From the NCBI RefSeq assembly GCF_036057275.1, contig NZ_CP107945.1, positions 4,960,001-5,024,000 of the forward strand: a stretch of DNA of 64,000 bases. The letters run 5' to 3'. How positions within the stretch are numbered: position 1 is the first letter of the stretch; every line of letters starts with the position of its first letter. Shown here piece by piece: positions 1 to 64,000 of the stretch. Under the pieces are notes generated by a model that saw nothing but the letters and a program-made list of their open reading frames with translations, was not told the DNA's origin and did not search any database. Origin of the DNA: Streptomyces sp. NBC_00390 (GTDB taxonomy: Bacteria; Actinomycetota; Actinomycetes; Streptomycetales; Streptomycetaceae). The translations under genes and the position numbers were made by a program.

Positions 1-1
1 C

Positions 2-562
2 GAAGTCAACCTGATCGGAAGTGCGGTGACGGGGCGGGCGTTTCTGCCCGTACTGACCGAAAGCCGGGGGTACTTCCTGCAGATCGCTTCGCTGGCCGCC
101 ATCACGCCGGCGCCGATGATGACGGCGTACTGCGCGTCCAAGGCGGGCGTCGAGGCGTTCGCACACAGCCTGCGCGCGGAGGTCGGCCACAGGGGAGTCA
201 GGGTCGGGGTCGGCTATCTGTCCTGGACGGACACGGACATGGTGCGGGGCGCCGACCAGGACGAGGTGATGCGGGAGTTGAGGCAGCGGCTGCCGTGGCC
301 GGCGAACCGGACGTACCCGCTGGGTCCGGCGGTGGACCGGATCGTGGCCGGCATCGAGCGCCGCTCCCCGCATGTGTACGCGCAGTGGTGGCTGCGCGGG
401 ATGCAGGCGGTGCGCGGTTATCTGCCGGGGCTCGTCGGGACGGTGGGCCAGCGGGAGATGAGGCGCTTCGAGCCGCGGCTGGGCGGTGTGGCGAAGGGGC
501 TCGTGGGGGCGGGCGGAGCGGCCGACGAGTCGGCCCGTACAGGGCGCACGGAGCGTAACTGA
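2..562 (+). CDS. SDR family oxidoreductase, 5' end outside window
   Basis: The gene runs in from before base 1; 186 C-terminal residues are visible. It is a classical short-chain dehydrogenase/reductase. The visible part holds the active-site region: a Ser in 'IASLAA' followed by the Tyr-x-x-x-Lys signature in 'TAYCASKAG'. The NAD(P)-binding Rossmann glycine motif must lie upstream of the window. The C-terminal tail after the catalytic helix (about 110 residues, ending 'RTGRTERN') is of ordinary length for uncharacterised streptomycete SDRs. The substrate cannot be deduced. An internal GTG at 26 is not the start, because the frame continues upstream with SDR-like sequence (EVNLIGSA). Confidence 0.85.
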   Translation, partial: EVNLIGSAVTGRAFLPVLTESRGYFLQIASLAAITPAPMMTAYCASKAGVEAFAHSLRAEVGHRGVRVGVGYLSWTDTDMVRGADQDEVMRELRQRLPWPANRTYPLGPAVDRIVAGIERRSPHVYAQWWLRGMQAVRGYLPGLVGTVGQREMRRFEPRLGGVAKGLVGAGGAADESARTGRTERN

Positions 563-659
563 TCGAAATGCGTGGTGTGTCCGTGCGTGCAAGGCTGGTC
601 GCAGCCCAGGGGGCGTACCCCGCCCCCGACCCCCCTTCTCCCTTCAAGGAGTGACTTCC

Positions 660-893
660 ATGGGCATTCAGGACCAGTTCAAGGACAAGGAACAGCGGCT
701 TGCCGGCCAGGCCAAGCAGGCGCAGCGTGGCGGCAAGCCGGCACCCCAGCAGCAGCCGACGCGAGGCCGACCGCAGCAGGGCCGCCCGGAGTCTCCGCAG
801 CGCGGCTCGCAGTCCCGGGACCAGCGGCGTGAGCGCATGCAGGACGAGATGCACGAGGGCGAGGACAGGACGGACCGGGGCTACGACGCCTGA
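660..893 (+). CDS. small hydrophilic conserved protein (77 aa)
   Basis: The product begins MGIQDQFKDKEQRLAGQAK and becomes a low-complexity Gln/Arg/Pro-rich tail ending in an acidic stretch. There is no signal peptide, membrane segment or known domain. I recognise the opening as that of a small protein common in streptomycetes, but its role is unknown; a charged, probably disordered cytoplasmic protein is all that can be said. The start is chosen because AAGGAG at 646-651 precedes the ATG at good spacing. The gene is isolated, with a strong terminator directly downstream at 921-950. Confidence 0.7.
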   Translation: MGIQDQFKDKEQRLAGQAKQAQRGGKPAPQQQPTRGRPQQGRPESPQRGSQSRDQRRERMQDEMHEGEDRTDRGYDA

Positions 894-920
894 CGAGGCG
901 TACGTGAGGCACGGTTGAAC

Positions 921-950
921 GAGGCGCACCCGCGAGCGCGGGTGCGCCTC
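921..950. terminator. intrinsic terminator
   Basis: Perfect 14-bp inverted repeat (GAGGCGCACCCGCG and its complement) around a 2-base centre, followed by TTCC. It lies between the small gene ending at 893 and the convergent tricorn gene ending at 1008, and can serve both strands. Confidence 0.8.
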
Positions 951-1007
951 TTCCGTGTGCCGTGCTTCTTCTGTGCGACGTGCCGTGCCCCCGCTCCCCG
1001 CGCCGCC

Positions 1008-4000
1008 CTACGGCCGTGGCGGGAGCGGGGGGCGGCGGCGGTTGGGGGTGCCGGAGTAGTCAGGGGGGACAGCGGCAGGAGCGGACTTCAGCATGTCCAG
1101 GGCGAGTTGGACGGCATCGTCCAGTTGCGCGTAACGGCCTTCCGCCCAGTCCATGGGCGTGCGCAGCGCATCCAGGTCCGGTTCGACGCCGTGGTTCTCG
1201 ATCGACCAGCCGTACGCGTCGAACCATGCCGCGTTCATCGGAACCGTGATCACCGTGCCGTCCCCCAGGCGGTGGCGGCCCGTCATGCCGACCACGCCGC
1301 CCCAGGTGCGGCTGCCCACCACCGGGCCCAGATTGAGGAGTTTGAAGGCCGCTGTGATCATGTCGCCGTCCGACGACGTCGCCTCGTCCGCGATCGCCAC
1401 CACCGGGCCGCGCGGCGCGTTCGAGGTGTAGGAGACCGGCTGGGCGTTGCGGGTGAGGTCCCAGCCCAGGATCTTGCGGGTCAGCTTCTCGATGACCAGC
1501 TCGCTGATGTGGCCTCCGGCGTTGCCGCGCACGTCCACGATCAGGGCGGGGCGGGACACCTCCAGACGCAGATCCCGGTTGAACTGGGCCCACCCGGAGC
1601 CTCCCATGTCCGGGATGTGCAGGTACCCGCACTTGCCGTCGCTCAACTTCCGGACCACCGCACGGCGTTTGGCCACCCAGTCCTGGTAGCGCAGCGGCCG
1701 CTCGTCCACCAGCGGCACGATCGCCACCCTGCGAGGCCGCCCGTTCTCGTCGTCCGCCGGGCGGAAGGTCAGCTCGACGGTCGTACCGCCCGCGGCGGAC
1801 AGCCTCGGGTACGGGCCGGCCACCGGATCCACCGGGCGTCCGTCGACATGGGTGAGGACCGCGCCCTCCCGGATCCCCGCCCCAGCGAGCGGAGAGCGTG
1901 CCTTGGAGTCGGACGAGTCACCCGGCAGGATGCGCTTGACCAGCCACTTCCCGTCCCGGCACACGAGGTTCGCGCCGAGCAGGCCCATCGCGCGCTGGTA
2001 GTGCGGCGGGCCCTCGTTGCGCCGCGCCGGGGTGACGTACGCATGGGAGGTGCCCAGCTCGCCCAGTACCTCGCGCATCAGATCCGCGAACTCGTCCGGC
2101 GACGCGACCCGTTCGACCAGTGGCCGGTACTGCTCCAGCACGGCGTCCCAGTCGATCCCGGACATGTCCGGGTCCCAGAAGAAGTCCCGCATGATGCGGC
2201 CCGCCTCGGCGTATGCCTGGCGCCACTCGGTGGGCGGGTCCACCTCGTGCAGGATGCGGCGCATGTCGATGAACACGGTCGAGTCGCTGTCGCCCGTCTC
2301 GGTGGCGGGCAGGGCCCTCAGGTCCCCGTCGTCCACGGCGACCAGCCGGCTGCCGTCGCCGCTCACCGAGAACCAGTCCAGGTGGCCGACGAGTTCGGTC
2401 TTGCGTGCCTTGGAGATGTCGAAGTGCTCGAGCGTGGGGCGCCCCGATGTGTCCGCCGGATTGACGAAGGTTTCGCCGAGCGCACCGGAGATCGGCCAGC
2501 GCAGCCAGACCAGTCCGCCGCCGGCCACCGGGTACAGCGCCGAGTACTTGGACGCGGCGACCGGGAACGGCGTCACCCGGTTCTCCAGGCCCTCGATCTC
2601 GACCATCACCGAGCTGTCGCCGGTCTCCTCCAGCGGATCGAGCCCGCCGGCGGCCGGCCGGCCGTCCGGCGAGAGCGCGAAGGGTGAGGGCGTGGCGGAC
2701 GACAGCGGTACGAGATAGGGGCGGCAGCCCAGCGGGAAGGACAGGTCGCCGGTGTGCACGTCGTACACCGGGTCGAAGCCGCGCCACGACAGGAACGCCA
2801 GAAAGCGGCCGTCGCGGGTGAAGACCGGATTCTCGTCCTCGAAGCGGCCGTTGGTGACGTCGACGATCGTGCGGTCGGCGATGTGCGCCATCTTGATCTG
2901 GCGCAGGGAGCGCCCGATGCCCGGATGGGACCAGGTCAGCCAGCCGCCGTTGGGGGAGAACGCCATGTCCCGCACCGGCCCGTTGACGGAGTGGATCAGT
3001 TCGGTGACCTCGCCGGTGGAATCCTCGGAGGCGTCGAGCAGCAGCAGCCGCCCGTCGTGCGTCGCGATCGCGAGCCGTTCCCCGTCCGGTCCGGAGACCA
3101 TCTCCTGGACCCGGCCGAGCTGCCCGGAGGCCAGCCGGCGTGCCTCACGGTCGCCGCTGGCCCGCGGCAGATACGCGATCTCGACGGCGTCCTCGCCGTC
3201 CGCGTCCGTGACATAGGCGACCTGTCCGCTGCTGCCGAGCATCACCGGCAGCCGGACCCGTACGCCCGGGGTGTCCGCGATGGTCCGGGCGGGTCCGTCG
3301 CGGTGCGTGAGCCAGTACAGGCTGCCGCGCACGTTGACGGCGCTGGCCCGCCCGGTCTCGTCGACCGCGACCCCGCCCACATGGTTGGCGGCCGGCACCT
3401 GGTACGTACGGCGTCCCGCGCGCGGCCCGCCCAGCCGTACCTCCAGCTTGCGCGGCCGGCCGTCGGGGATGTGCAGGTCGTCGACGATCCACAGGTCGCC
3501 CGCGCACTGGTACACGACCCTGCGCCCGTCGCTCGAGGCGTGCCGGGCGTAGAAGGCGTCGTGGTCGGTGTGGCGACGCAGGCCTGTCCCGTCCGGCAGG
3601 CAGGAGTACAGATTGCCGACGCCCTCGTGGTCGGACAGGAACGCGATCCGTCCGCCGTCGTCGGGGGACCAGCGCTCGGTGCCCGCACCGCGGATGAACA
3701 TGGGAGAGTCCAGATGGCCTTCCAGGTCGGCCAGCAGCCGCTCGCCGTGCAGCCACAGACGGCCCGTCGCTCCGCCGCGGTAGCGCTTCCAGGAGGCCGG
3801 TTCGTGCGGCGGCTTGCCGGTGAGCAGCAGGGTGCGCCGGTCCCCGCCGGGCAGGTCCGTGACGGCGATGTCCCAGACCGGCCCCCAGGGCAGCTGTCCG
3901 CCGGGCGCTCCGTCCGTGGTGACGCTGTAGGCCCAGGAGTAGTACGAGAACGGCTGGCCGTGCGAGGAGACGGCGAGGATGTGACCGTCGGGCGTCCAGC

Positions 4001-4298
4001 CGCACACCCGGGTGTCGGTCGAACCCCAGTAGCTGAGCCGCCGTGCCGGGCCGCCGTCGACGGGTGCGAGATGGATCTCCGGGTCGAGGCTGCGCCAGGT
4101 CGTGTAGGCGATCAGGCTGCCGTCGGGGGAGAAGCGCGGGTGGCCGACCCTGGTCCGGTCGACGGTGACGCGCCAGGCCCGCCCGGGGCGATGGCCCGCC
4201 GGCACCAGGGGCGCCACCCACAGGTCGTCCTCGGCCGTGAAGCACAGCAGTTCGTCGTGCAGATGCGGAAATCGGAGATACGCGACATCGTCACTCAC
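1008..4298 (-). CDS. tricorn protease homologue (S41 family), 1096 aa
   Basis: Large cytoplasmic serine peptidase that, in the tricorn family, trims oligopeptides released by the proteasome. The N-terminal two thirds is WD/TolB-like beta-propeller sequence with many 'SPDG'-type turns. A PDZ-like region and the C-terminal S41 core follow. The tricorn catalytic set is visible: Ser751-His752 in 'LGTSHAYV', Ser976-Asp977 in 'ATSSDGD' and Glu1034 in 'ENHGVEPD'. The longest reading frame begins at 4367, but family members begin near 'SDDVAYLRFPH', so I use the GTG at 4298 with a G-rich ribosome site just upstream. It is divergent from the TetR gene at 4460, and two palindromic operators lie between them, so regulation by that TetR is possible. 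Confidence 0.93.
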   Translation of the reverse strand: MSDDVAYLRFPHLHDELLCFTAEDDLWVAPLVPAGHRPGRAWRVTVDRTRVGHPRFSPDGSLIAYTTWRSLDPEIHLAPVDGGPARRLSYWGSTDTRVCGWTPDGHILAVSSHGQPFSYYSWAYSVTTDGAPGGQLPWGPVWDIAVTDLPGGDRRTLLLTGKPPHEPASWKRYRGGATGRLWLHGERLLADLEGHLDSPMFIRGAGTERWSPDDGGRIAFLSDHEGVGNLYSCLPDGTGLRRHTDHDAFYARHASSDGRRVVYQCAGDLWIVDDLHIPDGRPRKLEVRLGGPRAGRRTYQVPAANHVGGVAVDETGRASAVNVRGSLYWLTHRDGPARTIADTPGVRVRLPVMLGSSGQVAYVTDADGEDAVEIAYLPRASGDREARRLASGQLGRVQEMVSGPDGERLAIATHDGRLLLLDASEDSTGEVTELIHSVNGPVRDMAFSPNGGWLTWSHPGIGRSLRQIKMAHIADRTIVDVTNGRFEDENPVFTRDGRFLAFLSWRGFDPVYDVHTGDLSFPLGCRPYLVPLSSATPSPFALSPDGRPAAGGLDPLEETGDSSVMVEIEGLENRVTPFPVAASKYSALYPVAGGGLVWLRWPISGALGETFVNPADTSGRPTLEHFDISKARKTELVGHLDWFSVSGDGSRLVAVDDGDLRALPATETGDSDSTVFIDMRRILHEVDPPTEWRQAYAEAGRIMRDFFWDPDMSGIDWDAVLEQYRPLVERVASPDEFADLMREVLGELGTSHAYVTPARRNEGPPHYQRAMGLLGANLVCRDGKWLVKRILPGDSSDSKARSPLAGAGIREGAVLTHVDGRPVDPVAGPYPRLSAAGGTTVELTFRPADDENGRPRRVAIVPLVDERPLRYQDWVAKRRAVVRKLSDGKCGYLHIPDMGGSGWAQFNRDLRLEVSRPALIVDVRGNAGGHISELVIEKLTRKILGWDLTRNAQPVSYTSNAPRGPVVAIADEATSSDGDMITAAFKLLNLGPVVGSRTWGGVVGMTGRHRLGDGTVITVPMNAAWFDAYGWSIENHGVEPDLDALRTPMDWAEGRYAQLDDAVQLALDMLKSAPAAVPPDYSGTPNRRRPPLPPRP

Positions 4299-4370
4299 CC
4301 CCCAATGCTTTCGGTGCCTCGGGGGCGTGGCAACTCGGCCCGCTGCCGCACGCGTGAGCCAGGCCACAAG

Positions 4371-4430
4371 CGAAACGGTTTCGTTTCGATGGACGTATGG
4401 GCTAACTTCGAAGTGTACGAAACCGTTTCG
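4371..4430. promoter_or_regulatory. pair of 13-bp TetR-type operators
   Basis: CGAAACGGTTTCG at 4371-4383 and CGAAACCGTTTCG at 4418-4430 are each perfect inverted repeats around one central base, and are reverse complements of one another. They lie between the divergent tricorn (start 4298) and TetR (start 4460) genes, where a TetR autoregulator would bind. Centre-to-centre distance is 47 bp. Confidence 0.75.
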
Positions 4431-4459
4431 TTCGGCTGGCGCCCGGGAAGGGGACCGTC

Positions 4460-5047
4460 ATGACACGCAGCCGGCTCACCCCCGAGCGCGAGGCAGAGCT
4501 GTACAACGCCGTGCTCGACCTGTTGCGCGAGGTGGGTTACGACGCCCTGACCATGGACGCCGTCGCCGCCCGTACCCGCTCCAGCAAGGCCACCCTCTAC
4601 CGCCAGTGGGGGAGCAAGCCGGAGCTGGTCGCCATGTCGCTGCGGCACAGCAAGCCGGTGGACATCTCGCAGATCGACACCGGCAGCCTGCGCGGCGATT
4701 TTCACGAGATGGTCGCGCAGTCGGACGACTGTCAGATGGAGCGGGACACCGCGCTGGTGCGGGGCCTCTCACGGGCGGTCCACGAGAACGACGATCTGCT
4801 CCAGGCACTGCGCGAGCTGTTCATCGAACCCGAAATCACCGGACTCGACACCATGCTGCAACGGGCGATCGCCCGCGGCGAGATCGCCGCGGACAACCCC
4901 GCACTGAAGTACCTGTCGCACATGCTGGTCGGCGCCTTTGTCGCCCACCCGCTGATCAATGACGAGCCCATGACCCAGGACTTCCTGCGCGACTACCTGG
5001 ACGCCGTGATGCTCCCCGCACTGGGTCTCCCCGCCCCTGGCGTCTGA
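4460..5047 (+). CDS. TetR/AcrR family regulator
   Basis: 195 aa, typical TetR length. The N-terminal helix-turn-helix is clear (residues about 15-55: 'LREVGYDALTMDAVAARTRSSKATLYRQWGSK'-like order, with the canonical KATLYRQW recognition helix). The C-terminal ligand domain resembles the TetR_C family that often accompanies exporters. It lies 114 bp upstream of an MMPL transporter on the same strand and next to the operator pair at 4371-4430. The likely role is ligand-responsive repression of itself and of mmpL, perhaps also of tricorn. The ligand is unknown. The ATG at 4460 follows GAAGGGGACC at good spacing. Confidence 0.9.
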   Translation: MTRSRLTPEREAELYNAVLDLLREVGYDALTMDAVAARTRSSKATLYRQWGSKPELVAMSLRHSKPVDISQIDTGSLRGDFHEMVAQSDDCQMERDTALVRGLSRAVHENDDLLQALRELFIEPEITGLDTMLQRAIARGEIAADNPALKYLSHMLVGAFVAHPLINDEPMTQDFLRDYLDAVMLPALGLPAPGV

Positions 5048-5161
5048 GCTCCCCCTCCCCGATCGCACCACCGACAAAGTCCTACCTGACACGCACCGCT
5101 CACGTCGTCGGGCTGGTCATGCCTGCCCTAGTCCCAACGACCTGACCGGGAGCCCGTACTC

Positions 5162-7327
5162 GTGGCCACGTATCTCTACAAACTCGGACGGACCGCCTTC
5201 CGGCGGCGCCGACTCGTCGCCTTCATATGGGTGGCGCTGCTGGTACTCGCCGGGGTCGGCGCGGCCTCCGCGTCCACCGCCACCTCCTCCTCCTTCTCCA
5301 TCCCGGGTACGGAGGCCCAGAAGGCCTTCGACCTGCTCGACGAACGCTTCCCCGGTGGCAGCGCCGACGGGGCGACCGCCCGGGTGGTCTTCAAGGCCCC
5401 GGACAGCGAGAAGATGACCGAGGCCGCCAACCGGGCCGAGGTGGACAAGGCGGTCAGCGAGCTGAAGTCCGGCTCCGACCAGATCGCCTCGGTCACCGAC
5501 CCGTACGCGGCGGGCGCCGTTTCCAAGGACGGCAGGACCGCCTATGTCTCGGTCTCGTACAAGGTCAACGGCATGGAGCTGACCGACGCCGCGCGTGAGG
5601 AGCTCCAGGAGACCGGCGCCGAGGCGCGGGAGGCCGGGCTGACCGTCGAGATCGGCGGCGATGCGCTGCAGGCCGCCCCCGAGACCGGGGCGGGCGAGAT
5701 CATCGGCGTGATCATCGCCGGAGTCGTCCTCGTCATCACCTTCGGCTCCCTGGTCGCGGCGGGACTGCCGCTGCTCACCGCGATCATCGGCGTCGGCATC
5801 GGGATCTCCACCATCACCGCGCTGGCGAACGTCCTCGACCTGGGCTCCACCACCGCCACACTGGCCACGATGATCGGCCTGGCGGTCGGTATCGACTACG
5901 CGCTGTTCATCGTCTCCCGCTACCGCGCCGAACTGGCCGAGGGACGCGAGCACGAGGACGCCGCCGGACGGGCCGTCGGCACCGCGGGCTCCGCGGTCGT
6001 CTTCGCCGGACTGACCGTCGTCATCGCGCTGGTGGGCCTTGCCGTCGTCAACATCCCGATGCTCACCAAGATGGGCTTCGCCGCGGCCGGCACGGTCGTG
6101 ATCGCCGTCCTCATCGCCCTCACCCTGATCCCCGCCCTGCTCGGCTTCGCGGGCAAGCGGGTGCTGGGCCGCAAGGTGCGCAAGGGCAAGCAGATCAGTG
6201 ACAAGCCGAACGCCGGCACCCGCTGGGCCAGCTTCGTGCTGCGCCGCCCGGTGGTCGTACTGCTCGCCGGTGTGCTGGGTCTCGGCGCGATCGCCGTTCC
6301 GACCGGATCGCTCGAGATGGGCCTGCCCGACGACGGCTCGCAGCCGACGAGCACCACTCAGCGCAAGGCGTACGACCTGCTCTCCGACGGTTTCGGCCCC
6401 GGCTTCAACGGCCCGCTCATGGTTGTCGTCGACGGCGACCGGCAGAAGGCGGACCGTACCGTCGAGGTGATCCAGGGCATCGAGGGCGCCGCCGCCGTCA
6501 CCCCGGCGACACTCAACAAGGCCGGCGACACCGCGATGATCACGGTCGTCCCGAAGGACCGGCCGTCCTCGGCCGCCACCGAGGAGCTCGTCCACTCCAT
6601 ACGGGACGCCGGTGACGACGACGTCCTGGTCACCGGTGCGACCGCGATGAACATCGACTTCTCGCAGCGGATGAACGACGCGCTGCTGCCCTATCTGGCG
6701 CTCGTCGTGGGCCTGGCGTTCCTGCTGCTGATGGTGGTATTCCGCTCGGTGCTGGTGCCCCTCAAGGCCGCCCTCGGCTTCCTGCTCTCCGTCGTCGCGG
6801 CGCTGGGTGCGGTCGTGGCCGTCTTCCAGTGGGGCTGGCTCGGCTCGCTCTTCGGCGTCGAGCAGACCGGCCCGATCATGTCGATGATGCCGATCTTCAT
6901 GGTGGGCGTGGTCTTCGGTCTCGCGATGGACTACGAGGTGTTCCTCGTGACCCGGATGCGGGAGGCGTACGTCCACGGAGAGCGGCCCGGCCAGGCCGTT
7001 GTCACCGGCTTCCAGCACAGCGCCCGGGTGGTCGTCGCGGCGGCGATCATCATGATCGCTGTCTTCTCCGGCTTCATCGGCTCCAGCGAGCAGATGATCA
7101 AGATGATCGGCTTCGGCCTCGCGATCGCTGTCTTCTTCGACGCCTTCGTGGTCCGGATGGCGATCGTCCCGGCGGTGCTGGCCCTGCTGGGCCACAAGGC
7201 ATGGTGGCTGCCCCGCTGGCTGGACCGGGCGCTGCCCGATGTCGACGTGGAGGGCGAGAAGCTGAACAAGGAACTCGCCGCGACGTCCGTGGACGGGGGC
7301 GAGGAGCGGGAGTTGGCGCGCGCCTGA
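5162..7327 (+). CDS. MMPL family RND-type membrane transporter
   Basis: 721 aa integral membrane protein of the actinobacterial MMPL class, which exports lipids or small molecules using the proton gradient. The layout is an N-terminal TM helix, a periplasmic loop (about residues 45-170), a block of five TM helices, a long loop, TM, a second periplasmic loop, and five more TM helices. The conserved helix motifs 'GLAVGIDYALFIVSRYR' and 'GLAMDYEVFLVTRMR' carry the Asp-Tyr pairs expected to relay protons. GTG start at 5162 with GGGAG at 5148-5152. The adjacent TetR gene upstream suggests drug- or metabolite-induced expression; the cargo cannot be told. Confidence 0.92.
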   Translation: MATYLYKLGRTAFRRRRLVAFIWVALLVLAGVGAASASTATSSSFSIPGTEAQKAFDLLDERFPGGSADGATARVVFKAPDSEKMTEAANRAEVDKAVSELKSGSDQIASVTDPYAAGAVSKDGRTAYVSVSYKVNGMELTDAAREELQETGAEAREAGLTVEIGGDALQAAPETGAGEIIGVIIAGVVLVITFGSLVAAGLPLLTAIIGVGIGISTITALANVLDLGSTTATLATMIGLAVGIDYALFIVSRYRAELAEGREHEDAAGRAVGTAGSAVVFAGLTVVIALVGLAVVNIPMLTKMGFAAAGTVVIAVLIALTLIPALLGFAGKRVLGRKVRKGKQISDKPNAGTRWASFVLRRPVVVLLAGVLGLGAIAVPTGSLEMGLPDDGSQPTSTTQRKAYDLLSDGFGPGFNGPLMVVVDGDRQKADRTVEVIQGIEGAAAVTPATLNKAGDTAMITVVPKDRPSSAATEELVHSIRDAGDDDVLVTGATAMNIDFSQRMNDALLPYLALVVGLAFLLLMVVFRSVLVPLKAALGFLLSVVAALGAVVAVFQWGWLGSLFGVEQTGPIMSMMPIFMVGVVFGLAMDYEVFLVTRMREAYVHGERPGQAVVTGFQHSARVVVAAAIIMIAVFSGFIGSSEQMIKMIGFGLAIAVFFDAFVVRMAIVPAVLALLGHKAWWLPRWLDRALPDVDVEGEKLNKELAATSVDGGEERELARA

Positions 7328-7360
7328 TCGCGGGGCGCGGGAATCGGACCCCGGGGGCAT

Positions 7361-7389
7361 CCGGCCGGCGCGGTATCCGCGCCGGCCGG
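7361..7389. terminator. bidirectional intrinsic terminator
   Basis: Perfect 13-bp arms (CCGGCCGGCGCGG and complement) with a 3-base TAT loop, placed between the convergent MMPL gene (ends 7327) and the SsgA-like gene (ends 7475). Confidence 0.8.
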
Positions 7390-7474
7390 GGCCGGTGAAG
7401 GCACCGGCTGAGGCGGGCCCCCGGCGCGACGGCACCGGGGACGGGGTACGTCGCGGACCCGGTGGCCGTATCCG

Positions 7475-7819
7475 TCAGCCAGTGGCTGCGGGTGCGGCCA
7501 CCGCGTACGTGTGGCTCAGGAACCGCATCAGCGTCTTGGCGTCGAACTGCACCACGGCGACACCGTCGGGTGTGTGGAACTCCACCACCGCCTGCACCCG
7601 ACCGCACGGCCAGACGCTGATGTCGCCGACGCTCACCGGCACACGCAGGCCGGTCTCCAGCAGCGCGCGGGGGAAGGTCCACTCCCGGCCGCTGGGAAAG
7701 GCGAAGCTCACGGCCTGCGGTTCGGCCGGATCGTAGATCATGGACACGTGCACGGATCGGTACTGAGGAGCGTCGGTGACTATCCGGCCCCGGGCGTGTT
7801 CTTCGACGGCGGCGGGCAT
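7475..7819 (-). CDS. SsgA-like sporulation/cell-division protein (SALP)
   Basis: 114 aa. The sequence follows the SsgA/SsgB pattern: 'MIYDPAEPQAVSFAF' then 'EWTFPRALLETGL' then 'GDISVWP' then 'VVEFHTPDGVAVVQFDA' and a final helix. SALPs are confined to morphologically complex actinomycetes; they guide septum placement and peptidoglycan remodelling during sporulation. It is shorter than SsgA and I cannot assign it to a lettered subtype. The ATG at 7819 has GGAG about 8 bases upstream. It is transcribed divergently from the metal-uptake operon at 7991. Confidence 0.85.
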   Translation of the reverse strand: MPAAVEEHARGRIVTDAPQYRSVHVSMIYDPAEPQAVSFAFPSGREWTFPRALLETGLRVPVSVGDISVWPCGRVQAVVEFHTPDGVAVVQFDAKTLMRFLSHTYAVAAPAATG

Positions 7820-7924
7820 GTGGCGCTCCTCACACTCGTCTGATCTAGTACTTTGTCTTGCTTGTCATCTAATGTCGCATATTTCCCGCTTTGAAACCTT
7901 GCCTGTTCTGTAAGTTGTGCGCTC

Positions 7925-7941
7925 TTGCAAGTCGTTTGCAG
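7925..7941. promoter_or_regulatory. Nur-box-like site (nickel regulator operator)
   Basis: TTGCAA-N5-TTGCAG, which matches the published streptomycete Nur consensus tTGCaa-N5-ttGCAA at 11 of 12 defined positions. It lies 50 bp upstream of the CbiM/NikM start, suitable for repression of the uptake operon by Ni-loaded Nur, a Fur-family protein. No cobalamin riboswitch boxes were seen here. Confidence 0.65.
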
Positions 7942-7990
7942 GAAGGTTCATCATTGGACGGTTATCCATCTGTCCGAAGCGGAGCAGCCC

Positions 7991-9070
7991 ATGCATGTCC
8001 CTGACGGTTTCATCGACGCACCTGTCTCGGTGGCCGCCGGAGTCGTCGCCGCAGGCGCCGTCGCCGTCAGCCTCCGCGGCGCCCGACGTGAACTGGGCGG
8101 ATCCCCGGTCGCACTGGTGGGGGCCGAACGCACCGCGCCGCTGGCCGGCCTGGTCGCCGCATTCGTCTTCGCGGTGCAGATGCTCAACTTCCCCGTCGCG
8201 GCGGGCACCAGCGGACATCTGCTGGGAGGCGCGCTCGCGGCCATACTTGTCGGCCCGTACACCGGGGTCCTGTGCATGGCCGTCGTGCTGCTGATGCAGG
8301 GCATCCTCTTCGCGGACGGCGGCCTGACAGCGCTCGGCGTGAACATCACCGTCATGGGCGTGATCACTGTCCTCGTGGCGTACGGGCTGTTCCGCGGCCT
8401 GCTCGTGGTCCTGCCCCGTACCCGCCGCTCGGTGACCGCCGCCTCCTTCGCCGCCGCGCTGGTCTCCGTCCCGGCCTCCGCAGCCGCCTTCACCCTGATC
8501 TACGCGGTCGGCGGGGTCACCGAGGTCCCGATCGGGTCCGTCTTCACCGCCATGGTCGGCGTGCACACCCTGATCGGTATCGGCGAGGCCACCATCACCA
8601 TGCTGACCGTCGGTGCAGTCCTCGCGGTGCGGCCGGACCTCGTGTACGGCGCGCGCGGCCTGTCCGCCCCGCTCAAGCTCAGGGTCGGCGGCGAGCTGGT
8701 GGACGCTCCGGCCGCCGCCCCAGCCCCGGCCGCCCCACGTTCCCCGCGCAAGGTCTGGCTCGCCGGCCTCGCAACCTCCCTGGTCCTGGCCGGATTCGTG
8801 TCCTTCTACGCGTCCGCCGATCCCGACGGCCTGGAGAAGGTCGCCGCGGACAAGGGCTTCGACACGTCGGTCGAGGAGCACGCCGCCGCCGAGTCGCCGC
8901 TGGCCGACTACGGCGTCAAGGACATCTCCGACGCCAGGGTTTCCGGCGGCCTCGCGGGTGTGATCGGCGTCGGCGCCACCGTCGTCGTGGGCAGCGGGGT
9001 GTTCTACGTGGTGCGGAGGCGGCGTACCGAGGACGCCGGACCCACCGCCGTACCGAGCACCTCGGCCTGA
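7991..9070 (+). CDS. ECF-type nickel/cobalt uptake component CbiM/NikM with C-terminal PDGLE domain
   Basis: 359 aa membrane protein that captures the metal ion in group I energy-coupling-factor transporters. The mature N-terminus Met1-His2 of 'MHVPDGF' and His76 in 'TSGHLLGG' are the residues that coordinate the metal in this family, so the ATG at 7991 (GGAG at 7981-7984) is the necessary start. The CbiM core covers residues about 1-215 with six to seven TM helices. A linker leads to a PDGLE region (about 250-350, 'ADPDGLEKVAADKGF') with flanking TM segments that replaces the separate CbiN/NikN subunit. It heads a four-gene overlapping run with CbiQ and CbiO. The Nur-like box upstream favours nickel over cobalt. 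Confidence 0.9.
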   Translation: MHVPDGFIDAPVSVAAGVVAAGAVAVSLRGARRELGGSPVALVGAERTAPLAGLVAAFVFAVQMLNFPVAAGTSGHLLGGALAAILVGPYTGVLCMAVVLLMQGILFADGGLTALGVNITVMGVITVLVAYGLFRGLLVVLPRTRRSVTAASFAAALVSVPASAAAFTLIYAVGGVTEVPIGSVFTAMVGVHTLIGIGEATITMLTVGAVLAVRPDLVYGARGLSAPLKLRVGGELVDAPAAAPAPAAPRSPRKVWLAGLATSLVLAGFVSFYASADPDGLEKVAADKGFDTSVEEHAAAESPLADYGVKDISDARVSGGLAGVIGVGATVVVGSGVFYVVRRRRTEDAGPTAVPSTSA

Positions 9071-9071
9071 C

Positions 9072-9833
9072 ATGGGTTCGGGCCACGCCCACAAGCTCTA
9101 CCGGCACGGGCACTCGCCGGTCCACGGTCTGCCCGCACACTGCAAGCTGATCGCCGTCCTCGGCTTCGTGCTGGTGGTGGTCTCCACGCCACGCGAGGCG
9201 GTCTGGGCCTTCGGGCTGTACGCGGTGCTGCTGGCCGCCGTCGCGGCCGTGGCCCGTGTCCCGGCCGGGTTCATGCTGCGCCGGATGCTCATCGAGATCC
9301 CGTTCGTCGCCTTCGCGCTGCTGATGCCGTTCGTCGTGCCCGGCGAGCAGGTCCAGGCCCTCGGGGTCTCGCTCAGCGTCCCGGGCCTGTGGGGGGCGTG
9401 GAACATCCTCGCCAAGGGGACCCTCGGCGTCGCCGCCTCCGTGATCCTCGCCTCGACGACCGAACTGCGCGAACTGCTGCTCGGGCTCCAGCGGCTGCGC
9501 CTGCCCTCGATGCTGGTCCAGATCGCGTCCTTCATGATCCGCTACAGCGATGTGATCACCGACGAGATGCGCCGGATGTCGATCGCGCGCCGGTCGCGCG
9601 GCTTCGAGGCCCGCGGCGTACGACACTGGGGCGTCCTCGCCGCGTCGGCCGGTGCCCTGTTCATCCGCTCCTACGAGCGCGGTGAGCGGGTGCATCTCGC
9701 GATGGTCAGCCGGGGATACACCGGGACCATGCCGGTGCTCGACCAAGTGCGGGCGAGCCGGGTCCAGTGGGCCTCGGCCGCCGCGCTGCCGCTGACCGCG
9801 CTCGCGGTCTGTCTTCTGGAATGGACCCTATGA
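9072..9833 (+). CDS. ECF transporter transmembrane protein CbiQ/NikQ
   Basis: 253 aa. It couples ATP hydrolysis by CbiO to transport through CbiM. The family signature helices are visible: 'ARRSRGFEARG' (the Ala-Arg-Gly coupling motif region, residues about 175-187) and a second basic motif 'SRGYTG' near residue 215, plus five predicted TM helices. The start codon lies one base after the cbiM stop; the stop overlaps the cbiO start by four bases (ATGA). Confidence 0.9.
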   Translation: MGSGHAHKLYRHGHSPVHGLPAHCKLIAVLGFVLVVVSTPREAVWAFGLYAVLLAAVAAVARVPAGFMLRRMLIEIPFVAFALLMPFVVPGEQVQALGVSLSVPGLWGAWNILAKGTLGVAASVILASTTELRELLLGLQRLRLPSMLVQIASFMIRYSDVITDEMRRMSIARRSRGFEARGVRHWGVLAASAGALFIRSYERGERVHLAMVSRGYTGTMPVLDQVRASRVQWASAAALPLTALAVCLLEWTL

Positions 9834-10591
9834 CCACATCGCCCCCCGCCTCCCTGGAGGTCAGCGGCCTCGCCTACGCCTACCCCGACGGGCACCAGGC
9901 ACTGTTCGGCGTCGATCTGACGGTCGCGCGCGGCGAGCGGGTCGCCCTGCTCGGCCCGAACGGCGCGGGCAAGACCACCCTCGTCCTGCACCTCAACGGC
10001 ATCCTCGGCGGGGGCGTCGGCTCGGTCACCGTGGCCGGGCTTCCGGTCGCCAGGGCCAACCTTGCGGAGATCCGCCGGAGGGTCGGGATCGTCTTCCAGG
10101 ACCCCGACGACCAGTTGTTCATGCCCACGGTCCGGGAGGACGTGGCGTTCGGTCCGGCCGCTGCGGGCCTGCGCGGCGCCGAGCTGGAGGCCCGGGTGAC
10201 GGCTGCACTGACCAGGGTCGGCATGGAGCGGTTCGCCGACCGGCCGCCGCACCATCTCTCCTTCGGGCAGCGCCGCCGGGTCGCCGTCGCCACCGTGCTC
10301 GCGATGGAGCCGGAGATCCTGGTGCTGGACGAGCCCTCGTCGAATCTCGACCCGGCATCGCGCCGTGAACTGGCCGACATTCTGCGCTCGTTGGACGTCA
10401 CCGTGCTGATGGTCACCCATGATCTGCCGTACGCGCTGGAGCTGTGCCCGCGCTCGGTCATCCTCAGCGCCGGGGTGATCGCCGCCGACGGGTCCACGCA
10501 GGGGCTGCTGTGCCACGAGGAGCTGATGCGGGCACACCGGCTGGAGCTGCCGTTCGGCTTCGACCCGAAGTCCGTGACAATGTCCGCGTGA
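9830..10591 (+). CDS. ECF transporter ATPase CbiO/NikO
   Basis: 253 aa ABC ATPase energising nickel/cobalt uptake. Walker A 'GPNGAGKTTL', Q-loop 'VFQDPDDQL', signature 'LSFGQRRRVA' (the standard second residue is kept, Gly-Gln follows Phe), Walker B 'ILVLDEPSSNLD' and the switch His in 'MVTHD' are all present, so the protein should be active. ATG at 9830 overlaps the CbiQ stop; an in-frame ATG at 9821 is the alternative. Its own stop overlaps the GTG of the following MarR gene. Confidence 0.92.
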   Translation: MTTSPPASLEVSGLAYAYPDGHQALFGVDLTVARGERVALLGPNGAGKTTLVLHLNGILGGGVGSVTVAGLPVARANLAEIRRRVGIVFQDPDDQLFMPTVREDVAFGPAAAGLRGAELEARVTAALTRVGMERFADRPPHHLSFGQRRRVAVATVLAMEPEILVLDEPSSNLDPASRRELADILRSLDVTVLMVTHDLPYALELCPRSVILSAGVIAADGSTQGLLCHEELMRAHRLELPFGFDPKSVTMSA

Positions 10592-11079
10592 ATCAGGACC
10601 AGAGGGGGACGGCAGCAGCGGCTTCGCTGCTGCTCGACGATCAGCTGTGCTTCGCGCTGTACGCGGCGCAGCGCGCCGTGACCGGCGCCTACCGCCCGCT
10701 TCTCGACGAGATCGGGCTGACCTATCCGCAGTACCTCGCCATGCTGGTGCTCTGGGAGCGCGGCGAGGTGGCGGTCAAGGAGCTCGGCGCCGCGCTGAAG
10801 CTCGACTACGGCACCGTTTCACCGCTGCTCAAGCGGCTGGAGGCGGCCGGGCTCGTGCGGCGCGAGCGCTCGGCGACCGACGAGCGGTCGGTGCGGCTGC
10901 TGCTCACGGACGCGGGCGGGGCCCTGCGGGAACGCGCCGAGCAGGTGCCGGCCAGGCTGTTGCTGAGCACCGGTCTCCAGGCGTCCGAGATCGCGCGGCT
11001 GCGGGCGGACCTGCACCGGCTGGCCGAGCGCGCGGCGGAGGCGGGGACGTCGACCGCGCCGGACACCTCTGAGCGATAA
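10588..11079 (+). CDS. ohrR: MarR family organic-peroxide sensor OhrR
   Basis: 163 aa winged-helix repressor. The peroxide-reactive N-terminal cysteine is present (Cys21 in 'DDQLCFALYAAQRA'), followed by the OhrR-type 'LTYPQYLAMLVLWE' helix and the wing 'DERSVRLLLT'. Oxidation of this Cys by organic hydroperoxides releases the repressor from DNA. The GTG at 10588 overlaps the CbiO stop (GTGA). This overlap is surprising because the two functions are unrelated; a separate promoter inside cbiO would be missed. The palindrome at 11120-11137 before ohr is the expected target. Confidence 0.88.
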   Translation: MNQDQRGTAAAASLLLDDQLCFALYAAQRAVTGAYRPLLDEIGLTYPQYLAMLVLWERGEVAVKELGAALKLDYGTVSPLLKRLEAAGLVRRERSATDERSVRLLLTDAGGALRERAEQVPARLLLSTGLQASEIARLRADLHRLAERAAEAGTSTAPDTSER

Positions 11080-11119
11080 CGAAACGTACCCCGGAGTAAC
11101 AAGAGCGCGCCCGCTCAGA

Positions 11120-11137
11120 TACATTGTGCGCAATGTA
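11120..11137. promoter_or_regulatory. OhrR operator
   Basis: TACATTG-TGCG-CAATGTA: perfect 7-bp inverted arms around 4 bases, AT-rich in an otherwise GC-rich stretch, between ohrR and ohr. This fits an OhrR site controlling ohr. Confidence 0.75.
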
Positions 11138-11185
11138 ATTCTCCCGTCCAGCGGCACTGCCCTGCCATCACCTCGGGGACGCATC

Positions 11186-11626
11186 GTGAGCGAGCAACTC
11201 GACAGCCGGCCTACGAAGATCATGTACGTGGCGGAGGCCACCGCGCACGGCGGTCGTGACGGCTATGTGACCAGCCATGACGGACAGATCGAGCTGCGCC
11301 TCGCCATGCCGCCCGCGCTCGGCGGCGACGGCAAGGGCACCAACCCTGAGCAGCTGTTCGCGGCCGGTTACAGCTCCTGCTTCCACAATGCGCTGGTCCT
11401 CGTCGGGCGCCGGGCCGGCCTGGACCTGACCGGGTCCACCGTCGCCGCCAAGGTGGGTATCGGCCCCAACAAGGCGCGTGGCTACGGGCTGGCCGTCGCG
11501 CTCAGCGTCTCCCTGCCGCTGGTCGACCAGGAGCTGGCGACGCGGCTGGTGTCCGCGGCACACGAGGTCTGCCCGTACTCCAACGCCACCCGCGACAACA
11601 TCGACGTCTCCATCGTGCTGAGCTGA
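11186..11626 (+). CDS. ohr: organic hydroperoxide resistance protein Ohr (OsmC family)
   Basis: 146 aa thiol peroxidase that reduces fatty-acid and other organic hydroperoxides using lipoylated partners. Both catalytic cysteines are present: Cys65 in 'GYSSCFHNAL' and the resolving Cys in 'HEVCPYSNATR', together with the 'NPEQLFAAGY' family signature. The GTG at 11186 gives a short N-terminal extension before 'MYVAEATAHGG'; an ATG at 11222 is the alternative and fits family length better, but has no clear ribosome site. It is preceded by the OhrR operator. Confidence 0.92.
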   Translation: MSEQLDSRPTKIMYVAEATAHGGRDGYVTSHDGQIELRLAMPPALGGDGKGTNPEQLFAAGYSSCFHNALVLVGRRAGLDLTGSTVAAKVGIGPNKARGYGLAVALSVSLPLVDQELATRLVSAAHEVCPYSNATRDNIDVSIVLS

Positions 11627-11675
11627 GCCCGCCCCCGGGGGCAGGGCGCTCGGAACCACGTTGCACCATGGGGGG

Positions 11676-13004
11676 ATGAGCGGGAGTACAGACGCGATGG
11701 CCGCCCACGACGATCTCATGACGGTGGCCCGCGGCACGGTGACGGACGCCGGCGACCGGGCGGTGGACGTACGCGGCACGGTGGGCGCACATGGTGCGCC
11801 GGTGGACGCACACGGCACGGTGGGCGCACACGGTGCGCCGGTGGACGTGCGCGGCACGGTGGCGGACGGTTTCGAAGCCGTCCGGGACGCCTTCGTGCGC
11901 AACTTCGAGCAGCGCGGCGAGCGCGGCGCGGCAGTCGCCGTCTACCGGGACGGCCGCAAGGTCGTCGACCTGTGGGCCGGTACGCGGGACGTCGACGGCA
12001 CCGAGCCCTGGGTTCTCGACACCGCGCAGATCGTCCGCTCCGCCACCAAGGGCGTCGCCGCGGCCGTGGTCCTGCTGCTCCACCAGCGCGGCCAGATCGA
12101 CCTGGACGCCCCGGTCGGCACCTACTGGCCCGAGTTCAAGGCGGCCGGCAAGGAGCGGGTCCTCGTACGCCAGCTGCTCTCGCACCGCGCCGGGCTGCCC
12201 GTACTGGACCGCCCGCTCACGCCCGCAGAGGCCGAGGACAGCATCACCGGACCCGCGGCGCTCGCGGCCCAGCGCCCCGCCTGGGAGCCCGGCACCACCC
12301 ACGGCTACCACGCACAGACCTACAGCTGGCTGCTCGGCGAGCTGGTCCTCCGGGTCACCGGCCGCAGCATGGGCCGCTGGGTCGCCGAGGAGATAGCCGG
12401 CCCGCTCGGCCTGGACTTCTGGACAGGACTGCCGCTTGAGGAGGCCCACCGGGTCGGCCGGATCGGCCCCGTCGAGGAGCCCGCCACCGCCGAGGGCGGC
12501 GGTCTGAAGCTCCGGCCCAAGCGCGCGGTCACCGAGGCCTACGGCGACCCCGCGTCCCTGACCCGCCGCGCCTTCGAGGCCATCCACCCGCTGCCCGACG
12601 AGAACGACCCCGCCTACCGGGCCGCCGAACTCCCCGCCTCCAACGGCATCTCCACCGCTCGTGCGCTCGCCCGCTTCTACGCCGCGACGATCGGCGCGGT
12701 CGACGGCGGCCACCGGCTGTTCGCCCCCGCCACGCTCACCCTCGCCCGCACCGAGGAGTCCGCGGGCCCCGACAAGGTGCTGTTCGTCCCCACCCGCTTC
12801 GGCCTCGGCTTCATGCTGCACGGCCCCGCGTCGCCGCTGCTCGGCCCCGGCTCCTTCGGCCACCCCGGACGCGGCGGCTCCCTCGGCTTCGCCGACCCCG
12901 GGTCCGGCATCGCACTGGGCTACGTGACCAACGGCATGCGCAAGGGAGTTACCGCCGATCCCCGTGCCCAGGCGCTCGTCCGGGCGGTACGTTCCGTGCT
13001 GTGA
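11676..13004 (+). CDS. serine hydrolase, class C beta-lactamase fold (family VIII esterase type)
   Basis: 442 aa from the ATG at 11676. The fold carries Ser122-x-x-Lys125 ('RSATKG'), the Tyr216 motif in 'AQTYSW' and the C-terminal 'HPGRGG' in place of the beta-lactamase KTG. Relatives are esterases or DD-peptidase-like enzymes of unknown substrate. There is no signal peptide, so it is probably cytoplasmic. The N-terminus is odd: a 39-bp unit is repeated 2.5 times, each copy restarting with an in-frame GTG and the 'VDxxGTV' sequence that normally opens the domain, so the true start may be the last copy at 11841. It overlaps the next SDR gene by GTGA. Confidence 0.85.
   Translation: MSGSTDAMAAHDDLMTVARGTVTDAGDRAVDVRGTVGAHGAPVDAHGTVGAHGAPVDVRGTVADGFEAVRDAFVRNFEQRGERGAAVAVYRDGRKVVDLWAGTRDVDGTEPWVLDTAQIVRSATKGVAAAVVLLLHQRGQIDLDAPVGTYWPEFKAAGKERVLVRQLLSHRAGLPVLDRPLTPAEAEDSITGPAALAAQRPAWEPGTTHGYHAQTYSWLLGELVLRVTGRSMGRWVAEEIAGPLGLDFWTGLPLEEAHRVGRIGPVEEPATAEGGGLKLRPKRAVTEAYGDPASLTRRAFEAIHPLPDENDPAYRAAELPASNGISTARALARFYAATIGAVDGGHRLFAPATLTLARTEESAGPDKVLFVPTRFGLGFMLHGPASPLLGPGSFGHPGRGGSLGFADPGSGIALGYVTNGMRKGVTADPRAQALVRAVRSVL
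11763..11861 (+). repeat. 39-bp in-frame tandem repeat, 2.5 copies
   Basis: Copies at 11763-11801 and 11802-11840, and a partial copy at 11841-11861, differ at a few third positions. Each begins GTGGACG and encodes VD(V/A)(R/H)GTVGAHGAP. The unit length keeps the reading frame. Confidence 0.85.
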
Positions 13005-13792
13005 AGCGATTCGAGGGATACGGCGTCCTGGTCACCGGCTCGGCCCGCGGCATCGGCGCCGCGATCGCGCGCAGACTCGCCTCCGAGGGCGCCCGGGCCC
13101 TGATCGCGGACGTCGACGCGGAGTGCGCGGCGAAGACCGCCGGGGAGATCCCCGGCGCCGACTCCTTCCGCTGCGACGTCGCGGACCGCGAGTCGGTCGA
13201 GGCGGCCGTCGCGTACGCCGTGCGGCGCTTCGGCGCCCTCGACGTGCTCGTCAACAACGCCTTCTCGTGCGGCACGGACACTCCTCGCTTCGAGGACGAG
13301 CCGGACGACACCTGGCACCGGGACCTGGACATCTGCCTGACCGGCGCCTTCCGGTGCGCCCGCGCCGCACTCCCGCACCTGGCGGCGGGCGGCCGCGGCG
13401 CGATCGTCAACATCGGCTCCGTCAACGGTGAACAGGACTTCGGCAACCACGCCTACAGCGCGGCCAAGGCAGGCCTCGCCTCGCTCACCCGCACCCTGGC
13501 AGGAGACGCCGCACCGCGCGGAGTGCGCGTCAACCAGGTCACGCCGGGCACGATCCGTACCCGTGCCTGGGAGGGCCGCGATGCGGCCCTCGAGACGCTG
13601 AGCCGCCTCTACCCGCTCGGCCGGGTCGGCGAGCCCGAGGACATCGCGGCGGCGGTGGCGTTCCTCGCCTCGCGGGACGCGGCCTGGATCACCGGCACGA
13701 CACTGCGGGTGGACGGAGGGCTGCTCGCGGTCAACACGGGATTCCAGCAGGCGCTCGCCGCGGAAGCGGCCGAACAGGACGACGACCGCTAG
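13001..13792 (+). CDS. SDR family oxidoreductase
   Basis: 263 aa classical short-chain dehydrogenase. The nucleotide site 'TGSARGIG' (residues about 12-19), the 'NNAF' motif and the catalytic Ser in 'NIGSVNG' with Tyr-x-x-x-Lys in 'AYSAAKAG' are intact. It ends with the family 'DGGLLAVNTGF' tail. Asp in 'IADVD' after the second strand suggests NAD preference. GTG at 13001 overlaps the hydrolase stop by GTGA, so the two are translationally coupled and may act on the same unknown substrate. Confidence 0.9.
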   Translation: MKRFEGYGVLVTGSARGIGAAIARRLASEGARALIADVDAECAAKTAGEIPGADSFRCDVADRESVEAAVAYAVRRFGALDVLVNNAFSCGTDTPRFEDEPDDTWHRDLDICLTGAFRCARAALPHLAAGGRGAIVNIGSVNGEQDFGNHAYSAAKAGLASLTRTLAGDAAPRGVRVNQVTPGTIRTRAWEGRDAALETLSRLYPLGRVGEPEDIAAAVAFLASRDAAWITGTTLRVDGGLLAVNTGFQQALAAEAAEQDDDR

Positions 13793-13793
13793 A

Positions 13794-13956
13794 GGCTCTG
13801 TCCGGGCGATCTTGTCGGGCCCGCGGCGACAGCTACGGCACCTCGCTGTGTTGTCGGAGTCGCCCAAGTACGTCCAGTACGAGGGCGATCCTCCGCCTTG
13901 CGATGCACCGCATCTGACGCCGCAGGCTGATCCTCGAAGATCGCCCGGACAGGGCC
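13794..13956. repeat. MITE-like palindromic element, 163 bp
   Basis: 20-bp terminal inverted repeats (GGCTCTGTCCGGGCGATCTT at 13794-13813; its complement with one mismatch at 13937-13956). A second internal inverted repeat sits around 13857-13900 (GGAGTCGCCC... with GGGCGATCCTCC). It has no coding capacity. It starts one base after the SDR stop codon, and its last base is the first base of the DUF817 stop codon on the other strand, so it exactly fills a convergent intergenic gap. It may also act as a bidirectional terminator. Confidence 0.75.
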
Positions 13957-14753
13957 TAGGCCGGCCGCGCGGCGCCCTGCGCACGCCCCGCCCCCGCCGC
14001 CAGCACGAAAGTGACCGTGATCAGCAGCGCCCACGCCCCGAACTTCGCCACCGACACCGGCTGCCAGCCCGCCAGCTGGTCCGGGTAGCTCCAGGCGCCC
14101 GCGTAGGTCGCGATGTTCTCCGCCACCCACAGGAAGAACCCGATCAGCACGAACGACAGCGCGAGCGGCATCCGGTAGTCGTGCTCGCCCACCCGGAAGC
14201 GCACCCAGGTCCCTGCGGTCGCGCACAGCAGCAGCGCCGCCAGCGCCCAGCGGACGTCGGGCAGCCAGTGGTGGCTGAAGAAGTTCAGATAGACCGCACC
14301 GGCCAGAACCGCCATGATCCGCGGGCGGTAGCGGTCCAGCCGCAGATCGAACAGATGCCAGGCGCGGCAGACGTAGCTGCCCACGGCCGCGTACAGGAAG
14401 CCGCCGTACAGCGGCACGCCCGCGACCTTGGTCAGCGCCTCCTCCGGGTAGCTCCACGAGCCCATCCGCACCTTCACCAGCTCGAAGAGCAGCCCGATCA
14501 GATGGCACCCGGCGATGACCGCGGTGTCGCGTGCGCTGTCCCACCCCACCTTCCTGGCAAGCACCGCAAGCCCGATCCCGTACAGCAGCACCAGGTCGTA
14601 GCGCGCGACGGGCAGTTCGGGCAGCAGACCCGAGACCGCGATACCGGCGACGAGGGCGACGGCGAAGGCGCAGCAGCGGGCCTGCAGCAGGCCGAAGCGG
14701 ACCAGCTGACGTGTCCAGTGAGAGATCGTGACCACGGGGGAGAGGACGCCCAC
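13956..14753 (-). CDS. DUF817 family integral membrane protein
   Basis: 265 aa, almost entirely hydrophobic with seven to eight predicted TM helices. Recognisable DUF817 segments include 'FELVKVRMGSWSYPEE', 'PLYGGFLYAAVGSYVCRAW', 'YLNFFSHHWLPDVRW' and 'FFLWVAENIATYAGAWSYP'. The function of the family is not established. The start is uncertain: the GTG at 14753 has no good ribosome site and a GTG at 14735 is an alternative. Confidence 0.82.
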   Translation of the reverse strand: MGVLSPVVTISHWTRQLVRFGLLQARCCAFAVALVAGIAVSGLLPELPVARYDLVLLYGIGLAVLARKVGWDSARDTAVIAGCHLIGLLFELVKVRMGSWSYPEEALTKVAGVPLYGGFLYAAVGSYVCRAWHLFDLRLDRYRPRIMAVLAGAVYLNFFSHHWLPDVRWALAALLLCATAGTWVRFRVGEHDYRMPLALSFVLIGFFLWVAENIATYAGAWSYPDQLAGWQPVSVAKFGAWALLITVTFVLAAGAGRAQGAARPA

Positions 14754-14869
14754 TGGGTGCTCTGCGGTTCGTCCCGGACCAGGGTGGCCACCGGCGGCCG
14801 GGCGCCGCCGCCGCGGTCACGACGGGCACCGCCGGGGCGATCACCCTGCCCGCCGTCGTCCGCCGACCG

Positions 14870-15847
14870 TCAACTCGCCTTGAGCATCAGGCCGATGCCG
14901 ACCACCATCAGCGCCGCCGCCGCGATCCGGGGCAGGCCGAAGCGCTCCTTGAAGAGCAGCGCCCCGATCGCCGCGCCCACGATGATCGACGACTCGCGCA
15001 GCGTCGCGATCGGCGCGAGCGGGGCCCGGGTCTGCGCCCACAGCACCAGGCCGTACGCCGCCATCGACATGGCCGCACCGAGCAGGCCGCGTGCCAGATA
15101 CGGGCGCAGCCTGGCCCCCAGGGCGCCCCGGTGGACGTACAGCGCGTATGCGGGCACCAGCGTGCCCTGCAGGAGCAACAGCCAGGTGACGTAGCCGATC
15201 GGCGTACCCGAGGCGCGCACGCCCACCCCGTCGACGACCGTGTACGCGGCGATCGACAGGCCGGTCGCGACAGCGGCGAGCAGCGCCGGCCAGCGCGGGC
15301 GCCGTCCCCGGCCGCCCGCGGGTACCTCCCGGGCCAGGGGTGGGGGTACCTCCCGGGCCCCTGGGCCCAGGGGTGGGGGTACCTCCCGGGCCCCTGCGCC
15401 CAGGGGTGGGGGTACCTCCCGGGCCCCTGGGCCCAGGGGGAGGATGCCCCACAGCGCGAGCCCCACCAGGCCCGCCGAGGCGAGGACCACCCCCGCCAGC
15501 TGCCAGCCGCCGATCCGCTCGTCGACGAACAGCGCCGCGAGGACGGTCACCACCAGCGGAGCCGTACCGCGGGCGATCGGGTACATCTGGCCGAAGTCAC
15601 CGAGGCTGAACGACCGCATCAGCAGCGCCTGGTAGCCGACGTGCACCAGCGCGGAGACGATCAGATACGGCCACGCACCCGCCTGCGGGAACGGTACGAA
15701 GGGGGCGAGCAGCGCTCCCATCACCGCGGCGCCGCCGGCGATCAAGGTGAAGGCGATCACCTGGTCCTTGATGGTGTGCGCCATGGCGTTCCATCCGGCG
15801 TGCGTGACCGCCGCCGTCAGGACCGCCGCGGTGACCCAGACCGTCAC
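14870..15847 (-). CDS. EamA/DMT family transporter
   Basis: 325 aa with ten predicted TM helices in two EamA halves, the drug/metabolite transporter layout. The central cytoplasmic loop, between TM5 and TM6, is expanded by a repeated 'GPGAREVPPPL' peptide that comes from a palindromic DNA repeat (15321-15440). The GTG at 15847 overlaps the stop of the upstream YbaK-type gene (GTGA). The longer frame to 15949 is rejected because it lies inside that gene. Substrate unknown. Confidence 0.85.
   Translation of the reverse strand: MTVWVTAAVLTAAVTHAGWNAMAHTIKDQVIAFTLIAGGAAVMGALLAPFVPFPQAGAWPYLIVSALVHVGYQALLMRSFSLGDFGQMYPIARGTAPLVVTVLAALFVDERIGGWQLAGVVLASAGLVGLALWGILPLGPGAREVPPPLGAGAREVPPPLGPGAREVPPPLAREVPAGGRGRRPRWPALLAAVATGLSIAAYTVVDGVGVRASGTPIGYVTWLLLLQGTLVPAYALYVHRGALGARLRPYLARGLLGAAMSMAAYGLVLWAQTRAPLAPIATLRESSIIVGAAIGALLFKERFGLPRIAAAALMVVGIGLMLKAS
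15321..15440. repeat. palindromic GGTACCTCCCGGGCC repeat, four copies inside the EamA gene
   Basis: GGTACCTCCCGGGCC recurs at 15321, 15345, 15378 and 15411 (steps of 24, 33 and 33 bp), joined by CCCTGGGCCCAGGGG-type palindromes. All steps are multiples of three, so the frame is kept. Related palindromes occur at 42153-42190 and 46141-46170. Confidence 0.85.
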
Positions 15848-16335
15848 GCCGTGCGCTCGCGAACGTCCACCAGCGTGCCGCCCGCGTGTGCGATCAGCGT
15901 CTTGGGGTCGAGCGGGAAGACCGTGTGCGGGGTCCCGGCCGCGGCCCACACCACGTCGTGGTCGAGCAGCGCCCGGTCGGCCAGCACCCGGGTCCGCGTA
16001 CGGTGGCCGAACGGCGGTACGCCCCCGATCGCGTAGCCGGTCGTCTCCCGCACCAGATCGGCGGCGGCGCGCTTCACCGACTCCGCGCCCAGTTCGTGGC
16101 GCACCCGCTCGACGTCCACCCGGGACGAGCCGTCCATCAGGACCAGTACCGGCACCGAGTCCGCCGCGAAGATCAGCGACTTGACGATCTCGCTGACATC
16201 GCAGCCGATGGCCTCGGCCGCCTGCGCCGCGGTGCGCGTGGCGTCGGGGAAGCGCCGAACCGGTACGTCCAGCCCGAGCTCGCGCAGAGCCTCGGCGAAA
16301 CGGGGATGGGCGCCGGCGGTGTCGTGAGTGCTCAT
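15844..16335 (-). CDS. YbaK/ProX-type aminoacyl-tRNA deacylase
   Basis: 163 aa, the standard size for a free-standing editing domain. These proteins hydrolyse mischarged tRNA, such as Cys- or Ala-tRNA(Pro). Family landmarks: 'AAQAAEAIGCDVSEIVKSLIF' with the conserved Lys that binds the tRNA end, 'VLMDGSSRVD', 'TGYAIGGVPPFGH' (the conserved GG-P loop) and 'DHDVVWAAAGTPHTVF'. ATG at 16335; its stop overlaps the EamA start. Exact tRNA specificity is not visible. Confidence 0.88.
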   Translation of the reverse strand: MSTHDTAGAHPRFAEALRELGLDVPVRRFPDATRTAAQAAEAIGCDVSEIVKSLIFAADSVPVLVLMDGSSRVDVERVRHELGAESVKRAAADLVRETTGYAIGGVPPFGHRTRTRVLADRALLDHDVVWAAAGTPHTVFPLDPKTLIAHAGGTLVDVRERTA

Positions 16336-16393
16336 GGCCCGCACGCTAGCGGTAGCTGTACGGGCCATGCGAGTCGGTTCCGGTCCTTGGCCG

Positions 16394-18028
16394 TCAGCCC
16401 GCGCGCAGCACCTGGGCGACGACCGGGCCGGCGGCGTCGCCCCCGTGCCCGCCGGAGTCGACGACGGCGGCCGCGGCGAGGCCGTCGGTGTAGCCGGTGA
16501 ACCAGCTGTTGGAGTTGCCCTGACCGTCGACCTCCGCAGAACCGGTCTTCGCGCCCTTGTTCCCGCCGACCGAGGCCATGGCGGTGGTCGCCGTCCCACC
16601 CCGCGCGGCGGCGCCCATCAACTGCCGCAGGGTCTGGGCCATCCCGGCCGGCATCGGCCGGGCGGTGGCCGGCTCGCGGCCGTCGAGGGCCAGCGGGACG
16701 ATCACCGGCTGCTTGAACCCCCCGCCCTTCACGGTCGCCGCGATGGACGCCATGTTGAGGGCGTTCATCTGGATCCTGCCCTGGCCGATGTACGAGGCGG
16801 CGGTCTCCGCGCCCGTCGACTCGGGCACCGACCCGTCCCGGGTCACGACCCCGGTCTGCCACTCCAGGCCGATGCCGAAGTACTTCTGGGCGGTCTCGCC
16901 CAGCGCTGTACCCGCGTTGCCGCCCAGCGGCTTGACCGGCTTGATGAAGGCGGTGTTGCACGAGCGGGCGAAGGCCTGCCGAAGTGTCGCGCCCGGGATG
17001 GAGAAGTCCTTGAGGTTGTGGAACTCGCGCTCCCAGGTGACCGTCGGCGGACACTTGACCGGCGAGTCCGGGCCGCTCACCAGCCCCTTGTCCAGCATCA
17101 TCGCGGTCGTCACGATCTTCATCGTGGAGCCCGGCGCCTGTGCGCCCTGCAGCGCCGTGTTGAAGCCCTCCGCCGGTGTGTTGGCGACCGCCCGGATCCG
17201 GCCGGTGCCGGGTTCGATGGCCACGACCGAGGCCTTGCCGTGCTTCTTCACCGCCTGTTCGGCGGCTGCCTGGACCTTGGCGTCCAGATAGGTCTGGAGC
17301 TTGCCCTCCTTGCCCTTGGACAGTGTCAGCAGCGTCCGGTCCGGCACGTTCTGGTCCGCCGAGGTGATCGCGAGCTCGATGCCCGGCGTCCCGCCCGCCT
17401 TGTCGCCGTACTTGTCGCGCAAGGCGTCCAGGACCGGGCCGAGCGAGGGGTACTTCTCCCTCGTCAGCTCCACACCGTTGCGGTCGACCGCCTTGATGGG
17501 CGGGGCCGACGCCCCGGCGGTGGTCAGCGAGGTGCCCTTGGTCAGCTTCGGGTGGACGACGGACGGCTGCCAGTCCACCAGTGCCTTGCCCGTGGTCAGC
17601 CCGCGCACCACGGTCAGCTCGGAGTCGTACGTCAAGGGCTTGCTCTTGCCTTCGTACGTCACCGTCGCCTTGACCGTGAACGGCACCTTCGCGCCGACCG
17701 CGGGCCCCGGCGTGATCACCGCGTCGGACACATGGGCCTGCGTGCTGTACCCCGTCAGCAGCGGCTCGGCGTCGGCCGCGTTGTTGGTCAGCTGTGCGGC
17801 CTCGGGCCCCTTCCCCGCGGCCCATGCCGCGAGGAAGTCCTTCGCGGTCGTCTCGATCTCGTCCGCTCTGGGCGGCCCGGTCTTCTTCGTCGTGGACCCG
17901 GCCGTGGTCCCCGGCCCGTCCCCGCTGCCGGTCAGCCCGTTGAACAGGTTGTAGCCCCCGTAGCCGACGCCCCCCGCGACCACGGCAAATATGCCGCCGA
18001 TGACGGCGACCTTCGCTCCACTGCGCAT
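16394..18028 (-). CDS. class B penicillin-binding protein (transpeptidase)
   Basis: 544 aa, anchored by one N-terminal TM helix (residues about 7-30). It has an NTF2/MecA-N-like region (about 55-180), a dimerisation segment and a C-terminal transpeptidase domain. Active-site motifs are complete: Ser301-x-x-Lys304 ('PGSTMK'), Ser356-Cys-Asn358 and Lys494-Thr-Gly. It crosslinks peptidoglycan outside the membrane. The NTF2-type N-terminus distinguishes it from FtsI and is typical of the actinobacterial PbpA-like group that are often dispensable and tuned to sporulation or stress. It is not coupled to neighbours; 18029-18421 is its promoter region. Confidence 0.9.
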   Translation of the reverse strand: MRSGAKVAVIGGIFAVVAGGVGYGGYNLFNGLTGSGDGPGTTAGSTTKKTGPPRADEIETTAKDFLAAWAAGKGPEAAQLTNNAADAEPLLTGYSTQAHVSDAVITPGPAVGAKVPFTVKATVTYEGKSKPLTYDSELTVVRGLTTGKALVDWQPSVVHPKLTKGTSLTTAGASAPPIKAVDRNGVELTREKYPSLGPVLDALRDKYGDKAGGTPGIELAITSADQNVPDRTLLTLSKGKEGKLQTYLDAKVQAAAEQAVKKHGKASVVAIEPGTGRIRAVANTPAEGFNTALQGAQAPGSTMKIVTTAMMLDKGLVSGPDSPVKCPPTVTWEREFHNLKDFSIPGATLRQAFARSCNTAFIKPVKPLGGNAGTALGETAQKYFGIGLEWQTGVVTRDGSVPESTGAETAASYIGQGRIQMNALNMASIAATVKGGGFKQPVIVPLALDGREPATARPMPAGMAQTLRQLMGAAARGGTATTAMASVGGNKGAKTGSAEVDGQGNSNSWFTGYTDGLAAAAVVDSGGHGGDAAGPVVAQVLRAG

Positions 18029-18421
18029 GACTGCAGTCCCCTCCCCAGAGTTCGTTCGACTCTACGGGGCAGGAGTGACAGGAGAGTTGGTCGTTATCCG
18101 ACCGCGACCCGGGACCGGGTGCCGGAACATCCGGCCACATGCGTTCTCACGGTGTCTGTGGCACGGCAACGGTCGCGCCGTCGTCCCGGCCGGGCCCTCC
18201 CCTTCCGGATCTTGCCCGAACCGCGCCACCCGCACCGTCCGGCGAGGCCGTCTTTGAATGCCGCGGTTAACGCGCGCTTACGTAGTCGAATTAAGTGGTT
18301 TCACCGAGGCGCTCGGCCGTTGCTCCGCGAAAGGGTGAGGGCGTTCTGGGAGGCGGGACAATTCCGAGGCTCTCGTCACGTGACGGTGAAGCCGGAGGTT
18401 TCGCGTCTCCCGCGGAAGTCG
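18029..18421. other. intergenic region between divergent PBP and secreted-protein genes
   Basis: I see no gene here. The stretch includes a relatively AT-rich patch around 18255-18300 that may hold promoters for one or both divergent genes. I cannot assign -10/-35 boxes with confidence. Confidence 0.4.
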
Positions 18422-18438
18422 GTCTCACAAGGTGAGAC
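18422..18438. promoter_or_regulatory. operator-like inverted repeat
   Basis: GTCTCAC-AAG-GTGAGAC, perfect 7-bp arms, 29 bp upstream of the secreted-protein start at 18468. It is too short and has no T-run, so a protein-binding site is likelier than a terminator. The regulator is unknown. Confidence 0.5.
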
Positions 18439-18467
18439 TTCCTCAACTAGCTTTGTGGAGATGGATC

Positions 18468-18893
18468 ATGCGCTTACCTGCCCTGTCTGTCACCGTCGCG
18501 GTCGTGGCCGCGACGGTAGCGGGAGGAGCGGCTCCGGCTGCTGCCGACACCTTGGTCAGCACGGTCAACCTGGAGGCCGGTGCCGGCCTCCACCACAGTT
18601 CCGCGACTGTGACCTATGAACACGTCGACGGTGCGGTGAACTCGGTCAAGATCATTTCGCTGCAGGCCTACTCCGGCGAGCGCGACTGCGTCTGGGTGGA
18701 GTGGAACGACCCGAAGGACGTGGGGGACGGTTGGACCGCCCTCAACTCCGAGCCTCCGTGTTACGGCGGCAGCATGGGGGAGACGCTCGACCGGATCATC
18801 AAGGCGCCCAAGGGTCATCAGCTCAAGGTGCGCCTGGCCGCTTACCACGACGGCGGGGTTGAAGTGATCCACAAGGACATCGCAAAGCTCTAG
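18468..18893 (+). CDS. small secreted protein of unknown function
   Basis: 141 aa. A Sec signal peptide is clear: 'MRLPALS', a hydrophobic Val/Ala core, then 'APAAA' with cleavage predicted before Asp-Thr near residue 27. The mature domain is about 115 residues with two cysteines ('RDCVWVEW' and 'EPPCYGG') that probably form a disulfide. No known family is recognised. The ATG at 18468 follows GTGGAG at 18455-18460; the longer frame from 18432 would destroy the signal peptide. Upstream lies a perfect inverted repeat at 18422-18438. Confidence 0.75.
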   Translation: MRLPALSVTVAVVAATVAGGAAPAAADTLVSTVNLEAGAGLHHSSATVTYEHVDGAVNSVKIISLQAYSGERDCVWVEWNDPKDVGDGWTALNSEPPCYGGSMGETLDRIIKAPKGHQLKVRLAAYHDGGVEVIHKDIAKL

Positions 18894-18912
18894 CCAGGTC
18901 CTTCCTTTGGGA

Positions 18913-19110
18913 TCACCTCGCTGACCGGATGAAGATGGTGTGGACTCCGGCGAGGTGGACGGTCGCGGTCTTGTCGTAGCGGGTGGCCAGGCCGCGCCAC
19001 CGTTTGAGCTTGTTGATGCAGCGTTCGACGGTACTGCGTCGCTTGTATGCCTCGCGGTCGAGGCCGGCGGACGGCCTCCGTGGCTGCCCGGACGTTTGCG
19101 GTTCGCAGCT
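18913..19110 (-). pseudogene. IS5-family transposase C-terminal remnant, frameshifted
   Basis: The reading frame ending at 18913 gives 'DREAYKRRSTVERCINKLKRWRGLATRYDKTA', the characteristic C-terminal end of IS5-group transposases with the DDE Glu in 'VERC'. The preceding piece 'GSHGGRPPA' lies in another frame at about 19095-19110, so a frameshift separates them. Nothing of the N-terminal two thirds or of terminal inverted repeats is left. It sits directly downstream of the original pmt terminator and beside the AICE left end. Confidence 0.75.
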
Positions 19111-19158
19111 TGGTCGGCGGGCTGCGGGATCACGGTGCGGATCCCGCGACATCGTGGG

Positions 19159-19188
19159 CGGGCCCGGTGCCCTGAGGCGCCGGGCCCG
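19159..19188 (-). terminator. original chromosomal pmt terminator, now orphaned
   Basis: 13-bp arms (CGGGCCCGGTGCC with one G-T wobble) and a CTGA loop. It lies 9 bp beyond the pmt 3'-end remnant in the left attachment site, the same position that the functional terminator at 38606-38639 has relative to intact pmt. Confidence 0.8.
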
Positions 19189-19197
19189 TCGTCGTCC

Positions 19198-19289
19198 CTG
19201 CTAGACCCAGGTGTCCAGCCACATCCGGTTGCGCCACTCGTCGAGCGGGATCGTCTGGCCGGTGTAGATCGGATAGAAGTAGATGAAGT
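19198..19289. repeat. attL: pmt 3'-end remnant
   Basis: 92 bp matching 38647-38738 except at 19216 (C against T at 38665), a synonymous Leu codon change (CTG against CTA). It spans the pmt stop codon and the last 28-29 codons. The strand exchange must lie within this repeat, more likely in the 73-bp perfect part 19217-19289, but cannot be placed more exactly. Confidence 0.92.
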
Positions 19290-19356
19290 CTCGCCTTTTG
19301 GTTGGACGCAGCCCTGACCAGGTCTTTCGTTACTGGCTGGGCCGTTTCACTCCCCG

Positions 19357-19374
19357 TGGGCCGTCTCTGGGCCG
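19357..19374. repeat. putative integrase arm-binding site, left
   Basis: TGGGCCGTCTCTGGGCCG, matched at 17 of 18 positions by 38543-38560 near the other end of the element in the same orientation. A further CTGGGCCGT lies at 19337-19345. Its place 67 bp inside attL suits an arm-type site for Int/Xis. Confidence 0.55.
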
Positions 19375-19477
19375 CAACTCTTGGGGCCGCCATACGCATG
19401 TGGTGCCGGGACCGCCAACGTTCGCCTGACGGGCGCGTGGCGGGCCGGTGACAGGACCCGCCTGGCAGAGGCAAGCG

Positions 19478-19849
19478 TTAGGCAGCTTCTTCTTCTTCTT
19501 CCATGGCCGCTCGTTCTGCAAGCCTGATAGTCGCTTCGAGCAACTCCAGGTCGGCATCCGTCAGCTCGCTCCCGGCTGCCGCTGCGTCGAGCCGCAGGGT
19601 CAGATCAAGGATCTCAGTACCTGGCTGACCGGCTGTCCAGATCAGGATGTGTCGGCTCTGGTCCCGAGGAATTCGGGCTGGCAGGTGACGCTTCCCCCGC
19701 TCGTGCAGCTCACGGGAGATGTCTTCAACCACCCGTGACCCCAAGCGCTGATGCCCCAAGTTCAGGCGCAGACTGTGCAAGGAGAGTCTGATCGTCGGGA
19801 GAGGCAGACTCATCAGCTCAAGCATTAGCTCTCGATCCCTGTGCGACAT
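19478..19849 (-). CDS. hypothetical AICE protein (123 aa)
   Basis: The product is soluble and helical, starting 'MSHRDRELMLELMSLPLP' and ending in an acidic 'AAMEEEEEAA' tail. There is no recognised domain. The ATG at 19849 follows GGAGGGGAAG at good spacing, which decides it over the longer frame. It is the leftmost gene in the element and convergent with nothing nearby; the 190 bp to attL holds only the putative arm sites. Function unknown. Confidence 0.6.
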   Translation of the reverse strand: MSHRDRELMLELMSLPLPTIRLSLHSLRLNLGHQRLGSRVVEDISRELHERGKRHLPARIPRDQSRHILIWTAGQPGTEILDLTLRLDAAAAGSELTDADLELLEATIRLAERAAMEEEEEAA

Positions 19850-20025
19850 GATGCTTCCCCTCCGGTGGCGTGCATGAGCCCGGGCCCCCGGGCCGATGGA
19901 GCACCTAGTCTGGCGGAGCGGCAGGCCCGCTGTGGTCAGCTTGGCATCCAGATTGGCAAGCAATCCCGACACAATGGTGCCGCTGCAAAGTGCGGCGGCA
20001 AGGACCGCGATGACGGGAGAGCCTG

Positions 20026-20382
20026 ATGACATCCCCTCACTACAGGTGGCAGGGCTTCCTGCCCCCGACACTTCGCGACCGAACGGCTGGGCGAATCATG
20101 ATGGCAGCCGCGGTGCTCGCCCTCGTGGTGATAGTTGGGGGAGCTTTGGCTGACATGGGCAGTGAGGAGACGCCACGCATCGATCTGCCTGGCTACGCCC
20201 AGGGGTACGAGGATGGCCGCGAGATGAATCAGCGGGGCCTCTATTCCTCCGATCGGCAGGAAGCGCAGCGACGCTGCAATCACGCTGCCTCGGCTGTTTA
20301 CATCAGTGACGGTGAGCTTCAGCAAGAGGGTTGGCACGACGGCTGCCTGGACGGGCTGCAAGGCAACCCTCGTCGTGATTAG
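20026..20382 (+). CDS. single-pass membrane protein, hypothetical (118 aa)
   Basis: One TM helix at residues about 24-43 ('MMAAAVLALVVIVGGALA') separates a short basic N-terminus from an outer domain rich in charged residues with two cysteines ('RRCNHAAS', 'HDGCLDGL'). GGGAGAG at 20013-20019 supports the ATG at 20026. It ends 3 bp from the convergent integrase stop. No family is recognised; it is a plausible element-encoded surface or entry-exclusion factor, but that is only inference. Confidence 0.6.
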   Translation: MTSPHYRWQGFLPPTLRDRTAGRIMMAAAVLALVVIVGGALADMGSEETPRIDLPGYAQGYEDGREMNQRGLYSSDRQEAQRRCNHAASAVYISDGELQQEGWHDGCLDGLQGNPRRD

Positions 20383-20385
20383 CCG

Positions 20386-21642
20386 TCAGTTGGCGAGCCT
20401 GTCACCCGATAAGGCTCGATAGATCTGGAAGAGATTGTCCACTGCCTTGCGGGTACGGCCTTCGCTGCTTGGCATCAGATGTGTGTAGGTCCGCAGGGTG
20501 AAACCCGGGTCCGAGTGACCGAGGTACTGACTCAGGGCCCGGATGTTTTCGCCGGCGTCCAGAAGCACGGACGCGTAGAAGTGCCTCAGCGCATGCATGC
20601 CGTGCTCGCGCGCTGCTGCGTACCGCTGGCCCTTCTCGGGCCAGGGGATGATGCCGGCGGTAGCGAGGGCGGGCTTCCACATGTGGTCGTCGAAGTGGTT
20701 TGCGCGCACGAAGTCTCCGGTGGAACCGCTGAAAATGAGGGCCTTTGTCACCGTCGGCCCATCGGGTGTGCGCCACGGCAGGGTGACCTTGATCGGCGGA
20801 TACTTCTCGGAGTGCGTGAGGATGGCATCTGCGACGGAGCGGGGGAGTGGAACGTCCCGGGTCTTGCCACCTTTCGGTGGGGCGAACACAAACGTTCCGC
20901 GAATCCGCTTCAGCTGATGCCGTTTGGCGACCCATCCGCCATCAAAGTCCAACTCGTCTTCGGAAAGCCCGAGCACCTCGCCTTGACGTAGTCCACAGCC
21001 GCTCCCGACATCGACGGTCGCGCGAAGATGCTCGGGCAGCGCTCCACGGACAGAGAGCACCTGCTTTGCAGTCCACGGAGTGACACGGGGCTGGCTTCCC
21101 TTCGGCGTCTGCACCGAGCGTGCCTGACAGGGGTTCTTCGGGAGCAGGGCGTCGTCCACAGCCGCGCTGAGCGCTGCTGAGACGGTGCCGAAGATGATTC
21201 GACGGTGCGAGGCGGAAGGAACGTTGGCTTCGAGCTCCCCGAGCCATGCGCGGATGTGACCGGGCTGGAACGAGGCAATCGGTCGCGTACCGATGTACGG
21301 GTAGGCGTGCAGCCGCAGCCGACGCTGGGCCGCTTCTCGGCTGTTGATCTCAGTAGTGTGAGTCGCAACCCACTTCTCCGCGAACTGCTGGAAAGTGATG
21401 CGCGCGGCGCGAGGGTCGATGTACTGCCCGCGTGACATGTCAGCGGCAGTCTCGGTGAGCCATTTCTCGGCCATGCGCTTCTGGCGATCGGGGAAGGACT
21501 TGCTCTTCTCGGTACCGTCCGGACCCACGTAGCGGGCGCGATAGCGCATCCCGGTGCCGTGGCGGTCTGTCTTGACCCGTCGGGCCTTGCCGTCGGGGTT
21601 GGTCTCGGTCTTGTACCAGCGGTCTTGGATGTGGCCTGCCAT
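20386..21642 (-). CDS. int: AICE tyrosine recombinase (integrase)
   Basis: 418 aa phage-type integrase that recombines attP with the attB in pmt. Catalytic residues visible: Arg219 ('GLRQGE'), His350-x-x-Arg353 ('HALRHF'), His376 ('LGHSDP') and the nucleophile Tyr386 ('RTYTHLM'). The N-terminal arm-binding and SAM-like core-binding regions occupy residues about 1-170. The frame is intact. It lies 79 bp downstream of xis on the same strand, as in other AICEs. Confidence 0.95.
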   Translation of the reverse strand: MAGHIQDRWYKTETNPDGKARRVKTDRHGTGMRYRARYVGPDGTEKSKSFPDRQKRMAEKWLTETAADMSRGQYIDPRAARITFQQFAEKWVATHTTEINSREAAQRRLRLHAYPYIGTRPIASFQPGHIRAWLGELEANVPSASHRRIIFGTVSAALSAAVDDALLPKNPCQARSVQTPKGSQPRVTPWTAKQVLSVRGALPEHLRATVDVGSGCGLRQGEVLGLSEDELDFDGGWVAKRHQLKRIRGTFVFAPPKGGKTRDVPLPRSVADAILTHSEKYPPIKVTLPWRTPDGPTVTKALIFSGSTGDFVRANHFDDHMWKPALATAGIIPWPEKGQRYAAAREHGMHALRHFYASVLLDAGENIRALSQYLGHSDPGFTLRTYTHLMPSSEGRTRKAVDNLFQIYRALSGDRLAN

Positions 21643-21721
21643 GTGTTCTCGCGTCTCCTGAAATGGCCCGCAGGGCGACGCCTGGTGGCGTCGCCCTGCG
21701 GGGTGCTCGGTCTGAGGTTGG

Positions 21722-21943
21722 TCAAGCGGCCATGTCGGCGGCCATGCGTTCGGTGGTCCAGCGTTGGACGGCGGCGGGGTCGTAGCGGAGGTGTTTGCCG
21801 ACGCGGAATCCGGGCGGGCCGGTGCGCTTCTTGCGCCACTGGTAGACGGTCTCCAGGGGCACGTCGAACAGTTCGGCGATGTTGTCGGGGGTGAGGTAGC
21901 GGTCCGGGAGCCCGGCTCGCAACGTGCTTGTGACGGACGCCAT
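21722..21943 (-). CDS. xis: excisionase, MerR-type helix-turn-helix
   Basis: 73 aa. The core 'YLTPDNIAELFDVPLETVYQWRKKRTGPPGFRVGKHLRYDPAAVQRW' order is the helix_turn_helix_17 pattern of Xis/BldC-like proteins, with the wing around 'GKHLRY'. It should bend the attachment-site DNA and direct Int towards excision. It is located between the iteron array and int. Confidence 0.9.
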   Translation of the reverse strand: MASVTSTLRAGLPDRYLTPDNIAELFDVPLETVYQWRKKRTGPPGFRVGKHLRYDPAAVQRWTTERMAADMAA

Positions 21944-21989
21944 GGTGGTGTCTCCTCGCTCCGGGAGGTTGTCCCTCCCCCTCTGAGGT

Positions 21990-22169
21990 CCGCTACATCC
22001 GCTACGCCGCTACATGGCAGGTCAGCGGCAGGTTTTGTGTAGCGGATAGGTCGGATGTAGCGGCTACGGCCGTTTCGTGGCGCGCGGGCCGTGGCCGCTA
22101 CATCGGGGATTGCCGCTACAGGTTTTGTGCCTGTGAGCTGGGCTGTAGCGGCTGTAGCGGGAGTAGCGG
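21990..22169. repeat. iteron array, candidate AICE replication origin
   Basis: The heptamer GTAGCGG occurs ten times in 180 bp: plus strand at 22039, 22057, 22145, 22154 and 22163; minus strand (CCGCTAC) at 21990, 21999, 22007, 22095 and 22113. A second repeat, CAGGTTTTGTG, occurs at 22029-22039 and 22119-22129. The array fills the gap between xis and the DUF3631 gene and runs into the last 54 bp of the latter. Iterons beside a replication gene mark origins in plasmids and ICEs. Confidence 0.7.
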
Positions 22170-23288
22170 ACTCTCAGGAGCGGGGGCGCAGTAGCGCTGC
22201 CATGCGTCGGTGAGGTCTTCGCTGTAGTAGCCCTTGAGGACGCCGCCGGTGGTGCGGATGTTGCGGGAGGCGATCGGTTCGTTGTCGGCGGTCATGTACT
22301 CACCGAGCATCCGGGACAGGCGCCGGTTGTCGAGGGGCTTGCCGTTGAGGTCGGCCCACGGGGCGTCGTCGAGGGAGTTGAGGCGGTCGAGGATCGCGAT
22401 GGTGGGCAGCCGGTCCACCCCGATCATCACGTGGTCGCGGAGGTCGGTGAGCAGCCGGACGCCCAGGCTGCCTTTGTCGTTGACCTGTGATGCCTTGACC
22501 AGTTCGACGCAGGCGGCGCGGGCCCGTCGGGGCCAGTCTCCCCCGGCGGCGTCTGCGACGGCGAGCAGTGGTTCCCACACGTCGGCGGGCCGGTCGGAGA
22601 CTCCTTCGGGCATCTCCGGCCAGGCTCCCATGACCCAGCCGTGGGCCTGCTCGGCCCACGTGGCGAGGCGTTGGCGCAGGGCGACGCCTTCCTTCTCGTG
22701 AAGCCGGGCGCGGAAGGGTTCGACCTTCTCGTTCCTGGCCCGCCTGCGCATGCGGATGATGACGGAGCGGGTCAGGATCGTGTCCGGCAGGGAGCCGAGT
22801 CCGGCGACGGCGACGGCCGCATAGGAGGGGAACGGCGTCACGGTCTGGCTGTCCCCGACACACCGGTAGGTGACCCCGGTGCGGCGGTGTCCAGCGTTCA
22901 GGAAGCCGCGCAGCTCTTCGTTGTCCCCGGCCTTGGGCCCAAAGATGGTGTCGATCTCGTCGAAGAGGATCGAGGGCCGCCCGTCCGGGCCGGACACCGC
23001 GCGGAACAAGGCGGCGGCGGATGCGTTCACCGCCACCATCGGACGCGGCACGAGGGTTTCCACGATCTCCAGCGCACGGGACTTACCCGACCCTGGTTCT
23101 GGGGACAGGAACGCCAGACGCGGGGTGGAGTCGAAGCAGTCGAGTAGGTGCGCGTGTGCGTCCCACAGGGCGACCGCGACGTAGGCGGCCTGCGTGGGGA
23201 AGACGTTGAAGCGCCGGTGGAACGTTTCGACCTCATCGAGCAGGGCGGCCCCGTCGATGGCGGGCACCGTGGCGTTGGTGGCGGTCAT
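22116..23288 (-). CDS. DUF3631 P-loop ATPase, replication protein
   Basis: 390 aa. The P-loop 'SPEPGSGKS' places the catalytic Lys at 69; Walker B 'ILFDEID' follows at about 110; a sensor-like Asn/Arg region lies at 125-180. The C-terminal part (about 280-375) is the conserved DUF3631 domain with 'RTTGGVLKGYYSEDLTDAW'. In many mobile elements such proteins accompany a prim-pol and are thought to act as the replicative helicase or loader. The start ATG overlaps the stop of the upstream 122-aa gene by ATGA. The 3' end carries four iterons. Confidence 0.85.
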   Translation of the reverse strand: MTATNATVPAIDGAALLDEVETFHRRFNVFPTQAAYVAVALWDAHAHLLDCFDSTPRLAFLSPEPGSGKSRALEIVETLVPRPMVAVNASAAALFRAVSGPDGRPSILFDEIDTIFGPKAGDNEELRGFLNAGHRRTGVTYRCVGDSQTVTPFPSYAAVAVAGLGSLPDTILTRSVIIRMRRRARNEKVEPFRARLHEKEGVALRQRLATWAEQAHGWVMGAWPEMPEGVSDRPADVWEPLLAVADAAGGDWPRRARAACVELVKASQVNDKGSLGVRLLTDLRDHVMIGVDRLPTIAILDRLNSLDDAPWADLNGKPLDNRRLSRMLGEYMTADNEPIASRNIRTTGGVLKGYYSEDLTDAWQRYCAPAPESPLLPLQPLQPSSQAQNL

Positions 23289-23653
23289 GCGGCGGCCCTC
23301 CTGTCCACCGTTCCGGCGGGGGTCGGGTGCGGGTCAGGACGAAGAGCAGAAAGGACGCCCTTGCGGGCGGCGACTTTCGCGCCCGCGGGAGCCGGGGCGG
23401 TCTGCTCGTCGGCGGCATGCGGGCAGTGCCAGACGCGGACCCGCATGGTGAGTTCGATGACGGCTGCGCGGCCCCGGGCGCATTCGTGGTGGCCGCAGCG
23501 GCAGAGCCAGTCCGCGACCGGCGGGGACATGACCATGCGGATGTGCAGGCCCGGCATGATGCCGGTGATGATGACCGGCTGTTCGGCGGCCGGCGCCTGG
23601 CCGGTGTTGACGGGCAGGCGTTTCAGGGCGGGGGGACGGGGCCTCGTGGTCAT
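23285..23653 (-). CDS. small Cys/His-containing AICE protein (122 aa)
   Basis: The central part carries 'WLCRCGHHECARG' and later 'VWHCPHAAD', four Cys and several His that could bind a metal. The ends are basic and Pro/Ala-rich. The ATG at 23653 overlaps the prim-pol stop, and the stop overlaps the DUF3631 start, so all three are translationally coupled. This argues for a role in replication, such as a primer or DNA-binding accessory. No family name is recognised. Confidence 0.65.
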   Translation of the reverse strand: MTTRPRPPALKRLPVNTGQAPAAEQPVIITGIMPGLHIRMVMSPPVADWLCRCGHHECARGRAAVIELTMRVRVWHCPHAADEQTAPAPAGAKVAARKGVLSALRPDPHPTPAGTVDRRAAA

Positions 23654-24552
23654 GCCGTCTCCCGGGGCCGGGCGGTGCGGATGGACCAGTTGAGCGCGCT
23701 GCTGATGGTGGCGCGGCACTCGGCCGGCGGGAGTCCGGCAGCCTCGCCCGCCCCCTGAAAAGCCTCTTCAACCACCTGCCGGGGGATCTCGCCCCACGCG
23801 ACGAACCGCCCCACCGCGCGGGTCCCGGCGAGCAGCCGCGCGTTGCGTCCGCCCTCACTCGCGGCGGCGACGGCGGCGATTTCGGCGTTCAACGCGGCTG
23901 TGGCGCAGCGAGAGGACCGCGACGCGACAGGCGCCGCCGTTAGTGCCCGCGTCGCCTGACGGCTCGTCAGGCGGGCGTATAGCCATTCCGGGAGCGGAGC
24001 GGGCGGCCGGTCGTCGACGACCGCATACGTCCCGGCGGGGGTGATGCTGCCGGGGGCGACGACGTAGCCGCCGTGCGCGCGGGTGTCGACGAGCGCCGCG
24101 AGGGTGCCCGCACTGTTCACGAGCCGGGACCCGGCGGGGACGGTGAAGTACAGGTGCATTCCGCCGCTCGCGGTCCGGATCGTGCGGGTGGTGGGCACTG
24201 CCTGCCCGGTGCGCTCGCAGAGCGCCTTGAAGGTCGTCACGCCGCAAGGCGTGTCCGCATTGCTGTTGGTCTTGGGCTTGTCGAGGTCGATGACGAGCAG
24301 TCCGGCGGGGCCGGTGGCGATGCCGACGTTGAACGCGCCGGCCGTCCACGCGGCGTGGATGCGGTCTGGGTCGGTGGTGGCGCGCTGCTCCCACTTCACG
24401 TGCCCGCTCGAGCAGTCGCCGGAGCGGGTGCAGGCGTCCTCGCCGTGCAGCGCGGGGCGCTTGCCGCCGGGCCGCAGCGGCAGGACCGGCCACCCCAGGG
24501 CGGCGGCATCGAGCGCTGCGGCGAGCAGCGCGGACTTGCGGTCATGGGTCAT
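23650..24552 (-). CDS. bifunctional DNA primase/polymerase (prim-pol)
   Basis: 300 aa. The archaeo-eukaryotic primase fold is shown by the metal-binding pair Asp89/Asp91 in 'VIDLDKP' and the 'SGGMHLYF' motif with His133. The N-terminal 'GWPVLPLRPGGKRP' is the usual prim-pol opening. It would synthesise primers and extend them at the element's origin. It is shorter than phage prim-pols fused to helicases, and here the helicase-like part is the separate DUF3631 gene. ATG at 24552 with GGAG 9 bases upstream; the longer frame to 24837 overlaps another gene and is rejected. Confidence 0.9.
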   Translation of the reverse strand: MTHDRKSALLAAALDAAALGWPVLPLRPGGKRPALHGEDACTRSGDCSSGHVKWEQRATTDPDRIHAAWTAGAFNVGIATGPAGLLVIDLDKPKTNSNADTPCGVTTFKALCERTGQAVPTTRTIRTASGGMHLYFTVPAGSRLVNSAGTLAALVDTRAHGGYVVAPGSITPAGTYAVVDDRPPAPLPEWLYARLTSRQATRALTAAPVASRSSRCATAALNAEIAAVAAASEGGRNARLLAGTRAVGRFVAWGEIPRQVVEEAFQGAGEAAGLPPAECRATISSALNWSIRTARPRETA

Positions 24553-24588
24553 GCTGGATGTCTCCAGTTCTGAGAGAGTGCTGGCAGA

Positions 24589-24630
24589 CGAGAGCGGCCC
24601 CGGTTCTTGGTCGGATGTGGGCCGCTCTCG
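24589..24630 (-). terminator. hairpin between transfer and replication gene sets
   Basis: Perfect 12-bp arms (CGAGAGCGGCCC and complement) with an 18-base loop, after the 94-aa gene and 37 bp before the prim-pol start. Confidence 0.65.
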
Positions 24631-24635
24631 GCTTG

Positions 24636-24920
24636 TCAGAAGGGCGGTTCGTCGCTGTAGCCGCCGGGGCCCCACGGGTCGGGATGCGCGCGTCGGCGAC
24701 GCGGCAGGCGCGGAAGCGAGAGCAGGGTCCACTGGCGGGTCTCGTTCCAGCAGTGGCAGGGCTCCCAGTCGGTGTCGGCGTATTCGCCGGTCTCGTAGTC
24801 GCCGTAGTCGTGCTCGAAGCCGCCCTCCCCTGCGCACTCAGTGCAGTTGGGGCGCGGGGTGTCGGCCAGGACCAGCGCGCGGCGCGGCAAGGTGACCTGG
24901 CGGATGCGCAGTCGGGGCAT
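24636..24920 (-). CDS. cysteine-rich small AICE protein (94 aa)
   Basis: Contains 'CTECAGEGG' and, 23 residues on, 'EPCHCWN', resembling half of a DnaJ-type zinc finger, embedded in an acidic Asp/Glu/Tyr stretch. The C-terminus is Arg/Pro-rich. GGAGGTTCGCC before the ATG at 24920 decides the start; the longer frame is rejected. Proteins like this recur in streptomycete AICEs next to traB, but their role is not known. Confidence 0.7.
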   Translation of the reverse strand: MPRLRIRQVTLPRRALVLADTPRPNCTECAGEGGFEHDYGDYETGEYADTDWEPCHCWNETRQWTLLSLPRLPRRRRAHPDPWGPGGYSDEPPF

Positions 24921-24930
24921 GGCGAACCTC

Positions 24931-25119
24931 CTACAGGTTCGGGATGGCGTTGATGACGGCGTCGGCGAGGTTGTTGATGGGTTCAGCGGCGCCGGTGGAG
25001 GCGAGGAAGAAGCCGAACCCGGCGGCGGTGAACGCGCTCCCGGCACTGAGGCTGTGGGAGCGGAGCAGGAAGAAGAGCACCAGGCCGAAGAGCAGGACGA
25101 GCGAGACGGTCACGGCCAT
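24931..25119 (-). CDS. small membrane protein (62 aa)
   Basis: Two hydrophobic helices, residues about 3-20 ('VTVSLVLLFGLVLFFLL') and 25-42, with a short polar C-terminus. GGGAGG lies 7 bases before the ATG at 25119. It ends 10 bp before the next gene in the same direction. This is a typical tiny transfer-region membrane protein; function unknown. Confidence 0.65.
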   Translation of the reverse strand: MAVTVSLVLLFGLVLFFLLRSHSLSAGSAFTAAGFGFFLASTGAAEPINNLADAVINAIPNL

Positions 25120-25138
25120 GCCGTGACCTCCCTTCCGG

Positions 25139-25387
25139 TCAGGGGCGGATGGTGGGTCGGTGGGGTCGGGTGCCGACGCGCTGGATGTCGCGGCTGGTGT
25201 TGAGCAGGCGGCGGCCGATGCGGAGCCGGAGGCGTTGTCCTCGGCAGCGGCGGCATGCCTTGACGGTCTTGCGGGCGGTGCGGATGCCGGTGCCGCGGCA
25301 CTTGCGGCAGGGTCCGAACGGGCTGAGAGCACACAACGCTGCGTAACCGGCGAGGATCAGCGGGACGGCGAGGCTAGCGAGAGCCAC
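25139..25387 (-). CDS. small basic membrane protein with CxxC pairs (82 aa)
   Basis: An N-terminal hydrophobic helix (residues 1-20) is followed by 'CRKCRGTG' and 'CRRCRGQR', two CxxCxG-type motifs of the DnaJ/RNA-polymerase ribbon kind, then a strongly basic tail. A GTG at 25387 starts the frame; the ribosome site (GAAGGGA) is a little far. It follows the hairpin downstream of traB. Probably real because of the ordered motifs, but not certain. Confidence 0.55.
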   Translation of the reverse strand: MALASLAVPLILAGYAALCALSPFGPCRKCRGTGIRTARKTVKACRRCRGQRLRLRIGRRLLNTSRDIQRVGTRPHRPTIRP

Positions 25388-25487
25388 GAGGGCTCACATC
25401 CCTTCTCAGGGGCGGGTTTCGGGGGTTTGCGCAGGTGGACCGCTAGGCGCTAGTTGGCTGATCAGCGGACCCATGGGTTGCTAGTGG

Positions 25488-25529
25488 GGTTGCTAGACCT
25501 AGCGGGCGCGGGTGCTAGGTCTAGCAACC
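25488..25529. repeat. perfect 16-bp inverted repeat at the traB 3' end (terminator or clt)
   Basis: GGTTGCTAGACCTAGC at 25488-25503 and its exact complement at 25514-25529, loop 10 bases. It lies 9 bp downstream of the traB stop. The region around it is dense in CTAG. Besides ending traB transcription it could be the cis-acting transfer locus (clt), which in other Streptomyces plasmids lies beside traB and is bound by TraB. Confidence 0.55.
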
Positions 25530-25538
25530 TTGCTGGGC

Positions 25539-27617
25539 CTATGCGGCGGCCCGATCGGCGTTACGGCGAGTGATGGCAGCGGTGACCTCGGCGCGCTTGA
25601 TGCCGCGCCGGTTGGCGCCCTCGCCGTCGTCGGTCTGGCCCCAGACCTGGCCGGGCTTGATGCCCCAGGGCTTGAGTGCGGCGGTGACGTTCTCGCCCTG
25701 CCACCCGCCGTAGGTGTCGGGCTGGGCTGCGGCGAGACGGGTGGCGATGCGCTCGCACCACACGGACTTCTCGCCGTCCGCGATCACGTCGAGGACGTCG
25801 GTGAGGATGTCCGACCCGTTGGTCTTCTCGGGGCCGTGGCCGATGGCGTGGCCGGTGACGTTGCTGTACTCCTCGCGCGCCTGGCGGGCGCGGGCGACGA
25901 TGCGTTCGGCGGCGACCGCGTCGACGAACGCGGACGCGACGATGCGGGGGTCGTCGCCCTCGCCGGCCATCCAGCAGATGCCCCGATCCGACCGGGAGAA
26001 CATCGTGGCCCGGTACCCCGACTTGTACATGGACGTGCCGAGGACCATGTCGTTGGCGGGCTGCCCCATGACCTTGAGGCAGAACCTGAGCACGGCGTTG
26101 GCGCTGATGCCGGTGGGCAGGGACTTCGCGTCGGGGCGCTGGGTGCCGAACATGGCCACGATCCCGAGGGCGGGGCCGCGCTTGACCAGGTCGGTGCAGA
26201 TGGCCTCGATCTCCTTGCCGTGCTCCTCGTGCTCGAAGGGCACCTGGCACTCGTCGAAGCCGACGACGATCGGGTGCAGCCCGAGCGTCTTGTCACCGGC
26301 GAGTTCCGGGGTGACCTTGGACTCCGGGCAGCGGGTGCGCGGCAGGGACTTGATGACCTTCGCCCGGCGGCGCAGTTCCTCTTTCAGCTCCCGCAGCGTC
26401 TCGAGGACGTAGGCGATGTCGTCGTCTTCCTCGCCGGCGCGGTAGCGGTGGCAGACCGGTTCCAGGGCGCCGAAGTCGCCGGTGCCCTTGAAGTCGAACG
26501 CGTGGACTTCGGCCCGCGGATCGAGGGCGGCGATGAGCAGGAACAGCCGCATGAGGAACGTCTTGCCCATCCGCGGGATGGAGCCGACGACCACGGACGC
26601 GAACATGAGGGTGACGGCGACGTCTCGCATGCGCTGGTCGTTGCCGAACACGACCGGCTTGAACAGGTCCACCGTGCCGGTCTTGGCGAGCGGCCAGGCG
26701 GGTTTGGTGGTCTCGTTCATCGGCTTGTCCCCGACCCACAGAACGAGACGTCCCTCGTGCTGCTCGGGGTCCGGCGACGGCCACACGCAGCCGGTCTTCC
26801 TGCGCAGGCCGGACGCGAGGGGCTTGCGGGCCTCCATGATGTCCTCGGGCGTGACGCCGTAGGGCAGGTCGAGATCCGCGCGGTAGCCGGGCCCGTCCCG
26901 CACGATCTCGGACACGAACTTGAGCCCGTTCATGTCGCCGCCCTTCTTAATGGCAGCGGTGATCTTCGCGTTCCCGATCGAATCCAGGCCCCGGAGCACG
27001 ATCGAGCCGGTGAGCTTCTGCACCTCCGTCTTCAGCACCGCAGGGCCGACGACCGGGGCGTCGGGCTGCTGCCCGCCGATGCCGAGCAGGAGCACGCCGC
27101 CGGCGGCGAACGCGTACAGGAAAGCGGGCGCGAGGACGTACAGGTAGAGGGCGAACCCGACGCCGAACACGGCCGCGACCAGCGTGACGAGCCCGCGCAG
27201 GCGGATGCGTCCGGACCGAAGGCGGGCCAGGCGCATGTACTCCTCGACGTCCTCGGTGCGCACGGCGAACTCCCGCAGCGGGGCGGCCTCGCGGTCCCAG
27301 ACCCACCGGTTGGTGGAGGCGATGAACCGGCACGCGCCACGGGGCGACATCAGTGCGAGGCGGCCCGCATATACCGGGACGCGGACGCCATGGAACAAGG
27401 CGGCGTAGCCGAGGTTCGCGCCCGCGTGGCGGGCGGTGGCGAGGAAGTCGCGCCGGTTGGTGAGCCATCCGGCGAGCACCGGCTTGCGCTTCTCGATGCT
27501 CACCTTCGGGTCGGGAAGCGCCGGGTTGTCGACCGGCACCGGCACGGCCGGCGCGTCGTCGTCGCGGTCTATGTCGGGTACGGGCCGCAGGTGCGCGGCC
27601 GCGGATTCGTCGGTCAT
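25539..27617 (-). CDS. traB: TraB-like FtsK/SpoIIIE DNA translocase
   Basis: 692 aa. Single-protein conjugation motor of Streptomyces AICEs that moves double-stranded DNA between hyphae. Two TM helices lie at about residues 145-190. The motor domain has Walker A 'SIPRMGKTF' (Lys352) and Walker B 'IVVGFDEC' (Asp455-Glu456), plus 'FDFKGTGDF'. The C-terminal 80 residues form a winged-helix-like region ('WCERIATRLAAAQPDTYGGW') as expected for clt recognition. ATG at 27617 with GGAG upstream; the longer frame to 27812 runs into another gene. Transfer should be kept silent by the GntR repressor at 30553. Confidence 0.92.
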   Translation of the reverse strand: MTDESAAAHLRPVPDIDRDDDAPAVPVPVDNPALPDPKVSIEKRKPVLAGWLTNRRDFLATARHAGANLGYAALFHGVRVPVYAGRLALMSPRGACRFIASTNRWVWDREAAPLREFAVRTEDVEEYMRLARLRSGRIRLRGLVTLVAAVFGVGFALYLYVLAPAFLYAFAAGGVLLLGIGGQQPDAPVVGPAVLKTEVQKLTGSIVLRGLDSIGNAKITAAIKKGGDMNGLKFVSEIVRDGPGYRADLDLPYGVTPEDIMEARKPLASGLRRKTGCVWPSPDPEQHEGRLVLWVGDKPMNETTKPAWPLAKTGTVDLFKPVVFGNDQRMRDVAVTLMFASVVVGSIPRMGKTFLMRLFLLIAALDPRAEVHAFDFKGTGDFGALEPVCHRYRAGEEDDDIAYVLETLRELKEELRRRAKVIKSLPRTRCPESKVTPELAGDKTLGLHPIVVGFDECQVPFEHEEHGKEIEAICTDLVKRGPALGIVAMFGTQRPDAKSLPTGISANAVLRFCLKVMGQPANDMVLGTSMYKSGYRATMFSRSDRGICWMAGEGDDPRIVASAFVDAVAAERIVARARQAREEYSNVTGHAIGHGPEKTNGSDILTDVLDVIADGEKSVWCERIATRLAAAQPDTYGGWQGENVTAALKPWGIKPGQVWGQTDDGEGANRRGIKRAEVTAAITRRNADRAAA

Positions 27618-27656
27618 GCTGGTCTCTCTCCTGCTGCTCGAAGTGGTGGTCAGGGG

Positions 27657-27699
27657 CCCGGGGCGGCCGGGATGCTTGGCGGCTGTCGACCGCCCCGGG
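27657..27699 (-). terminator. hairpin before traB
   Basis: 10-bp arms (CCCGGGGCGG and complement) with a 23-base loop, between the 66-aa gene and traB. It may attenuate read-through into traB. Confidence 0.5.
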
Positions 27700-27705
27700 G
27701 CACAG

Positions 27706-27906
27706 CTACCTGCGGTTGCTGTTCTTCTTCTCGTCGAGCTCTTCGCGCTTGCGGGCCTTGGCGATGACCCGCTCGACCTTGCGTTCCAGGTCGCCCTGGT
27801 AGACCCGCTCACCGGCGATGCCGCGCTTGGCCATCCGGGCGACGTACCACGCGACCTGGGTCTTCTCGCCAGCAGTTAGGCGCGGTTCGTTCTCGTAACG
27901 GGCCAT
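27706..27906 (-). CDS. small basic AICE protein (66 aa)
   Basis: Helical and highly charged ('KVERVIAKARKREELDEKKNSNRR' type tail). There is no recognised domain. AAGGAGG seven bases before the ATG at 27906 makes translation likely. The ATG shares its A with the stop of the 52-aa gene (TGATG), so the two are coupled. Function unknown. Confidence 0.65.
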   Translation of the reverse strand: MARYENEPRLTAGEKTQVAWYVARMAKRGIAGERVYQGDLERKVERVIAKARKREELDEKKNSNRR

Positions 27907-28064
27907 CACTCGGCCTCCTTCGCGGCGGCCTCGACGATCGCGGCCGCGGTGGCGAGCTGGGCCCACACGGCGGCCTGCGTGAGGTTCTCCTCGGGCACCT
28001 TGTGGAAGTCGTCCTTGAAGGTCAGTAGCTTCTCGGCGCGCTCGCGGTATTCGTGGCTGGTCAC
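27906..28064 (-). CDS. tiny AICE protein (52 aa)
   Basis: GTG at 28064 with GGGAG upstream; product begins MTSHEYRERAEKLL and ends 'AIVEAAAKEAE', an amphipathic helical protein. It was found by reading the gap between the 66-aa gene and the SpdB-like gene. The stop is coupled to the next start by TGATG. Its codon use has the GC-rich third positions of its neighbours. Function unknown; small helical proteins of this kind are common between spd genes and traB. Confidence 0.6.
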   Translation of the reverse strand: MTSHEYRERAEKLLTFKDDFHKVPEENLTQAAVWAQLATAAAIVEAAAKEAE

Positions 28065-28104
28065 TTCTGCTCCCGTCCGGGGCCGGGCTGTCCGGCTCCC
28101 CTCA

Positions 28105-28127
28105 CCGCCCGCACGTGTGTCGGGCGG
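28105..28127 (-). terminator. short hairpin after the SpdB-like gene
   Basis: CCGCCCG and CGGGCGG around a 9-base loop, 13 bp after the stop at 28140. Weak; it may be attenuating only. Confidence 0.4.
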
Positions 28128-28139
28128 ATCGGGCAGCCG

Positions 28140-28523
28140 TCAGCGGCGGCGCCGGGCCTTGGCGATGTTCTTCGCCGCGGCCTTGCCGTCCGCGCCGCCG
28201 ACGCTCTTCACGACGGTGACGACGCCCCAGGCGCAGACGGAGGCGATCAGGGCGAGCAGGGCGAGGTTCGCGGCCATGGCGGTCAGTACGCCGACGAGCA
28301 GCGGGCCGAAGTAGACGCCCGCAGCGACAGCACCGGCGCCGACTCCGGAGCCGAGCGCGATGCGCTGCACCGTGCGGTCCGGCGGCGCGTGGTGCACGTG
28401 CTGGTGAACGACCTGCGGACCGCCGTAGGGCTGCGGCACAGCGGGCAGTTGGTCGGCCTGGACGTAGGTGTAGGTGCCGTCCGGGAGCTGCACCACCCGG
28501 GCAGGCTCAGGCAGCGATTCCAT
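28140..28523 (-). CDS. SpdB-like mobile element spread protein (127 aa)
   Basis: The N-terminus contains 'RVVQLPDGTYTYVQADQLP', a motif I recognise from the small Spd proteins of Streptomyces elements. Two TM helices follow (about residues 58-78 and 82-107), and the C-terminus is basic ('KNIAKARRRR'). Spd proteins spread the element along the recipient mycelium through septal walls. It overlaps the upstream RRQRL-type gene by 17 bp. Confidence 0.7.
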   Translation of the reverse strand: MESLPEPARVVQLPDGTYTYVQADQLPAVPQPYGGPQVVHQHVHHAPPDRTVQRIALGSGVGAGAVAAGVYFGPLLVGVLTAMAANLALLALIASVCAWGVVTVVKSVGGADGKAAAKNIAKARRRR

Positions 28524-28854
28524 CAGTGGTCCCTTCGGGATAGGCGCACGGCACGCAGGTGCCGAGCGAGGCAGGAATGACGTATCCGGCATCGAGCCCG
28601 CAGGCGGAGCAGGTGCGGCGCGCTTGCATGGCGCGGGCGAGTGCCACCCGGCGGCCAGGGGTCATGGGCCGGACCGGCAGAGCACGGTCAATGCGGTACA
28701 GGTAGGCGACCAACGGACCCCGGCGCCGCCGAGGCCGTTCCAGCTGCGCGGCGACGTCCTGCCCGCCCGGCCGCAGCCCGAGGGCGCGCAGCTGTCGGCG
28801 GGTGGCGTAGCCGTCCGGAGCGAGCCGCCACCGGTAGACGAGCAGCGTGCCCAT
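28507..28854 (-). CDS. RRQRL-motif zinc-binding AICE protein (115 aa)
   Basis: The 'YATRRQLRALGLRPGGQD' segment is a variant of the RRQRL motif, and the C-terminal 'RRTCSACG...GTCVPCA' gives two CxxC pairs for zinc. Proteins of this type are encoded in most streptomycete AICEs between spd genes; their role is unknown. ATG at 28854 shares its A with the stop of the upstream spdB (TAATG). Confidence 0.75.
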   Translation of the reverse strand: MGTLLVYRWRLAPDGYATRRQLRALGLRPGGQDVAAQLERPRRRRGPLVAYLYRIDRALPVRPMTPGRRVALARAMQARRTCSACGLDAGYVIPASLGTCVPCAYPEGTTDGIAA

Positions 28855-29717
28855 TACGCGGCCACGCGCTTCCACGCAGCTCGCAGCCGGACTTCGGATG
28901 CGGAGTGGCCGGCTGCGCGGAACCGGGTGGCCATCTCCCGGTAGGACAGTGCCGGGGTCTCGCTGTGCCGGATCTCGTCAACCAGCCGGTCAAGCTCTGC
29001 ATCCGTGAGCGCCGGGGCCGCACTCAGAGCGAGCACGGAAACGGGTTCGGTCGGCCCCCAGACCGGCAGCTCCCACGCCGGTGCGACACCGGCCGTGACG
29101 CGGGTCGTCACGCTGGTCAACGCCCTGCCGGTGTCCTCGCCGTCCCGCGCCGTCTCCAACGTCGACCACGCCCGCGAAAGCGTCTGTGCAGTCCTCGCTT
29201 GAACGCGTGCGACGCGCGCCCCGGCCGCCGTCACGGCCGTCAACCGAGTCTCCTCGGTGGCGGCCTCCGCCCGCAGCCGGGCGCGGGCCACGGCCGCTTC
29301 GTCGCGGGCCTCCTGCTGAATCCCCCGGATCGCCCCGAGCGCACCAGGAGTAAGCGCGGTCCGCTCCCACAGGCCGTGCACCAGCCACAGAGCCTTAGCC
29401 GCCACCGGCAACCAGGCGACCGCAAGCCACGCACCGGAGGACTCCTCAGCGGTGAGCGCGTGGGCGACCAGGACCCCGGTAGCGACCAGACCGAAGAACC
29501 AACCGACTGCGGTGACGGCGGTGGAGTGGTCGCCCTGCGCGGCGAGACGGCGTTCGTAGGCGAGGGTGGCGAGCCATCCACCGTCGATCCCAAGACCGAC
29601 CACGAGAGCGACCGGCCACGGCACCGCCCCACCCAGCCACATCACCACCACCGCGAGGGTGAGCACCATGGACACCGCCGTCATCGCGACGGCTGGCAAC
29701 ACAGTCTTGGCGTTCAT
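28854..29717 (-). CDS. SpdB family mobile element spread protein (DUF2637-like)
   Basis: 287 aa. Four TM helices lie in the first 125 residues ('AVAMTAVSMVLTLAVVVMWL', 'PVALVVGLGIDGGWLATLAYE', 'GWFFGLVATGVLVAHAL', 'AWLAVAWLPVAAKALWLVHGL'). A long coiled-coil region follows (about 130-200) and then a C-terminal helix-turn-helix-like part ('LSYREMATRFRAAGHSASEVRLRAAWKR'). This is the intramycelial spread protein class. ATG overlaps the DUF6284 stop (ATGA). Confidence 0.78.
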   Translation of the reverse strand: MNAKTVLPAVAMTAVSMVLTLAVVVMWLGGAVPWPVALVVGLGIDGGWLATLAYERRLAAQGDHSTAVTAVGWFFGLVATGVLVAHALTAEESSGAWLAVAWLPVAAKALWLVHGLWERTALTPGALGAIRGIQQEARDEAAVARARLRAEAATEETRLTAVTAAGARVARVQARTAQTLSRAWSTLETARDGEDTGRALTSVTTRVTAGVAPAWELPVWGPTEPVSVLALSAAPALTDAELDRLVDEIRHSETPALSYREMATRFRAAGHSASEVRLRAAWKRVAA

Positions 29718-29986
29718 GCCGCACCCCCGGACAGGCTCATCGTGCTGGCTGTGCGGTTCGTCAGGTCCCGGCGCGTGGCCAGCACCCGATTGCGGGCCCG
29801 GCGCCCGCGGCGGGCGTCCAGCTCGTTCACCGGCCGGTCCATGGCGGTGATCTGCGCGTCGAGCAGTTCGACCTCTGCCGTGATGAGCGGCATCTCGCTC
29901 TCGATCGCGTCCAGCTCCGCGGCCGTCGGCTCGCGGTCGAATTCGGGGGCGGTAACAAGCGCCTGAACAGCACCGATGTGCTTCAT
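29714..29986 (-). CDS. DUF6284 family AICE protein (90 aa)
   Basis: Starts MKHIGAVQALVTAPEFDREPT, which I recognise as DUF6284. A central coiled coil ('IESEMPLITAEVELLDAQI') is followed by a basic stretch ('DARRGRRARNRVLATRRD'). It is the first gene of the leftward transfer operon. The start at 29986 has GAGAGGAA upstream; the longer frame to 30055 passes through a hairpin and is rejected. Function unknown. Confidence 0.7.
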   Translation of the reverse strand: MKHIGAVQALVTAPEFDREPTAAELDAIESEMPLITAEVELLDAQITAMDRPVNELDARRGRRARNRVLATRRDLTNRTASTMSLSGGAA

Positions 29987-30023
29987 GAGTCGTGTTCCTC
30001 TCAGACAGGAACGGCTCAACACA

Positions 30024-30053
30024 GCGGCCCCGGTGTTCCAGCACCGGGGCCGC
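30024..30053. terminator. leader hairpin upstream of the transfer operon
   Basis: Perfect 12-bp arms (GCGGCCCCGGTG and complement) with a 6-base loop, 38 bp before the first gene of the transfer operon. It is in the transcribed leader if the promoter is at 30440-30530, so it could attenuate transfer transcription. Confidence 0.6.
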
Positions 30054-30446
30054 ACGCCGTTGAAGTCGGTAGTTCCGGCTCCCCTCGGCGCTGCTCGTAC
30101 GAGACGAGCAGCGGAGGCAACCGGCCGCAGCGAGTGCTGCGACGTTGTTCAGACCTCCGATTCGCGTGGTGCCGCTGACCCTGGGGAGGTCTGGTTCCCG
30201 GGGCGTAGGCGGCGTCAATGTCGGCCACGCGGTTCTTTAGAGCCGATGGCGTGTCCCCCTGCGCGGGGTGTGGGGCCCGGTTGTGACGCGGGCCCGGTCT
30301 CGGTCGGCTGGTCTCCACTCGCCTCGGCCGGGCGACTTCACGGCCGTGGTGCTGCGGTGGATCACGCTGTCCAGTTGTTGAGCACCGCCCCTGAGCAGCC
30401 CAAAGAAGGCCCTTAAGAGCACGGCACGACCATGCATGCCTTCCGT

Positions 30447-30522
30447 AGTCCTAGGACTGCGTGAGTCGCTAGTGAGACACTGCACCCACAGTCCCAGGAC
30501 TGTCAACAGTCCTGGGACTGTG
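30447..30522. promoter_or_regulatory. three GntR operators between divergent transfer operon and repressor gene
   Basis: AGTCC-YR-GGACT occurs three times: AGTCCTAGGACT 30447-30458, AGTCCCAGGACT 30490-30501, AGTCCTGGGACT 30508-30519. The last two together form a perfect 17-bp inverted repeat with a 2-base centre (30487-30522). They lie 31-106 bp before the GntR gene at 30553, in the only long gene-free stretch of the element backbone (29987-30552). The rest of this stretch (30054-30446) shows nothing I can name. Confidence 0.75.
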
Positions 30523-30552
30523 TTTCACTGGTCGCGTCAAGAGGAGGCTCGA

Positions 30553-31332
30553 ATGGCACCGAAGTGGCGGGAGCTGGCGGACAAGCTGGCGGACCGAATT
30601 AGGTCGGGTGAGTACGCGCCCGGTCAGCAGTTGCCCCACATCAGAGACCTCGTCGAAGCCGGGGAGGGGTCAAAATCCACGGTCCACGCGGCCTACAAGG
30701 CGCTGGAAGCGGAAGGGCTCATCACCTCGTCACGCGGTCACGGAACGCTCGTGCGGCAGCAGGCTCCGCTGAAGCGGCTCGGCATCGCGCGGTACGACAA
30801 GGCGAAGTGGCGCGACGGCGACGAAGTTGCGTTCATCGCCGATCGGGTGGCGTCGGGACGCGCCTATCGCCGCGGCGAGCAGACGCAGACCGTCTCCCGC
30901 GTCGCAGCCCCGCCGGCTGTCGCAGAGGCCCACGGCCTACCTGTCGGTGCCGACGTATACGCGCGCGCCCGGCTCGTGAAGGAGGGCGACCAGCCCACGC
31001 ATACCTTGACCAGTTACTACCGGCCCGACCATGTCGAGGGCACGCGCATCGTGGACCCCAAACCTGGTCCGGCCGGCCGCGGCGGTGGCTTCCGTGTTCT
31101 GTACGACGCCGGTTACGAGATCGACCACATGCGAGAGCAGCTCTTCGCGCGCGTCCCCACGGCGGATGAGGCGAAGCTCCTGCAGCTGACACCGGGCGAG
31201 TGGGTAGTCGAGCTGCACCGCACTACGTTCACGGCCGACGGCACGGTGGTGGAGTTCGCGATCGGCGTCCACGCTGCCACTCGCTTTGCGTGGGAGTACG
31301 ACTTCCAGGTGCCGGACTCAGCAAGGGATTAG
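30553..31332 (+). CDS. GntR/HutC family repressor (KorSA-like)
   Basis: 259 aa. N-terminal winged helix ('KWRELADKLADRIRSGEYAPGQQLP' then 'GSKSTVHAAYKALEAEGLITSSRGHGTLV') and C-terminal UTRA effector domain (about residues 95-250). In pSAM2 the equivalent KorSA keeps replication and transfer genes silent. The three AGTCCYRGGACT palindromes just upstream are the natural binding sites, giving autorepression and repression of the divergent transfer operon. ATG at 30553 follows GAGGAGG; the effector is unknown. Confidence 0.88.
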   Translation: MAPKWRELADKLADRIRSGEYAPGQQLPHIRDLVEAGEGSKSTVHAAYKALEAEGLITSSRGHGTLVRQQAPLKRLGIARYDKAKWRDGDEVAFIADRVASGRAYRRGEQTQTVSRVAAPPAVAEAHGLPVGADVYARARLVKEGDQPTHTLTSYYRPDHVEGTRIVDPKPGPAGRGGGFRVLYDAGYEIDHMREQLFARVPTADEAKLLQLTPGEWVVELHRTTFTADGTVVEFAIGVHAATRFAWEYDFQVPDSARD

Positions 31333-31343
31333 GAGGCGCGGCA

Positions 31344-31988
31344 GTGATCTCGGAGCAGTCGTGGGCGGATGCCCAACTCCTGTGGGACTTCAACCAGATG
31401 CACCACGAACCGCGTCCGTGCTCGGTAGCCATCGGTCTTGGGAGCCATGACTTGGGCGTGGCCGACACGACGGTCAATCTGTACAAACGGGGGATGGCGC
31501 CGCTCATTGTCTTCACGGGAGCCACCAGTCGCACGACACATGACCGCATGCCGCGCGGCGAGGCGGTGCACTACCGCGAGCGGGCGCTGGAGTTGGGCGT
31601 GCCCGGGGATGCCGTACTTGTGGAACCTCGTGCTCGCAACACTGGTGAGAACATCCGCTTCTCGCGGGAACTACTCGCAGAGACAGGCGTCGGCGTCTCG
31701 TCTGTGTTGCTGGTGAGCAAGCCGTATGAGGAACGCCGTTCCTACGCCACAGCCCGCAAGCTGTGGCCCGATGTCGAAATTGTGAGCGCGTCGACGCCAA
31801 TGACTCTGGCTGATTACGTGGACTCGATCGGGAATTCCCAGTTGGTGATTGACATGCTTGTGGGAGCACTGCAGCGACTGGTTGTCTATCCGCAGCAGGG
31901 TTTCTTGGTCGCTCAGGAAATTCCCGCAGGCGTCGTAGCAGCGTATGAGCGTCTGCGTGCTGAGGGTTTCACAAGCCGCATTGTGTAA
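31344..31988 (+). CDS. YdcF/SanA-like DUF218 protein
   Basis: 214 aa. Family landmarks are 'VAIGLGSHDLGVADT' at the N-terminus, 'IVFTGATSRTT', 'EPRARNTGENIRFSRELL' (the conserved Asn-Thr-x-Glu-Asn) and 'VLLVSKPYEERRSYATARKLWP'. Most DUF218 proteins are membrane-linked and act on envelope glycans, but this one has no TM helix. AGGAGG at 31331-31336 supports GTG 31344, 11 bp after the repressor stop, so it is co-transcribed with the repressor. YdcF genes next to the GntR repressor recur in AICEs; the function there is unknown. Confidence 0.82.
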   Translation: MISEQSWADAQLLWDFNQMHHEPRPCSVAIGLGSHDLGVADTTVNLYKRGMAPLIVFTGATSRTTHDRMPRGEAVHYRERALELGVPGDAVLVEPRARNTGENIRFSRELLAETGVGVSSVLLVSKPYEERRSYATARKLWPDVEIVSASTPMTLADYVDSIGNSQLVIDMLVGALQRLVVYPQQGFLVAQEIPAGVVAAYERLRAEGFTSRIV

Positions 31989-32054
31989 CACGACGCGACT
32001 TCCCGGGCACCTATAATCGACGAGCGCCTGACGGAACGCAATGAATTTTGTCGA

Positions 32055-33437
32055 TCAAAAGCGGCGGATGAAATTCGACTCGCAGTCAGGGCACAGGTCG
32101 GGGCCATCCTCATTAGGTACATGCGGGTTACCACAGTAAGAGCATGAGGTCAGTTCAGTGGAATCCCACGTACCCGAGCATCCGAAACACAGGTACTGCA
32201 TAGAGGGTTGACTGGCTTCCCTGCTTCCCCCCACCTCTTCCTGGTCGTCATTCTCGTCTATCGTTCTCTTGTGGGCGGCAAAGGTTTCCACTCCGCCGAC
32301 CATAGCCAGCTCTGGACAGGCCACGCAGGCGAGCACCGGAGGGTCTGCACCATCCTTCATCGTAGTGTAAGCCGACAGGCCCAGAATCATCTCTGCATAC
32401 TTACGAGCCATGCTCGCACCGTCCGCAGTGACGTCGCAAAAGTGACACGTTGCATAGCAATCTCCGTCGGAAGCCAGGGCGAACTCGTCACAGTCTGGGC
32501 ACTGCACAGTGAGGTTCGGTTCGAGATCGCGACGAAGGCGCTCAGCACGTTTCCGTACGAAGGATTTTATGTCCCCCACTTTCTCTTTAATCGTCTCGAT
32601 TTCCTGCTCAAGCTCAGAATCTACGTGGCGCTTAAGGTGCTGGTGGATGAAGGTCAGGAGAAAGTCAAGGACTTCTGCGGCAGATGCCTCGACCGCTGGT
32701 GCCGGTTGAGTTAGTCCGTCATGTTGAAGTTGGTTACGACTGCGTCGGAGCCGGTTTATTGCCTTAGTAGCGTCGCTGCTCACCTGCATGTCGAGGACTC
32801 TGTCGAGGCGGTCGATGGCCTCATCTATTCCGCAACTCTCGAAGTCGCGAGCATGATTCCTTTTGACGCTGGCGTCCCTTGGACTGGCCCAGATGAGAGC
32901 CCAGTGCTCCAGGCTCAGTCGGGCCTTGAGTAGCACCTCTGTGGCTGCGTACAGGTGCAGGACGGCGTACTTGAGGTCCCGCGGCCGAGGTCCAGGCATC
33001 ACCGTAAGATGATCGACCACACTTCGGAGGTAGTCGATCCCGTTGACCACAGGTGGGAAACGGACCTGTGGCGGGGCGGGCCGCTTCAGGTCCTTGTCGG
33101 CCGTTGGGACGCTGTCGCTTGCGTGGTGCCCGAAACTCGCCGACTCCTTAGCGCGATCGTCGCGGTATCCCATCCGACTGGCGTGGGCGTGAAGCCACCC
33201 GCGTTGCCGTATAGCTCCGATGATATCGCCGCGTTGCAAGCCAGCTACGGCGTTACCGTGGACGTAGCCCAGGTTCTGGTGTGCCTTAGAGGGCCCACCC
33301 TGGAAAAGGAGCGGGTAGCAAGGATTGTCATCCGTATGCCTCTCATATTTATCCCTGATGAAACTGACAAGCACCTCGATCTCAGAATGCAACTCGTCAG
33401 CCACGGTCGTCGGTCTTTCCGGTTGATGCTGTGCCAT
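32055..33437 (-). CDS. HEPN-like protein with C-terminal zinc ribbons, candidate defence RNase
   Basis: 460 aa. The middle (about residues 150-265) is helical and contains 'LHLYAATEVLLKARL' followed by Arg234-Asn-x-x-x-His239 ('RNQLQH'), which fits the Rx4-6H motif of HEPN ribonucleases. After it come a coiled coil and cysteine clusters that look like three zinc ribbons: 'CPDC'/'CHFC' from residue 313, 'CVAC', and 'CFGC'/'CSYC'/'CPDC' at the end. No single family covers the protein. Start: ATG 33437, seven bases after GGAGG, is preferred over GTG 33440. GC is lower than in the element backbone. It sits among nuclease genes, which favours an anti-phage role; that is inference. Confidence 0.6.
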   Translation of the reverse strand: MAQHQPERPTTVADELHSEIEVLVSFIRDKYERHTDDNPCYPLLFQGGPSKAHQNLGYVHGNAVAGLQRGDIIGAIRQRGWLHAHASRMGYRDDRAKESASFGHHASDSVPTADKDLKRPAPPQVRFPPVVNGIDYLRSVVDHLTVMPGPRPRDLKYAVLHLYAATEVLLKARLSLEHWALIWASPRDASVKRNHARDFESCGIDEAIDRLDRVLDMQVSSDATKAINRLRRSRNQLQHDGLTQPAPAVEASAAEVLDFLLTFIHQHLKRHVDSELEQEIETIKEKVGDIKSFVRKRAERLRRDLEPNLTVQCPDCDEFALASDGDCYATCHFCDVTADGASMARKYAEMILGLSAYTTMKDGADPPVLACVACPELAMVGGVETFAAHKRTIDENDDQEEVGGSREASQPSMQYLCFGCSGTWDSTELTSCSYCGNPHVPNEDGPDLCPDCESNFIRRF

Positions 33438-33529
33438 CACGTCGCCTCCGTGAAATCAGGTTCAAATAATCGGCAAAGCGAGAAACGGCGGCTGCTTTTA
33501 TCGGCCGACGCGTCGTGTAGGCCGGCTAT

Positions 33530-34471
33530 TCAGTCGCTCTCGGAAAGAATCTCTGCGACGGGCATAAAGCAGTGGCCAGTCTCGCTCGCATGCCGCTTCT
33601 TTCGATGGACGAGTTCATTCAACCGGATGCGCTGGTCCAGTACGGCCATAAAGTCGAGGCCGTCCATCGTGATGAATGGAGTGCTATAGCTGTACACCGC
33701 CAGGGCGTCGGAAGTGAAGCCGCTCAGGCTGATATACAGACCCAGCGTGTTCTTGCCTTTGCGCTCAATGTTGGTTTTGAAAACATCCAACAGTGGCCGA
33801 CCGATTCTTTCTTTCCACCACTTGGCTTCGAGCACGTAATGGTCCGTGTCAAAGGAGAATGCTCCATCGATCTGCTCGTGATCCAGGCTGTAAGACGCCC
33901 GTGGCTCAAGGTCATACAGGGCGAAGAGTTCGTTGATGAAGCCCTCGAAGTCGCGGCCCCTTTGATGCACATCGGTGGCGCCGTGCATCATCATGAAGCG
34001 CTGCTTCAGGTCCTCGTGGGCATGGGCGAACGCGCGGCCATCCTGGGCCTTTTTCGCGCTCTCGGTGATGCTGGCCGCGTGTGCCTCGTGCTCCGCGATG
34101 ACTTCGCGCTGTTTGGCAGTCCAACGCCTCAACTCAGCTACGGCAGAAATGGCCTTGGCCGCCATGATCTCACTGTCGGGCTGCGAGGCGAGGTTCGGAA
34201 AGGTCTCCATTTCGGCGATGTCGAGCATGAGCGCAACCGTTAGATCGAGGTAACGGGTTTCGTTGGCTCGCAGGAGATTGGCAAGCTGGCCCGACACCTC
34301 GCGTTTGGTGGCTGTGAAGTCCAGCTGCGCCAGCAACTCGCTGTGATCCTTCAGCATTGCCCGGACGTACATCTCGAACGGCTTCTTGTTCCAGAAGATC
34401 GCTGTCAGCGCTTCGACCAGCGCGACGTACGCGCTTGGGTTCATCGTCTTCTTACGCGCGCTGGACTGCAT
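33530..34471 (-). CDS. PD-(D/E)xK restriction endonuclease-like protein
   Basis: 313 aa. The N-terminal half is helical with a coiled coil (about residues 100-165). The C-terminal half has a motif-I Glu in 'GRDFEGFINELF', then Asp202 ('QIDGAF') and Glu215-Ala-Lys217 ('VLEAKWW'), the D-x12-ExK core of Mrr-like and other restriction nucleases. Residues after it ('KTNIERKGKNTLGLYISLSGFT') resemble the Mrr strand that follows the active site. ATG 34471 has AAGGAGG upstream. It lies 92 bp upstream of the HEPN-like gene on the same strand; the two may form one unit. The target is unknown. Confidence 0.75.
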   Translation of the reverse strand: MQSSARKKTMNPSAYVALVEALTAIFWNKKPFEMYVRAMLKDHSELLAQLDFTATKREVSGQLANLLRANETRYLDLTVALMLDIAEMETFPNLASQPDSEIMAAKAISAVAELRRWTAKQREVIAEHEAHAASITESAKKAQDGRAFAHAHEDLKQRFMMMHGATDVHQRGRDFEGFINELFALYDLEPRASYSLDHEQIDGAFSFDTDHYVLEAKWWKERIGRPLLDVFKTNIERKGKNTLGLYISLSGFTSDALAVYSYSTPFITMDGLDFMAVLDQRIRLNELVHRKKRHASETGHCFMPVAEILSESD

Positions 34472-34774
34472 GGTCCCCTCCTTGGCAGGCCACCCCGTAC
34501 CCACTGTCACCAGTCTGTTACGGTACCGCCCCACCCGCTGATGATCTGCCCGTATGACAGCGTGATGTCCGAGGTGTTCTTCGGCTCCTGCGCTGCTTCG
34601 AGGTCCATCCCCCACGGGCGAGTGCTGCGGTGTGAAGCTGTCCGCCAGTTGCGGCCGCGGCCACCTTCTGGCCAGCATGCCGATATCCGACTCCTGTTGA
34701 CGGTAAACAGCCAGGTCACAGACTGGATCGGCAGCACCCAGAGGCCGGTCTTGAAAGCCGTTCCCCGGGTGCTG

Positions 34775-34807
34775 GCTCCTGCCCCCGAGGCATCCAGGGG
34801 CAGGAGC
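34775..34807 (-). terminator. terminator of the ScoMcrA-like gene
   Basis: Perfect 11-bp arms (GCTCCTGCCCC and complement) with an 11-base loop, 12 bp after the stop at 34820. The remaining gap, 34472-34774, shows no gene and should hold the promoter of the endonuclease at 34471. Confidence 0.7.
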
Positions 34808-34819
34808 ATGTGCGTGGCG

Positions 34820-36490
34820 CTAGCCGAGCTTCTCCGCGTGGAGGCGCTGGGCCGTGGCTGCGAGGAGGCGTCGCAGCTTCTCCTTGTTCTCGCCGTAGGT
34901 CTTGAGGGCGTGGCAGTTAGGGCACAGAGCGATCATGTTCCAGGGGACATCAGGCCCGCCCTTGGCCAGGTCTCGAACGTGGTCGACCTGCAAGATTGGC
35001 AGACCGGCTGTGGTTCGCTCGGTGGGGTGGCCGGCGCACTCAGGACTCTCACATCTGTTCTTGCAGCGCTTGATGGTTGCCGCTCTCGCGCTGGGGTCGC
35101 GGACGTAGCGGTCGGCGAGTGTCGGCTTCTTCAGCTGGCCTCGTTGCTTGGCGTTCGCTTCCGCGTTCTGTGTCAGGCGCCTGTACGCGTCCTCGTCGCT
35201 CTCCTCGGTGTCATGTGCTTCGGGATCGAGGTCGCTTGGGCGGTAGTCGCCCGTGTCGTCGTGCAGTTCACCTGTGTCAGCGTCCAGTGCTGACAGGACC
35301 TCGGAGGGCCATGTCTCGCGCTCTGGGGAGGGGACGGGAGCTAGTACCCAGAGGAATTCTCGGCGAGGCTGTTTATCGGCTCCGACGCCCCACCGGAGCC
35401 GGCGTTGCGCGATGACGGCCCACGTCTCGAAGCTGAACTGTCCCTGGAACGGCTTGTGCCAGTAGCGCAGTGGGCGGCCGGCAGCCTGGTACTCGGCCAT
35501 GAGCTCGTTGCCGTCAGTGATTTCCTGGTCGCCAGAGAGTCCGTCTCCTACGTAGGCGATCCAGTCTGTGTCCGGGATGCGTCCGTCGGCATAGGGACCT
35601 TTGTCGTCCGAGAAGACACTTAGAATGCCGTCGGCGAGGCATCCGATTCCTGCCATCTTCTGGCCGCCGTGGGCGCGCCAGATGGCGTCCCGGTCCTTGA
35701 AGCTTTCACCGAGCTGCGGGCGTAGAGCATCCGCCCACCTGCCGGCGAGCAAGTCGTGCAGGCCGAAGTCCCTCAACAAGCCGGTGGAAAGGGGATAGAA
35801 GTAGCGCAGGAGTAGTCCGGCCGCGGCTCCAGCCGCAGCGTCAGGATGCGACCGCAGCAGAGCGTAGTCATGTTCGCGTAGGCCACCCGACGGATCCACC
35901 CGGTTCAAGGACTCCAGGGTGGGCCGTCGCCCCCGGCTGGTGAGGGTGAGCTCTTGCGTGGGGCCCACGGTCCACAAGTCATCGCGCACTAGCGCCCAAA
36001 ACGGATACCGGGTGCTGTCCACACCATCCTCGACGTGGGCGTATTTCTCCATCAGCGGTGCCACCACATCGCGCGTAACCGACCAGGGCCGCATACGGGG
36101 TGCCCCGGCCAACGCCTGCCCGATAGCCCAGAGGAGAAGCACGGGACGGTGCAACGCCGTACGGACCCCACGACGTGCTGGCCGCACGTCCCCGACCCGC
36201 CGTTGGAAGGTCTTAGGCGGCTCCACGACAGTAAAGCCTTCCCTCCTCAGCCAAGCCACCGCACCCTTCAGGCCACCACTGAGCTGTGAAGGCTTGAGTG
36301 CACTTCCGAAGTCATAGAGGTGAGCAACGCCGGCTATGGCCTTGGAGTCGTACTGCCGCCCCTCGTGAACGAGTAGGTAGGTAATAGCCGCGCGGTAGCC
36401 GTAGGCGTCACGGAACGCCCCCTGCCCGAGCCGGTCGTGCTCTGCAATCGCCCGCAGGATCCCCGCGCGCGTGATCTCGGAAGGTGCCAT
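34820..36490 (-). CDS. ScoMcrA-like type IV restriction endonuclease
   Basis: 556 aa, full length for the family. Order: N-terminal head domain (residues about 1-90), DNA sulfur-binding domain with 'HRPVLLLWAIG' (His114-Arg115-Pro116) and 'RYPFWAL' (Tyr162-Pro163), SRA-like region with 'YVGDGLSGDQ' and 'GRPLRYWHKPFQGQF' (about 275-385), and C-terminal HNH nuclease with His504, Asn518 and His527 plus two CxxC-type zinc ligand pairs. ScoMcrA of S. coelicolor cleaves phosphorothioated and Dcm-type methylated incoming DNA, so this protein should restrict modified foreign DNA. All key residues are present. It is transcribed away from the ParB-like gene. Confidence 0.9.
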   Translation of the reverse strand: MAPSEITRAGILRAIAEHDRLGQGAFRDAYGYRAAITYLLVHEGRQYDSKAIAGVAHLYDFGSALKPSQLSGGLKGAVAWLRREGFTVVEPPKTFQRRVGDVRPARRGVRTALHRPVLLLWAIGQALAGAPRMRPWSVTRDVVAPLMEKYAHVEDGVDSTRYPFWALVRDDLWTVGPTQELTLTSRGRRPTLESLNRVDPSGGLREHDYALLRSHPDAAAGAAAGLLLRYFYPLSTGLLRDFGLHDLLAGRWADALRPQLGESFKDRDAIWRAHGGQKMAGIGCLADGILSVFSDDKGPYADGRIPDTDWIAYVGDGLSGDQEITDGNELMAEYQAAGRPLRYWHKPFQGQFSFETWAVIAQRRLRWGVGADKQPRREFLWVLAPVPSPERETWPSEVLSALDADTGELHDDTGDYRPSDLDPEAHDTEESDEDAYRRLTQNAEANAKQRGQLKKPTLADRYVRDPSARAATIKRCKNRCESPECAGHPTERTTAGLPILQVDHVRDLAKGGPDVPWNMIALCPNCHALKTYGENKEKLRRLLAATAQRLHAEKLG

Positions 36491-36845
36491 GACCAACACC
36501 GTAGATCAGGCCACTGACACAGCCTCGGGGATGCACACCAACTGGCATGGTTGGCCTTGGCTGCCGGTCAGGGCAGCGCCTTCGACTCGCCTCCGCGCCA
36601 GCACGGATGCTGCAGGAGGATCCACGCCCAGGTCTCTTGTCCCGGCCCGCGCACGGCAGCGTCGATACGCGCACAGGTGGTAGCACTCCAACGGTGCTCT
36701 CGTGTCACAAGCGGAACACAACGACCCGATTTTTCAAGCCACTTGAAGCCGGCAGCGATCGCATGATTGAATCCCTGGCGCGCTGTATCCCCAAATCCCC
36801 GGCGATGCCGACAATCCCCTGAACGCAGCGCGGAAGGGCACCTCC
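36491..36845. other. 355-bp divergent intergenic region in the cargo block
   Basis: Lies between the start codons of the ScoMcrA-like gene (minus) and the ParB-like gene (plus), so promoters for both are expected. A 71-codon minus-strand frame with several Cys (36506-36721) begins only at a TTG without a ribosome site and is not accepted. No repeats stand out. Confidence 0.4.
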
Positions 36846-37658
36846 ATGCCTAAGCCTCAGTACGCGTACGAGCTCCCGGTCCACCAAGTGGACTATGGGA
36901 AAGAGGTCGCGATCAGCGACCTCAAGATCGACCCTCAAGCGCAGCGCACCCTCAACGAGGGGCGAGCGCAGCGCATCGCGGACAACATCGTCCCGGAGGC
37001 CGTCGGTCTCATCATCGTGTCCCAGCGGGACAACGGCGAGATGTACATCGTGGACGGGCAGCACCGCTGCCGTGCCTGCCAACTGGCCGGCATGCGCACC
37101 GTAAAGACCGAGATTCACTATGGGCTGACCCTGGATCAGGAAGCGATCCTCTTCCTGATCAAGAACCGTGAGTCACACAAGCCGAGGCCTATCGATGAAT
37201 ACCACGTAGGTCTCACCGGCGGCGTTTCCCTCTTCGTCGACACTGACCGGGTCCTGAAGAAGCACCAGCTCTCCCTCGGCTCGACATCTACCAACGGTGT
37301 GGGGGCCGTGTCCGGAGTCCTTCGGATTACGGAGCGATTCGGCGCCACGGTCCTCGACCGCACCCTCTGGGTTGCCGAGGAGGCTTTCGGCCGCTCCCCG
37401 GAGACCTGGGACGGCATGTTCCTCGGTGGCCTCGGCCAGTTCTTGGGCCGGTGGGGCAACATCATCGATGACAAGGAACTCGCCCGAAAGATCCTGGCCA
37501 TGGGAGTGGCGTCCAAGTGGCGCGCCGAAATCCTCAGTCAGTCGTCGCGTGGCGGCTTCAACAACAGCGGCACCGGGTCGCGCGTGACGACGGCTTATCG
37601 ACTCGTCATCAGGGCCTGGAACAAGGGACGCAGGGCCGCGAATCAGATCGCGGAGTAG
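36846..37658 (+). CDS. ParB-like nuclease-fold protein with DGQHR motif
   Basis: 270 aa. The N-terminal half is a ParB/sulfiredoxin-like domain: 'ISDLKIDPQAQRTLNEGRAQRIADNI', then 'MYIVDGQHRCRACQLAGM' with the nucleotide-binding/catalytic DGQHR signature at about residue 61. The C-terminal half is helical and unassigned, similar to DUF6551-type proteins. It lacks the helix-turn-helix of chromosome-segregation ParB, so partitioning is unlikely. DGQHR also marks DndB, the regulator of DNA phosphorothioation, which is notable beside a sulfur-sensing restriction gene. GGAAGGG precedes the ATG at 36846. Confidence 0.75.
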   Translation: MPKPQYAYELPVHQVDYGKEVAISDLKIDPQAQRTLNEGRAQRIADNIVPEAVGLIIVSQRDNGEMYIVDGQHRCRACQLAGMRTVKTEIHYGLTLDQEAILFLIKNRESHKPRPIDEYHVGLTGGVSLFVDTDRVLKKHQLSLGSTSTNGVGAVSGVLRITERFGATVLDRTLWVAEEAFGRSPETWDGMFLGGLGQFLGRWGNIIDDKELARKILAMGVASKWRAEILSQSSRGGFNNSGTGSRVTTAYRLVIRAWNKGRRAANQIAE

Positions 37659-37679
37659 CTCGCCAGAGTCAGCCGGTGT

Positions 37680-37698
37680 CTCTCCGAAACGCGGAGAG
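37680..37698 (+). terminator. short hairpin after the ParB-like gene
   Basis: CTCTCCG and CGGAGAG around AAACG, 22 bp after the stop at 37658. The rest of the gap to 38044 contains no gene I can support; it includes two in-frame-less ATG runs only. Confidence 0.5.
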
Positions 37699-38044
37699 GC
37701 AGGAGTCATTACGGCTTGACGGAGCAGAAGCAGTCTCGTGCCAAGCTACCAGCATGGAAACTGACGGATACCCCGAGGTGGTAACTGCGCCACGCTCAGT
37801 GGGTGTTCTGGCTCGTCCTGTTGCTCACCCAGATAGGCATGAGCTCCAGGACGACATTCGCAGTCTCCTCTGTCACCACACTGCGTGGTCTCGCAAGCTG
37901 TGGTGCTCAGGTATTCCTGCGAATCTGGAAGCTGTCTGTGTCTTGCATCTCTGAATGCTCAAGGCGGGCAGTTCTGTGCCGCGGCAGGTGTGCTCTCGAC
38001 GTGCTGTTTCGTCTTGCCGGCCCCAGTGAAGGGTCAGCAAAACC

Positions 38045-38383
38045 GTGTTGTTCCAGCTTCCTGACGGCGCCCCTGTGTGGGTGATCATTCCCGTGGTTGC
38101 CGTCGGTCTTGTCCTTGCCGTGGCGCGAGTCGTCAAGAACCTCCCCAAGGACGCGATCAAGAACTTTTTCGAGCACCGCACAAAGGTCAACGAGATCATT
38201 GCCCACGACACGAAGGGACGGGTCGCGGCCGTACAACGACAACGACTCGTGTTCATGGGGTTCACGTTCGTATGCGTGGCCGTAGTCACCCTTGTCCTTG
38301 CGGCATCACGTAGCACCGAGGCTACGGCGCCGTCCCCGCAGCCTCAACCGGCCAGTTCCCAACCTTCGCAGGCTCCCCGCTGA
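38045..38383 (+). CDS. small two-TM membrane protein (112 aa), cargo
   Basis: GTG at 38045; TM helices at residues about 11-28 ('VWVIIPVVAVGLVLAVA') and 69-87 ('LVFMGFTFVCVAVVTLVL'), separated by a basic cytoplasmic loop, and a Pro/Gln/Ser-rich tail outside. No known family. It is the last gene before the right end. Small membrane proteins are common effectors in abortive-infection and superinfection-exclusion systems, but nothing in the sequence proves this. The ribosome site (GAAGGG) is rather distant. Confidence 0.55.
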   Translation: MLFQLPDGAPVWVIIPVVAVGLVLAVARVVKNLPKDAIKNFFEHRTKVNEIIAHDTKGRVAAVQRQRLVFMGFTFVCVAVVTLVLAASRSTEATAPSPQPQPASSQPSQAPR

Positions 38384-38410
38384 ATGGTAGGGAAGTGTGC
38401 GGTACGACGG

Positions 38411-38446
38411 CGGCCGTCCAGCCCTGTGAGAGGAGGGGGACGGCCG
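38411..38446 (+). terminator. hairpin after the last cargo gene
   Basis: CGGCCGTCC and GGACGGCCG with an 18-base loop, 27 bp after the stop at 38383. Confidence 0.5.
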
Positions 38447-38542
38447 TTGTGGTGCCTTGTGGGTGGCGCGTAGATGCACGGTTTCAATCGAGCGGGAGTA
38501 TCGGTGGGCGGTCTGACATGGCTCCGGGTGTGTTCGTAGTTC

Positions 38543-38560
38543 TGGGCCGTCTGTGGGCCG
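38543..38560. repeat. putative integrase arm-binding site, right
   Basis: TGGGCCGTCTGTGGGCCG, direct repeat of 19357-19374 with one mismatch, 87 bp inside attR. Symmetrical placement at both ends of the element suggests recognition by Int. Confidence 0.55.
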
Positions 38561-38605
38561 TGCAAAGGTGGCCCTGGACGGCCCGCAACGACCACTGACA
38601 ACCAG

Positions 38606-38639
38606 GGCGGGCCCGACACCCACCGGTGCCGGGCCCGCC
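38606..38639 (-). terminator. element-borne pmt terminator
   Basis: Perfect 10-bp arms (GGCGGGCCCG and complement) with an inner CACC/GGTG stem, 10 bp beyond the pmt stop. Because strand exchange falls within the 92-bp repeat, this sequence comes from the element and replaces the original terminator at 19159-19188. The arms share the GGGCCCG core with the original. Confidence 0.8.
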
Positions 38640-38646
38640 GTTTGCG

Positions 38647-38738
38647 CTGCTAGACCCAGGTGTCTAGCCACATCCGGTTGCGCCACTCGTCGAGCGGGAT
38701 CGTCTGGCCGGTGTAGATCGGATAGAAGTAGATGAAGT
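38647..38738. repeat. attR: element-supplied pmt 3' end
   Basis: Matches attL over 92 bp with one mismatch at 38665, which turns a CTG Leu codon into the rare CTA without changing the protein. The repeat covers the last 28 codons of intact pmt, its stop codon and 3 bp beyond. Confidence 0.92.
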
Positions 38739-40380
38739 TCCACACGATCAGCAGCACCAGCACGCCCGCGCCGATCGCGCCGATCGCCCGGCGGCGTTCG
38801 TCCGATCCCGGTGGGCCGAGGATCGCGCCGATCATCATCGCGACCGCCAGACACAGGAACGGCACGAACACGACCGCGTAGAACAGGAAGATCGTGCGCT
38901 CCTGGTAGTGCAGCCACGGCACCCAGCCGGCCAGGAAGCCGCAGAGGATCGCGCCCGCGCGCCAGTCGCGGCGGAACAGCCAGCGCCACAGGACGTAGCA
39001 CAGCGCGAAGCACGCCGCCCACCACAGCAGGGGGGTGCCCAGTGCCAGCACCTCGCTGGCGCACTTGTCGACCGCGTCCGCCGGGCAGCCCCTCGTGCCC
39101 GGCTTCGGGTCCTCGTAGTAGTACGAGACCGGGCGGCCCAGCACCAGCCAGCTCCACGGGTTCGACTCGTAGGTGTGCCCGGAGGTCAGCTTGACGTGGA
39201 AGTCGAAGACCTGGGTCTCGTAGTGCCACAGGCTGCGCCACCAGTCCGGGAACAGCCAGCTCCAGCTGCTGTCCTGACCGGCTCCCTTGGTCGCCCAGTC
39301 CCGGTGGTACCCCTTGTCCGTGACGATCCAGCCGGTCCAGGTCGCGATGTACGTGGCGATCGCGACCGGCACCGTGGAGACGAACGCCGGCAGCAGATCC
39401 TTCTTCAGGACCGCCGCATACGGGCGTACCGCGCCCGCTGTGCGGCGCGAGCCGACGTCCCAGAGCACGCTCATCACACAGAACGCGGCCATCACGTACA
39501 GGCCGTTCCACTTGGTGCCCGCGGCCAGTCCCAGCAGCACACCGGTCACGAGCCGCCACGGGCGCCAGCCCAGCCGCAGGGTCTCCGCGACCGTCGCATC
39601 GGGCCGCAGCACGCCGTCCGCATCCACGGGCAGCGCCGCGGCGAGCCTGCGCCGCGACCGGTCCCGGTCCAGGAGCAGCGCCCCGAACGCCGCCAGCACG
39701 AAGAACATCAGCACCAGGTCGAGCAGTGCGGTGCGGCTCATCACGAAGTGCAGACCGTCCACCGCCATCAGCAGACCGGCGAGGCAGCCGAGGAATGTGG
39801 AGCGGAACAGCCGCCGCCCGATCCGGCAGAGCATCAGCACCGACAGCGTGCCGAGCAGGGCGACCATGAAGCGCCAGCCGAACGGCGTGAAGTCGAACAT
39901 CTTCTCGCCGAGGCCGATGACCCACTTGCCGACCGGCGGATGCACCACATAGCCGGGATCGGTGGGGATCGCGATGTCCGCCCCGCCCGGTTCCAGGATC
40001 TTCTTGTCGATTTCCTTGGGCCAGCTGCCCTCGTACCCCTGGTTGATCAGCGCCCAGGCGTCCTTGGCGTAGTACGTCTCGTCGAATATCACCGCATGCG
40101 GCTTGCCGAGGTTCCAGAACCGCAGCACGCCCGCGAGCAGGGCGACCAGCACCGGGCCGACCCAGGAGAAGATCCGCAGCAGCGGGTCCGCATCCCCGGG
40201 GCGGATGCCGAACACCGGCCACAGCCGGTCGGAGGGGCGCGTGTACGGCGGTACCAGGCGCTCACGCAGCCCGATCACGGGCCGGGGCACATAGCCGAAT
40301 CTGCGCAGCCGCTGCTCCCAGCCGGGCGGCTGCGGGGCGGCGTCCTTGCCCTGAAGGGTCTGAGGCGCGGTACTGGTCAC
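38650..40380 (-). CDS. pmt: protein O-mannosyltransferase Pmt (GT39)
   Basis: 576 aa polytopic membrane enzyme that transfers mannose from polyprenyl phosphate mannose to secreted proteins. The N-terminal catalytic loop carries the conserved Asp-Glu in 'IFDETYYAKDAW', and 'HPPVGKW' follows. About eleven TM helices and a C-terminal GT39 four-helix block complete the family layout. GTG start at 40380. In S. coelicolor Pmt activity is needed for phiC31 infection. The AICE has replaced the last 28 codons and the terminator, leaving the protein complete. It is divergent from rsmI. Confidence 0.93.
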   Translation of the reverse strand: MTSTAPQTLQGKDAAPQPPGWEQRLRRFGYVPRPVIGLRERLVPPYTRPSDRLWPVFGIRPGDADPLLRIFSWVGPVLVALLAGVLRFWNLGKPHAVIFDETYYAKDAWALINQGYEGSWPKEIDKKILEPGGADIAIPTDPGYVVHPPVGKWVIGLGEKMFDFTPFGWRFMVALLGTLSVLMLCRIGRRLFRSTFLGCLAGLLMAVDGLHFVMSRTALLDLVLMFFVLAAFGALLLDRDRSRRRLAAALPVDADGVLRPDATVAETLRLGWRPWRLVTGVLLGLAAGTKWNGLYVMAAFCVMSVLWDVGSRRTAGAVRPYAAVLKKDLLPAFVSTVPVAIATYIATWTGWIVTDKGYHRDWATKGAGQDSSWSWLFPDWWRSLWHYETQVFDFHVKLTSGHTYESNPWSWLVLGRPVSYYYEDPKPGTRGCPADAVDKCASEVLALGTPLLWWAACFALCYVLWRWLFRRDWRAGAILCGFLAGWVPWLHYQERTIFLFYAVVFVPFLCLAVAMMIGAILGPPGSDERRRAIGAIGAGVLVLLIVWNFIYFYPIYTGQTIPLDEWRNRMWLDTWV

Positions 40381-40442
40381 CGCGCCATCGTAGGGAACAC
40401 GGCTGTGCGAGTCGTGCGTCCGGTCCTGGGAGGATGACCTTT

Positions 40443-41321
40443 GTGACAGGAACGCTGGTACTCGCAGGGACGCCCATCGGTGATGTGGCGGACGCGCCGC
40501 CCCGGCTCGCCGCCGAGCTGGAGGGCGCCGACATCGTCGCCGCCGAGGACACCCGGCGGCTGCGCCGGCTCACCCAGGCCCTCGGTGTGCACACGCGCGG
40601 GCGCGTCGTGTCGTACTTCGAGGGCAACGAGGCCGCCCGTACGCCCGAGCTGGTCGAGGCGCTGGCCGGCGGGGCCCGGGTGCTGCTCGTCACCGACGCG
40701 GGAATGCCGTCGGTGTCCGACCCCGGATACCGGCTGGTGGCCGCCGCGGTCGAGAAGGACATCAAGGTCACCGCGGTGCCGGGCCCGTCCGCCGTGCTGA
40801 CCGCGCTCGCTCTGTCCGGTCTCCCGGTGGACCGCTTCTGCTTCGAGGGCTTCCTGCCGCGCAAGGCGGGGGAGCGGCTCGGCCGCCTGCGTGAGGTCGC
40901 CGGCGAGCGGCGCACGCTCGTCTACTTCGAGGCCCCCCACCGACTGGACGACACGCTCACCGCAATGGCCGAAGTGTTCGGTCCCGACCGCCGCGCGGCC
41001 GTGTGCCGCGAGCTCACCAAGACATACGAGGAGGTCAGGCGCGGTGGCCTTGGCGAACTCGCCGCCTGGGCCGCCGAGGGTGTGCGGGGCGAGATCACCG
41101 TCGTCGTCGAGGGTGCGCCGGCCGCGGGTCCCGCCGAACTCGACGCTGCCGAGCTGGTGCGCAGGGTGCAGGTGAGGGAGGAGGCGGGGGAGCGGCGCAA
41201 GGAGGCCATCGCGGCCGTCGCCGCCGAGGCGGGACTGCCCAAACGCGAGGTGTTCGATGCGGTCGTGGCGGCAAAGAACGCGGCTCGACCGGCCTCCGCG
41301 GACGGCAAAGGACTATCGTAA
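40443..41321 (+). CDS. rsmI: 16S rRNA (cytidine-2'-O)-methyltransferase RsmI
   Basis: 292 aa tetrapyrrole-methylase-fold enzyme that methylates C1402 of 16S rRNA with SAM. Landmarks: 'LVLAGTPIGD', 'AAEDTRRLRRL' (the conserved Glu-Asp-Thr-Arg), 'LVTDAGMPSVSDPGYRLV', 'AVPGPSAVLTALALSGLP', 'FEGFLPRK' and 'YFEAPHRL'. GGGAGG at 40428-40433 fits GTG 40443 (9-base spacing) rather than ATG 40434, which directly abuts it. Confidence 0.95.
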   Translation: MTGTLVLAGTPIGDVADAPPRLAAELEGADIVAAEDTRRLRRLTQALGVHTRGRVVSYFEGNEAARTPELVEALAGGARVLLVTDAGMPSVSDPGYRLVAAAVEKDIKVTAVPGPSAVLTALALSGLPVDRFCFEGFLPRKAGERLGRLREVAGERRTLVYFEAPHRLDDTLTAMAEVFGPDRRAAVCRELTKTYEEVRRGGLGELAAWAAEGVRGEITVVVEGAPAAGPAELDAAELVRRVQVREEAGERRKEAIAAVAAEAGLPKREVFDAVVAAKNAARPASADGKGLS

Positions 41322-41447
41322 AAGGCAAAGCCCAGACCGCATCCCGGCCTTTTCTGCAGGGGAACGCCCAAGACCGCCCCATTAATCGACATCCCTGATG
41401 CGCTCCCGCCGGAACAGGCGTCCACTGGTCGGTGGAAAGGAGCTGGC

Positions 41448-41855
41448 ATGAGTGAGATCGCAGGCACCGCCAAGGTCCATGAGGCGTATGCCTTTGCCTG
41501 TATGCGATGCGGGCACGGTTGGGAACAGTCCTACGAGATCGAGCATCACGTCGACGGCGCAGGCAAGGAGTTCATCGTCTACAAGGCGGGTGGCGAGCGA
41601 GTGCCGTCCCCGCTGTCCAGCCCGACCTGTCTCAACTGCGGCGGGCACGTCGTACGGATCATGCGGGCCGGTCAGGTCTCCTCGGTACTCGACCAGATGG
41701 CGAACGCGGGCCGGGCCAAGCAGCCCGTCCCCGTGGCCGGACCGGCCGGGGGCACAGGTGCGGCCGAGTCGGTCGAAGGCAGGGCTGCGCCGCGGGCGGA
41801 GGGCCACCACTGGCACCTCTCCGATCTTCTGCATCCCTTCCACCACCGCAAGTGA
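41448..41855 (+). CDS. zinc-ribbon protein of unknown function (135 aa)
   Basis: Two CxxC pairs ('FACMRCGHGWE' and 'PTCLNCGGHVV', about 45 residues apart) form a likely single zinc ribbon in residues 15-70. The C-terminal half is Ala/Pro-rich and ends with a His-rich tail 'HHWHLSDLLHPFHHRK', which may bind metal. GAAAGGAG precedes the ATG. I recognise it as a conserved streptomycete gene beside tatD, but not its function. Confidence 0.8.
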   Translation: MSEIAGTAKVHEAYAFACMRCGHGWEQSYEIEHHVDGAGKEFIVYKAGGERVPSPLSSPTCLNCGGHVVRIMRAGQVSSVLDQMANAGRAKQPVPVAGPAGGTGAAESVEGRAAPRAEGHHWHLSDLLHPFHHRK

Positions 41856-41888
41856 GAAGCCGGGCGTGGGCCTCGTAGGATCGCGCCC

Positions 41889-42788
41889 ATGAGTTCGAAG
41901 TCCGCTCCGCCGCCGCTGCCCGAACCCCTCGGCGTAGAGGTCGCCGATTCGCACACCCACCTGGACATGCAGGAGGGCACCGTCGAGGAGGCGCTGGCCA
42001 GGGCCGCCGCGGTCGGCGTGACCACGGTCGTCCAGGTGGGCTGCGACCTCAAGGGATCCCGCTGGGCGGCCGAGACCGCCGCCCGGCACCCGGGAGTGCA
42101 CGCCGCGGTCGCGCTGCACCCGAACGAGGCGCCGCGCATCGTGCTCGGTGACGGTGGGGGCACCTCCCAGCCCCCTGGGGCTGGGGGAGGGCGGTCGCGC
42201 CAGGGCGCACGGCAGGCCGGCGGCGATGCCGCGCTCGACGACGCGCTCGCCGAGATCGACCGGCTGGCCGCCCTCGACGAGGTCAAGGCGGTCGGCGAGA
42301 CGGGCCTGGACCGATTCCGTACGGGGCCCGACGGCATGGCCGCACAGGAACGCTCGTTCCGGGCGCACATCGAGATCGCCAAGCGGCACGACAAGGCGCT
42401 CGTCATCCACGACCGTGAGGCGCACGCGGATGTGCTGCGCATCCTCGCCGAGGAGGGCGCGCCGGAGCGCACCGTTTTCCACTGCTATTCCGGCGACGCG
42501 GAAATGGCCGAAGTGTGTGCCGCCGCGGGCTACTTCATGTCGTTCGCCGGCAATGTGACCTTCAAGAACGCCCAGCCGCTGCGCGACGCCCTCACCGTCG
42601 CGCCCGCCGAACTCGTACTCGTCGAAACGGACGCGCCCTTTCTCACCCCGGCGCCGTACCGCGGACGGCCCAACGCGCCGTATCTGATCCCGGTCACGCT
42701 GCGCGCGATGGCGGCCGTGAAGGGGCTGGACGAGGACACGCTGGCCGCGGCGATCGCCGCGAACTCGGCGCGCGCCTTCGGGTACTGA
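41889..42788 (+). CDS. tatD: TatD family metal-dependent DNase
   Basis: 299 aa TIM-barrel hydrolase; TatD enzymes act as 3'-5' exonucleases in DNA repair and degradation. Metal ligands are visible in 'DSHTHLD', 'GETGLDRF', 'VIHDREAH', 'FHCYSGD' and 'ETDAPFL'. A Gly/Pro-rich insertion ('GDGGGTSQPPGAGGGRS', about residues 86-105) between barrel elements is encoded by a palindromic DNA repeat at 42153-42190 and probably forms a surface loop. ATG 41889 has AGGA upstream. Confidence 0.93.
   Translation: MSSKSAPPPLPEPLGVEVADSHTHLDMQEGTVEEALARAAAVGVTTVVQVGCDLKGSRWAAETAARHPGVHAAVALHPNEAPRIVLGDGGGTSQPPGAGGGRSRQGARQAGGDAALDDALAEIDRLAALDEVKAVGETGLDRFRTGPDGMAAQERSFRAHIEIAKRHDKALVIHDREAHADVLRILAEEGAPERTVFHCYSGDAEMAEVCAAAGYFMSFAGNVTFKNAQPLRDALTVAPAELVLVETDAPFLTPAPYRGRPNAPYLIPVTLRAMAAVKGLDEDTLAAAIAANSARAFGY
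42153..42190. repeat. palindromic repeat embedded in tatD
   Basis: CCCAGCCCC and GGGGCTGGG around CT, flanked by GGTGGGGGCACCT and GGGAGG. It belongs with the palindromes at 15321-15440 and 46141-46170. It is read in frame and adds a Gly/Pro-rich loop to TatD. Confidence 0.75.
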
Positions 42789-42899
42789 CCCGGACTCGAC
42801 CCCACGTTCGCAACGCTGGGTGTCCGCGTCGCTTTGGAGAGTGACGATCGCTCCGCTACTGTCCCGGTGCCAATGGCTGACCGGACCCTACGGAGCGTC

Positions 42900-44330
42900 G
42901 TGAGCAATGCACAGGGCAGTCACCGTGCCGCACGCGGCGGGCGCCGCGCCGCGGGCAGGGCGGAGCCGCCACCGCCGCCTCCGCCACCCGGGCCGCGCGC
43001 GTCGTCGGCGCCGTACGACAGTGCTTATGCGCCCACGGCCGTCGATGCCCGCCGCGCCGTTGCCCACGCGCCCACCGCCGTGGATGCCCGCCTCGTTGCC
43101 TACGCGCCCACCGCGCCGCACCTCGATCTGAGGGACCAGCCGTCCCTGCCGCGCCAGAGTGCCCCTGTCGCCGACCCGCCCGCCGGAGGCCGGGCCCAGG
43201 CCCGCAGGGCGGCCCGGCGCCGCCGCACCGGCGAGCGTCCCGACGCCCTGCGCCGACTCGTCCCGCAGGCGCTCGTCGTCGCCTTTCTCGCCGGCGGCAC
43301 CACCGCGTTCGTCGCCGCCGACAAGGCCGTACGGCTCACCGTCGACGGCGTGCCGCGCACCCTGCACACCTTCGCCGACGACGTACAGGAACTCCTCGAC
43401 GAGGAAGGCGTGGACGTCGGCGCGCACGACCTCGTCGCCCCGGCCCCCGGTGAGGACCTCACCAGCGGCGACGAAGTCGTCGTCCGCCACGGCAGGCCCC
43501 TGGTGCTCACCCTGGACGGACAGCGCCGCCAAGTGTGGACCACCGCCCCCGACGTCGACGGCGCCCTGCGCCAGCTCGGCGTGCGCGCGGAAGGCGCGTA
43601 TCTGTCGGCCTCCCGTTCCCTGACGATCTCCCGCACCGGCCTCGCCCTGCACGTCCGAACCGAGCGCACCGTCACCTTCCTCGCCGACGGACGCCGGCAC
43701 ACGCTGCGCACCAACGCGGCCACGGTGCGCGAGGCGCTCCGCGAGGCGGGCATCGAACTGCGCGGCCAGGACACCATGTCCGTACCGCCCGCCGGCTTCC
43801 CGCACGACGGCCAGACCATCACGGTCACGCGGATCAGCAGCTCCCGGCAGGTGCGCGAGGAACCCATCGCCTATGCCGTGCGGCGGACCGAGGACGCCAC
43901 GCTGTTCGCCGGCACCGAGGTCGTCGTACGGCAGGGCAGGGCCGGAGTGCGCCGGGTCACCTACGTCCTGCGGACCGTCGACGGCGTACCGCAGCAGCCG
44001 AGGAAGATCGCCGACGAGGTGGTGCGCGAGCCCGTGACCGAGGTGGTCAAGGTCGGCACCCGGTCGCTGCCGTCGTCGGTCGAGGGCGCCGACGGCCTGA
44101 ACTGGAGCGCCCTCGCACAGTGCGAGTCGGGCGGCCGGCCCGATGCGGTCGACCCGTCCGGGAACCACGGCGGGCTGTACCAGTTCGACATCGGTACCTG
44201 GCGTGCCCTCGGCGGAACCGGGCGGCCGCAGGACGCACCCGCCGAGGAACAGACGTACCGGGCCAAGAAGCTCTATGTGCAGCGGGGGGCGAGTCCGTGG
44301 CCGCACTGCGGCCGTAGGCTGTATCGGTGA
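42900..44330 (+). CDS. rpfB: resuscitation-promoting factor RpfB
   Basis: 476 aa cell-wall muralytic enzyme that helps spore germination and outgrowth. A disordered N-terminus with 'APTAVDAR' repeats is followed by a TM anchor (about residues 121-140). Three DUF348 repeats then follow ('[21 protein letters not shown]', '[21 protein letters not shown]', '[21 protein letters not shown]'), then a G5 domain and the C-terminal Rpf domain '[22 protein letters not shown]' with the catalytic Glu. GTG 42900 with GGAG upstream is preferred; ATG 42873 is possible. The stop overlaps ksgA by GTGA. Confidence 0.93.
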
Positions 44331-45217
44331 GCACCACTGATCCCGACGCACTCCTCGGCCCCGCCGACATCCGCGAACTGGCCGCCTCGCTGGGCGTACG
44401 CCCCACCAAGCAGCGCGGCCAGAACTTCGTCATCGACGCCAACACGGTCCGCCGGATCGTGCGCACGGCCGAGGTCAAGCCCGACGACGTCGTGGTCGAG
44501 GTCGGTCCCGGACTCGGCTCGCTGACCCTGGCGCTGCTCGAGGCGGCCGACGGGGTCGTCGCCGTCGAGATCGACGACGTGCTGGCGGCAGCGCTGCCGA
44601 CGACGATCGCGACGCGCATGCCGGAACGGGCCCCGCGCTTCTCGCTCGTCCACGAGGACGCGATGCACGTGCAGGAGCTGCCCGGCCCGCCGCCGACCGC
44701 GCTGGTCGCGAACCTGCCGTACAACGTCGCGGTGCCGGTGCTGCTCCACATGCTGGAGCGCTTCCCGACGATCGAGCGCACGCTGGTCATGGTCCAGTCG
44801 GAGGTCGCCGACCGGCTGGCGGCACGGCCCGGGAACAAGGTGTACGGAGTCCCCTCGGTGAAGGCCAACTGGTACACCGATGTGAAGCGGGCGGGCGCGA
44901 TCGGCCGCAACGTCTTCTGGCCGGCCCCCAACGTCGACTCGGGCCTGGTGTCGTTGGTGCGCCGCGCCGAACCGGTGCCGACGACCGCCTCCAGGGCAGA
45001 GGTCTTCGCGGTCGTCGACGCGGCGTTCGCACAGCGCCGCAAGACCCTGCGTGCGGCACTGGCCGGATGGGCCGGATCACCGGCCGCGGCGGAGACGGCA
45101 CTGGTCGCGGCGGGAATCTCGCCGCAGGCGCGCGGGGAGTCGCTGACGGTGGAGGAGTTCGCGCGGATCGCCGAGGCGAAGAACGCGGAGGCGAAGGACG
45201 CGGAGGCCGAGAAGTGA
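44327..45217 (+). CDS. ksgA: 16S rRNA dimethyladenosine transferase KsgA/RsmA
   Basis: 296 aa SAM-dependent enzyme dimethylating two adjacent adenines in helix 45 of 16S rRNA. Motifs: '[10 protein letters not shown]', SAM site '[11 protein letters not shown]', acidic 'AVEIDDVL', and the catalytic '[12 protein letters not shown]' (NLPY). The C-terminal helical domain contains '[12 protein letters not shown]'. It overlaps rpfB at its start and ispE at its stop, both by GTGA, so the three are translated as a coupled set. Confidence 0.96.
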
Positions 45218-46113
45218 GCGTGACCGTACGAGTGCCGGCGAAGGTCAATGTGCAGCTGGCGGTCGGCGGGGCACGCCCCGACGGCTTTCACGACCTCGCC
45301 AACGTGTTCCTCGCCGTCGGGCTGTACGACGAGGTGACGGTGCGCCCGGCGCCGTCACTGACGATCACGTGCGCGGGGCCGGACGCGGACCAGGTACCGC
45401 TGGACCGTACGAACCTGGCCGCGCGGGCAGCGGAACTGCTCGCGGCCCGGCACGGCATCTCGCCCGACGTGCACATCCACATCGACAAGGACATCCCGGT
45501 CGCCGGTGGCATGGCCGGCGGCAGCGCGGACGGCGCCGGTGCGCTGCTCGCCTGCGACGCGCTGTGGGGCCTCGGCTCGTCCAGGGACGAACTCCTCGCC
45601 ATCTGCGCCCAGTTGGGCAGCGATGTGCCGTTCAGCCTGGTGGGCGGTGCGGCCCTGGGCACCGGCCGCGGCGAGCAGCTGACCGAGCTCACCGTCGGCG
45701 GGGCGTTCCACTGGGTCTTCGCGGTGGCGGACGGCGGCCTGTCGACCCCCGCGGTGTACGCCGAGTTCGACCGCCTCAACGAGGGCGCTGCGGTCCCGCC
45801 CCCGGTGGCCTCGCCCGCGCTCCTGGATGCCCTCGCCACGGGCGACGCGGCCTCCCTGGCCGCCTCCCTGACGAACGACCTCCAGTCCGCCGCCCTGTCC
45901 CTGCGCCCGTCTCTGGCGGCCACGCTCTCGACGGGCACGTCCGCCGGGGCCCTGGCAGCCCTGGTCTCGGGCTCGGGCCCGACGACGGCGTTCCTGACCA
46001 AGGACGAGGACTCGGCCGAGTCGGTGGCCGCGGCGCTGATGGCTTCCGGTACGTGCCGCACGGCCCGGGTGGCGCGGGCGGCGGCTGCGGGCGCGACGAT
46101 CGTGAACGCCTGA
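45214..46113 (+). CDS. ispE: 4-diphosphocytidyl-2-C-methyl-D-erythritol kinase IspE
   Basis: 299 aa GHMP kinase of the MEP isoprenoid pathway. '[24 protein letters not shown]' at the N-terminus and the ATP loop '[17 protein letters not shown]' (about residues 92-108) with the catalytic Lys and Asp are present, as is '[19 protein letters not shown]'. A late '[11 protein letters not shown]' is motif 3. GTG 45214 overlaps the ksgA stop. Confidence 0.95.
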
Positions 46114-46140
46114 AGTTCCCTTCCCGATACCGGGGGCTCC

Positions 46141-46170
46141 TCCCCCTACGCCCTGGCGGGCGTGGGGGGA
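46141..46170. repeat. intergenic palindromic repeat
   Basis: 13-bp arms (TCCCCCTACGCCC with one wobble) and a TGGC loop, between ispE and the next gene. Same style as the palindromes inside the EamA and tatD genes, here in its ordinary intergenic setting. Confidence 0.7.
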
Positions 46171-46198
46171 CCCCCACCGGACCCCCGTTCCTCAAACG

Positions 46199-46227
46199 CC
46201 GGACGGGCTGATTCTCAGCCCGTCCGG
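46199..46227 (+). terminator. strong intrinsic terminator after ispE
   Basis: Perfect 12-bp arms (CCGGACGGGCTG and complement), loop ATTCT, followed by GGCTTTT. Ends the rpfB-ksgA-ispE transcript. Confidence 0.88.
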
Positions 46228-46344
46228 GGCTTTTCCGGACGCGGGCATGCTCCGCGCAGCGGGATCCGCACGAACGCGTACTCAGAGCACAATTGAGTAC
46301 CAGCGCCCTCCCGGCGGCCGCGCACTCCGCGGGACCGTACCCCC

Positions 46345-47655
46345 ATGGGATCAAGCGTTCGTGAGCTCGCCGCCGCCACCCCGGGTACGCGGGACCGGTA
46401 CATCGACCTGTTGCGGGTCGCCTCGCTCGGGACCGTGGTGTTCGGGCACTGGCTGATGGCCGCAGTCACCGGGGACGGGGTCGGCAACCTGCTCGCCGTC
46501 GTGCCCGAGCTTCAGGTGCTCACCTGGGGGCTCCAGATCATGCCCGTCTTCTTCTTCGTCGGCGGCTTCTCGCACGCACTCTCCTACCGGTCCCTGCTCC
46601 GCAAACAGCCCGCCGGATCGGTGTACGCCGCCTTCCTGCGCGCCCGGCTGCAGCGGCTGCTGCGGCCCACCATGGTGTTCATCCTCGTCTGGGGGAGCGC
46701 CGCACTCGTCGTGCAACTGCTCGGCGGCGACGCGGGGTTGACGGGCGTCGCGCTGCGGCTCGTCGCACAGCCGCTGTGGTTCATCGGCATCTATCTCGCC
46801 ATGGTCGCCTTCACCCCGCCGCTGCTGAAACTGCACGAGCGACGGGGCTGGGGAGCCTTCGGCGCGCTCGTCGCGGGAGCCGTGCTCGTGGACGGGCTGA
46901 GGTTCCTGCTCGACGTTCCGTTCGTCGAGTTCCTCAACTTCGCCTTCGTCTGGCTCGCGGTTCACCAGCTCGGCTTCCTGCGCGCCGACGGCCGGATACG
47001 GGTCCCCGGCGCCCTGGCCGCCGCCGGACTCGCCGGCGCGGCCCTGCTCGTCGCCCTCGGGCCGTACCCGCTGTCCATGGTCGGGATGCCCGGCGAGAAG
47101 GTCTCGAACATGGCCCCGCCCACGCTCGCCCTGCTCTGCCACGGGCTGTGGCTGGTCGGCGCGGTGGAGCTGCTGAAGGGACCGGGAACGCGGCTGGTCC
47201 AGCGCGGACGCGTCTGGCGCGGCGTGGTCGCCGCCAACGGCGTGGCCATGACCGCCTTCCTGTGGCACCTGACCGCCATGCTCGGCGTCTACGGCGCGAT
47301 GCTCGCGCTCGGCATCGCGCTCCCCGAGCCCGCCACCGCAGCCTGGTGGGGGCAGGTCCCCTTCCGGATCGCCGTGGCGATCGCGCTGACCCTCGTCCTC
47401 GTCGCCGCCTTCCGCACCTTCGAGCGGCCCGCCCCGGCGGCCCCGGGCTCCGGCTCCGGCGGGCCGGTCGCCGCGCTGGGGATCACGCTCTGCCTCCTCG
47501 GTGTCCTCGGGCTGTCGATGGTCGGCTTCGGCGGGATGCTGGAAGGGAAGAGCGCGATGCTCGTCGCCGTGCGCGTCACCGCACCCGCCGCCGTCGCCAT
47601 GGCGCTGGCCGGCTGGCTCCTGGTGGAACGGGCGGGGCGGGCACCTCGCGCCTGA
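46345..47655 (+). CDS. acyltransferase family 3 membrane protein
   Basis: 436 aa with ten or more TM helices. The opening 'RDRYIDLLRVASLGTVVFGHWLM' has the conserved Arg and His of acyltransferase-3 proteins, which O-acylate sugars, lipids or antibiotics at the membrane; 'MPVFFFVGGFSH' is the second family motif. The substrate cannot be told. The start ATG at 46345 has a poor ribosome site, but no better in-frame candidate lies upstream of the family motif. Convergent or operonic partners are absent; the ABC-F gene begins 43 bp later. Confidence 0.88.
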   Translation: MGSSVRELAAATPGTRDRYIDLLRVASLGTVVFGHWLMAAVTGDGVGNLLAVVPELQVLTWGLQIMPVFFFVGGFSHALSYRSLLRKQPAGSVYAAFLRARLQRLLRPTMVFILVWGSAALVVQLLGGDAGLTGVALRLVAQPLWFIGIYLAMVAFTPPLLKLHERRGWGAFGALVAGAVLVDGLRFLLDVPFVEFLNFAFVWLAVHQLGFLRADGRIRVPGALAAAGLAGAALLVALGPYPLSMVGMPGEKVSNMAPPTLALLCHGLWLVGAVELLKGPGTRLVQRGRVWRGVVAANGVAMTAFLWHLTAMLGVYGAMLALGIALPEPATAAWWGQVPFRIAVAIALTLVLVAAFRTFERPAPAAPGSGSGGPVAALGITLCLLGVLGLSMVGFGGMLEGKSAMLVAVRVTAPAAVAMALAGWLLVERAGRAPRA

Positions 47656-47698
47656 CAAGTAGGCTGGGGGGTCGATCGTTCCCCCTGTCAGGAGAGAA

Positions 47699-49504
47699 AT
47701 GGCCGTCAATCTGGTCAATGTCGAGGCAGTCAGCAAGGTGTACGGCACGCGTGCCCTGCTCGACGGAGTCTCCCTCGGCGTCTCCGAGGGGGACCGCATC
47801 GGCATCGTCGGCCGCAACGGCGACGGGAAGACCACCCTCATCCGGATGCTCGCCAAGCTGGAGGAGCCCGACACGGGCCGGGTCACCCAGAGTGGCGGGC
47901 TGCGGCTCGGTGTGCTCACCCAGCACGACTCCCTCGACCCCGAGGCCACCATCCGGCACGAGGTGATCGGCGATCTCGCCGATCACGAGTGGGCCGGCAA
48001 CGCCAAGATCCGTGATGTGCTGACCGGCCTGTTCGACGGGCTCGACCTGTCCGGGTTCCCGCAGGGACTCGACACCGTCATCGGTCCGCTCTCCGGTGGC
48101 GAGCGCCGTCGTATCGCCCTCGCGAAGCTGCTCATCGCCGAGCAGGACCTGATCGTCCTGGACGAGCCCACCAACCACCTCGACGTGGAAGGCATCGCCT
48201 GGCTGGCGAGGCATCTGCAGAACCGGCGCTCGGCGCTGGTCTGTGTCACCCACGACCGCTGGTTCCTCGACCAGGTCTGCACGCGCATGTGGGACGTGCA
48301 GCGCGGTGCGGTGTTCGAGTACGAGGGCGGGTACTCCGACTACGTGTTCGCCCGGGCCGAGCGGGAGCGGATCGCCGCGACCGAGGAGGCCAAGCGGCAG
48401 AACCTGATGCGCAAGGAGCTGGCCTGGCTGCGGCGCGGCGCCCCCGCCCGTACCTCCAAGCCGCGTTACCGCATCGAGGCCGCCAACGAGCTGATCGCCG
48501 ATGTGCCGCCGCCGCGCGACACCAGCGAGCTGATGAAGTTCGCCGGCGCCCGGCTCGGCAAGACCGTCTTCGACATGGAGAACGTCACCGTCCAGGCCGG
48601 ACCCAAGGTGCTGCTGAAGCATCTGACCTGGCAGCTCGGCCCCGGCGACCGTATCGGCCTGGTCGGCGTCAACGGCGCGGGCAAGACGTCGCTGCTGCGC
48701 ACACTGGCGGACGCGGCCCGTACCGAGGGCGAGACGCAGCCCGTGGCCGGAAAGGTCGCCGTCGGAAAGACCGTCAGGCTGGCGTATCTGTCGCAGGACG
48801 TCACCGAACTGCCGTCCACGCTGCGTGTGCTGGAAGCCGTCCAGCAGATCCGCGACCGCGTCGACCTCGGCAAGGGCCGCGAGATGACCGCGGGTCAGCT
48901 GTGCGAACAGTTCGGTTTCGGCAAGGAGAAGCAGTGGACGCCCGTCGGTGACCTGTCCGGTGGTGAGCGCCGTCGGCTGCAGCTGCTGCGGCTGCTGATG
49001 GGTGAGCCGAACGTGCTGTTCCTCGACGAGCCCACCAACGACCTCGACATCGAGACCCTGACCCAGCTGGAGGACCTGCTCGACGGCTGGCCCGGCTCGA
49101 TGGTCGTCATCTCCCACGACCGGTTCTTCATCGAGCGGACGACGGACCGTACGTTCGCGCTGCTCGGTGACGGGGCCCTGCGGATGCTGCCGCGCGGCAT
49201 CGACGAGTATCTGGAACGCCGGGCGCGGATCGTCGAGGCGTCGGCCCCGACCCCGCCGCCCGCGTCCGCCGCCGCCGTCAAGGAGAAGTCGTCCGGGGAC
49301 GTCCGGGCGGCGAAGAAGGAACTGCAGCGCATCGAGCGGCAGCTGGACAAGATCTCCGAGAGGGAGAGCAAACTGCACGCTCAAATCGCCGATAACGCCA
49401 CGGATTTCGAGAAGGTGGCGAAATTGGATGCCGAGCTTCGCGACCTTGCGAGGGAACGCGAGGAGTTGGAGATGCGCTGGCTCGAACTCGCCGAGGACGC
49501 ATGA
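47699..49504 (+). CDS. ABC-F family ATPase (translation/ribosome-associated)
   Basis: 601 aa with two ABC domains and no TM segments. First domain: 'GRNGDGKTTL', signature 'LSGGERRRIALAK', 'LIVLDEPTNHLD'. Second domain: 'GVNGAGKTSL', 'LSGGERRRLQLLR', 'VLFLDEPTNDLD'. The linker (about residues 230-290) and a C-terminal coiled coil (about 510-600) match the Uup-type ABC-F layout, which acts on ribosomes or on DNA/ribosome quality control rather than transport. GGAGA precedes the ATG at 47699. A resistance role cannot be excluded, but the locus looks like housekeeping. Confidence 0.9.
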   Translation: MAVNLVNVEAVSKVYGTRALLDGVSLGVSEGDRIGIVGRNGDGKTTLIRMLAKLEEPDTGRVTQSGGLRLGVLTQHDSLDPEATIRHEVIGDLADHEWAGNAKIRDVLTGLFDGLDLSGFPQGLDTVIGPLSGGERRRIALAKLLIAEQDLIVLDEPTNHLDVEGIAWLARHLQNRRSALVCVTHDRWFLDQVCTRMWDVQRGAVFEYEGGYSDYVFARAERERIAATEEAKRQNLMRKELAWLRRGAPARTSKPRYRIEAANELIADVPPPRDTSELMKFAGARLGKTVFDMENVTVQAGPKVLLKHLTWQLGPGDRIGLVGVNGAGKTSLLRTLADAARTEGETQPVAGKVAVGKTVRLAYLSQDVTELPSTLRVLEAVQQIRDRVDLGKGREMTAGQLCEQFGFGKEKQWTPVGDLSGGERRRLQLLRLLMGEPNVLFLDEPTNDLDIETLTQLEDLLDGWPGSMVVISHDRFFIERTTDRTFALLGDGALRMLPRGIDEYLERRARIVEASAPTPPPASAAAVKEKSSGDVRAAKKELQRIERQLDKISERESKLHAQIADNATDFEKVAKLDAELRDLAREREELEMRWLELAEDA

Positions 49505-49564
49505 CCGGCGCCCGCCGGAACTGACCCGTAAAGAAGGCGTGCAGAGCGCGTAACGACAGCATCA

Positions 49565-49605
49565 CGGGCCGGTCCTCCCTTGGGAACAGGGGAGGACCGA
49601 GCCCG
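49565..49605 (+). terminator. intrinsic terminator after the ABC-F gene
   Basis: CGGTCCTCCC and GGGAGGACCG arms, extended by CGGGC/GCCCG with one bulged base; 10-base loop. Confidence 0.75.
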
Positions 49606-49761
49606 CTGTGCGTTGGTGGCGAGTGATACAAAGAAGGCCCGCGCGACTGTCGTAGACACAACAGAATCCATGTCCGATTCACTCCTTTCCGGGGCAACGC
49701 GCCATCCGGAACAGCGTGGGAGGCAGGCCGGGCAGCAGAGCGCACACAGGGGGAACAGCTG

Positions 49762-51597
49762 ATGAGTCAGCCGCCAAGCCAACAGCCGCCGCAGGGGGGC
49801 TTCGGGGAACCTCAGGACCCGCAGGGGACCCCTCAGCCGCCCGGCCGGCCCCCGCAGATGCCACCGGCCCCGCAAGGGCCTCCGCCCGGCGCGCCGTCGG
49901 CGGCACCTGGCTACGGCTACCCGCAGCAGCCGCCCGCGCAGCCGGGTTACGGCTACCCGCAGCAGCCGCCCGCGCAGCCGGGTTACGGCTACCCGCAGCA
50001 GCCCCCCGCGCAGCCCGGCTACGGCTACCCGCAGCAGCCCCCCGGCCCGTACGGCCAGCAGCCGGGGCCGTACAACCAGTCCGGGCCGTACGGCGGTTAT
50101 CCGACGCAGCCCCACTACCCCGGGACGCCCACCCCGCCGGCCGGCGGTGGCGGCGGCTTCTTCAGGGGGAAGACCGGTGTCGTCGTGGCCGCGTCCGCGG
50201 TCGCGCTGCTGCTGATCGGCGGCGGTTCCTACCTCGCGCTGAGCGGTGACGAGAAGGACGACAAGCCGGCCGTCAGCAAGTCCGGCGACGATCCCGAGCC
50301 GACCGGCTCGGAGAGTGTCGACCAGGGCGACGGCAACGGCACCGGCAGCGGCGGCGACGAGGACCTGAACGCCGGCCGCAAGGACGGCGAGGCCAAGGCC
50401 CTGTTCCTGACGAAGAACGACGTCGACCTGCCGGCCAGCGGCGCCGACGTGTTCGGCCCCTGGGTGGTCGGCGACACCGTTGCCAAGGCGATGTACCGCG
50501 AGGTCGTGGGTTATTCGGTCACCGACGGCTCGAAGAAGTGGACCGTCAAGCTCCCCACCGATGTGTGCTCCGCGCCCGCGCAGATCTCGGCCGACGGCAA
50601 GGTCGTCGTGGGCATCAAGGACGGTCTCACCGAGAAGTCCAAGTGCCTCGAGCTGCAGATGATCGACCTCAAGACCGGCAAGGCCGGGTGGAAGAAGCCG
50701 GTCCCCAAGTCCTCGGGCGCCTTCAGCTCGCTCTCCGACTTCACGCTGGCGATCAGCGGGAACACCGTCGGCATCGCCGGCACCAACAACTCGTACGGCT
50801 TCTCGCTGACCGACGGCAAGCAGCTCTTCGGCAAGCCGGGCGGTGAATGCAAGCCCTTCGCCTTCGCCGGCGGCCCGAAGCTGCTGGCCGCCGCGAGCTG
50901 CCCCACCAAGGACTACGACAAGCCCAACCACCAGCTCCAGGAGATCGATCCGGCCACCGGCAGGGCCAAGTGGACATACCGGACCCCCGCCGGCTGGTCG
51001 ATCGACAAGGTCTACTCCGCGAGCCCGCTGGTCGTCTCCCTGACCCAGCGTGAGCCGAAGAAATGGTCGGTCATCGCGCTCACCGACAACGGCAAGCCGC
51101 GCTCGCAGATCAAGGCGGACGCCAAGGACAAGTTCGCTCCGCGCTGCGGCGGTTCGTTCGTGATCTTCGGCCAGAACCTGGAGGGCTGCACCGGCGTCGC
51201 CGCTGACGCTTCCACGTTCTACATGGCAACGGAGACCGGTTACGGAACCGCCAACGAGGTCATCGCCTTCAGCCTCGCCACCGGCAAGGCCAAGTGGCGG
51301 GCGCCCGCCGGCGGAGAGCGCCGGATGACGCCGCTGCGTATGGAGAACGGCAGCGTTCTCGTCTACCTGGACGCCACGTACGACAAGGGCGGCGCGGTCG
51401 CCACGATCGCGCCGGGCGGTGGTGCGCCGAAGGTGCTGCTGCAGCACCCGGCCTCGACGGCGGACATCGAGAACTCCTTCTACTCCCCGAAGACCGTGTA
51501 CGCCGACGGCCGGTTCTTCATCGCCAGCGGGCGGGTGAGCGCGACCAACGACACGGAGGAGAAGGAGACGAAGACGATGATCGCCTTCGGCCCGTGA
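49762..51597 (+). CDS. PQQ-type beta-propeller membrane protein, paralogue 1
   Basis: 611 aa. A cytoplasmic Pro/Gln/Gly/Tyr-rich N-terminus (about 130 residues, including four copies of GYGYPQQPPAQP) is followed by one TM helix (about 138-158), an acidic linker and a C-terminal extracellular domain with repeated 'TGKAxW' turns, a PQQ/BamB-like eight-bladed propeller. Several paired Cys suggest disulfides. There is no enzyme active site, so it probably senses or binds something in the envelope. The N-terminus resembles the disordered tails of actinobacterial membrane proteins that interact with DivIVA or septal partners. First of three tandem paralogues. Confidence 0.85.
   Translation: MSQPPSQQPPQGGFGEPQDPQGTPQPPGRPPQMPPAPQGPPPGAPSAAPGYGYPQQPPAQPGYGYPQQPPAQPGYGYPQQPPAQPGYGYPQQPPGPYGQQPGPYNQSGPYGGYPTQPHYPGTPTPPAGGGGGFFRGKTGVVVAASAVALLLIGGGSYLALSGDEKDDKPAVSKSGDDPEPTGSESVDQGDGNGTGSGGDEDLNAGRKDGEAKALFLTKNDVDLPASGADVFGPWVVGDTVAKAMYREVVGYSVTDGSKKWTVKLPTDVCSAPAQISADGKVVVGIKDGLTEKSKCLELQMIDLKTGKAGWKKPVPKSSGAFSSLSDFTLAISGNTVGIAGTNNSYGFSLTDGKQLFGKPGGECKPFAFAGGPKLLAAASCPTKDYDKPNHQLQEIDPATGRAKWTYRTPAGWSIDKVYSASPLVVSLTQREPKKWSVIALTDNGKPRSQIKADAKDKFAPRCGGSFVIFGQNLEGCTGVAADASTFYMATETGYGTANEVIAFSLATGKAKWRAPAGGERRMTPLRMENGSVLVYLDATYDKGGAVATIAPGGGAPKVLLQHPASTADIENSFYSPKTVYADGRFFIASGRVSATNDTEEKETKTMIAFGP
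49909..50046 (+). repeat. 36-bp tandem repeat encoding GYGYPQQPPAQP
   Basis: Three full copies (49909-49944, 49945-49980, 49981-50016) and one partial copy (50017-50046). Copies differ by GGC/GGT and CCG/CCC third-position changes. Confidence 0.88.
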
Positions 51598-51655
51598 CCG
51601 CGCCACTCCGCAGTCCCCGAATCAGTCTGTCTTCGTCTCCAGAGGTAAGCACTTC

Positions 51656-53458
51656 ATGACCCAGCCCCCGCCGCCGAGCCTGCCGCCGGTCCCGCCGATA
51701 CCCCCGGGGCCGCCCCAGACGCCGCCGCCCGCGGCGCCTCCCGCGGCCCCGGGTTACGGGTATCCGCAGCAACCCGCCGCCCAGCCCGGCCAGGGATACG
51801 GGCAAGTCCCCGGCCCTGCGGGCCCCTACGGTCAGCAGCCGGGACCGTACGGTGCTCCCGGCCCGTACGGCCAGCAGTCCGCGCCGTACGGCCAGCAGTC
51901 CGCGCCGTACGGCCAGCAGCCCGGCCCGTACAACCAGCCCGGTCCGTACGGCGGTCATCCGGCGCAGCAGCCTTACGCCGGGACGCCCACCCCGCCGGCC
52001 GGCGGCGCCGGCTTCTTCAAGGGGAAGACCGGTGTCATCGTCGCCGCGGCCGCGGCCGCGCTGCTGCTCGTCGCCGGGGGCACGTATCTCGTGCTGAGCG
52101 GTGACGAGAAGGACGGCAAGCCGAGCGCGAGCAAGACCAAGGACGATCCGAAGGCCGGCGGATCGGGGTCCGTGGACAAGGGCGACGGCTCCGGCACCGG
52201 CGGCGGTGAGGACGACGACCTGAACGCCGGCCGCAAGGACGGCGAGGCCAGGGTCCTCTTCCACCTGCAGAACGAAACCGACCTGCCGCGCAGCGGCGCG
52301 CAGTTCTTCGGTCCCTGGACGGTCGGCGACACCGTCGTCACGGCGGTGCACCGTGAGGTCGCCGGCTACTCGGTGGCCGACGGCAGCAAGAAGTGGAGCG
52401 TGAAGCTCGCCACGACCGCCTGCATGGCGGCGCCGCACGTGTCGTCCGACGGAAAGATCGTCCTCGGTGTGTACGACGGCACGAACGACGACGACGCCGA
52501 CTGCCGCGACATCCAGGTGATCGATGCGAAGAACGGCAAGACGTCCTGGAAGAAGCCCGTCCCCAAGCGCAACGGGTTCGCCGGGCTGACGGACTACACC
52601 TTCTCCATGAGCGGGAGCACGGTCACCGTCGCGGGTCTGAACAACTCCTACGGTTTCCGGGTGAGTGACGGCAAGCAGCTCTTCGGCCCGCCGACCGGCG
52701 ACTGCGTGCCTTACTCGTTCGCCGGCGGCGCCAAGCTGATCGCCGCCGCGAGCTGCCGTGTTCCTTACGGCGAGCCGGCCAAGCAGGAGATCCACGGGGT
52801 CGATCCGGCCACCGGCAAGGCCAAGTGGAAGTACGCGCTCAAGCGCGGCTGGGAGGTCAACCGGGTCTACTCGGTCGACCCGCTCGTGGTCTCGCTCCAC
52901 GAGCGAGACAAATCCGACAAGGTTGTCGGTTGGGGCATCATCGCTCTCACGGACGACGGCAAGCTGCGCTCGCAGATGCAGGGCGGCAAGGACAAGTTCC
53001 GTGCGGAATGCCCGACCGACTTCGCCGTCCTCGGCCAGGGCACCGAGGGGTGCACCGGAGTGGCCGCCGACGCGTCCACCTTCTACATGTCCACGGAGCC
53101 GACCCAGCTCACCGGCGGCACCAACGCCGTCGTCGCCTTCGACCTGAACACCGGTAAGCCCAAGTGGCGTTCGCCGGCAGGCGCCGAGCGCACGATGATG
53201 CCGGTGGGCATGGAGAACGGGAACGTCGTGGTGTACATGGCCGCGTCGTGGGACAAGCCGGGGGCGGTGGCGACGATCGCTCCGGGCGGCGGCGCACCGA
53301 AGGTCACGCTGAAGAACCCGGAGTCGACACAGGACATCGAGAGCGGACTCCCCGGTTTGTGGCCGACGTACGCGGACGGCCGGCTCTACATCACCAGCAG
53401 CCGAGTCAGCGGACGTGACGACGAGGTGCCGACAGTCATGCTTGCCTTCGGTAAATGA
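51656..53458 (+). CDS. PQQ-type beta-propeller membrane protein, paralogue 2
   Basis: 600 aa and close to paralogue 1 throughout: Pro-rich N-terminus with repeated 'PYGQQSAPYGQQ', TM helix (about 125-145), acidic linker ending 'DDDLNAGRKDGEA' and a propeller with 'GCTGVAADASTFYM', which is nearly identical in paralogue 1. Divergence is mainly in the N-terminal repeats and in blade loops. GAGGTAAGCAC lies before the ATG at 51656, and the same sequence precedes paralogue 3, showing the duplication included the translation signal. Confidence 0.85.
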   Translation: MTQPPPPSLPPVPPIPPGPPQTPPPAAPPAAPGYGYPQQPAAQPGQGYGQVPGPAGPYGQQPGPYGAPGPYGQQSAPYGQQSAPYGQQPGPYNQPGPYGGHPAQQPYAGTPTPPAGGAGFFKGKTGVIVAAAAAALLLVAGGTYLVLSGDEKDGKPSASKTKDDPKAGGSGSVDKGDGSGTGGGEDDDLNAGRKDGEARVLFHLQNETDLPRSGAQFFGPWTVGDTVVTAVHREVAGYSVADGSKKWSVKLATTACMAAPHVSSDGKIVLGVYDGTNDDDADCRDIQVIDAKNGKTSWKKPVPKRNGFAGLTDYTFSMSGSTVTVAGLNNSYGFRVSDGKQLFGPPTGDCVPYSFAGGAKLIAAASCRVPYGEPAKQEIHGVDPATGKAKWKYALKRGWEVNRVYSVDPLVVSLHERDKSDKVVGWGIIALTDDGKLRSQMQGGKDKFRAECPTDFAVLGQGTEGCTGVAADASTFYMSTEPTQLTGGTNAVVAFDLNTGKPKWRSPAGAERTMMPVGMENGNVVVYMAASWDKPGAVATIAPGGGAPKVTLKNPESTQDIESGLPGLWPTYADGRLYITSSRVSGRDDEVPTVMLAFGK

Positions 53459-53515
53459 GCGAGCCAGTGAGCAGTCCCGGATCCCCAACTCCCCTTCCCC
53501 CGAGGTAAGCACGAC

Positions 53516-55225
53516 ATGACGCAGCCACCACCGCCGCCCAACCAGCCGCCGGGCCCGCCGTCGAACCAGCCCCCGGCCGGGGGTTACGGCGCGCCGCCGC
53601 CCCAGCCGCCGCAGAACCCGGCGTACGGCCATCCCCAGGCACCGCAGCCGGGTCAGGGGCCCGGCTACGGCTATCCGCAGACCCCGCCGCCGGCGCCCGC
53701 TCAGAACCCGGCGTACGGGTACCCGACGCAGCCCGTGCAGCCGCAGCCCGTGCCGCCCCCGTCCGGCGGCAACGGCGGCGGGATGTTCAACAGGGCGCAG
53801 TGGCAGATCATCGCCGCCGCGGCCGTCGCCATCGTGCTGATCATCGGCGGCGGCGTGGGGTATTCGGTCGTCAAGGGCGACGACACGAAGAACGAGGCCA
53901 AGAACAGCACGGGCGGCACCTCCGGGGGCGCCAAGGACGGACCGGCCGCCGCCGACGGCCCCGGCAAGGAGAAGGCCCCGGCGAAGGTCGCCTCCAAGGT
54001 CGCGTTCCAGCTGCCGGAGCCCGACCGCGACGACCTGATGGCCGTCTACGGCTCCTGGGTCACCGACAAGGCCTACGTCAAGCCCGGGGCCAACTCGGTC
54101 GTCGGATACGACGTCGCCAAGGGCACCCCGCTGTGGACCACCGATCTGCCCGGCCAGGTCTGTGGCGCCTCCCGCCATGTCACCGAGGACAACAAGACCG
54201 CGATCCTCTTCGAGGCCACCAAGCGCAAGGCGCCCAAGTTCTACGAGAAGTGCACCGAGGTCGGCGTCATCGACCTGAACACCGGCAAGCTGCTGTGGAG
54301 CACGTCCGTCAAGGGCGACGGCGACCAGAAGGCGGAGTTCACCGAGGTCACGCTGAGCGGCAACACCGTCGCGGCCGGCGGCGGCCTGCGCGGCGGCGGG
54401 GCGTTCAACCTGAAGACCGGTGCGGTGCTCTGGAAGCCCAAGGTGGACGCCCAGCAGTGCCGGGACCTCGGTTACGGCGGCGGGAAGGCGCTGGTCGCGG
54501 TCCGCACCTGCGGTGAGTACGGCGACCAGACGACGACGATCCAGCCGCTGAACCCCGACAACGGCACCCCGCTGTCCTCGTTCAAGATGCCGGCCGGTGT
54601 CGATGACGCCCGGATCGTCTCCAGCGATCCGCTGGTCGTCGCCGCCGACGTCGGCGACACGGGAACGTTCGGCATCTCGGACTTCTTCTCGGTCGACGCC
54701 AAGACCGGAAAGCAGCTGGCCAAGATCTCGGCCCCGGGCGATACGTACGAGGCACGGTGTGCGGCCTCCGACGGTGTGGAGGGCTGCCAGTTCGTGGTGG
54801 TCGGCAACGGCCGTCTCTACCTGCCGACGGCGCAGCGCTTCGACGAACGGACCAACGAGATCGTCTCCTTCGACCTTGCGACCGGCAAGGCCGCCAGCGG
54901 CCGTGCCGACGCGGGCAAGGGATACACGTCGCTCCCACTGCGCATGGACGGCGGCAACATCATTGCCTACAAGACGGGCCCCTACAACAAGGGTGGCCAG
55001 GTCGTGAGCATCAACGGCGCCACGTTCAAGCAGACGGTCCTCATGGAGAACCCGGGAGAGAGGGCGATCCGGGACGTGGAGGCGGGGTTCACGACGAGCG
55101 GCTCCGAGTTCCGCTACGCGGCCGGCCGGCTGTTCATCTCCGAGCGGCTTCTCGGCAAGCCCCGTGACGACGACCCCTCGTTCGGCAAGAAGTACCTGGC
55201 CGTCGCCTTCAGCACGGCCGACTAG
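53516..55225 (+). CDS. PQQ-type beta-propeller membrane protein, paralogue 3
   Basis: 569 aa, the most diverged of the three. A shorter Pro-rich N-terminus with 'NPAYG(H/Y)P' repeats, TM helix (about 94-114) and a propeller with 'DVAKGTPLWTTDLP', 'LNTGKLLWST' and 'LKTGAVLWKP' blade turns. Cys pairs are kept in part. The start follows GAGGTAAGCAC as in paralogue 2. The three genes are spaced 58 and 57 bp apart and are probably one transcript ending at the hairpin 55292-55323. Confidence 0.85.
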   Translation: MTQPPPPPNQPPGPPSNQPPAGGYGAPPPQPPQNPAYGHPQAPQPGQGPGYGYPQTPPPAPAQNPAYGYPTQPVQPQPVPPPSGGNGGGMFNRAQWQIIAAAAVAIVLIIGGGVGYSVVKGDDTKNEAKNSTGGTSGGAKDGPAAADGPGKEKAPAKVASKVAFQLPEPDRDDLMAVYGSWVTDKAYVKPGANSVVGYDVAKGTPLWTTDLPGQVCGASRHVTEDNKTAILFEATKRKAPKFYEKCTEVGVIDLNTGKLLWSTSVKGDGDQKAEFTEVTLSGNTVAAGGGLRGGGAFNLKTGAVLWKPKVDAQQCRDLGYGGGKALVAVRTCGEYGDQTTTIQPLNPDNGTPLSSFKMPAGVDDARIVSSDPLVVAADVGDTGTFGISDFFSVDAKTGKQLAKISAPGDTYEARCAASDGVEGCQFVVVGNGRLYLPTAQRFDERTNEIVSFDLATGKAASGRADAGKGYTSLPLRMDGGNIIAYKTGPYNKGGQVVSINGATFKQTVLMENPGERAIRDVEAGFTTSGSEFRYAAGRLFISERLLGKPRDDDPSFGKKYLAVAFSTAD

Positions 55226-55291
55226 CCCGAAGCGGGCATGCACCAACCGGGCCGGTGGCCCGGTGGCCCGGTGCCTCGGGGTTCTCCCGGG

Positions 55292-55323
55292 GTACCGGGC
55301 CGCTGTCGTCCGCGGCCCGGTAC
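55292..55323 (+). terminator. terminator of the propeller operon
   Basis: Perfect 12-bp arms (GTACCGGGCCGC and complement) with an 8-base loop, 67 bp after the third paralogue. GGCCCGGT-rich sequence before it (55250-55275) is further self-complementary. Confidence 0.75.
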
Positions 55324-55470
55324 TCGGTGGCTCGGTCGCAAGTGGCCCTGTTTGGTGAAGAATTCGGCATTCTGGGGGGCTTCTGCCGAGTTAGGGGCGC
55401 GCCACGTCGAACAAGCGTGTAGCTTGCCGGGGGCTGGGGGGCCGGCTCCAGCCGGGATGGGGGTTGCTCG

Positions 55471-56163
55471 ATGGGCGTGCGGCTCATGGTGGTCGACGAA
55501 CACAGACTGCTCGCCGAGGCGCTCGCCTCGGCGCTGAAGCTGCGCGGGCACCGGGTGCTCGCCGCGGCCGCGCCTGCCGCCGGGGCGGCGGATCTGGTGG
55601 TGGCCCGGGCGCCCGAGGTGTGCCTGCTGGGCACGACAGCACCTGCCGAGCCGGGCGCCTTCGACCCGATCGTACGGATCAAACGCGAGCGCCCGCAGGT
55701 GGCCGTCGTCGTCCTCGGACCGGTGCCGAGTCCCCGCGGGATAGCCGCGGCCTTCGCGGCGGGCGCATCCGGCTATGTGCGCCATGACGAGCGCATCGAA
55801 GGCGTGGAGCGTGCGCTCGTCAAGGCGCGGGCCGGTGAGACGGTGGTGGCACCGCAGCTGCTCCAGGGCGCGTTCGCGGAGCTGCTCAACCCGGCCGTGC
55901 AGCCGGACGACGAGGGCCAGCGGCTGCTTCAGCTGCTCACCTCGCGCGAGGTCGAGGTGCTGGTCCGGGTCGCCGAGGGTGAGGACACCCGGCTGATCGC
56001 GGCCGGCATGGGGATCGCGCCGAGCACCGCGCGTACGCATGTGCAGCGGGTGCTGATGAAGCTGGGCGTCGGCTCACGGCTGGAGGCGGCCGCGCTGGCG
56101 GCGCGTACGGGCCTGCTGGACCGGGCCGCGATCATCCCGTCCCCGGGGCCGGCAGCCGACTGA
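55471..56163 (+). CDS. LuxR-type response regulator with atypical receiver
   Basis: 230 aa. The N-terminal receiver has the acidic pair Asp9-Glu10 ('MVVDEH') but Gly54 ('VCLLGTT') where the phospho-acceptor Asp should be, so it cannot be phosphorylated in the usual way. The C-terminal LuxR helix-turn-helix is intact ('LTSREVEVLVRVAEGEDTRLIAAGMGIAPSTARTHVQ' order). No histidine kinase lies nearby. It is upstream of galTEK in the same direction; control of gal is possible but unproven. GGGATGGGGG precedes the ATG. Confidence 0.85.
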   Translation: MGVRLMVVDEHRLLAEALASALKLRGHRVLAAAAPAAGAADLVVARAPEVCLLGTTAPAEPGAFDPIVRIKRERPQVAVVVLGPVPSPRGIAAAFAAGASGYVRHDERIEGVERALVKARAGETVVAPQLLQGAFAELLNPAVQPDDEGQRLLQLLTSREVEVLVRVAEGEDTRLIAAGMGIAPSTARTHVQRVLMKLGVGSRLEAAALAARTGLLDRAAIIPSPGPAAD

Positions 56164-56341
56164 GGCCGCTCCCCGCCGTCTGCCTGACGTGCGACCCGCG
56201 GAAAGCGGTCGCGTGCGCAGCTGTCCGGAGAACCAGCGCAACCGGCGAACCGCCCGGTGGTGATCTGTCCGTTGACTGGGCTGTTGGCTTGTGATTTGTT
56301 GTGCGCGGTTCTGTTGGGTGGGAGTGGTGAGGGAGCTCCGA

Positions 56342-57394
56342 GTGAAGAAGACCTCGACCCGGCTCGCCGACGGCCGTGAGCTGCTCTACTACGACTCCCG
56401 CGACGACGCCGTGCGCGACGCCGTCGACCGGCGGCCGCTCGACGCCGTCTCCACCACCGTCGAAATCCGTCACGACCCGCTCCTCGGCGACGCCGTGGCC
56501 GTCGCCTCGCACCGCCAGGGCCGTATCCACCACCCGCCCGCCGACGAGTGCCCCCTGTGCCCTTCTCGCGACGGGCGGCTCACCGAGATTCCGGCCGCCG
56601 ACTACGACGTCGCCGTCTTCGAGAACCGCTTCCCCTCCCTGGCCGGTGGCGCGGGCCGCTGCGAGGTCGTGTGCTTCACCCCCGACCACGACGCCTCGTT
56701 CGCCGACCTCAGCGAGGACCAGGCGGCTCTGGTACTGGAGGTCTGGACCGACCGCACGGCCGAGCTCGCCGTGCTGCCGCACGTGCGGCAGGTGTTCTGC
56801 TTCGAGAACCGCGGCGCCGAGATCGGCGTGACGCTCCAGCACCCGCACGGCCAGATCTACGCCTACCCCTTCGTCACCCCGCGCACCGAGCTGATGCTGC
56901 GCTCGCTCGCGGCCCACCGGGCAGGCACAGGCCGCAATCTCTTCGACGATCTGGTCGAGCGGGAACGCGAGGACCGTGTCCGGGTGGTGCTGGAGGGCGT
57001 GCACTGGATCGCTTTCGTGCCGTATGCCGCGCACTGGCCGTACGAGGTCCACCTGCACCCTGGGCAGCGGGTGCCGGATCTGCTTGCCCTGGACGAGGCG
57101 GCGCGCACAGAGTTTCCACAGATCTATCTGGAACTGTTGAGGCGCTTCGACCGGATCTTCGGCCGGAGCGATACGCGCACGCCGTACATCGCCGCCTGGC
57201 ACCAGGCACCGTTCGCCGGGACGAATGACGTCAACCGGGACGACTTCGCCCTGCATCTCGAGCTTTTCACCATCCGCCGCACTTCCGGCAAGCTGAAGTT
57301 CCTCGCGGGTTCCGAGTCCGGTATGAGCGTGTTCATCAACGACGTGCCGCCGGAAGCCGCGGCCGAGCGACTGCGAGAGGTAGCGAGCGAGTGA
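56342..57394 (+). CDS. galT: galactose-1-phosphate uridylyltransferase GalT
   Basis: 350 aa; second step of the Leloir pathway. The catalytic '[10 protein letters not shown]' motif (nucleophile His169) and the zinc ligands 'ECPLCPSR' are present, as are 'VFENRFPSL' and '[13 protein letters not shown]'. GTG 56342 with GGGAG upstream. First gene of galTEK. The region before it (56164-56341) should hold the gal promoter; it contains a TGTGAT hexamer at 56290-56295, the type of hexamer described in the Streptomyces galP1 operator. Confidence 0.95.
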
Positions 57395-58359
57395 GCAAGA
57401 AGTACCTGGTCACAGGTGGTGCCGGATATGTGGGCAGCGTGGTGGCGCAGCACCTGCTGGAGGCCGGCCACCAGGTGACCGTCCTCGACGACCTCTCCAC
57501 CGGGTTCCGGGAGGGCGTCCCGGCGGGCGCGCACTTCATCGAGGGCCGCATCCAGGACGCCGCGCGGCATCTCGACCCCAGTTACGACGCCGTGCTCCAC
57601 TTCGCCGCGTTCTCCCAGGTCGGCGAATCGGTCGCCAAGCCGGAGAAGTACTGGGCGAACAACGTCGGCGGCACGATGGACCTGCTCGCCGCCATGCGCT
57701 CGGCCGGGGTGCGCACGCTCGTGTTCTCCTCCACCGCGGCCACCTACGGCGAGCCGCGGTCCACGCACATCACCGAGTCCGACCCGACCGCCCCCACCAG
57801 CCCGTACGGCGCCTCCAAGCTCGCCGTCGACCACATGATCAGCGGCGAGGCGGCGGCCCACGGTCTCGCGGCGGTCTCGCTGCGGTACTTCAACGTGGCG
57901 GGCGCCTACGGCAGTTGCGGGGAGCGCCACGACCCCGAGTCGCACCTCATCCCGCTCGTCCTGCAGGTCGCCCTGGGCAGGCGCGAGTCCATCTCGGTCT
58001 ACGGGGACGACTATCCGACCCCCGACGGCACCTGCGTCCGTGACTACATCCATGTCGCCGACCTCGCCGAGGCCCATCTGCTCGCCCTGGACGCCGCCCG
58101 CGCCGGCGAGCACCTGATCTGCAACCTCGGCAACGGCAACGGCTTCTCGGTGCGCGAGGTCATCGAGACCGTGCGCAAGGTCACCGGCCACCCGGTGCCC
58201 GAGGTCACGGCCCCGCGCCGGGGCGGCGACCCGGCGGTCCTGGTCGCCTCGGCCACCGCTGCCCAGGAGCGCCTGGGCTGGCGGCCGAGCCGTTCGGACC
58301 TCGCCGGCATCGTGTCGGACGCCTGGGCCTTCGCCCGCGGGAGGGAGAACGGGTCATGA
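57391..58359 (+). CDS. galE: UDP-glucose 4-epimerase GalE
   Basis: 322 aa extended SDR. NAD site '[10 protein letters not shown]' at residues 7-16, 'LDDLSTG', catalytic Ser in 'FSSTAATYG' and Tyr-x-x-x-Lys in 'PYGASKLA'. 'RYFNVAGA' and '[15 protein letters not shown]' are GalE-specific. Interconverts UDP-galactose and UDP-glucose. The start overlaps galT and the stop overlaps galK, each by four bases. Confidence 0.96.
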
Positions 58360-59459
58360 GCGACGGTGTGTGGGCGGCGCCCGGAAGGGTGAATCTGATC
58401 GGTGAACACACCGACTACAACGACGGGTTCGTGATGCCCTTCGCGCTGCCGCACACCACGATCGCCACTGCCGCCCGCCGCGACGACGGGCTGCTGCGGC
58501 TGCACTCGGCGAACGCCGCGGGCGGCACGGTGCATCTGCGCGTGGCCGACCTCGCGCCCGGCAGCCCCGGCGGCTGGAGCGACTACCCGGCAGGCGTCGT
58601 CTGGGCCCTGCGCGACGCCGGCCATCCGGTAGGCGGCGCCGACATCCACTACGAGTCGACCGTGCCCGCCGGGGCGGGCCTGTCATCCTCGGCGGCGCTG
58701 GAGGTCGTCACCGCGCTGGCCCTGAGCGACCTGTACGAACTGGGCCTGGAGCGGCAGTGCATCGCCCGGCTGTGCCGGCGTGCCGAGAACGTCTATGTCG
58801 GCGCGCCCACGGGGATCATGGACCAGACGGCCTCCGCCTGCTGCACCGCGGGCCATGCGCTGCACCTGGACACCCGCGATCTCGCCCAGCGGCAGATCCC
58901 CTTCGACCTGGCGGCGCACGGCCTGAGCCTGCTGGTCGTCGACACCCGCGTCCAGCACTCCCACAGCGAGGGCGAGTACGGCAAACGGCGGGCGGGCTGT
59001 GAGGCGGGGGCCGCCGCGCTCGGCGTCGATGTCCTGCGGGACGTTCCCTACGCAGCCCTGGACGCGGCCCTGGCGCGTCTCGACGACCCCGAGGTACGCG
59101 GCCTGGTGCGTCATGTCGTCACCGAGAACCACCGGGTCGAGCGGGTGATCGCCCACCTGGAGGCGGGCGAGGCCGAGGCGATCGGCCCGGTGCTGACCGA
59201 GGGCCATGCGTCCCTGCGCGACGACTTCCGGGTCTCCTGCCGGGAACTGGACCTCGTCGTCGACTCGGCGCTGACCGCGGGCGCGCTGGGCGCACGGATG
59301 ACGGGCGGCGGATTCGGCGGCTCGGCGATCGTGCTGACGCGGACGCCCGCGGCCGGTGCGGTGTCGCAGGCTGTTCTCGAGGAGTTCGAGGCGCGGTCGC
59401 TCACCGCGCCCCGGATCTTCTCCGCCGCTCCGGCGGCGGGCGCAAAGCGTCTTTCCTGA
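58356..59459 (+). CDS. galK: galactokinase GalK
   Basis: 367 aa GHMP kinase; phosphorylates galactose to start the Leloir pathway. The galactokinase signature '[19 protein letters not shown]' lies at the N-terminus, the ATP loop '[15 protein letters not shown]' at about residues 102-116, and '[13 protein letters not shown]' near the C-terminus. ATG 58356 overlaps the galE stop. Last gene of the operon; I see no strong terminator in the 282 bp that follow. Confidence 0.96.
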
Positions 59460-59741
59460 AATGCGATCGGCGACTTCCGTCTCGATGCGAAACATCAGAA
59501 ACACCCAGCACACCGCGGGCGGTCAGTTCTGCAAATAGCCTTCCGCTCCCGGCCCTCGTCCGTACTCTGATGCACAACGCCGGTGGGGGCCGGTGTCGAT
59601 CAGGGGGCGAGACAGTCGGGTACGACGCCCGGGGCGGGGTATCAGTCAGAGCACGGCGGCGGCCGAGCGAGCGCTGCATCACCCCATAACTCCGGGCGGC
59701 GTTCCCGCGCCGTTCTGTCCTCCGACACGTGGGGGTGTCTG

Positions 59742-60548
59742 GTGCGTATCCGGGTCCTGGTGGTGGATGACCACCGCATCTTCGCCGAGTCGCTCGCCGC
59801 GGCTCTGGCTGCCGAGCCCGATGTCGAGGTGGCCGCGGCCGGCAGCGGTCCTGCCGCGCTGCGCTGCATGGAGCGGGCGGCGGCCGAAGGGCGCAGGTTC
59901 GATGTGATGCTTGTCGACGCCGATCTGGGCGCGGCCGCGCCGCCCGCCGCGCAGTCCTTGACCCAGGGAGTTCCCCGGGCCGTCGCGGTTCCGCTTGCCC
60001 GCGCCGTGCCGGACGGCGGCGAGGAGGCGATCGTCGACGGGATAGCCCTGGTCGCCGGGGTCCGCGCGACCCGCCCCGGGGTGCGCACGGTCGTGCTGGC
60101 GGAGAAGGACGACCCGGGCCGGGCCGCGCTGGCGCTTCAGGCGGGCGCCTCGGGCTGGGTCGCCAAGGACTGTTCGCTGCAGCGGCTGCTCGCGGTGATC
60201 CGCGGTGTGCTGCGGGACGAGACGCATCTTGCGCCCGCCCTGCTCACCGGCGTACTGCGGGAGTTGACGGCCGCGCGCAAGCACCGCACGGAGAGCGAGC
60301 AGCTCGTGGAGTCGCTCACCCCGCGCGAGCGGGAGGTGCTGCGCTGCATGGTTGCGGGCCTGGGGCGCAAGGCTGTCGCCGAGCGCCTGTTCCTGTCCCC
60401 GCATACGGTGCGTACACACATGCAGAACGTGCTCGGGAAACTCGGAGTGCACTCCACGCTGGCCGCCGTGGCGCTGGCCCGGCGGGCCGGGGTCGGACCG
60501 GTCGACCTAGCCGGGGATGTTGTCGAACGGGGCGGTCAACTGGCGTAG
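59742..60548 (+). CDS. LuxR-type response regulator with expanded receiver
   Basis: 268 aa. The receiver has Asp9-Asp10 and the phospho-acceptor Asp59 ('VMLVDADLG'), then an insert of about 35 residues ('AAPPAAQSLTQGVPRAVAV...') before the rest of the fold ('VVLAEKDDPGRAALALQAGASGWVAKD', with the conserved Lys). The LuxR DNA-binding domain is intact ('LTPREREVLRCMVAGLGRKAVAERLFLSPHTVRTHMQNVL'). No kinase is adjacent. GTG 59742 is preferred because it begins the receiver; the longer frame from 59583 is not receiver sequence. Its last 42 bp overlap the convergent MarR gene. Confidence 0.83.
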   Translation: MRIRVLVVDDHRIFAESLAAALAAEPDVEVAAAGSGPAALRCMERAAAEGRRFDVMLVDADLGAAAPPAAQSLTQGVPRAVAVPLARAVPDGGEEAIVDGIALVAGVRATRPGVRTVVLAEKDDPGRAALALQAGASGWVAKDCSLQRLLAVIRGVLRDETHLAPALLTGVLRELTAARKHRTESEQLVESLTPREREVLRCMVAGLGRKAVAERLFLSPHTVRTHMQNVLGKLGVHSTLAAVALARRAGVGPVDLAGDVVERGGQLA

Positions 60549-61004
60549 CAGCCCGGCCAGTTCACCACGCTGGGCACGCGACAGCTCGGAGAGGATCGAA
60601 CGCTCCTGGGCGAGCAGTCCGGCCAGTGCCTGGTCGGCGCGGTCGCGCCCCTCTGGGGTGAGGCGGACCAGTACCCCGCGCCGGTCGCTGGGGTCGGGGA
60701 GCCGCTCGACCAGGTTCTTCTTGGCGAGCCGGTCGATGCGATTGGTCATCGTGCCCGACGTGACGAGCGTCTGGGTGAGCAACTGGCCGGGCGAGAGCTG
60801 GTACGGAGCCCCCGCGCGCCGCAGTGAGGTCAGTACGTCGAACTCCCATGGCTCGAGCTGGTGCTCGGCGAACGCGAGGCGGCGGGCACGGTCGAGGTGG
60901 CGGGCGAGCCTGGAGACGCGGCTGAGCACCTCGAGCGGTTCCACGTCGAGGTCGGGGCGCTCTCGGCGCCAAGCTGCGACCAGTCGATCGACCTCGTCCT
61001 CCAT
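60507..61004 (-). CDS. tamR: MarR family regulator, TamR-like
   Basis: 165 aa winged-helix repressor with long N-terminal helices ('DVEPLEVLSRVSRLARHLDRARR') and core 'LTSLRRAGAPYQLSPGQLLTQTLVTSGTMTNRIDRL', wing 'PSDRRGVLVRLT'. It is divergent from a trans-aconitate methyltransferase, the arrangement of tamR-tam in S. coelicolor, where TamR responds to citrate, aconitate and isocitrate and relieves repression of tam. The palindrome at 61040-61053 between them is the expected site. The 3' end overlaps the convergent regulator gene by 42 bp. Confidence 0.85.
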   Translation of the reverse strand: MEDEVDRLVAAWRRERPDLDVEPLEVLSRVSRLARHLDRARRLAFAEHQLEPWEFDVLTSLRRAGAPYQLSPGQLLTQTLVTSGTMTNRIDRLAKKNLVERLPDPSDRRGVLVRLTPEGRDRADQALAGLLAQERSILSELSRAQRGELAGLLRQLTAPFDNIPG

Positions 61005-61039
61005 GTCGATCAGTGTAGAGGGTCTGTCGACATGAAGTC

Positions 61040-61053
61040 TCTTGACGTCAAGA
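61040..61053. promoter_or_regulatory. TamR operator
   Basis: TCTTGACGTCAAGA, a perfect 14-bp palindrome, 36 bp upstream of the tamR start and 82 bp upstream of tam. A further TTGACTA half-site follows at about 61064. It fits the TTGA-TCAA type of site bound by UrtR/TamR-class MarR proteins. Confidence 0.78.
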
Positions 61054-61134
61054 TATAGTCTGCTTGACTATTGGGCATGGTCGGGCCGGAGCCGTTCCAC
61101 TTCGGCACACCGTTCCTGCAAGGGGGACTCGAAC

Positions 61135-61956
61135 ATGTATTCCGTACCCACCTGGGACCCGCAGCAGTACCTGCGCCATGCCGGGCATCGCACACGGCCA
61201 TTCCTGGACATGCTGGCCCGGATACCCCAGCTCCCGTCCGGCCGTCGTCCGCCCCGCATCGCCGACATCGGCTGCGGCCCCGGCAATGTCACGGTGCTCC
61301 TCGCCGACCGCTGGCCCGACGCCCGGATCACCGGCTTCGACCTCTCGCCCGAGATGCTCGCCCAGGCGCAGAAGGAGTACGCGGGCACCACCGCCGGCGG
61401 TGGCTGGCTGGACTTCAGGCCCGCCGACGCCGCGCACTGGACCCCCGACGACCAGTACGACCTCATCGTCTCGAACGCCGCACTGCAGTGGGTGCCCAAC
61501 CACCCCGAGTCGTTCAAGGTCTGGATCGACGGACTCACCCCCGGCGGCACCTTCGCCTTCCAGGTCCCCGGCAACTTCACCGCACCCAGCCACGCACTCC
61601 TCGGCGAACTGTGCGAGTCCCCGCGATGGCGCAGCAGGCTCGGCGACCACGGCCGGCGCTTCGTCCACATACTGGAGCCCGCCGAGTACCTCACCCGGCT
61701 CGCGGCCCTCGGCTGCGACGCCGACGCCTGGGAGACGACGTACCTCCAACTCCTCGGCGGCGAGGACCCGGTGCTGGACTGGGTCAAGGGGACCGCCCTG
61801 CGCCCGGTGCTGACCGAGCTCGCCGGCGACCCGGACGCGACGGCCCGATTCCTCGACGAGTACCGGGAGCTGCTGCGCCGGGCCTATCCGCGCGGCCCGC
61901 ACGGCACGGTGTTCCCGTTCCGCCGGATCTTCGCCGTGGCACGGAAGGTGAGCTGA
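61135..61956 (+). CDS. tam: trans-aconitate 2-methyltransferase Tam
   Basis: 273 aa SAM-dependent enzyme that methylates trans-aconitate, an inhibitor of aconitase formed spontaneously from cis-aconitate. The N-terminal 'WDPQQYLRHAGHRTRPFLDMLARIP' is characteristic of Tam, followed by the SAM loop 'IADIGCGPGNVT' (about residues 41-52), 'GFDLSPEML' and 'VSNAALQWVPNH'. ATG 61135 has AGGGGGA upstream. It is controlled with tamR through the palindrome at 61040-61053. Confidence 0.92.
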   Translation: MYSVPTWDPQQYLRHAGHRTRPFLDMLARIPQLPSGRRPPRIADIGCGPGNVTVLLADRWPDARITGFDLSPEMLAQAQKEYAGTTAGGGWLDFRPADAAHWTPDDQYDLIVSNAALQWVPNHPESFKVWIDGLTPGGTFAFQVPGNFTAPSHALLGELCESPRWRSRLGDHGRRFVHILEPAEYLTRLAALGCDADAWETTYLQLLGGEDPVLDWVKGTALRPVLTELAGDPDATARFLDEYRELLRRAYPRGPHGTVFPFRRIFAVARKVS

Positions 61957-62118
61957 CGAAGTGGCGGTCCGGCCCGCACCTGCCGGACAGGAACCTGAAA
62001 CAGCGCCCCGCCTGCGGCCGGAACCGCGACTGGGCGCTTTCTGCACCCTTCGCCGCCCGCGGCAGGGCCCGGAGAGCCGGCCGCCGCAGGTACCCCGGCC
62101 GGACCGGTCCGCCGGCCG

Positions 62119-62820
62119 TCAGCTCTTGCGGTGCCCGATCAGCCGCGGCTTGGGCTCCAGACCGTCCAGGCCGTGCCAGGCCAGATTCACCAGATGGGCC
62201 GCCACCTCGGCCTTCTTCGGACGGCGGGCGTCCAGCCACCACTGACCGGTCAGCGCCACCATGCCCACCAGCGCCTGTGCGTACAGCGGTGCGAGCTTCG
62301 GGTCGAAGCCGCGGTTCTTGAACTCCGTGCCCAGGATGTCCTCCACCTGGGTCGCGATATCGCTGATCAGCGACGCGAACGTGCCCGTCGACTGCGCCAC
62401 CGGCGAATCCCGCACCAGGATCCGGAAGCCGTCCGTGTACGCCTCGATGTAGTCCAGCAGCGCGAAGGCCGCCTGCTCCAGCAACTCGCGCGGATGGCCC
62501 GCCGTCAGCGCGCCCGTCACCATGTCCAGCAGCTGGCGCATCTCACGGTCGACCACCACCGCGTACAGGCCCTCCTTGCCGCCGAAGTGCTCGTACACCA
62601 CCGGCTTGGACACCCCGGCCTTCGCCGCGATCTCCTCGACCGACGTGCCCTCGAAGCCCTTCTCCGCGAAGAGGGTGCGGCCGATGTCCAGCAGCTGCTC
62701 GCGGCGCTCCGCGCCGGTCATGCGCACCCTGCGGGAGCGCCTGCTCCCGGAAGGCCGGGGCTGGTCAGTTTTGCCGGTCCTGGTACTGGAACTGCCGTCG
62801 CTCGCCACGTGCTCAATCAT
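62119..62820 (-). CDS. TetR family regulator coupled to desaturase
   Basis: 233 aa. A basic, Ser/Arg-rich leader (residues 1-32) precedes a standard TetR helix-turn-helix ('RREQLLDIGRTLFAEKGFEGTSVEEIAAKAGVSKPVVYEHFGGKEGLY'). The C-terminal domain ('GQWWLDARRPKKAEVAAHLVNLAWHGLDGLEPKPRLI') matches the group of TetR regulators of fatty-acid desaturases in actinobacteria. The start overlaps the desaturase stop by ATGA, so both are on one transcript. It probably senses acyl-CoA or membrane lipids and acts at the palindromes near 63838-63864. Confidence 0.87.
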   Translation of the reverse strand: MIEHVASDGSSSTRTGKTDQPRPSGSRRSRRVRMTGAERREQLLDIGRTLFAEKGFEGTSVEEIAAKAGVSKPVVYEHFGGKEGLYAVVVDREMRQLLDMVTGALTAGHPRELLEQAAFALLDYIEAYTDGFRILVRDSPVAQSTGTFASLISDIATQVEDILGTEFKNRGFDPKLAPLYAQALVGMVALTGQWWLDARRPKKAEVAAHLVNLAWHGLDGLEPKPRLIGHRKS

Positions 62821-63797
62821 GCCGCTTCTGCGGCGCTGTCCTTGCGGCGGGCCGCAATGCGGGACGCCTCCGGCCAGCGGACGTCGTACGCCCAGCCCAG
62901 CTGCTCGAACCAGCGGATGATCCGGGCGCTGGAGTCGACCTGACCGCGCAGCACCCCGTGCCGGGCGCTCGTCGGATCGGCGTGGTGCAGGTTGTGCCAG
63001 GACTCGCCGCACGACAGCACCGCCAGCCACCACACGTTGCCCGAACGGTCACGTGACTTGAACGGGCGCTTGCCGACCGCGTGGCAGATCGAGTTGATCG
63101 ACCAGGTGACGTGGTGCAGCAGGGCGACCCGTACCAGCGAACCCCAGAAGAACGCGGTGAACGCGCCCCACCAGGACATCGTCACCAGGCCGCCGACCAG
63201 CGGAGGGATCGCCAGGGACAGCACCGTCCAGTAGATGAAGTGGCGCGAGATCCGGCGCAGCGCCGGGTCCTTGATCAGATCCGGGGCGTACTTGTTCTGC
63301 GGGGTCCGCTCCCGGTCGAACATCCAGCCGATGTGCGCCCACCACAGGCCCTTCATCAGGGCCGGGACCGTCTCCCCGTACCGCCACGGCGAGTGCGGGT
63401 CGCCCTCGGCGTCGGAGAACTTGTGGTGCTTGCGGTGATCGGCGACCCAGCGCACCAGCGGGCCCTCGACCGCCAGTGAACCCATGATCGCCAGCGCGAT
63501 CCGCAGCGGCCGCTTGGCCTTGAAGGAACCGTGGGTGAAATACCGGTGGAAGCCGATCGTGATGCCGTGGCAGCCGATGTAGTACATCACCACCAGCAGC
63601 CCCAGATCGAGCCAGCTCACGCCCCAGCCCCAGGCCAGCGGCACAGCGGCGAGCAGTGCGAGGAAGGGCACCGTGATGAACAGCAGGAGGGCGAACTGCT
63701 CCATCGACCCCTTGCTGTCCCCGCTGAGGGTGGCGGAGGTGAGGTCGGCCGCCGGCGCCTCCGAGACGTCGTCGAGCAGATCAGGACTTGTGGTCAT
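62817..63797 (-). CDS. acyl-CoA/fatty-acid delta-9-type desaturase
   Basis: 326 aa di-iron membrane desaturase introducing a double bond into acyl chains. All three histidine boxes are present: 'HRYFTH', 'HRKHH' and 'HNLHH'. Four TM helices surround them, and 'TWSINSICHAVG' is the conserved fourth His region. ATG 63797. It is first in an operon with the TetR regulator; two palindromes upstream suggest repression by that regulator and so control of membrane fluidity. Confidence 0.93.
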   Translation of the reverse strand: MTTSPDLLDDVSEAPAADLTSATLSGDSKGSMEQFALLLFITVPFLALLAAVPLAWGWGVSWLDLGLLVVMYYIGCHGITIGFHRYFTHGSFKAKRPLRIALAIMGSLAVEGPLVRWVADHRKHHKFSDAEGDPHSPWRYGETVPALMKGLWWAHIGWMFDRERTPQNKYAPDLIKDPALRRISRHFIYWTVLSLAIPPLVGGLVTMSWWGAFTAFFWGSLVRVALLHHVTWSINSICHAVGKRPFKSRDRSGNVWWLAVLSCGESWHNLHHADPTSARHGVLRGQVDSSARIIRWFEQLGWAYDVRWPEASRIAARRKDSAAEAA

Positions 63798-63837
63798 GGG
63801 GTCCCCTGTGGGGTGGAAGAGACGGCTGAAGCGTGGC

Positions 63838-63864
63838 TACGGATCCGTAACCTACGGCGACGTA
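63838..63864. promoter_or_regulatory. palindromic operators upstream of the desaturase
   Basis: TACGGATCCGTA at 63838-63849 is a perfect palindrome; TACG-GCGA-CGTA at 63853-63864 shares the same TACG/CGTA arms. They lie 41-67 bp before the desaturase start and fit a pair of TetR dimers bound side by side. The rest of the window end (63865-64000) shows no gene. Confidence 0.68.
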
Positions 63865-64000
63865 AGTATGTCAGCGCCCGGCTGCACGGCAAGAGACCTG
63901 AGGACAACGTCAGGGAAATGGACACCTATCCTGGGTGACGTCGGACAGCGCGGTCCGCAAGCCTCCAGTACCCCTCCAGACGTGCTCAAACACTGCAAGG

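Follow-up and report, generated by a model that had tools for sequence, protein, structure and literature searches.

Candidate defence genes at the right end of a predicted AICE integrated at the 3′ end of pmt in Streptomyces

A predicted AICE at the 3′ end of pmt

Within the window analysed here, a stretch of 64,000 nucleotides from Streptomyces sp. NBC_00390, a predicted AICE is integrated at the 3′ end of pmt, a gene for a protein O-mannosyltransferase. Phage phiC31 requires pmt in S. coelicolor, so that the element and its cargo sit at a phage-relevant locus. The element is delimited and built as follows:

19199-19289, no strand: attL, left copy of a 91-bp direct repeat left over from the 3′ end of pmt, recognised by pairwise identity with attR
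20386-21642, minus strand: tyrosine integrase of the AICE (Pfam Phage_integrase, 1.7e-11)
22116-31988, mixed strands: whole AICE backbone (Pfam and sibling-element alignment)
22116-23288, minus strand: backbone DUF3631 ATPase (Pfam DUF3631, 4e-63)
23650-24552, minus strand: backbone Prim-Pol (Pfam Prim-Pol, 4e-48)
25539-27617, minus strand: backbone FtsK/TraB-like gene (Pfam FtsK_SpoIIIE, 0.009; aligned to sibling TraB-like genes)
28140-30055, minus strand: backbone Spd-type genes
30553-31332, plus strand: backbone GntR/UTRA gene (Pfam GntR, 1e-15)
31344-31988, plus strand: backbone DUF218 gene (Pfam DUF218, 6e-18)
38648-38738, no strand: attR, right-hand copy of this repeat, where pmt ends
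38650-40380, minus strand: pmt, the integration target (Pfam PMT, 2e-21; PMT_4TMC, 9e-24)

The two repeat copies were identical at 90 of 91 positions and corresponded to the pmt 3′ end, stop codon included, and related elements showed the same pmt target at both ends. The positions of attL and attR therefore place all five cargo genes described below within the element. Integrases 71-82% identical to that of the AICE were found in other sampled Streptomyces genomes. Besides the integrase and the flanking att repeats, the element carries the replication module (Prim-Pol and DUF3631) and the FtsK-type transfer protein expected of an AICE; the FtsK_SpoIIIE match of the latter was under the Pfam cut-off, and its assignment follows from synteny with the TraB-like genes of sibling elements. 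A gene on the attL side (19478-20071) was considered as a partner of the HEPN gene and rejected. It does flank HEPN homologues at a few loci, but since its homologues elsewhere adjoin recombinase-like genes in the absence of a HEPN gene, it is an apparent integration-module gene.

Five cargo genes between backbone and attR

The first-pass annotation had placed five genes outside the backbone at the right end of the AICE. All five were found at those positions as intact ORFs, and all lie between the backbone and attR:

32055-33440, minus strand: P0001, HEPN protein (DUF3644/HEC-08-like) with C-terminal zinc ribbons (PADLOC HEC-08, 4e-20)
33530-34471, minus strand: P0002, 313 aa, N-terminal helical domain, coiled coil and Mrr-type PD-(D/E)xK domain (Pfam Mrr_cat, 1.2e-7)
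34820-36499, minus strand: P0003, ScoMcrA orthologue with sulfur-binding, SRA-like and HNH domains (PADLOC PDLC03662, 1066 bits)
36846-37658, plus strand: P0004, DGQHR/DUF6551 ParB-like protein (Pfam DUF6551, 1.6e-8)
38045-38383, plus strand: P0006, small membrane protein bearing two hydrophobic segments, conserved partner of P0004

The HEPN and Mrr genes have a GC content of 0.58, and the values of the remaining three are 0.61-0.65. As all of these lie under the GC content of the element backbone (0.69) and the flanks (0.71), the cargo is foreign even to the element. The catalytic residues were kept in all three cargo nucleases (P0001, P0002 and P0003).

P0001 matched the profiles HEC-08, DUF3644 (3e-19, residues 131-240) and PDC-S64 (7e-14), while a Pfam search at E<=1 returned weak unrelated matches only. 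It carries the Rx4-6H motif of the HEPN superfamily, and this motif (R235-N236-x3-H240) was invariant in 20 homologues, as were C314, C317, C332, C335, C372, C375, C418 and C421; of 79 further HEPN homologues, 78 had the strict form RNx[LFMIV]xH. The AlphaFold2 model (mean pLDDT 82.5) was helical, with pLDDT >90, over residues 121-300. Foldseek returned HEPN-superfamily structures at ranks 1, 2, 5, 7, 17, 22 and 32, including HEPN/MNT toxins, Csm6 and MtlR, with a best E-value of 0.12 and none significant alone; a comparison with viral models gave nothing coherent. The minimal nucleotidyltransferase of HEPN/MNT toxin-antitoxin systems was not among the neighbours of P0001, which are DUF218 and the Mrr-type nuclease.

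The P0002 ORF reaches 34678 (382-aa numbering), but translation most likely starts at 34471, because AAGGAGGGG lies directly upstream of the ATG and the homologues begin there. Both P0001 and P0002 have good ribosome-binding sites. The Mrr_cat match of P0002 (32.2 bits against a Pfam cut-off of 21) recurred in all nine homologues, and together with this above-threshold profile we found the D...E-x-K signature of PD-(D/E)xK enzymes: D271 and E284-x-K286 in the 382-aa numbering, equal to D202, E215 and K217 from the likely start, were invariant. The structural neighbours retrieved by Foldseek were the PD-(D/E)xK proteins EndoMS/NucS, the R.BspD6I small subunit, MspJI and BbvCI. The N-terminus resembled an effector-associated domain, but no Pfam model matched it in any of the nine homologues.

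P0003 matched the ScoMcrA model of PADLOC over its full length, in the order SBD-SRA-HNH. Its phmmer alignment to PDB 5zmm covered residues 5-558, with the sulfur-contact and HNH residues (RYPFW and QVDHV..NMIALCPNCH) conserved. Orthologues lay beside AICE regulatory genes at three of seven other loci examined. ScoMcrA itself (Sco4631) is encoded near attR of SLP1 (Gi11) in Streptomyces coelicolor (PMC3009677).

The description of P0004 as a DGQHR ParB-like protein held in so far as it is a DUF6551 member with D70, G71, H73 and R74 invariant in nine homologues; its similarity to DndB was weak. A DndB function was not supported, given the score (21.9 bits against a cut-off of 29.1) and the lack of a detectable dndC homologue in this genome, which does not classify as encoding Dnd phosphorothioation. 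P0004 scored under the curated cut-offs of both the DndB and the DGQHR models, and neither P0004 nor P0006 matched any PADLOC model. Relatives of P0004 occur in mycobacteriophages and staphylococcal phages. A P0006 homologue lies immediately downstream of P0004 homologues in five genomes, and strong P0006 matches were confined to genomes carrying P0004. Within the island, it is P0004 and P0006, the DGQHR and membrane genes, that make up a conserved pair.

Genomic contexts of the cargo families

At the right end of sibling pmt-AICEs we found AbiU/AIPR (1.8e-125), a ScoMcrA-like N-domain with HNH, SLFN_AlbA_2 (Schlafen), MrcB_N with NOV_C, or YaaC; many siblings had no recognisable defence gene in this interval (four loci). 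Across the pmt-AICE family, the attR-proximal interval acts like a cargo bay that has been filled again and again with differing defence-type genes. P0001 and P0002 homologues were also found outside AICEs, in prophages, chromosomes and plasmids, and P0002 transfers as a ~1-kb single-gene block among unrelated contexts. In one prophage family, P0002 homologues occupied the position between terL and portal (four loci) and a P0001 homologue that between portal and scaffold (one locus), and these hotspots held type I restriction genes at three loci. The prophage sample was seeded from P0001 and P0002 loci, so that occupancy fractions in it are biased. Together, family membership and position (the SLP1 parallel, the sibling AICEs and the prophage hotspots) support the proposal of the first-pass annotation that the AICE carries defence-type cargo.

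That annotation had also reckoned that P0001 and P0002 homologues scattered singly and never near defence genes would refute its proposal. The homologues were indeed scattered singly, but they do occur near defence genes. For the HEPN homologues, bona fide defence genes lay within four genes in ~4-5 of 130 cases compared with 0 of 130 for random genes (p 0.06-0.12), an enrichment that is suggestive and not significant.

Interpretation and relation to known systems

We favour, with a probability of roughly 0.6, the reading that the five genes are separately acquired and separately acting conflict genes, located in the cargo bay that extends from the regulatory module to attR of a pmt-integrated AICE. 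The activities, triggers and phenotypes below are predicted from the observed domains, intact catalytic residues, mobility and hotspot occupancy. P0003 most likely acts like ScoMcrA: its SBD and SRA-like domains would read phosphorothioate or modified cytosine and its HNH domain would cut nearby DNA, so that modified DNA would fail to become established. The most likely role of P0002 is that of a solitary Mrr-type DNA nuclease that depends on a modification or structure and is controlled through its helical N-terminus. For P0001, the most likely role is that of an abortive-infection RNase encoded by a single gene, in which the zinc ribbons would sense or bind nucleic acid or protein and release the HEPN nuclease to cleave RNA. 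P0004 and P0006 would form a separate conserved module. As a whole, the island probably blocks phages or other mobile DNA. Weighing against this reading are the non-significant enrichment of defence genes near HEPN homologues, the bias of the prophage sample, the many sibling AICEs whose bay holds no recognisable defence gene, and the lack of PADLOC matches for P0004 and P0006.

The HEPN and PD-(D/E)xK genes had been proposed to be a pair, on the same strand and 92 bp apart, that matched no nameable defence system. The shared strand was confirmed, the gap measures 89-92 bp, according to which start codon is used, and the pair as such indeed has no name, but the HEPN gene belongs to the catalogued candidate families HEC-08 and PDC-S64. 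The pairing itself was not borne out. Among 247 Streptomyces genomes the two families were adjacent only in this one, they co-occurred at chance level (2 seen against 2.2 expected, own genome excluded), and none of 79 further HEPN loci had a P0002-type gene nearby; HEPN-ZnR relatives on two enterobacterial plasmids had no nuclease gene alongside. Simple scans for transcription terminators bearing on co-transcription found sites no more often than in shuffled sequence. From co-occurrence and neighbourhood, we regard it as highly improbable that P0001 and P0002 are one two-component abortive-infection system, in which the Mrr-type protein would sense or cut invading DNA and activate the HEPN RNase, even though strand, gap and equal GC content fit this idea. 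Supporting it, two other genomes share a 94%-identical 1.77-kb block in which a P0002 homologue is accompanied by nothing but a 181-aa protein carrying a HEPN-like RNACAH motif, and the gene for the latter, present in 2 of 214 genomes, lies beside the nuclease both times. However, this protein showed no profile similarity to P0001 (hhalign), and its Rhodococcus relatives have no P0002-type gene alongside, as annotated; a comparison with the PDB gave no match. Equally poor odds attach to the variant that P0002-clade Mrr nucleases use interchangeable HEPN partners (in this element a zinc-ribbon protein of DUF3644 type, in two other Streptomyces a small HEPN-like protein that is unrelated), with PD-(D/E)xK DNA recognition or cleavage licensing RNA cleavage by HEPN.

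Less likely than separately acting defence genes, but ahead of these pairings, is the view that the cargo serves the element and not the host, either by excluding rival AICEs, plasmids or modification islands or by making loss of the element costly. On SLP1, ScoMcrA blocks the establishment of dnd-bearing DNA and cannot coexist with dnd genes (PMC3009677). No dndC homologue was detected in the present genome, and several restriction-like genes are among the cargo of sibling elements. The P0001 and P0002 homologues outside AICEs, however, fit general defence, and the two readings are not mutually exclusive. There is little chance that the genes are passengers that currently do nothing, accreted at a tolerant site and are heading to decay. 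Such a fate would agree with the low GC content, with coding-composition scores below those of many backbone genes, and with P0002 homologues elsewhere that are split or truncated (three loci) or carry in-frame stops (copies in two genomes). It is contradicted by five intact ORFs, the good ribosome-binding sites of P0001 and P0002, and the retention of all signature residues.

The refilled bay across pmt-AICEs turns a single-locus inference into a comparative one, and its repeated refilling makes the interval minable for further defence candidates. The locus also provides a clean experimental case, since an actinobacterium here has HEPN-ZnR and Mrr genes that are each solitary and lie beside a characterised enzyme, ScoMcrA, suited as positive control.

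P0001 shares its HEPN domain and RNxxxH motif with the DUF3644/EC042_2821 family, HEC-08 and PDC-S64; the literature searched contained no experimental test of them. The EC042_2821 family overlaps DUF3644, has fusions to wHTH, REase and ZnR domains, and occurs in R-M operons (PMC3710099, Table 1). Unlike HEC-08, which matches residues 132-240 only, and the other two families, the actinobacterial clade of P0001 combines a variable N-terminus with a zinc-ribbon tail of several parts. P0002 resembles the type IV-like enzymes of Mrr_cat (PF04471) in its PD-(D/E)xK core, its D...E-x-K residues, its solitary gene and its presence in defence hotspots, but differs in a coiled coil and a helical N-terminal domain for which neither Pfam nor solved structures gave a match; its similarity to the type IV model of PADLOC was weak (0.011). 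P0004 has the DGQHR motif and ParB-like N-terminal region of DndB/DGQHR and phage ParB-like nuclease proteins and is set apart from DndB and other DGQHR proteins by its pairing with a small membrane protein. The stack of candidate defence genes and its position are of an already known kind. Like SLP1, the pmt element is an integrative conjugative element with a full-length ScoMcrA as cargo near the right attachment site. SLP1 is integrated in a tRNA-Tyr gene, whereas the present element occupies pmt, and here, unlike on SLP1, ScoMcrA is accompanied by Mrr, HEPN-ZnR, DGQHR and membrane genes.

The element and its cargo genes

Judged from its gene make-up, the integrated element in this 8.7-Mb genome is an AICE: it carries an integrase, Prim-Pol, DUF3631, an FtsK/TraB-like gene, Spd-type genes, GntR and DUF218. 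Its ends, two direct copies of a 91-bp sequence (90/91 identical), enclose the five cargo genes. Since the repeated sequence is the pmt (protein O-mannosyltransferase gene) 3′ end with its stop codon, pmt is intact at the right end.

19199-19289: attL, left copy of the repeat
32055-33440, minus: P0001, HEPN and zinc-ribbon protein, matching PADLOC HEC-08, DUF3644 and PDC-S64
33530-34471, minus: P0002, predicted Mrr-type nuclease, Mrr_cat domain
34820-36499, minus: P0003, full-length ScoMcrA orthologue
36846-37658, plus: P0004, DUF6551/DGQHR protein
38045-38383, plus: P0006, small protein with two hydrophobic segments
38648-38738: attR, right copy of the repeat

GC content was 0.71 outside the element and 0.69 in the backbone; among the cargo genes it was 0.58 for P0001 and P0002 and 0.61-0.65 for P0003, P0004 and P0006. 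The integration target was the 3′ end of pmt (gene at window 38650-40380), not a tRNA gene; infection by phage phiC31 requires the S. coelicolor Pmt, SCO3154 (PMC5882110), the presumed orthologue of the protein encoded here. Homologues of a small gene at the attL end (window 19478-20071) adjoin recombinase-like genes elsewhere, and sometimes also HEPN genes. A second related element, its integrase ~60% identical, occupies another site in the genome (G000:C1:2932340-2933527, locus L194).

The HEPN gene and the Mrr-type nuclease gene

HEC-08, DUF3644 and PDC-S64 all matched residues 131-240 of P0001, the PDC-S64 match running to 336. Among 20 aligned homologues, eight cysteines were invariant, as were R235, N236 and H240, which make up the RNxxxH motif of HEPN proteins, and 78 of 79 further P0001 loci kept the strict motif. 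The AlphaFold2 model (67-sequence alignment; mean pLDDT 82.5) showed a helical domain modelled with confidence, strands resembling zinc ribbons, and disorder between residues ~40 and 110. Foldseek returned no significant match in the PDB; HEPN proteins (HEPN/MNT toxins, Csm6, MtlR) made up the majority of the credible top-ranked matches, none significant alone. DUF3644 was described as a HEPN family in 2013, and the overlapping EC042_2821 family, fused to wHTH, REase and ZnR, occurs in R-M operons (PMC3710099). The literature searched yielded no experimental study of either HEC-08 or PDC-S64. On two plasmids, one from Serratia and one from Salmonella, related HEPN genes had no nuclease gene alongside, which supports single-gene action of P0001. 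In ~10 loci, including L080, L101, L111, L118, L123, L128, L129, L142 and L146, a gene judged by eye to be tyrosine-recombinase-like follows the HEPN homologue immediately downstream or almost so, at some loci with a short overlap of a few bases; such a gene could render the HEPN gene self-mobile.

Mrr_cat was present in nine of nine P0002 homologues, and D271 and E284-x-K286 were invariant. The N-terminus of P0002 is confidently helical, and the protein also has a coiled coil. The P0002 model is weaker (pLDDT 68.6, alignment of four sequences) and has PD-(D/E)xK proteins as Foldseek neighbours. By nucleotide comparison, P0002 is a ~1-kb block mobile between unrelated contexts. Homologues in L062, L063 and L064 and in genomes G170 and G115 are split, truncated or interrupted by in-frame stops, in L063 by an apparent insertion element; the gene seems often to be lost.

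The first-pass annotation had proposed that P0001 and P0002 form an unnamed defence system. Among 247 sampled Streptomyces genomes, 29 held a P0001 homologue, 20 a P0002 homologue and three both, the window's genome included; without it, two co-occurrences were observed against 2.2 expected, as by chance. In the other two genomes the genes lie megabases apart or on separate contigs. Neighbourhoods of either family fetched from this sample lacked the other, and none of the 79 further P0001 loci (GTDB genomes and viral contigs) had a P0002-type neighbour; in L136, a different Mrr-domain protein lies six genes from the P0001 homologue. The closest P0001 homologue is 46% identical, whereas P0002 homologues reach 72-81%, and the two therefore differ in recent history. 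As a conserved unit, the pair is refuted. Against the first-pass proposal, the homologues stand singly; in its favour, they do lie near defence genes.

In G140 and G176, two different Streptomyces species, a 181-aa HEPN-like protein with the motif RNACAH (L055:9755-10300; L056:10024-10569) precedes a P0002 homologue. The mobile block they share is 94% identical and comprises exactly these two genes; the 181-aa gene occurred in 2 of 214 genomes, each time before a P0002 homologue. Two Rhodococcus plasmid relatives retain RNxxAHGNR, with no restriction gene annotated next to either, and hhalign found the protein unrelated to P0001. That the P0002 clade works with changing HEPN partners is improbable; the idea survives because this gene travels with a P0002 homologue.

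Defence-type cargo in sibling elements and prophages

The broader proposal, defence-type AICE cargo, is supported by gene position in sibling AICEs, at ScoMcrA loci and in prophage gaps. Sibling AICEs (integrases 71-82% identical to the window's) share the pmt target and differ in the genes between the regulators and pmt, the cargo bay: AbiU/AIPR in L177 (1.8e-125; the locus ends before attR), a ScoMcrA N-terminal domain plus HNH protein and a Schlafen-AlbA protein in L181, MrcB_N plus NOV_C in L189, YaaC in L183, and nothing recognisable in several others. The bay of L188 is filled by an 808-aa protein (4584-7010) with a possible HEPN motif, RNNWLH, and no match in Pfam or PADLOC.

Among seven further ScoMcrA orthologue loci examined, three (L239, L242, L243) have the gene next to AICE regulators, and in SLP1 it lies near attR (PMC3009677). 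A P0006 homologue lies directly downstream of a P0004 homologue in five genomes (G224, G205, G191, G159, G138), and a separate search found strong P0006 matches only in P0004-bearing genomes (p about 1e-4). P0004 and P0006 thus form a module of their own, the conserved pair of the island. In L247, L249 and L251 the P0004 homologues have nearby genes whose N-terminal sequence is Vsr-like (MSRQRSRNTEVEMALRRALHAAGLRYRVH and similar), which suggests another restriction-related context.

Members of one Streptomyces prophage family (L201-L218) have terL, portal, scaffold and major head genes in common. Four of their terL-portal gaps held P0002 homologues and one held a PD-Lambda-3 component; of the portal-scaffold gaps, one contained a P0001 homologue and three contained type I restriction systems. 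Searches with P0001, P0002 and a portal gene found these prophages, so the fractions are biased, but the range of occupants is informative. Other hotspot genes are varied (for example L215:5115-6944, ATPase-like by eye; L202:6851-7780; L207:6516-7880). Both gaps are possible places to screen for new defence systems. Defence genes (type I methyltransferase, PtuA, SduA, PDC-M01A, possibly type IIG) lay near about 4-5 of 130 HEPN homologues versus 0 of 130 random genes, a suggestive but non-significant difference; the number of bona fide members was taken from a table that lists families instead of proteins.

Proposed roles and relation to known systems

In S. coelicolor, ScoMcrA recognises sulfur and cytosine modification and then cleaves through HNH, restricting modified DNA (PMC3009677, PMC6224610); by orthology, P0003 would do likewise. 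No dndC was detected in the window's genome, which fits an active ScoMcrA and is weak evidence because dnd is sporadic. P0002 is probably a solitary Mrr-type DNA nuclease. P0001 would probably be a one-gene abortive-infection RNase; its HEPN motif, as described in PMC3710099, is the basis for the RNase role, and we guess that its zinc ribbons act in sensing. The cargo may guard the host against phage or the element against rivals; ScoMcrA biology fits both.

This analysis adds the pmt-AICE cargo bay, prophage hotspot occupancy by P0001 and P0002 homologues, and the P0004-P0006 module, and it refutes the idea that the HEPN and PD-(D/E)xK genes belong together as a conserved unit. The HEPN family of P0001 is an already catalogued PADLOC candidate, and SLP1 is a known case of an AICE that carries ScoMcrA close to attR (PMC3009677).

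Follow-up and report, generated by a model that had tools for sequence, protein, structure and literature searches.

ScoMcrA, the founding member of the PT-dependent nucleases, is part of the barrier that S. coelicolor presents to introduced methylated DNA. Its residues for sulfur binding, GpsGCC reading, zinc and cleavage have been established from the structure and by mutation (PMC6224610). As the initial annotation of the present locus had stated, ScoMcrA is itself carried by the AICE SLP1 of S. coelicolor (PMC3009677). The enzyme does not effectively restrict the entry of S-modified DNA; instead, it cuts host DNA that has just become modified, and so prevents a dnd cluster from being established (PMC3009677). 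In the strains tested, sco4631 and dnd could not coexist, and the survivors had lost either SLP1 or the dnd island (PMC3009677). When made in E. coli, ScoMcrA restricts without a promoter of the RecA-NDp type (PMC7461809).

That promoter type belongs to the LexA/RecA-independent damage promoters (recA P1, RecA-NDp, PafBC), which have the consensus tTGTCRgtg-8nt-TannnT (PMC5656591, also PMC8223512). The S. coelicolor gene SCO6735, which has a promoter of this kind, is induced 5-fold by UV (PMC5087735), and ssDNA activates PafBC in mycobacteria (PMC11804915). In Streptomyces venezuelae, an initial search reportedly found no conservation of the M. smegmatis PafBC motif (PMC9380542). Here we describe an AICE-borne gene, mcrA, in which these two subjects meet.

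Identity of the enzyme

The mcrA open reading frame lies on the minus strand of the window (the whole 64-kb stretch of DNA that was analysed), running from an ATG at 36490 to a TAG at 34820.

34820..36490, minus strand: mcrA, ScoMcrA orthologue, a head-SBD-SRA-HNH type IV (modification-dependent) restriction endonuclease of 556 aa (5zmm; PADLOC mREase_IV; 20/20 functional residues)

In a phmmer search of the PDB, the product matched the solved ScoMcrA (5zmm_A) end to end (E=0, 1033 bits, query 5-558 against chain 3-560) at ~81% identity, and the entries 5zmn (SBD-SRA) and 5zmo (SBD-only) were also matched. The PADLOC model PDLC03662 (mREase_IV) was covered over 559 of its 560 positions, with 1066 bits. 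Pfam gives HNH alone above the cut-off (SAD_SRA falls below it, at E=0.058); the domains were assigned from the full-length similarity to the solved structure. The head, sulfur-binding, SRA-like and HNH regions named in the initial annotation are all present by this comparison, and H114, R115, P116, Y162, P163, H504, N518 and H527 stand where it had numbered them.

Of the residues published for ScoMcrA as concerned with sulfur, bases, zinc or catalysis, 20 were checked, and every one is identical in this copy: in ScoMcrA numbering, R109, H116, R117, D160, Y164, P165, A168, R171, S187-R191, C484, C489, H508, N522, C527, C530 and H531. The sulfur pocket (H116/R117/Y164/P165/A168), the base-reading loop (S187-RGRR-191), the HNH triad (H508/N522/H531) and the zinc cysteines are therefore kept. 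Judged by its sequence, the product is an orthologue of ScoMcrA; because every functional residue is identical, GpsGCC specificity is predicted, and we likewise predict that this copy is enzymatically active.

The element and its integration site

mcrA sits inside a 19.45-kb Prim-Pol-type AICE flanked by 142-bp direct repeats (126/142 positions identical, 73 bp exact), which duplicate the 3' end of pmt. Its features, with the target gene, are as follows.

19148..19289, unstranded: att repeat at the integrase end, containing a copy of the pmt 3' end (exact 73-bp core 19217-19289)
20386..21642, minus strand: tyrosine integrase (PF00589, PF22022, PF14659)
21722..21943, minus strand: excisionase-like HTH protein (PF12728)
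22116..23288, minus strand: DUF3631 replication-associated protein (PF12307, E=4e-63)
23650..24837, minus strand: primase-polymerase (Prim-Pol) Rep (PF09250, E=4e-48)
25539..27812, minus strand: Tra, FtsK/SpoIIIE-type transfer protein (PF01580 weak, E=0.009; 53-55% to Tra of two other AICEs)
28140..28592, minus strand: DUF6251 protein, common to other AICEs (PF19764)
29714..30055, minus strand: DUF6284 protein, common to other AICEs (PF19801)
30436..31332, plus strand: GntR/UTRA regulator, KorSA-like (PF00392, PF07702; 77-79% homologues in two other mcrA-bearing loci)
31344..31988, plus strand: DUF218 (YdcF-like) protein (PF02698; 70-71% in the same two mcrA-bearing loci as the GntR homologues)
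32055..33440, minus strand: cargo, a DUF3644/HEC-08-like part (PADLOC E=4e-20) with zinc-ribbon-like cysteine pairs seen in the sequence
33530..34678, minus strand: cargo, Mrr-type restriction endonuclease-like (PF04471, E=1e-7; true start may be internal)
36846..37658, plus strand: DUF6551/ParB-N/DGQHR-type protein, weakly DndB-like, between mcrA and the far att (PF20188; TIGR03187 below cut-off; PHROG ParB-like)
38597..38738, unstranded: att repeat at the integrase-distal end, into which the 3' end of intact pmt extends (exact core 38666-38738)
38650..40380, minus strand: pmt (protein O-mannosyltransferase), chromosomal target gene, frame intact (PF02366, PF16192)

The sequence features by which an AICE is recognised are found here, namely a tyrosine integrase, an excisionase-like HTH protein, a Prim-Pol/DUF3631 Rep, Tra and flanking att repeats. 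The site is empty in relatives: most of the Streptomyces examined for this have the left-flank gene directly beside pmt, with no element between them. The gene set between the repeats thus has, as read from its protein families, the plan of an AICE, and the earlier placement of this mcrA copy inside such an element holds. Because both repeats contain the pmt 3' end, integration leaves pmt intact. A glycosyltransferase gene like pmt has already been reported as an AICE site in Streptomyces (PMC9513070).

Two observations concern the neighbours of mcrA. The DUF3644/HEC-08-like gene (32055-33440) and the adjoining Mrr-type gene possibly form a separate two-gene defence unit. In another mcrA-bearing element (G221, L061/L062), a PF14072 DndB-family protein, above the cut-off, occupies the place held here by 36846-37658. 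A link of these DUF6551/DGQHR and PF14072 neighbours to DNA sulfur biology is possible.

Distribution and reassortment

How widely is this gene carried by AICEs? A census of genome contigs and 394 Streptomyces genomes yielded 18 full-length or near-full-length Streptomyces orthologues in 17 genomes, the present copy included; one carries a frameshift. Up to about 20 kb of flanking sequence was considered on each side, less at some contig ends. Tra together with Int/Rep genes occurred within 20 kb of 14 of the 18 orthologues when only queries from other loci were used, as against 0/20 control places (round coordinates) and 0/7 other SBD-bearing HNH loci, although the query set itself came from mcrA loci, a bias toward the test group, and leaving one locus out removes self-matches only. 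The proposal that such restriction genes travel with AICEs is supported by this difference from the control places. The accompanying phrase "a second AICE family" was right in that another AICE carries ScoMcrA, but it understated the matter, since the orthologues sit with varied integrases, Rep and Tra.

Twelve of the 18 orthologues lie between direct repeats, at eight kinds of site. Two elements each are at tRNA-Val, tRNA-Tyr, tRNA-Ser(GGA) and a terminator-like hairpin, and one each at pmt, tRNA-Thr, tRNA-Pro and tRNA-Ser(TGA); one of the tRNA-Val sites was inferred from sequence likeness, and one of the tRNA-Ser(GGA) sites was likewise inferred. The boundaries at the hairpin are weaker because the repeats are only 28-39 bp long. 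In all 12 elements, mcrA is found toward the integrase-distal end, with 0.1-6.3 kb between its start and the far repeat. A clear AICE context is missing around four orthologues, of which two are without AICE genes, one has only an integrase fragment beside tRNA-Tyr and one shows weak similarity. Set against the refuting condition of the initial annotation, homologues mostly at fixed chromosomal places, three loci thus lack a clear AICE, the fourth is weak and the rest are at varied sites. At one locus (G396, L073/L074), an intact mcrA lies ~4 kb from a broken divergent copy (~59% identical), near a contig end and without AICE genes. Carriage by plasmids or phages was considered and rejected, in that plasmids hold fragments only and none was found in phages or viral contigs; RepSA-type AICEs were rejected as carriers in that no full RepSA gene lies inside any mcrA element.

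In one element (G394b, L069/L070), mcrA directly adjoins a DarTG-like pair, consisting of a DarT toxin and a macro-domain protein, and the neighbours in other elements include GmrSD_N, RelA/SpoT-type, subtilase plus AAA, and MrcB_N proteins. Given these defence-type neighbours, defence genes seem to gather at the far end of these AICEs.

The McrA proteins are 73-100% identical across the orthologues. Tra, by comparison, falls into four or more groups that are about 25-33% identical to one another, the integrases of the mcrA loci are mostly 25-44% identical, and McrA pairs at 94-95% have Tra at only 29-30%. When Tra type was mapped onto the McrA tree, it required 10 changes, against a minimum of 5 and a shuffled mean of 11.8; a value as low was reached in 17 of 200 shuffles. 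Because Int and Tra are divergent while McrA remains at least 73% identical, and because the grouping in the McrA tree is not that of the Tra types, we deduced that mcrA is a cassette moving between AICE backbones. From these comparisons, either mcrA moves between backbones or the backbones are exchanged around mcrA. Inheritance of McrA with one AICE lineage is ruled out by the Int and Tra divergence together with the McrA tree.

A predicted damage-type promoter

Immediately upstream of mcrA lies a two-box element.

36498..36519, minus strand: RecA-NDp/PafBC-type promoter consensus TGTCAGTG-GCCTGATC-TACGGT, ending 7 nt before the mcrA ATG (sole match in 64 kb)

The sequence fits TGTCRGTG-N8-TANNNT. 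First, the form TGTCAGTG-N8-TACSGT is found 6-7 nt before the ATG in 18/18 orthologues, as an exact match at -29/-28 (sco4631 of SLP1 is not in the set). Second, all 14 box positions are invariant in the 16 orthologue loci that align without gaps, whereas from -31 on, going upstream, the commonest base accounts on average for about 45% in these loci, and farther upstream the sequence is unrelated. Third, one consensus match was found in the 64-kb window against 0.02 expected, and the whole genome has 52 consensus sites against 0 for the reversed pattern; a chance match is ruled out by the shuffles and by this control. One of the 52 sites lies before recA, and further ones before genes for DinG-like and UvrD-like helicases, for an endonuclease III-type protein and for an AlkZ-like glycosylase; some are without a convincing gene downstream and may be due to chance. 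The host also has two adjacent WYL genes downstream of a PafA-like ORF, the arrangement pafA-pafB-pafC known for pafBC, PafA having been recognised by eye and not by profile. Because mcrA has the RecA-NDp/PafBC consensus, we predict that its restriction activity is induced by DNA damage.

The promoter is not common to all SBD nucleases, a possibility ruled out by four headless SBD-SRA-HNH loci without the motif, and it was not found before the Cellulomonas head-domain loci. Among the head-domain-only Streptomyces nucleases (L085-L104, L119-L124 set), it is exact in 4/12 and has one mismatch in 5/12, and an integrase-like gene lies within 20 kb in 10/12; the exact form is also present at the L117/L118 and L119/L120 loci. 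In a further element (G394a, L067/L068), an MrcB_N restriction-like gene at 24620(-) of the joined oriented sequence has the two-box promoter 7 nt before its ATG.

Discussion

How might such an enzyme work for the element that carries it? Our preferred reading, to which we assign a probability of roughly 0.72, is that a pmt-site AICE carries a functional-looking ScoMcrA orthologue as a promoter-plus-ORF cassette that moves between backbones and is under predicted PafBC damage control with feedback. The SBD would bind phosphorothioated GpsGCC, the SRA domain would bind 5mC/5hmC DNA and the HNH domain would cut at a distance. The cassette would be small and self-contained, consisting of a promoter of about 30 bp and the ORF, usually near the integrase-distal end. 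Transcription of mcrA would be low until PafBC, in response to DNA damage or single-stranded DNA, becomes active at the RecA-NDp promoter; the first cuts, in invading modified DNA or in host DNA newly modified via an acquired dnd, would then raise more enzyme, and this feedback would make the restriction response all-or-none. We infer both the feedback loop and the benefit to the element. A low basal level with amplification after cutting fits the behaviour of ScoMcrA, which permits the entry of S-modified DNA yet prevents dnd establishment (PMC3009677).

The initial annotation had supposed that such elements exclude donors using Dnd. This needs rewording, because entry is not effectively restricted and it is the establishment of dnd that is prevented (PMC3009677). 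Our genomes do not bear on the question: dndC occurred in 0/17 mcrA-bearing genomes, but because it is present in only 18/394 genomes, about 0.8 would be expected, so the comparison has no power and we set aside Dnd exclusion argued from co-occurrence. A related explanation is that mcrA is a selfish addiction or exclusion module, killing any host into which dnd or other modification genes arrive and thereby keeping rival elements that carry them from settling. The incompatibility of sco4631 and dnd, with survivors lacking SLP1 or the dnd island (PMC3009677), and the recurrent carriage of mcrA on AICEs speak for it; on the other hand, mcrA has no cognate antidote as in a toxin-antitoxin pair, and restriction of 5hmC phage DNA (PMC7461809) directly benefits the host. 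We regard this explanation as somewhat short of an even chance, and it is compatible with the damage-controlled cassette and not exclusive of it.

Leaderless starts are common in Streptomyces. The conserved 30 bp could be an ordinary leaderless promoter unrelated to damage, in front of a plain constitutive ScoMcrA orthologue on an AICE. The activity of ScoMcrA in E. coli without the promoter (PMC7461809) agrees with this, and it means that induction is not needed for activity. We nevertheless consider a constitutive gene unlikely, because the sequence matches a specific pair of boxes, those of the RecA-NDp consensus with their 8-nt spacing, as at recA and repair genes of the same genome, with both boxes invariant in the 16 aligned orthologues and no site for the reversed pattern in the genome. 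That mcrA is a dead passenger is very improbable: cargo genes of AICEs are frequently pseudogenised (PMC9513070), one orthologue is frameshifted and gene fragments exist, but here the 556-aa frame, every functional residue and the promoter are intact, and 17 of the 18 near-full-length orthologues are uninterrupted.

The damage-controlled cassette can be extended to a wider proposal, for which we see even odds, that the Streptomyces head-domain modification-dependent nucleases, ScoMcrA above all, belong to the PafBC regulon and form a self-amplifying abortive-type barrier that AICEs carry as a promoter-plus-gene cassette. If so, restriction would be low and would be raised by single-stranded DNA or breaks, including those from the enzyme's own cuts. 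This would be the reverse of the situation in E. coli, where DNA damage relieves type I restriction. We found no report of a restriction enzyme in the RecA-NDp/PafBC regulon in the literature searched, and one may exist elsewhere.

The kind of enzyme and its carriage by an AICE were already known from SLP1. The novelty lies in how broadly mcrA is carried and reassorted, and in its invariant damage-type promoter. The patchy distribution of ScoMcrA relatives is explained by their being recurrent, reassorting AICE cargo, which may also account for the poor spread of dnd clusters in Streptomyces. The predicted rise of restriction after damage could also explain why ScoMcrA admits modified DNA yet kills cells in which dnd establishes.

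Comparison with known systems

The present element shares with other Streptomyces AICEs the Int-Xis-Rep-Tra-Kor layout, site-specific repeats and variable cargo, among which restriction-modification genes are known; the available part of PMC9513070 reports neither ScoMcrA-type cargo nor its promoter. The SBD-HNH PT-dependent endonucleases SprMcrA and EcoWI have the same SBD sulfur pocket and HNH nuclease but are without the SRA domain, and EcoWI and its relatives recognise GpsAAC/GpsTTC, not GpsGCC (PMC7461809). The promoter has the two boxes and 8-nt spacing of the RecA-NDp (recA P1)/PafBC promoters, whose named members are repair and stress genes (PMC5656591, PMC8223512, PMC5087735). The closest relative of the enzyme is ScoMcrA/Sco4631 (ScoA3McrA), with the full-length head-SBD-SRA-HNH architecture, about 81% identity and all of the listed residues in common (PMC3009677, PMC6224610). 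SLP1, like the present element, is an AICE that carries mcrA near one att (attR in SLP1); it occupies a tRNA-Tyr site, whereas the AICE described here is at pmt, with a Prim-Pol/DUF3631 Rep and with Mrr, DUF3644-like and DUF6551 cargo.
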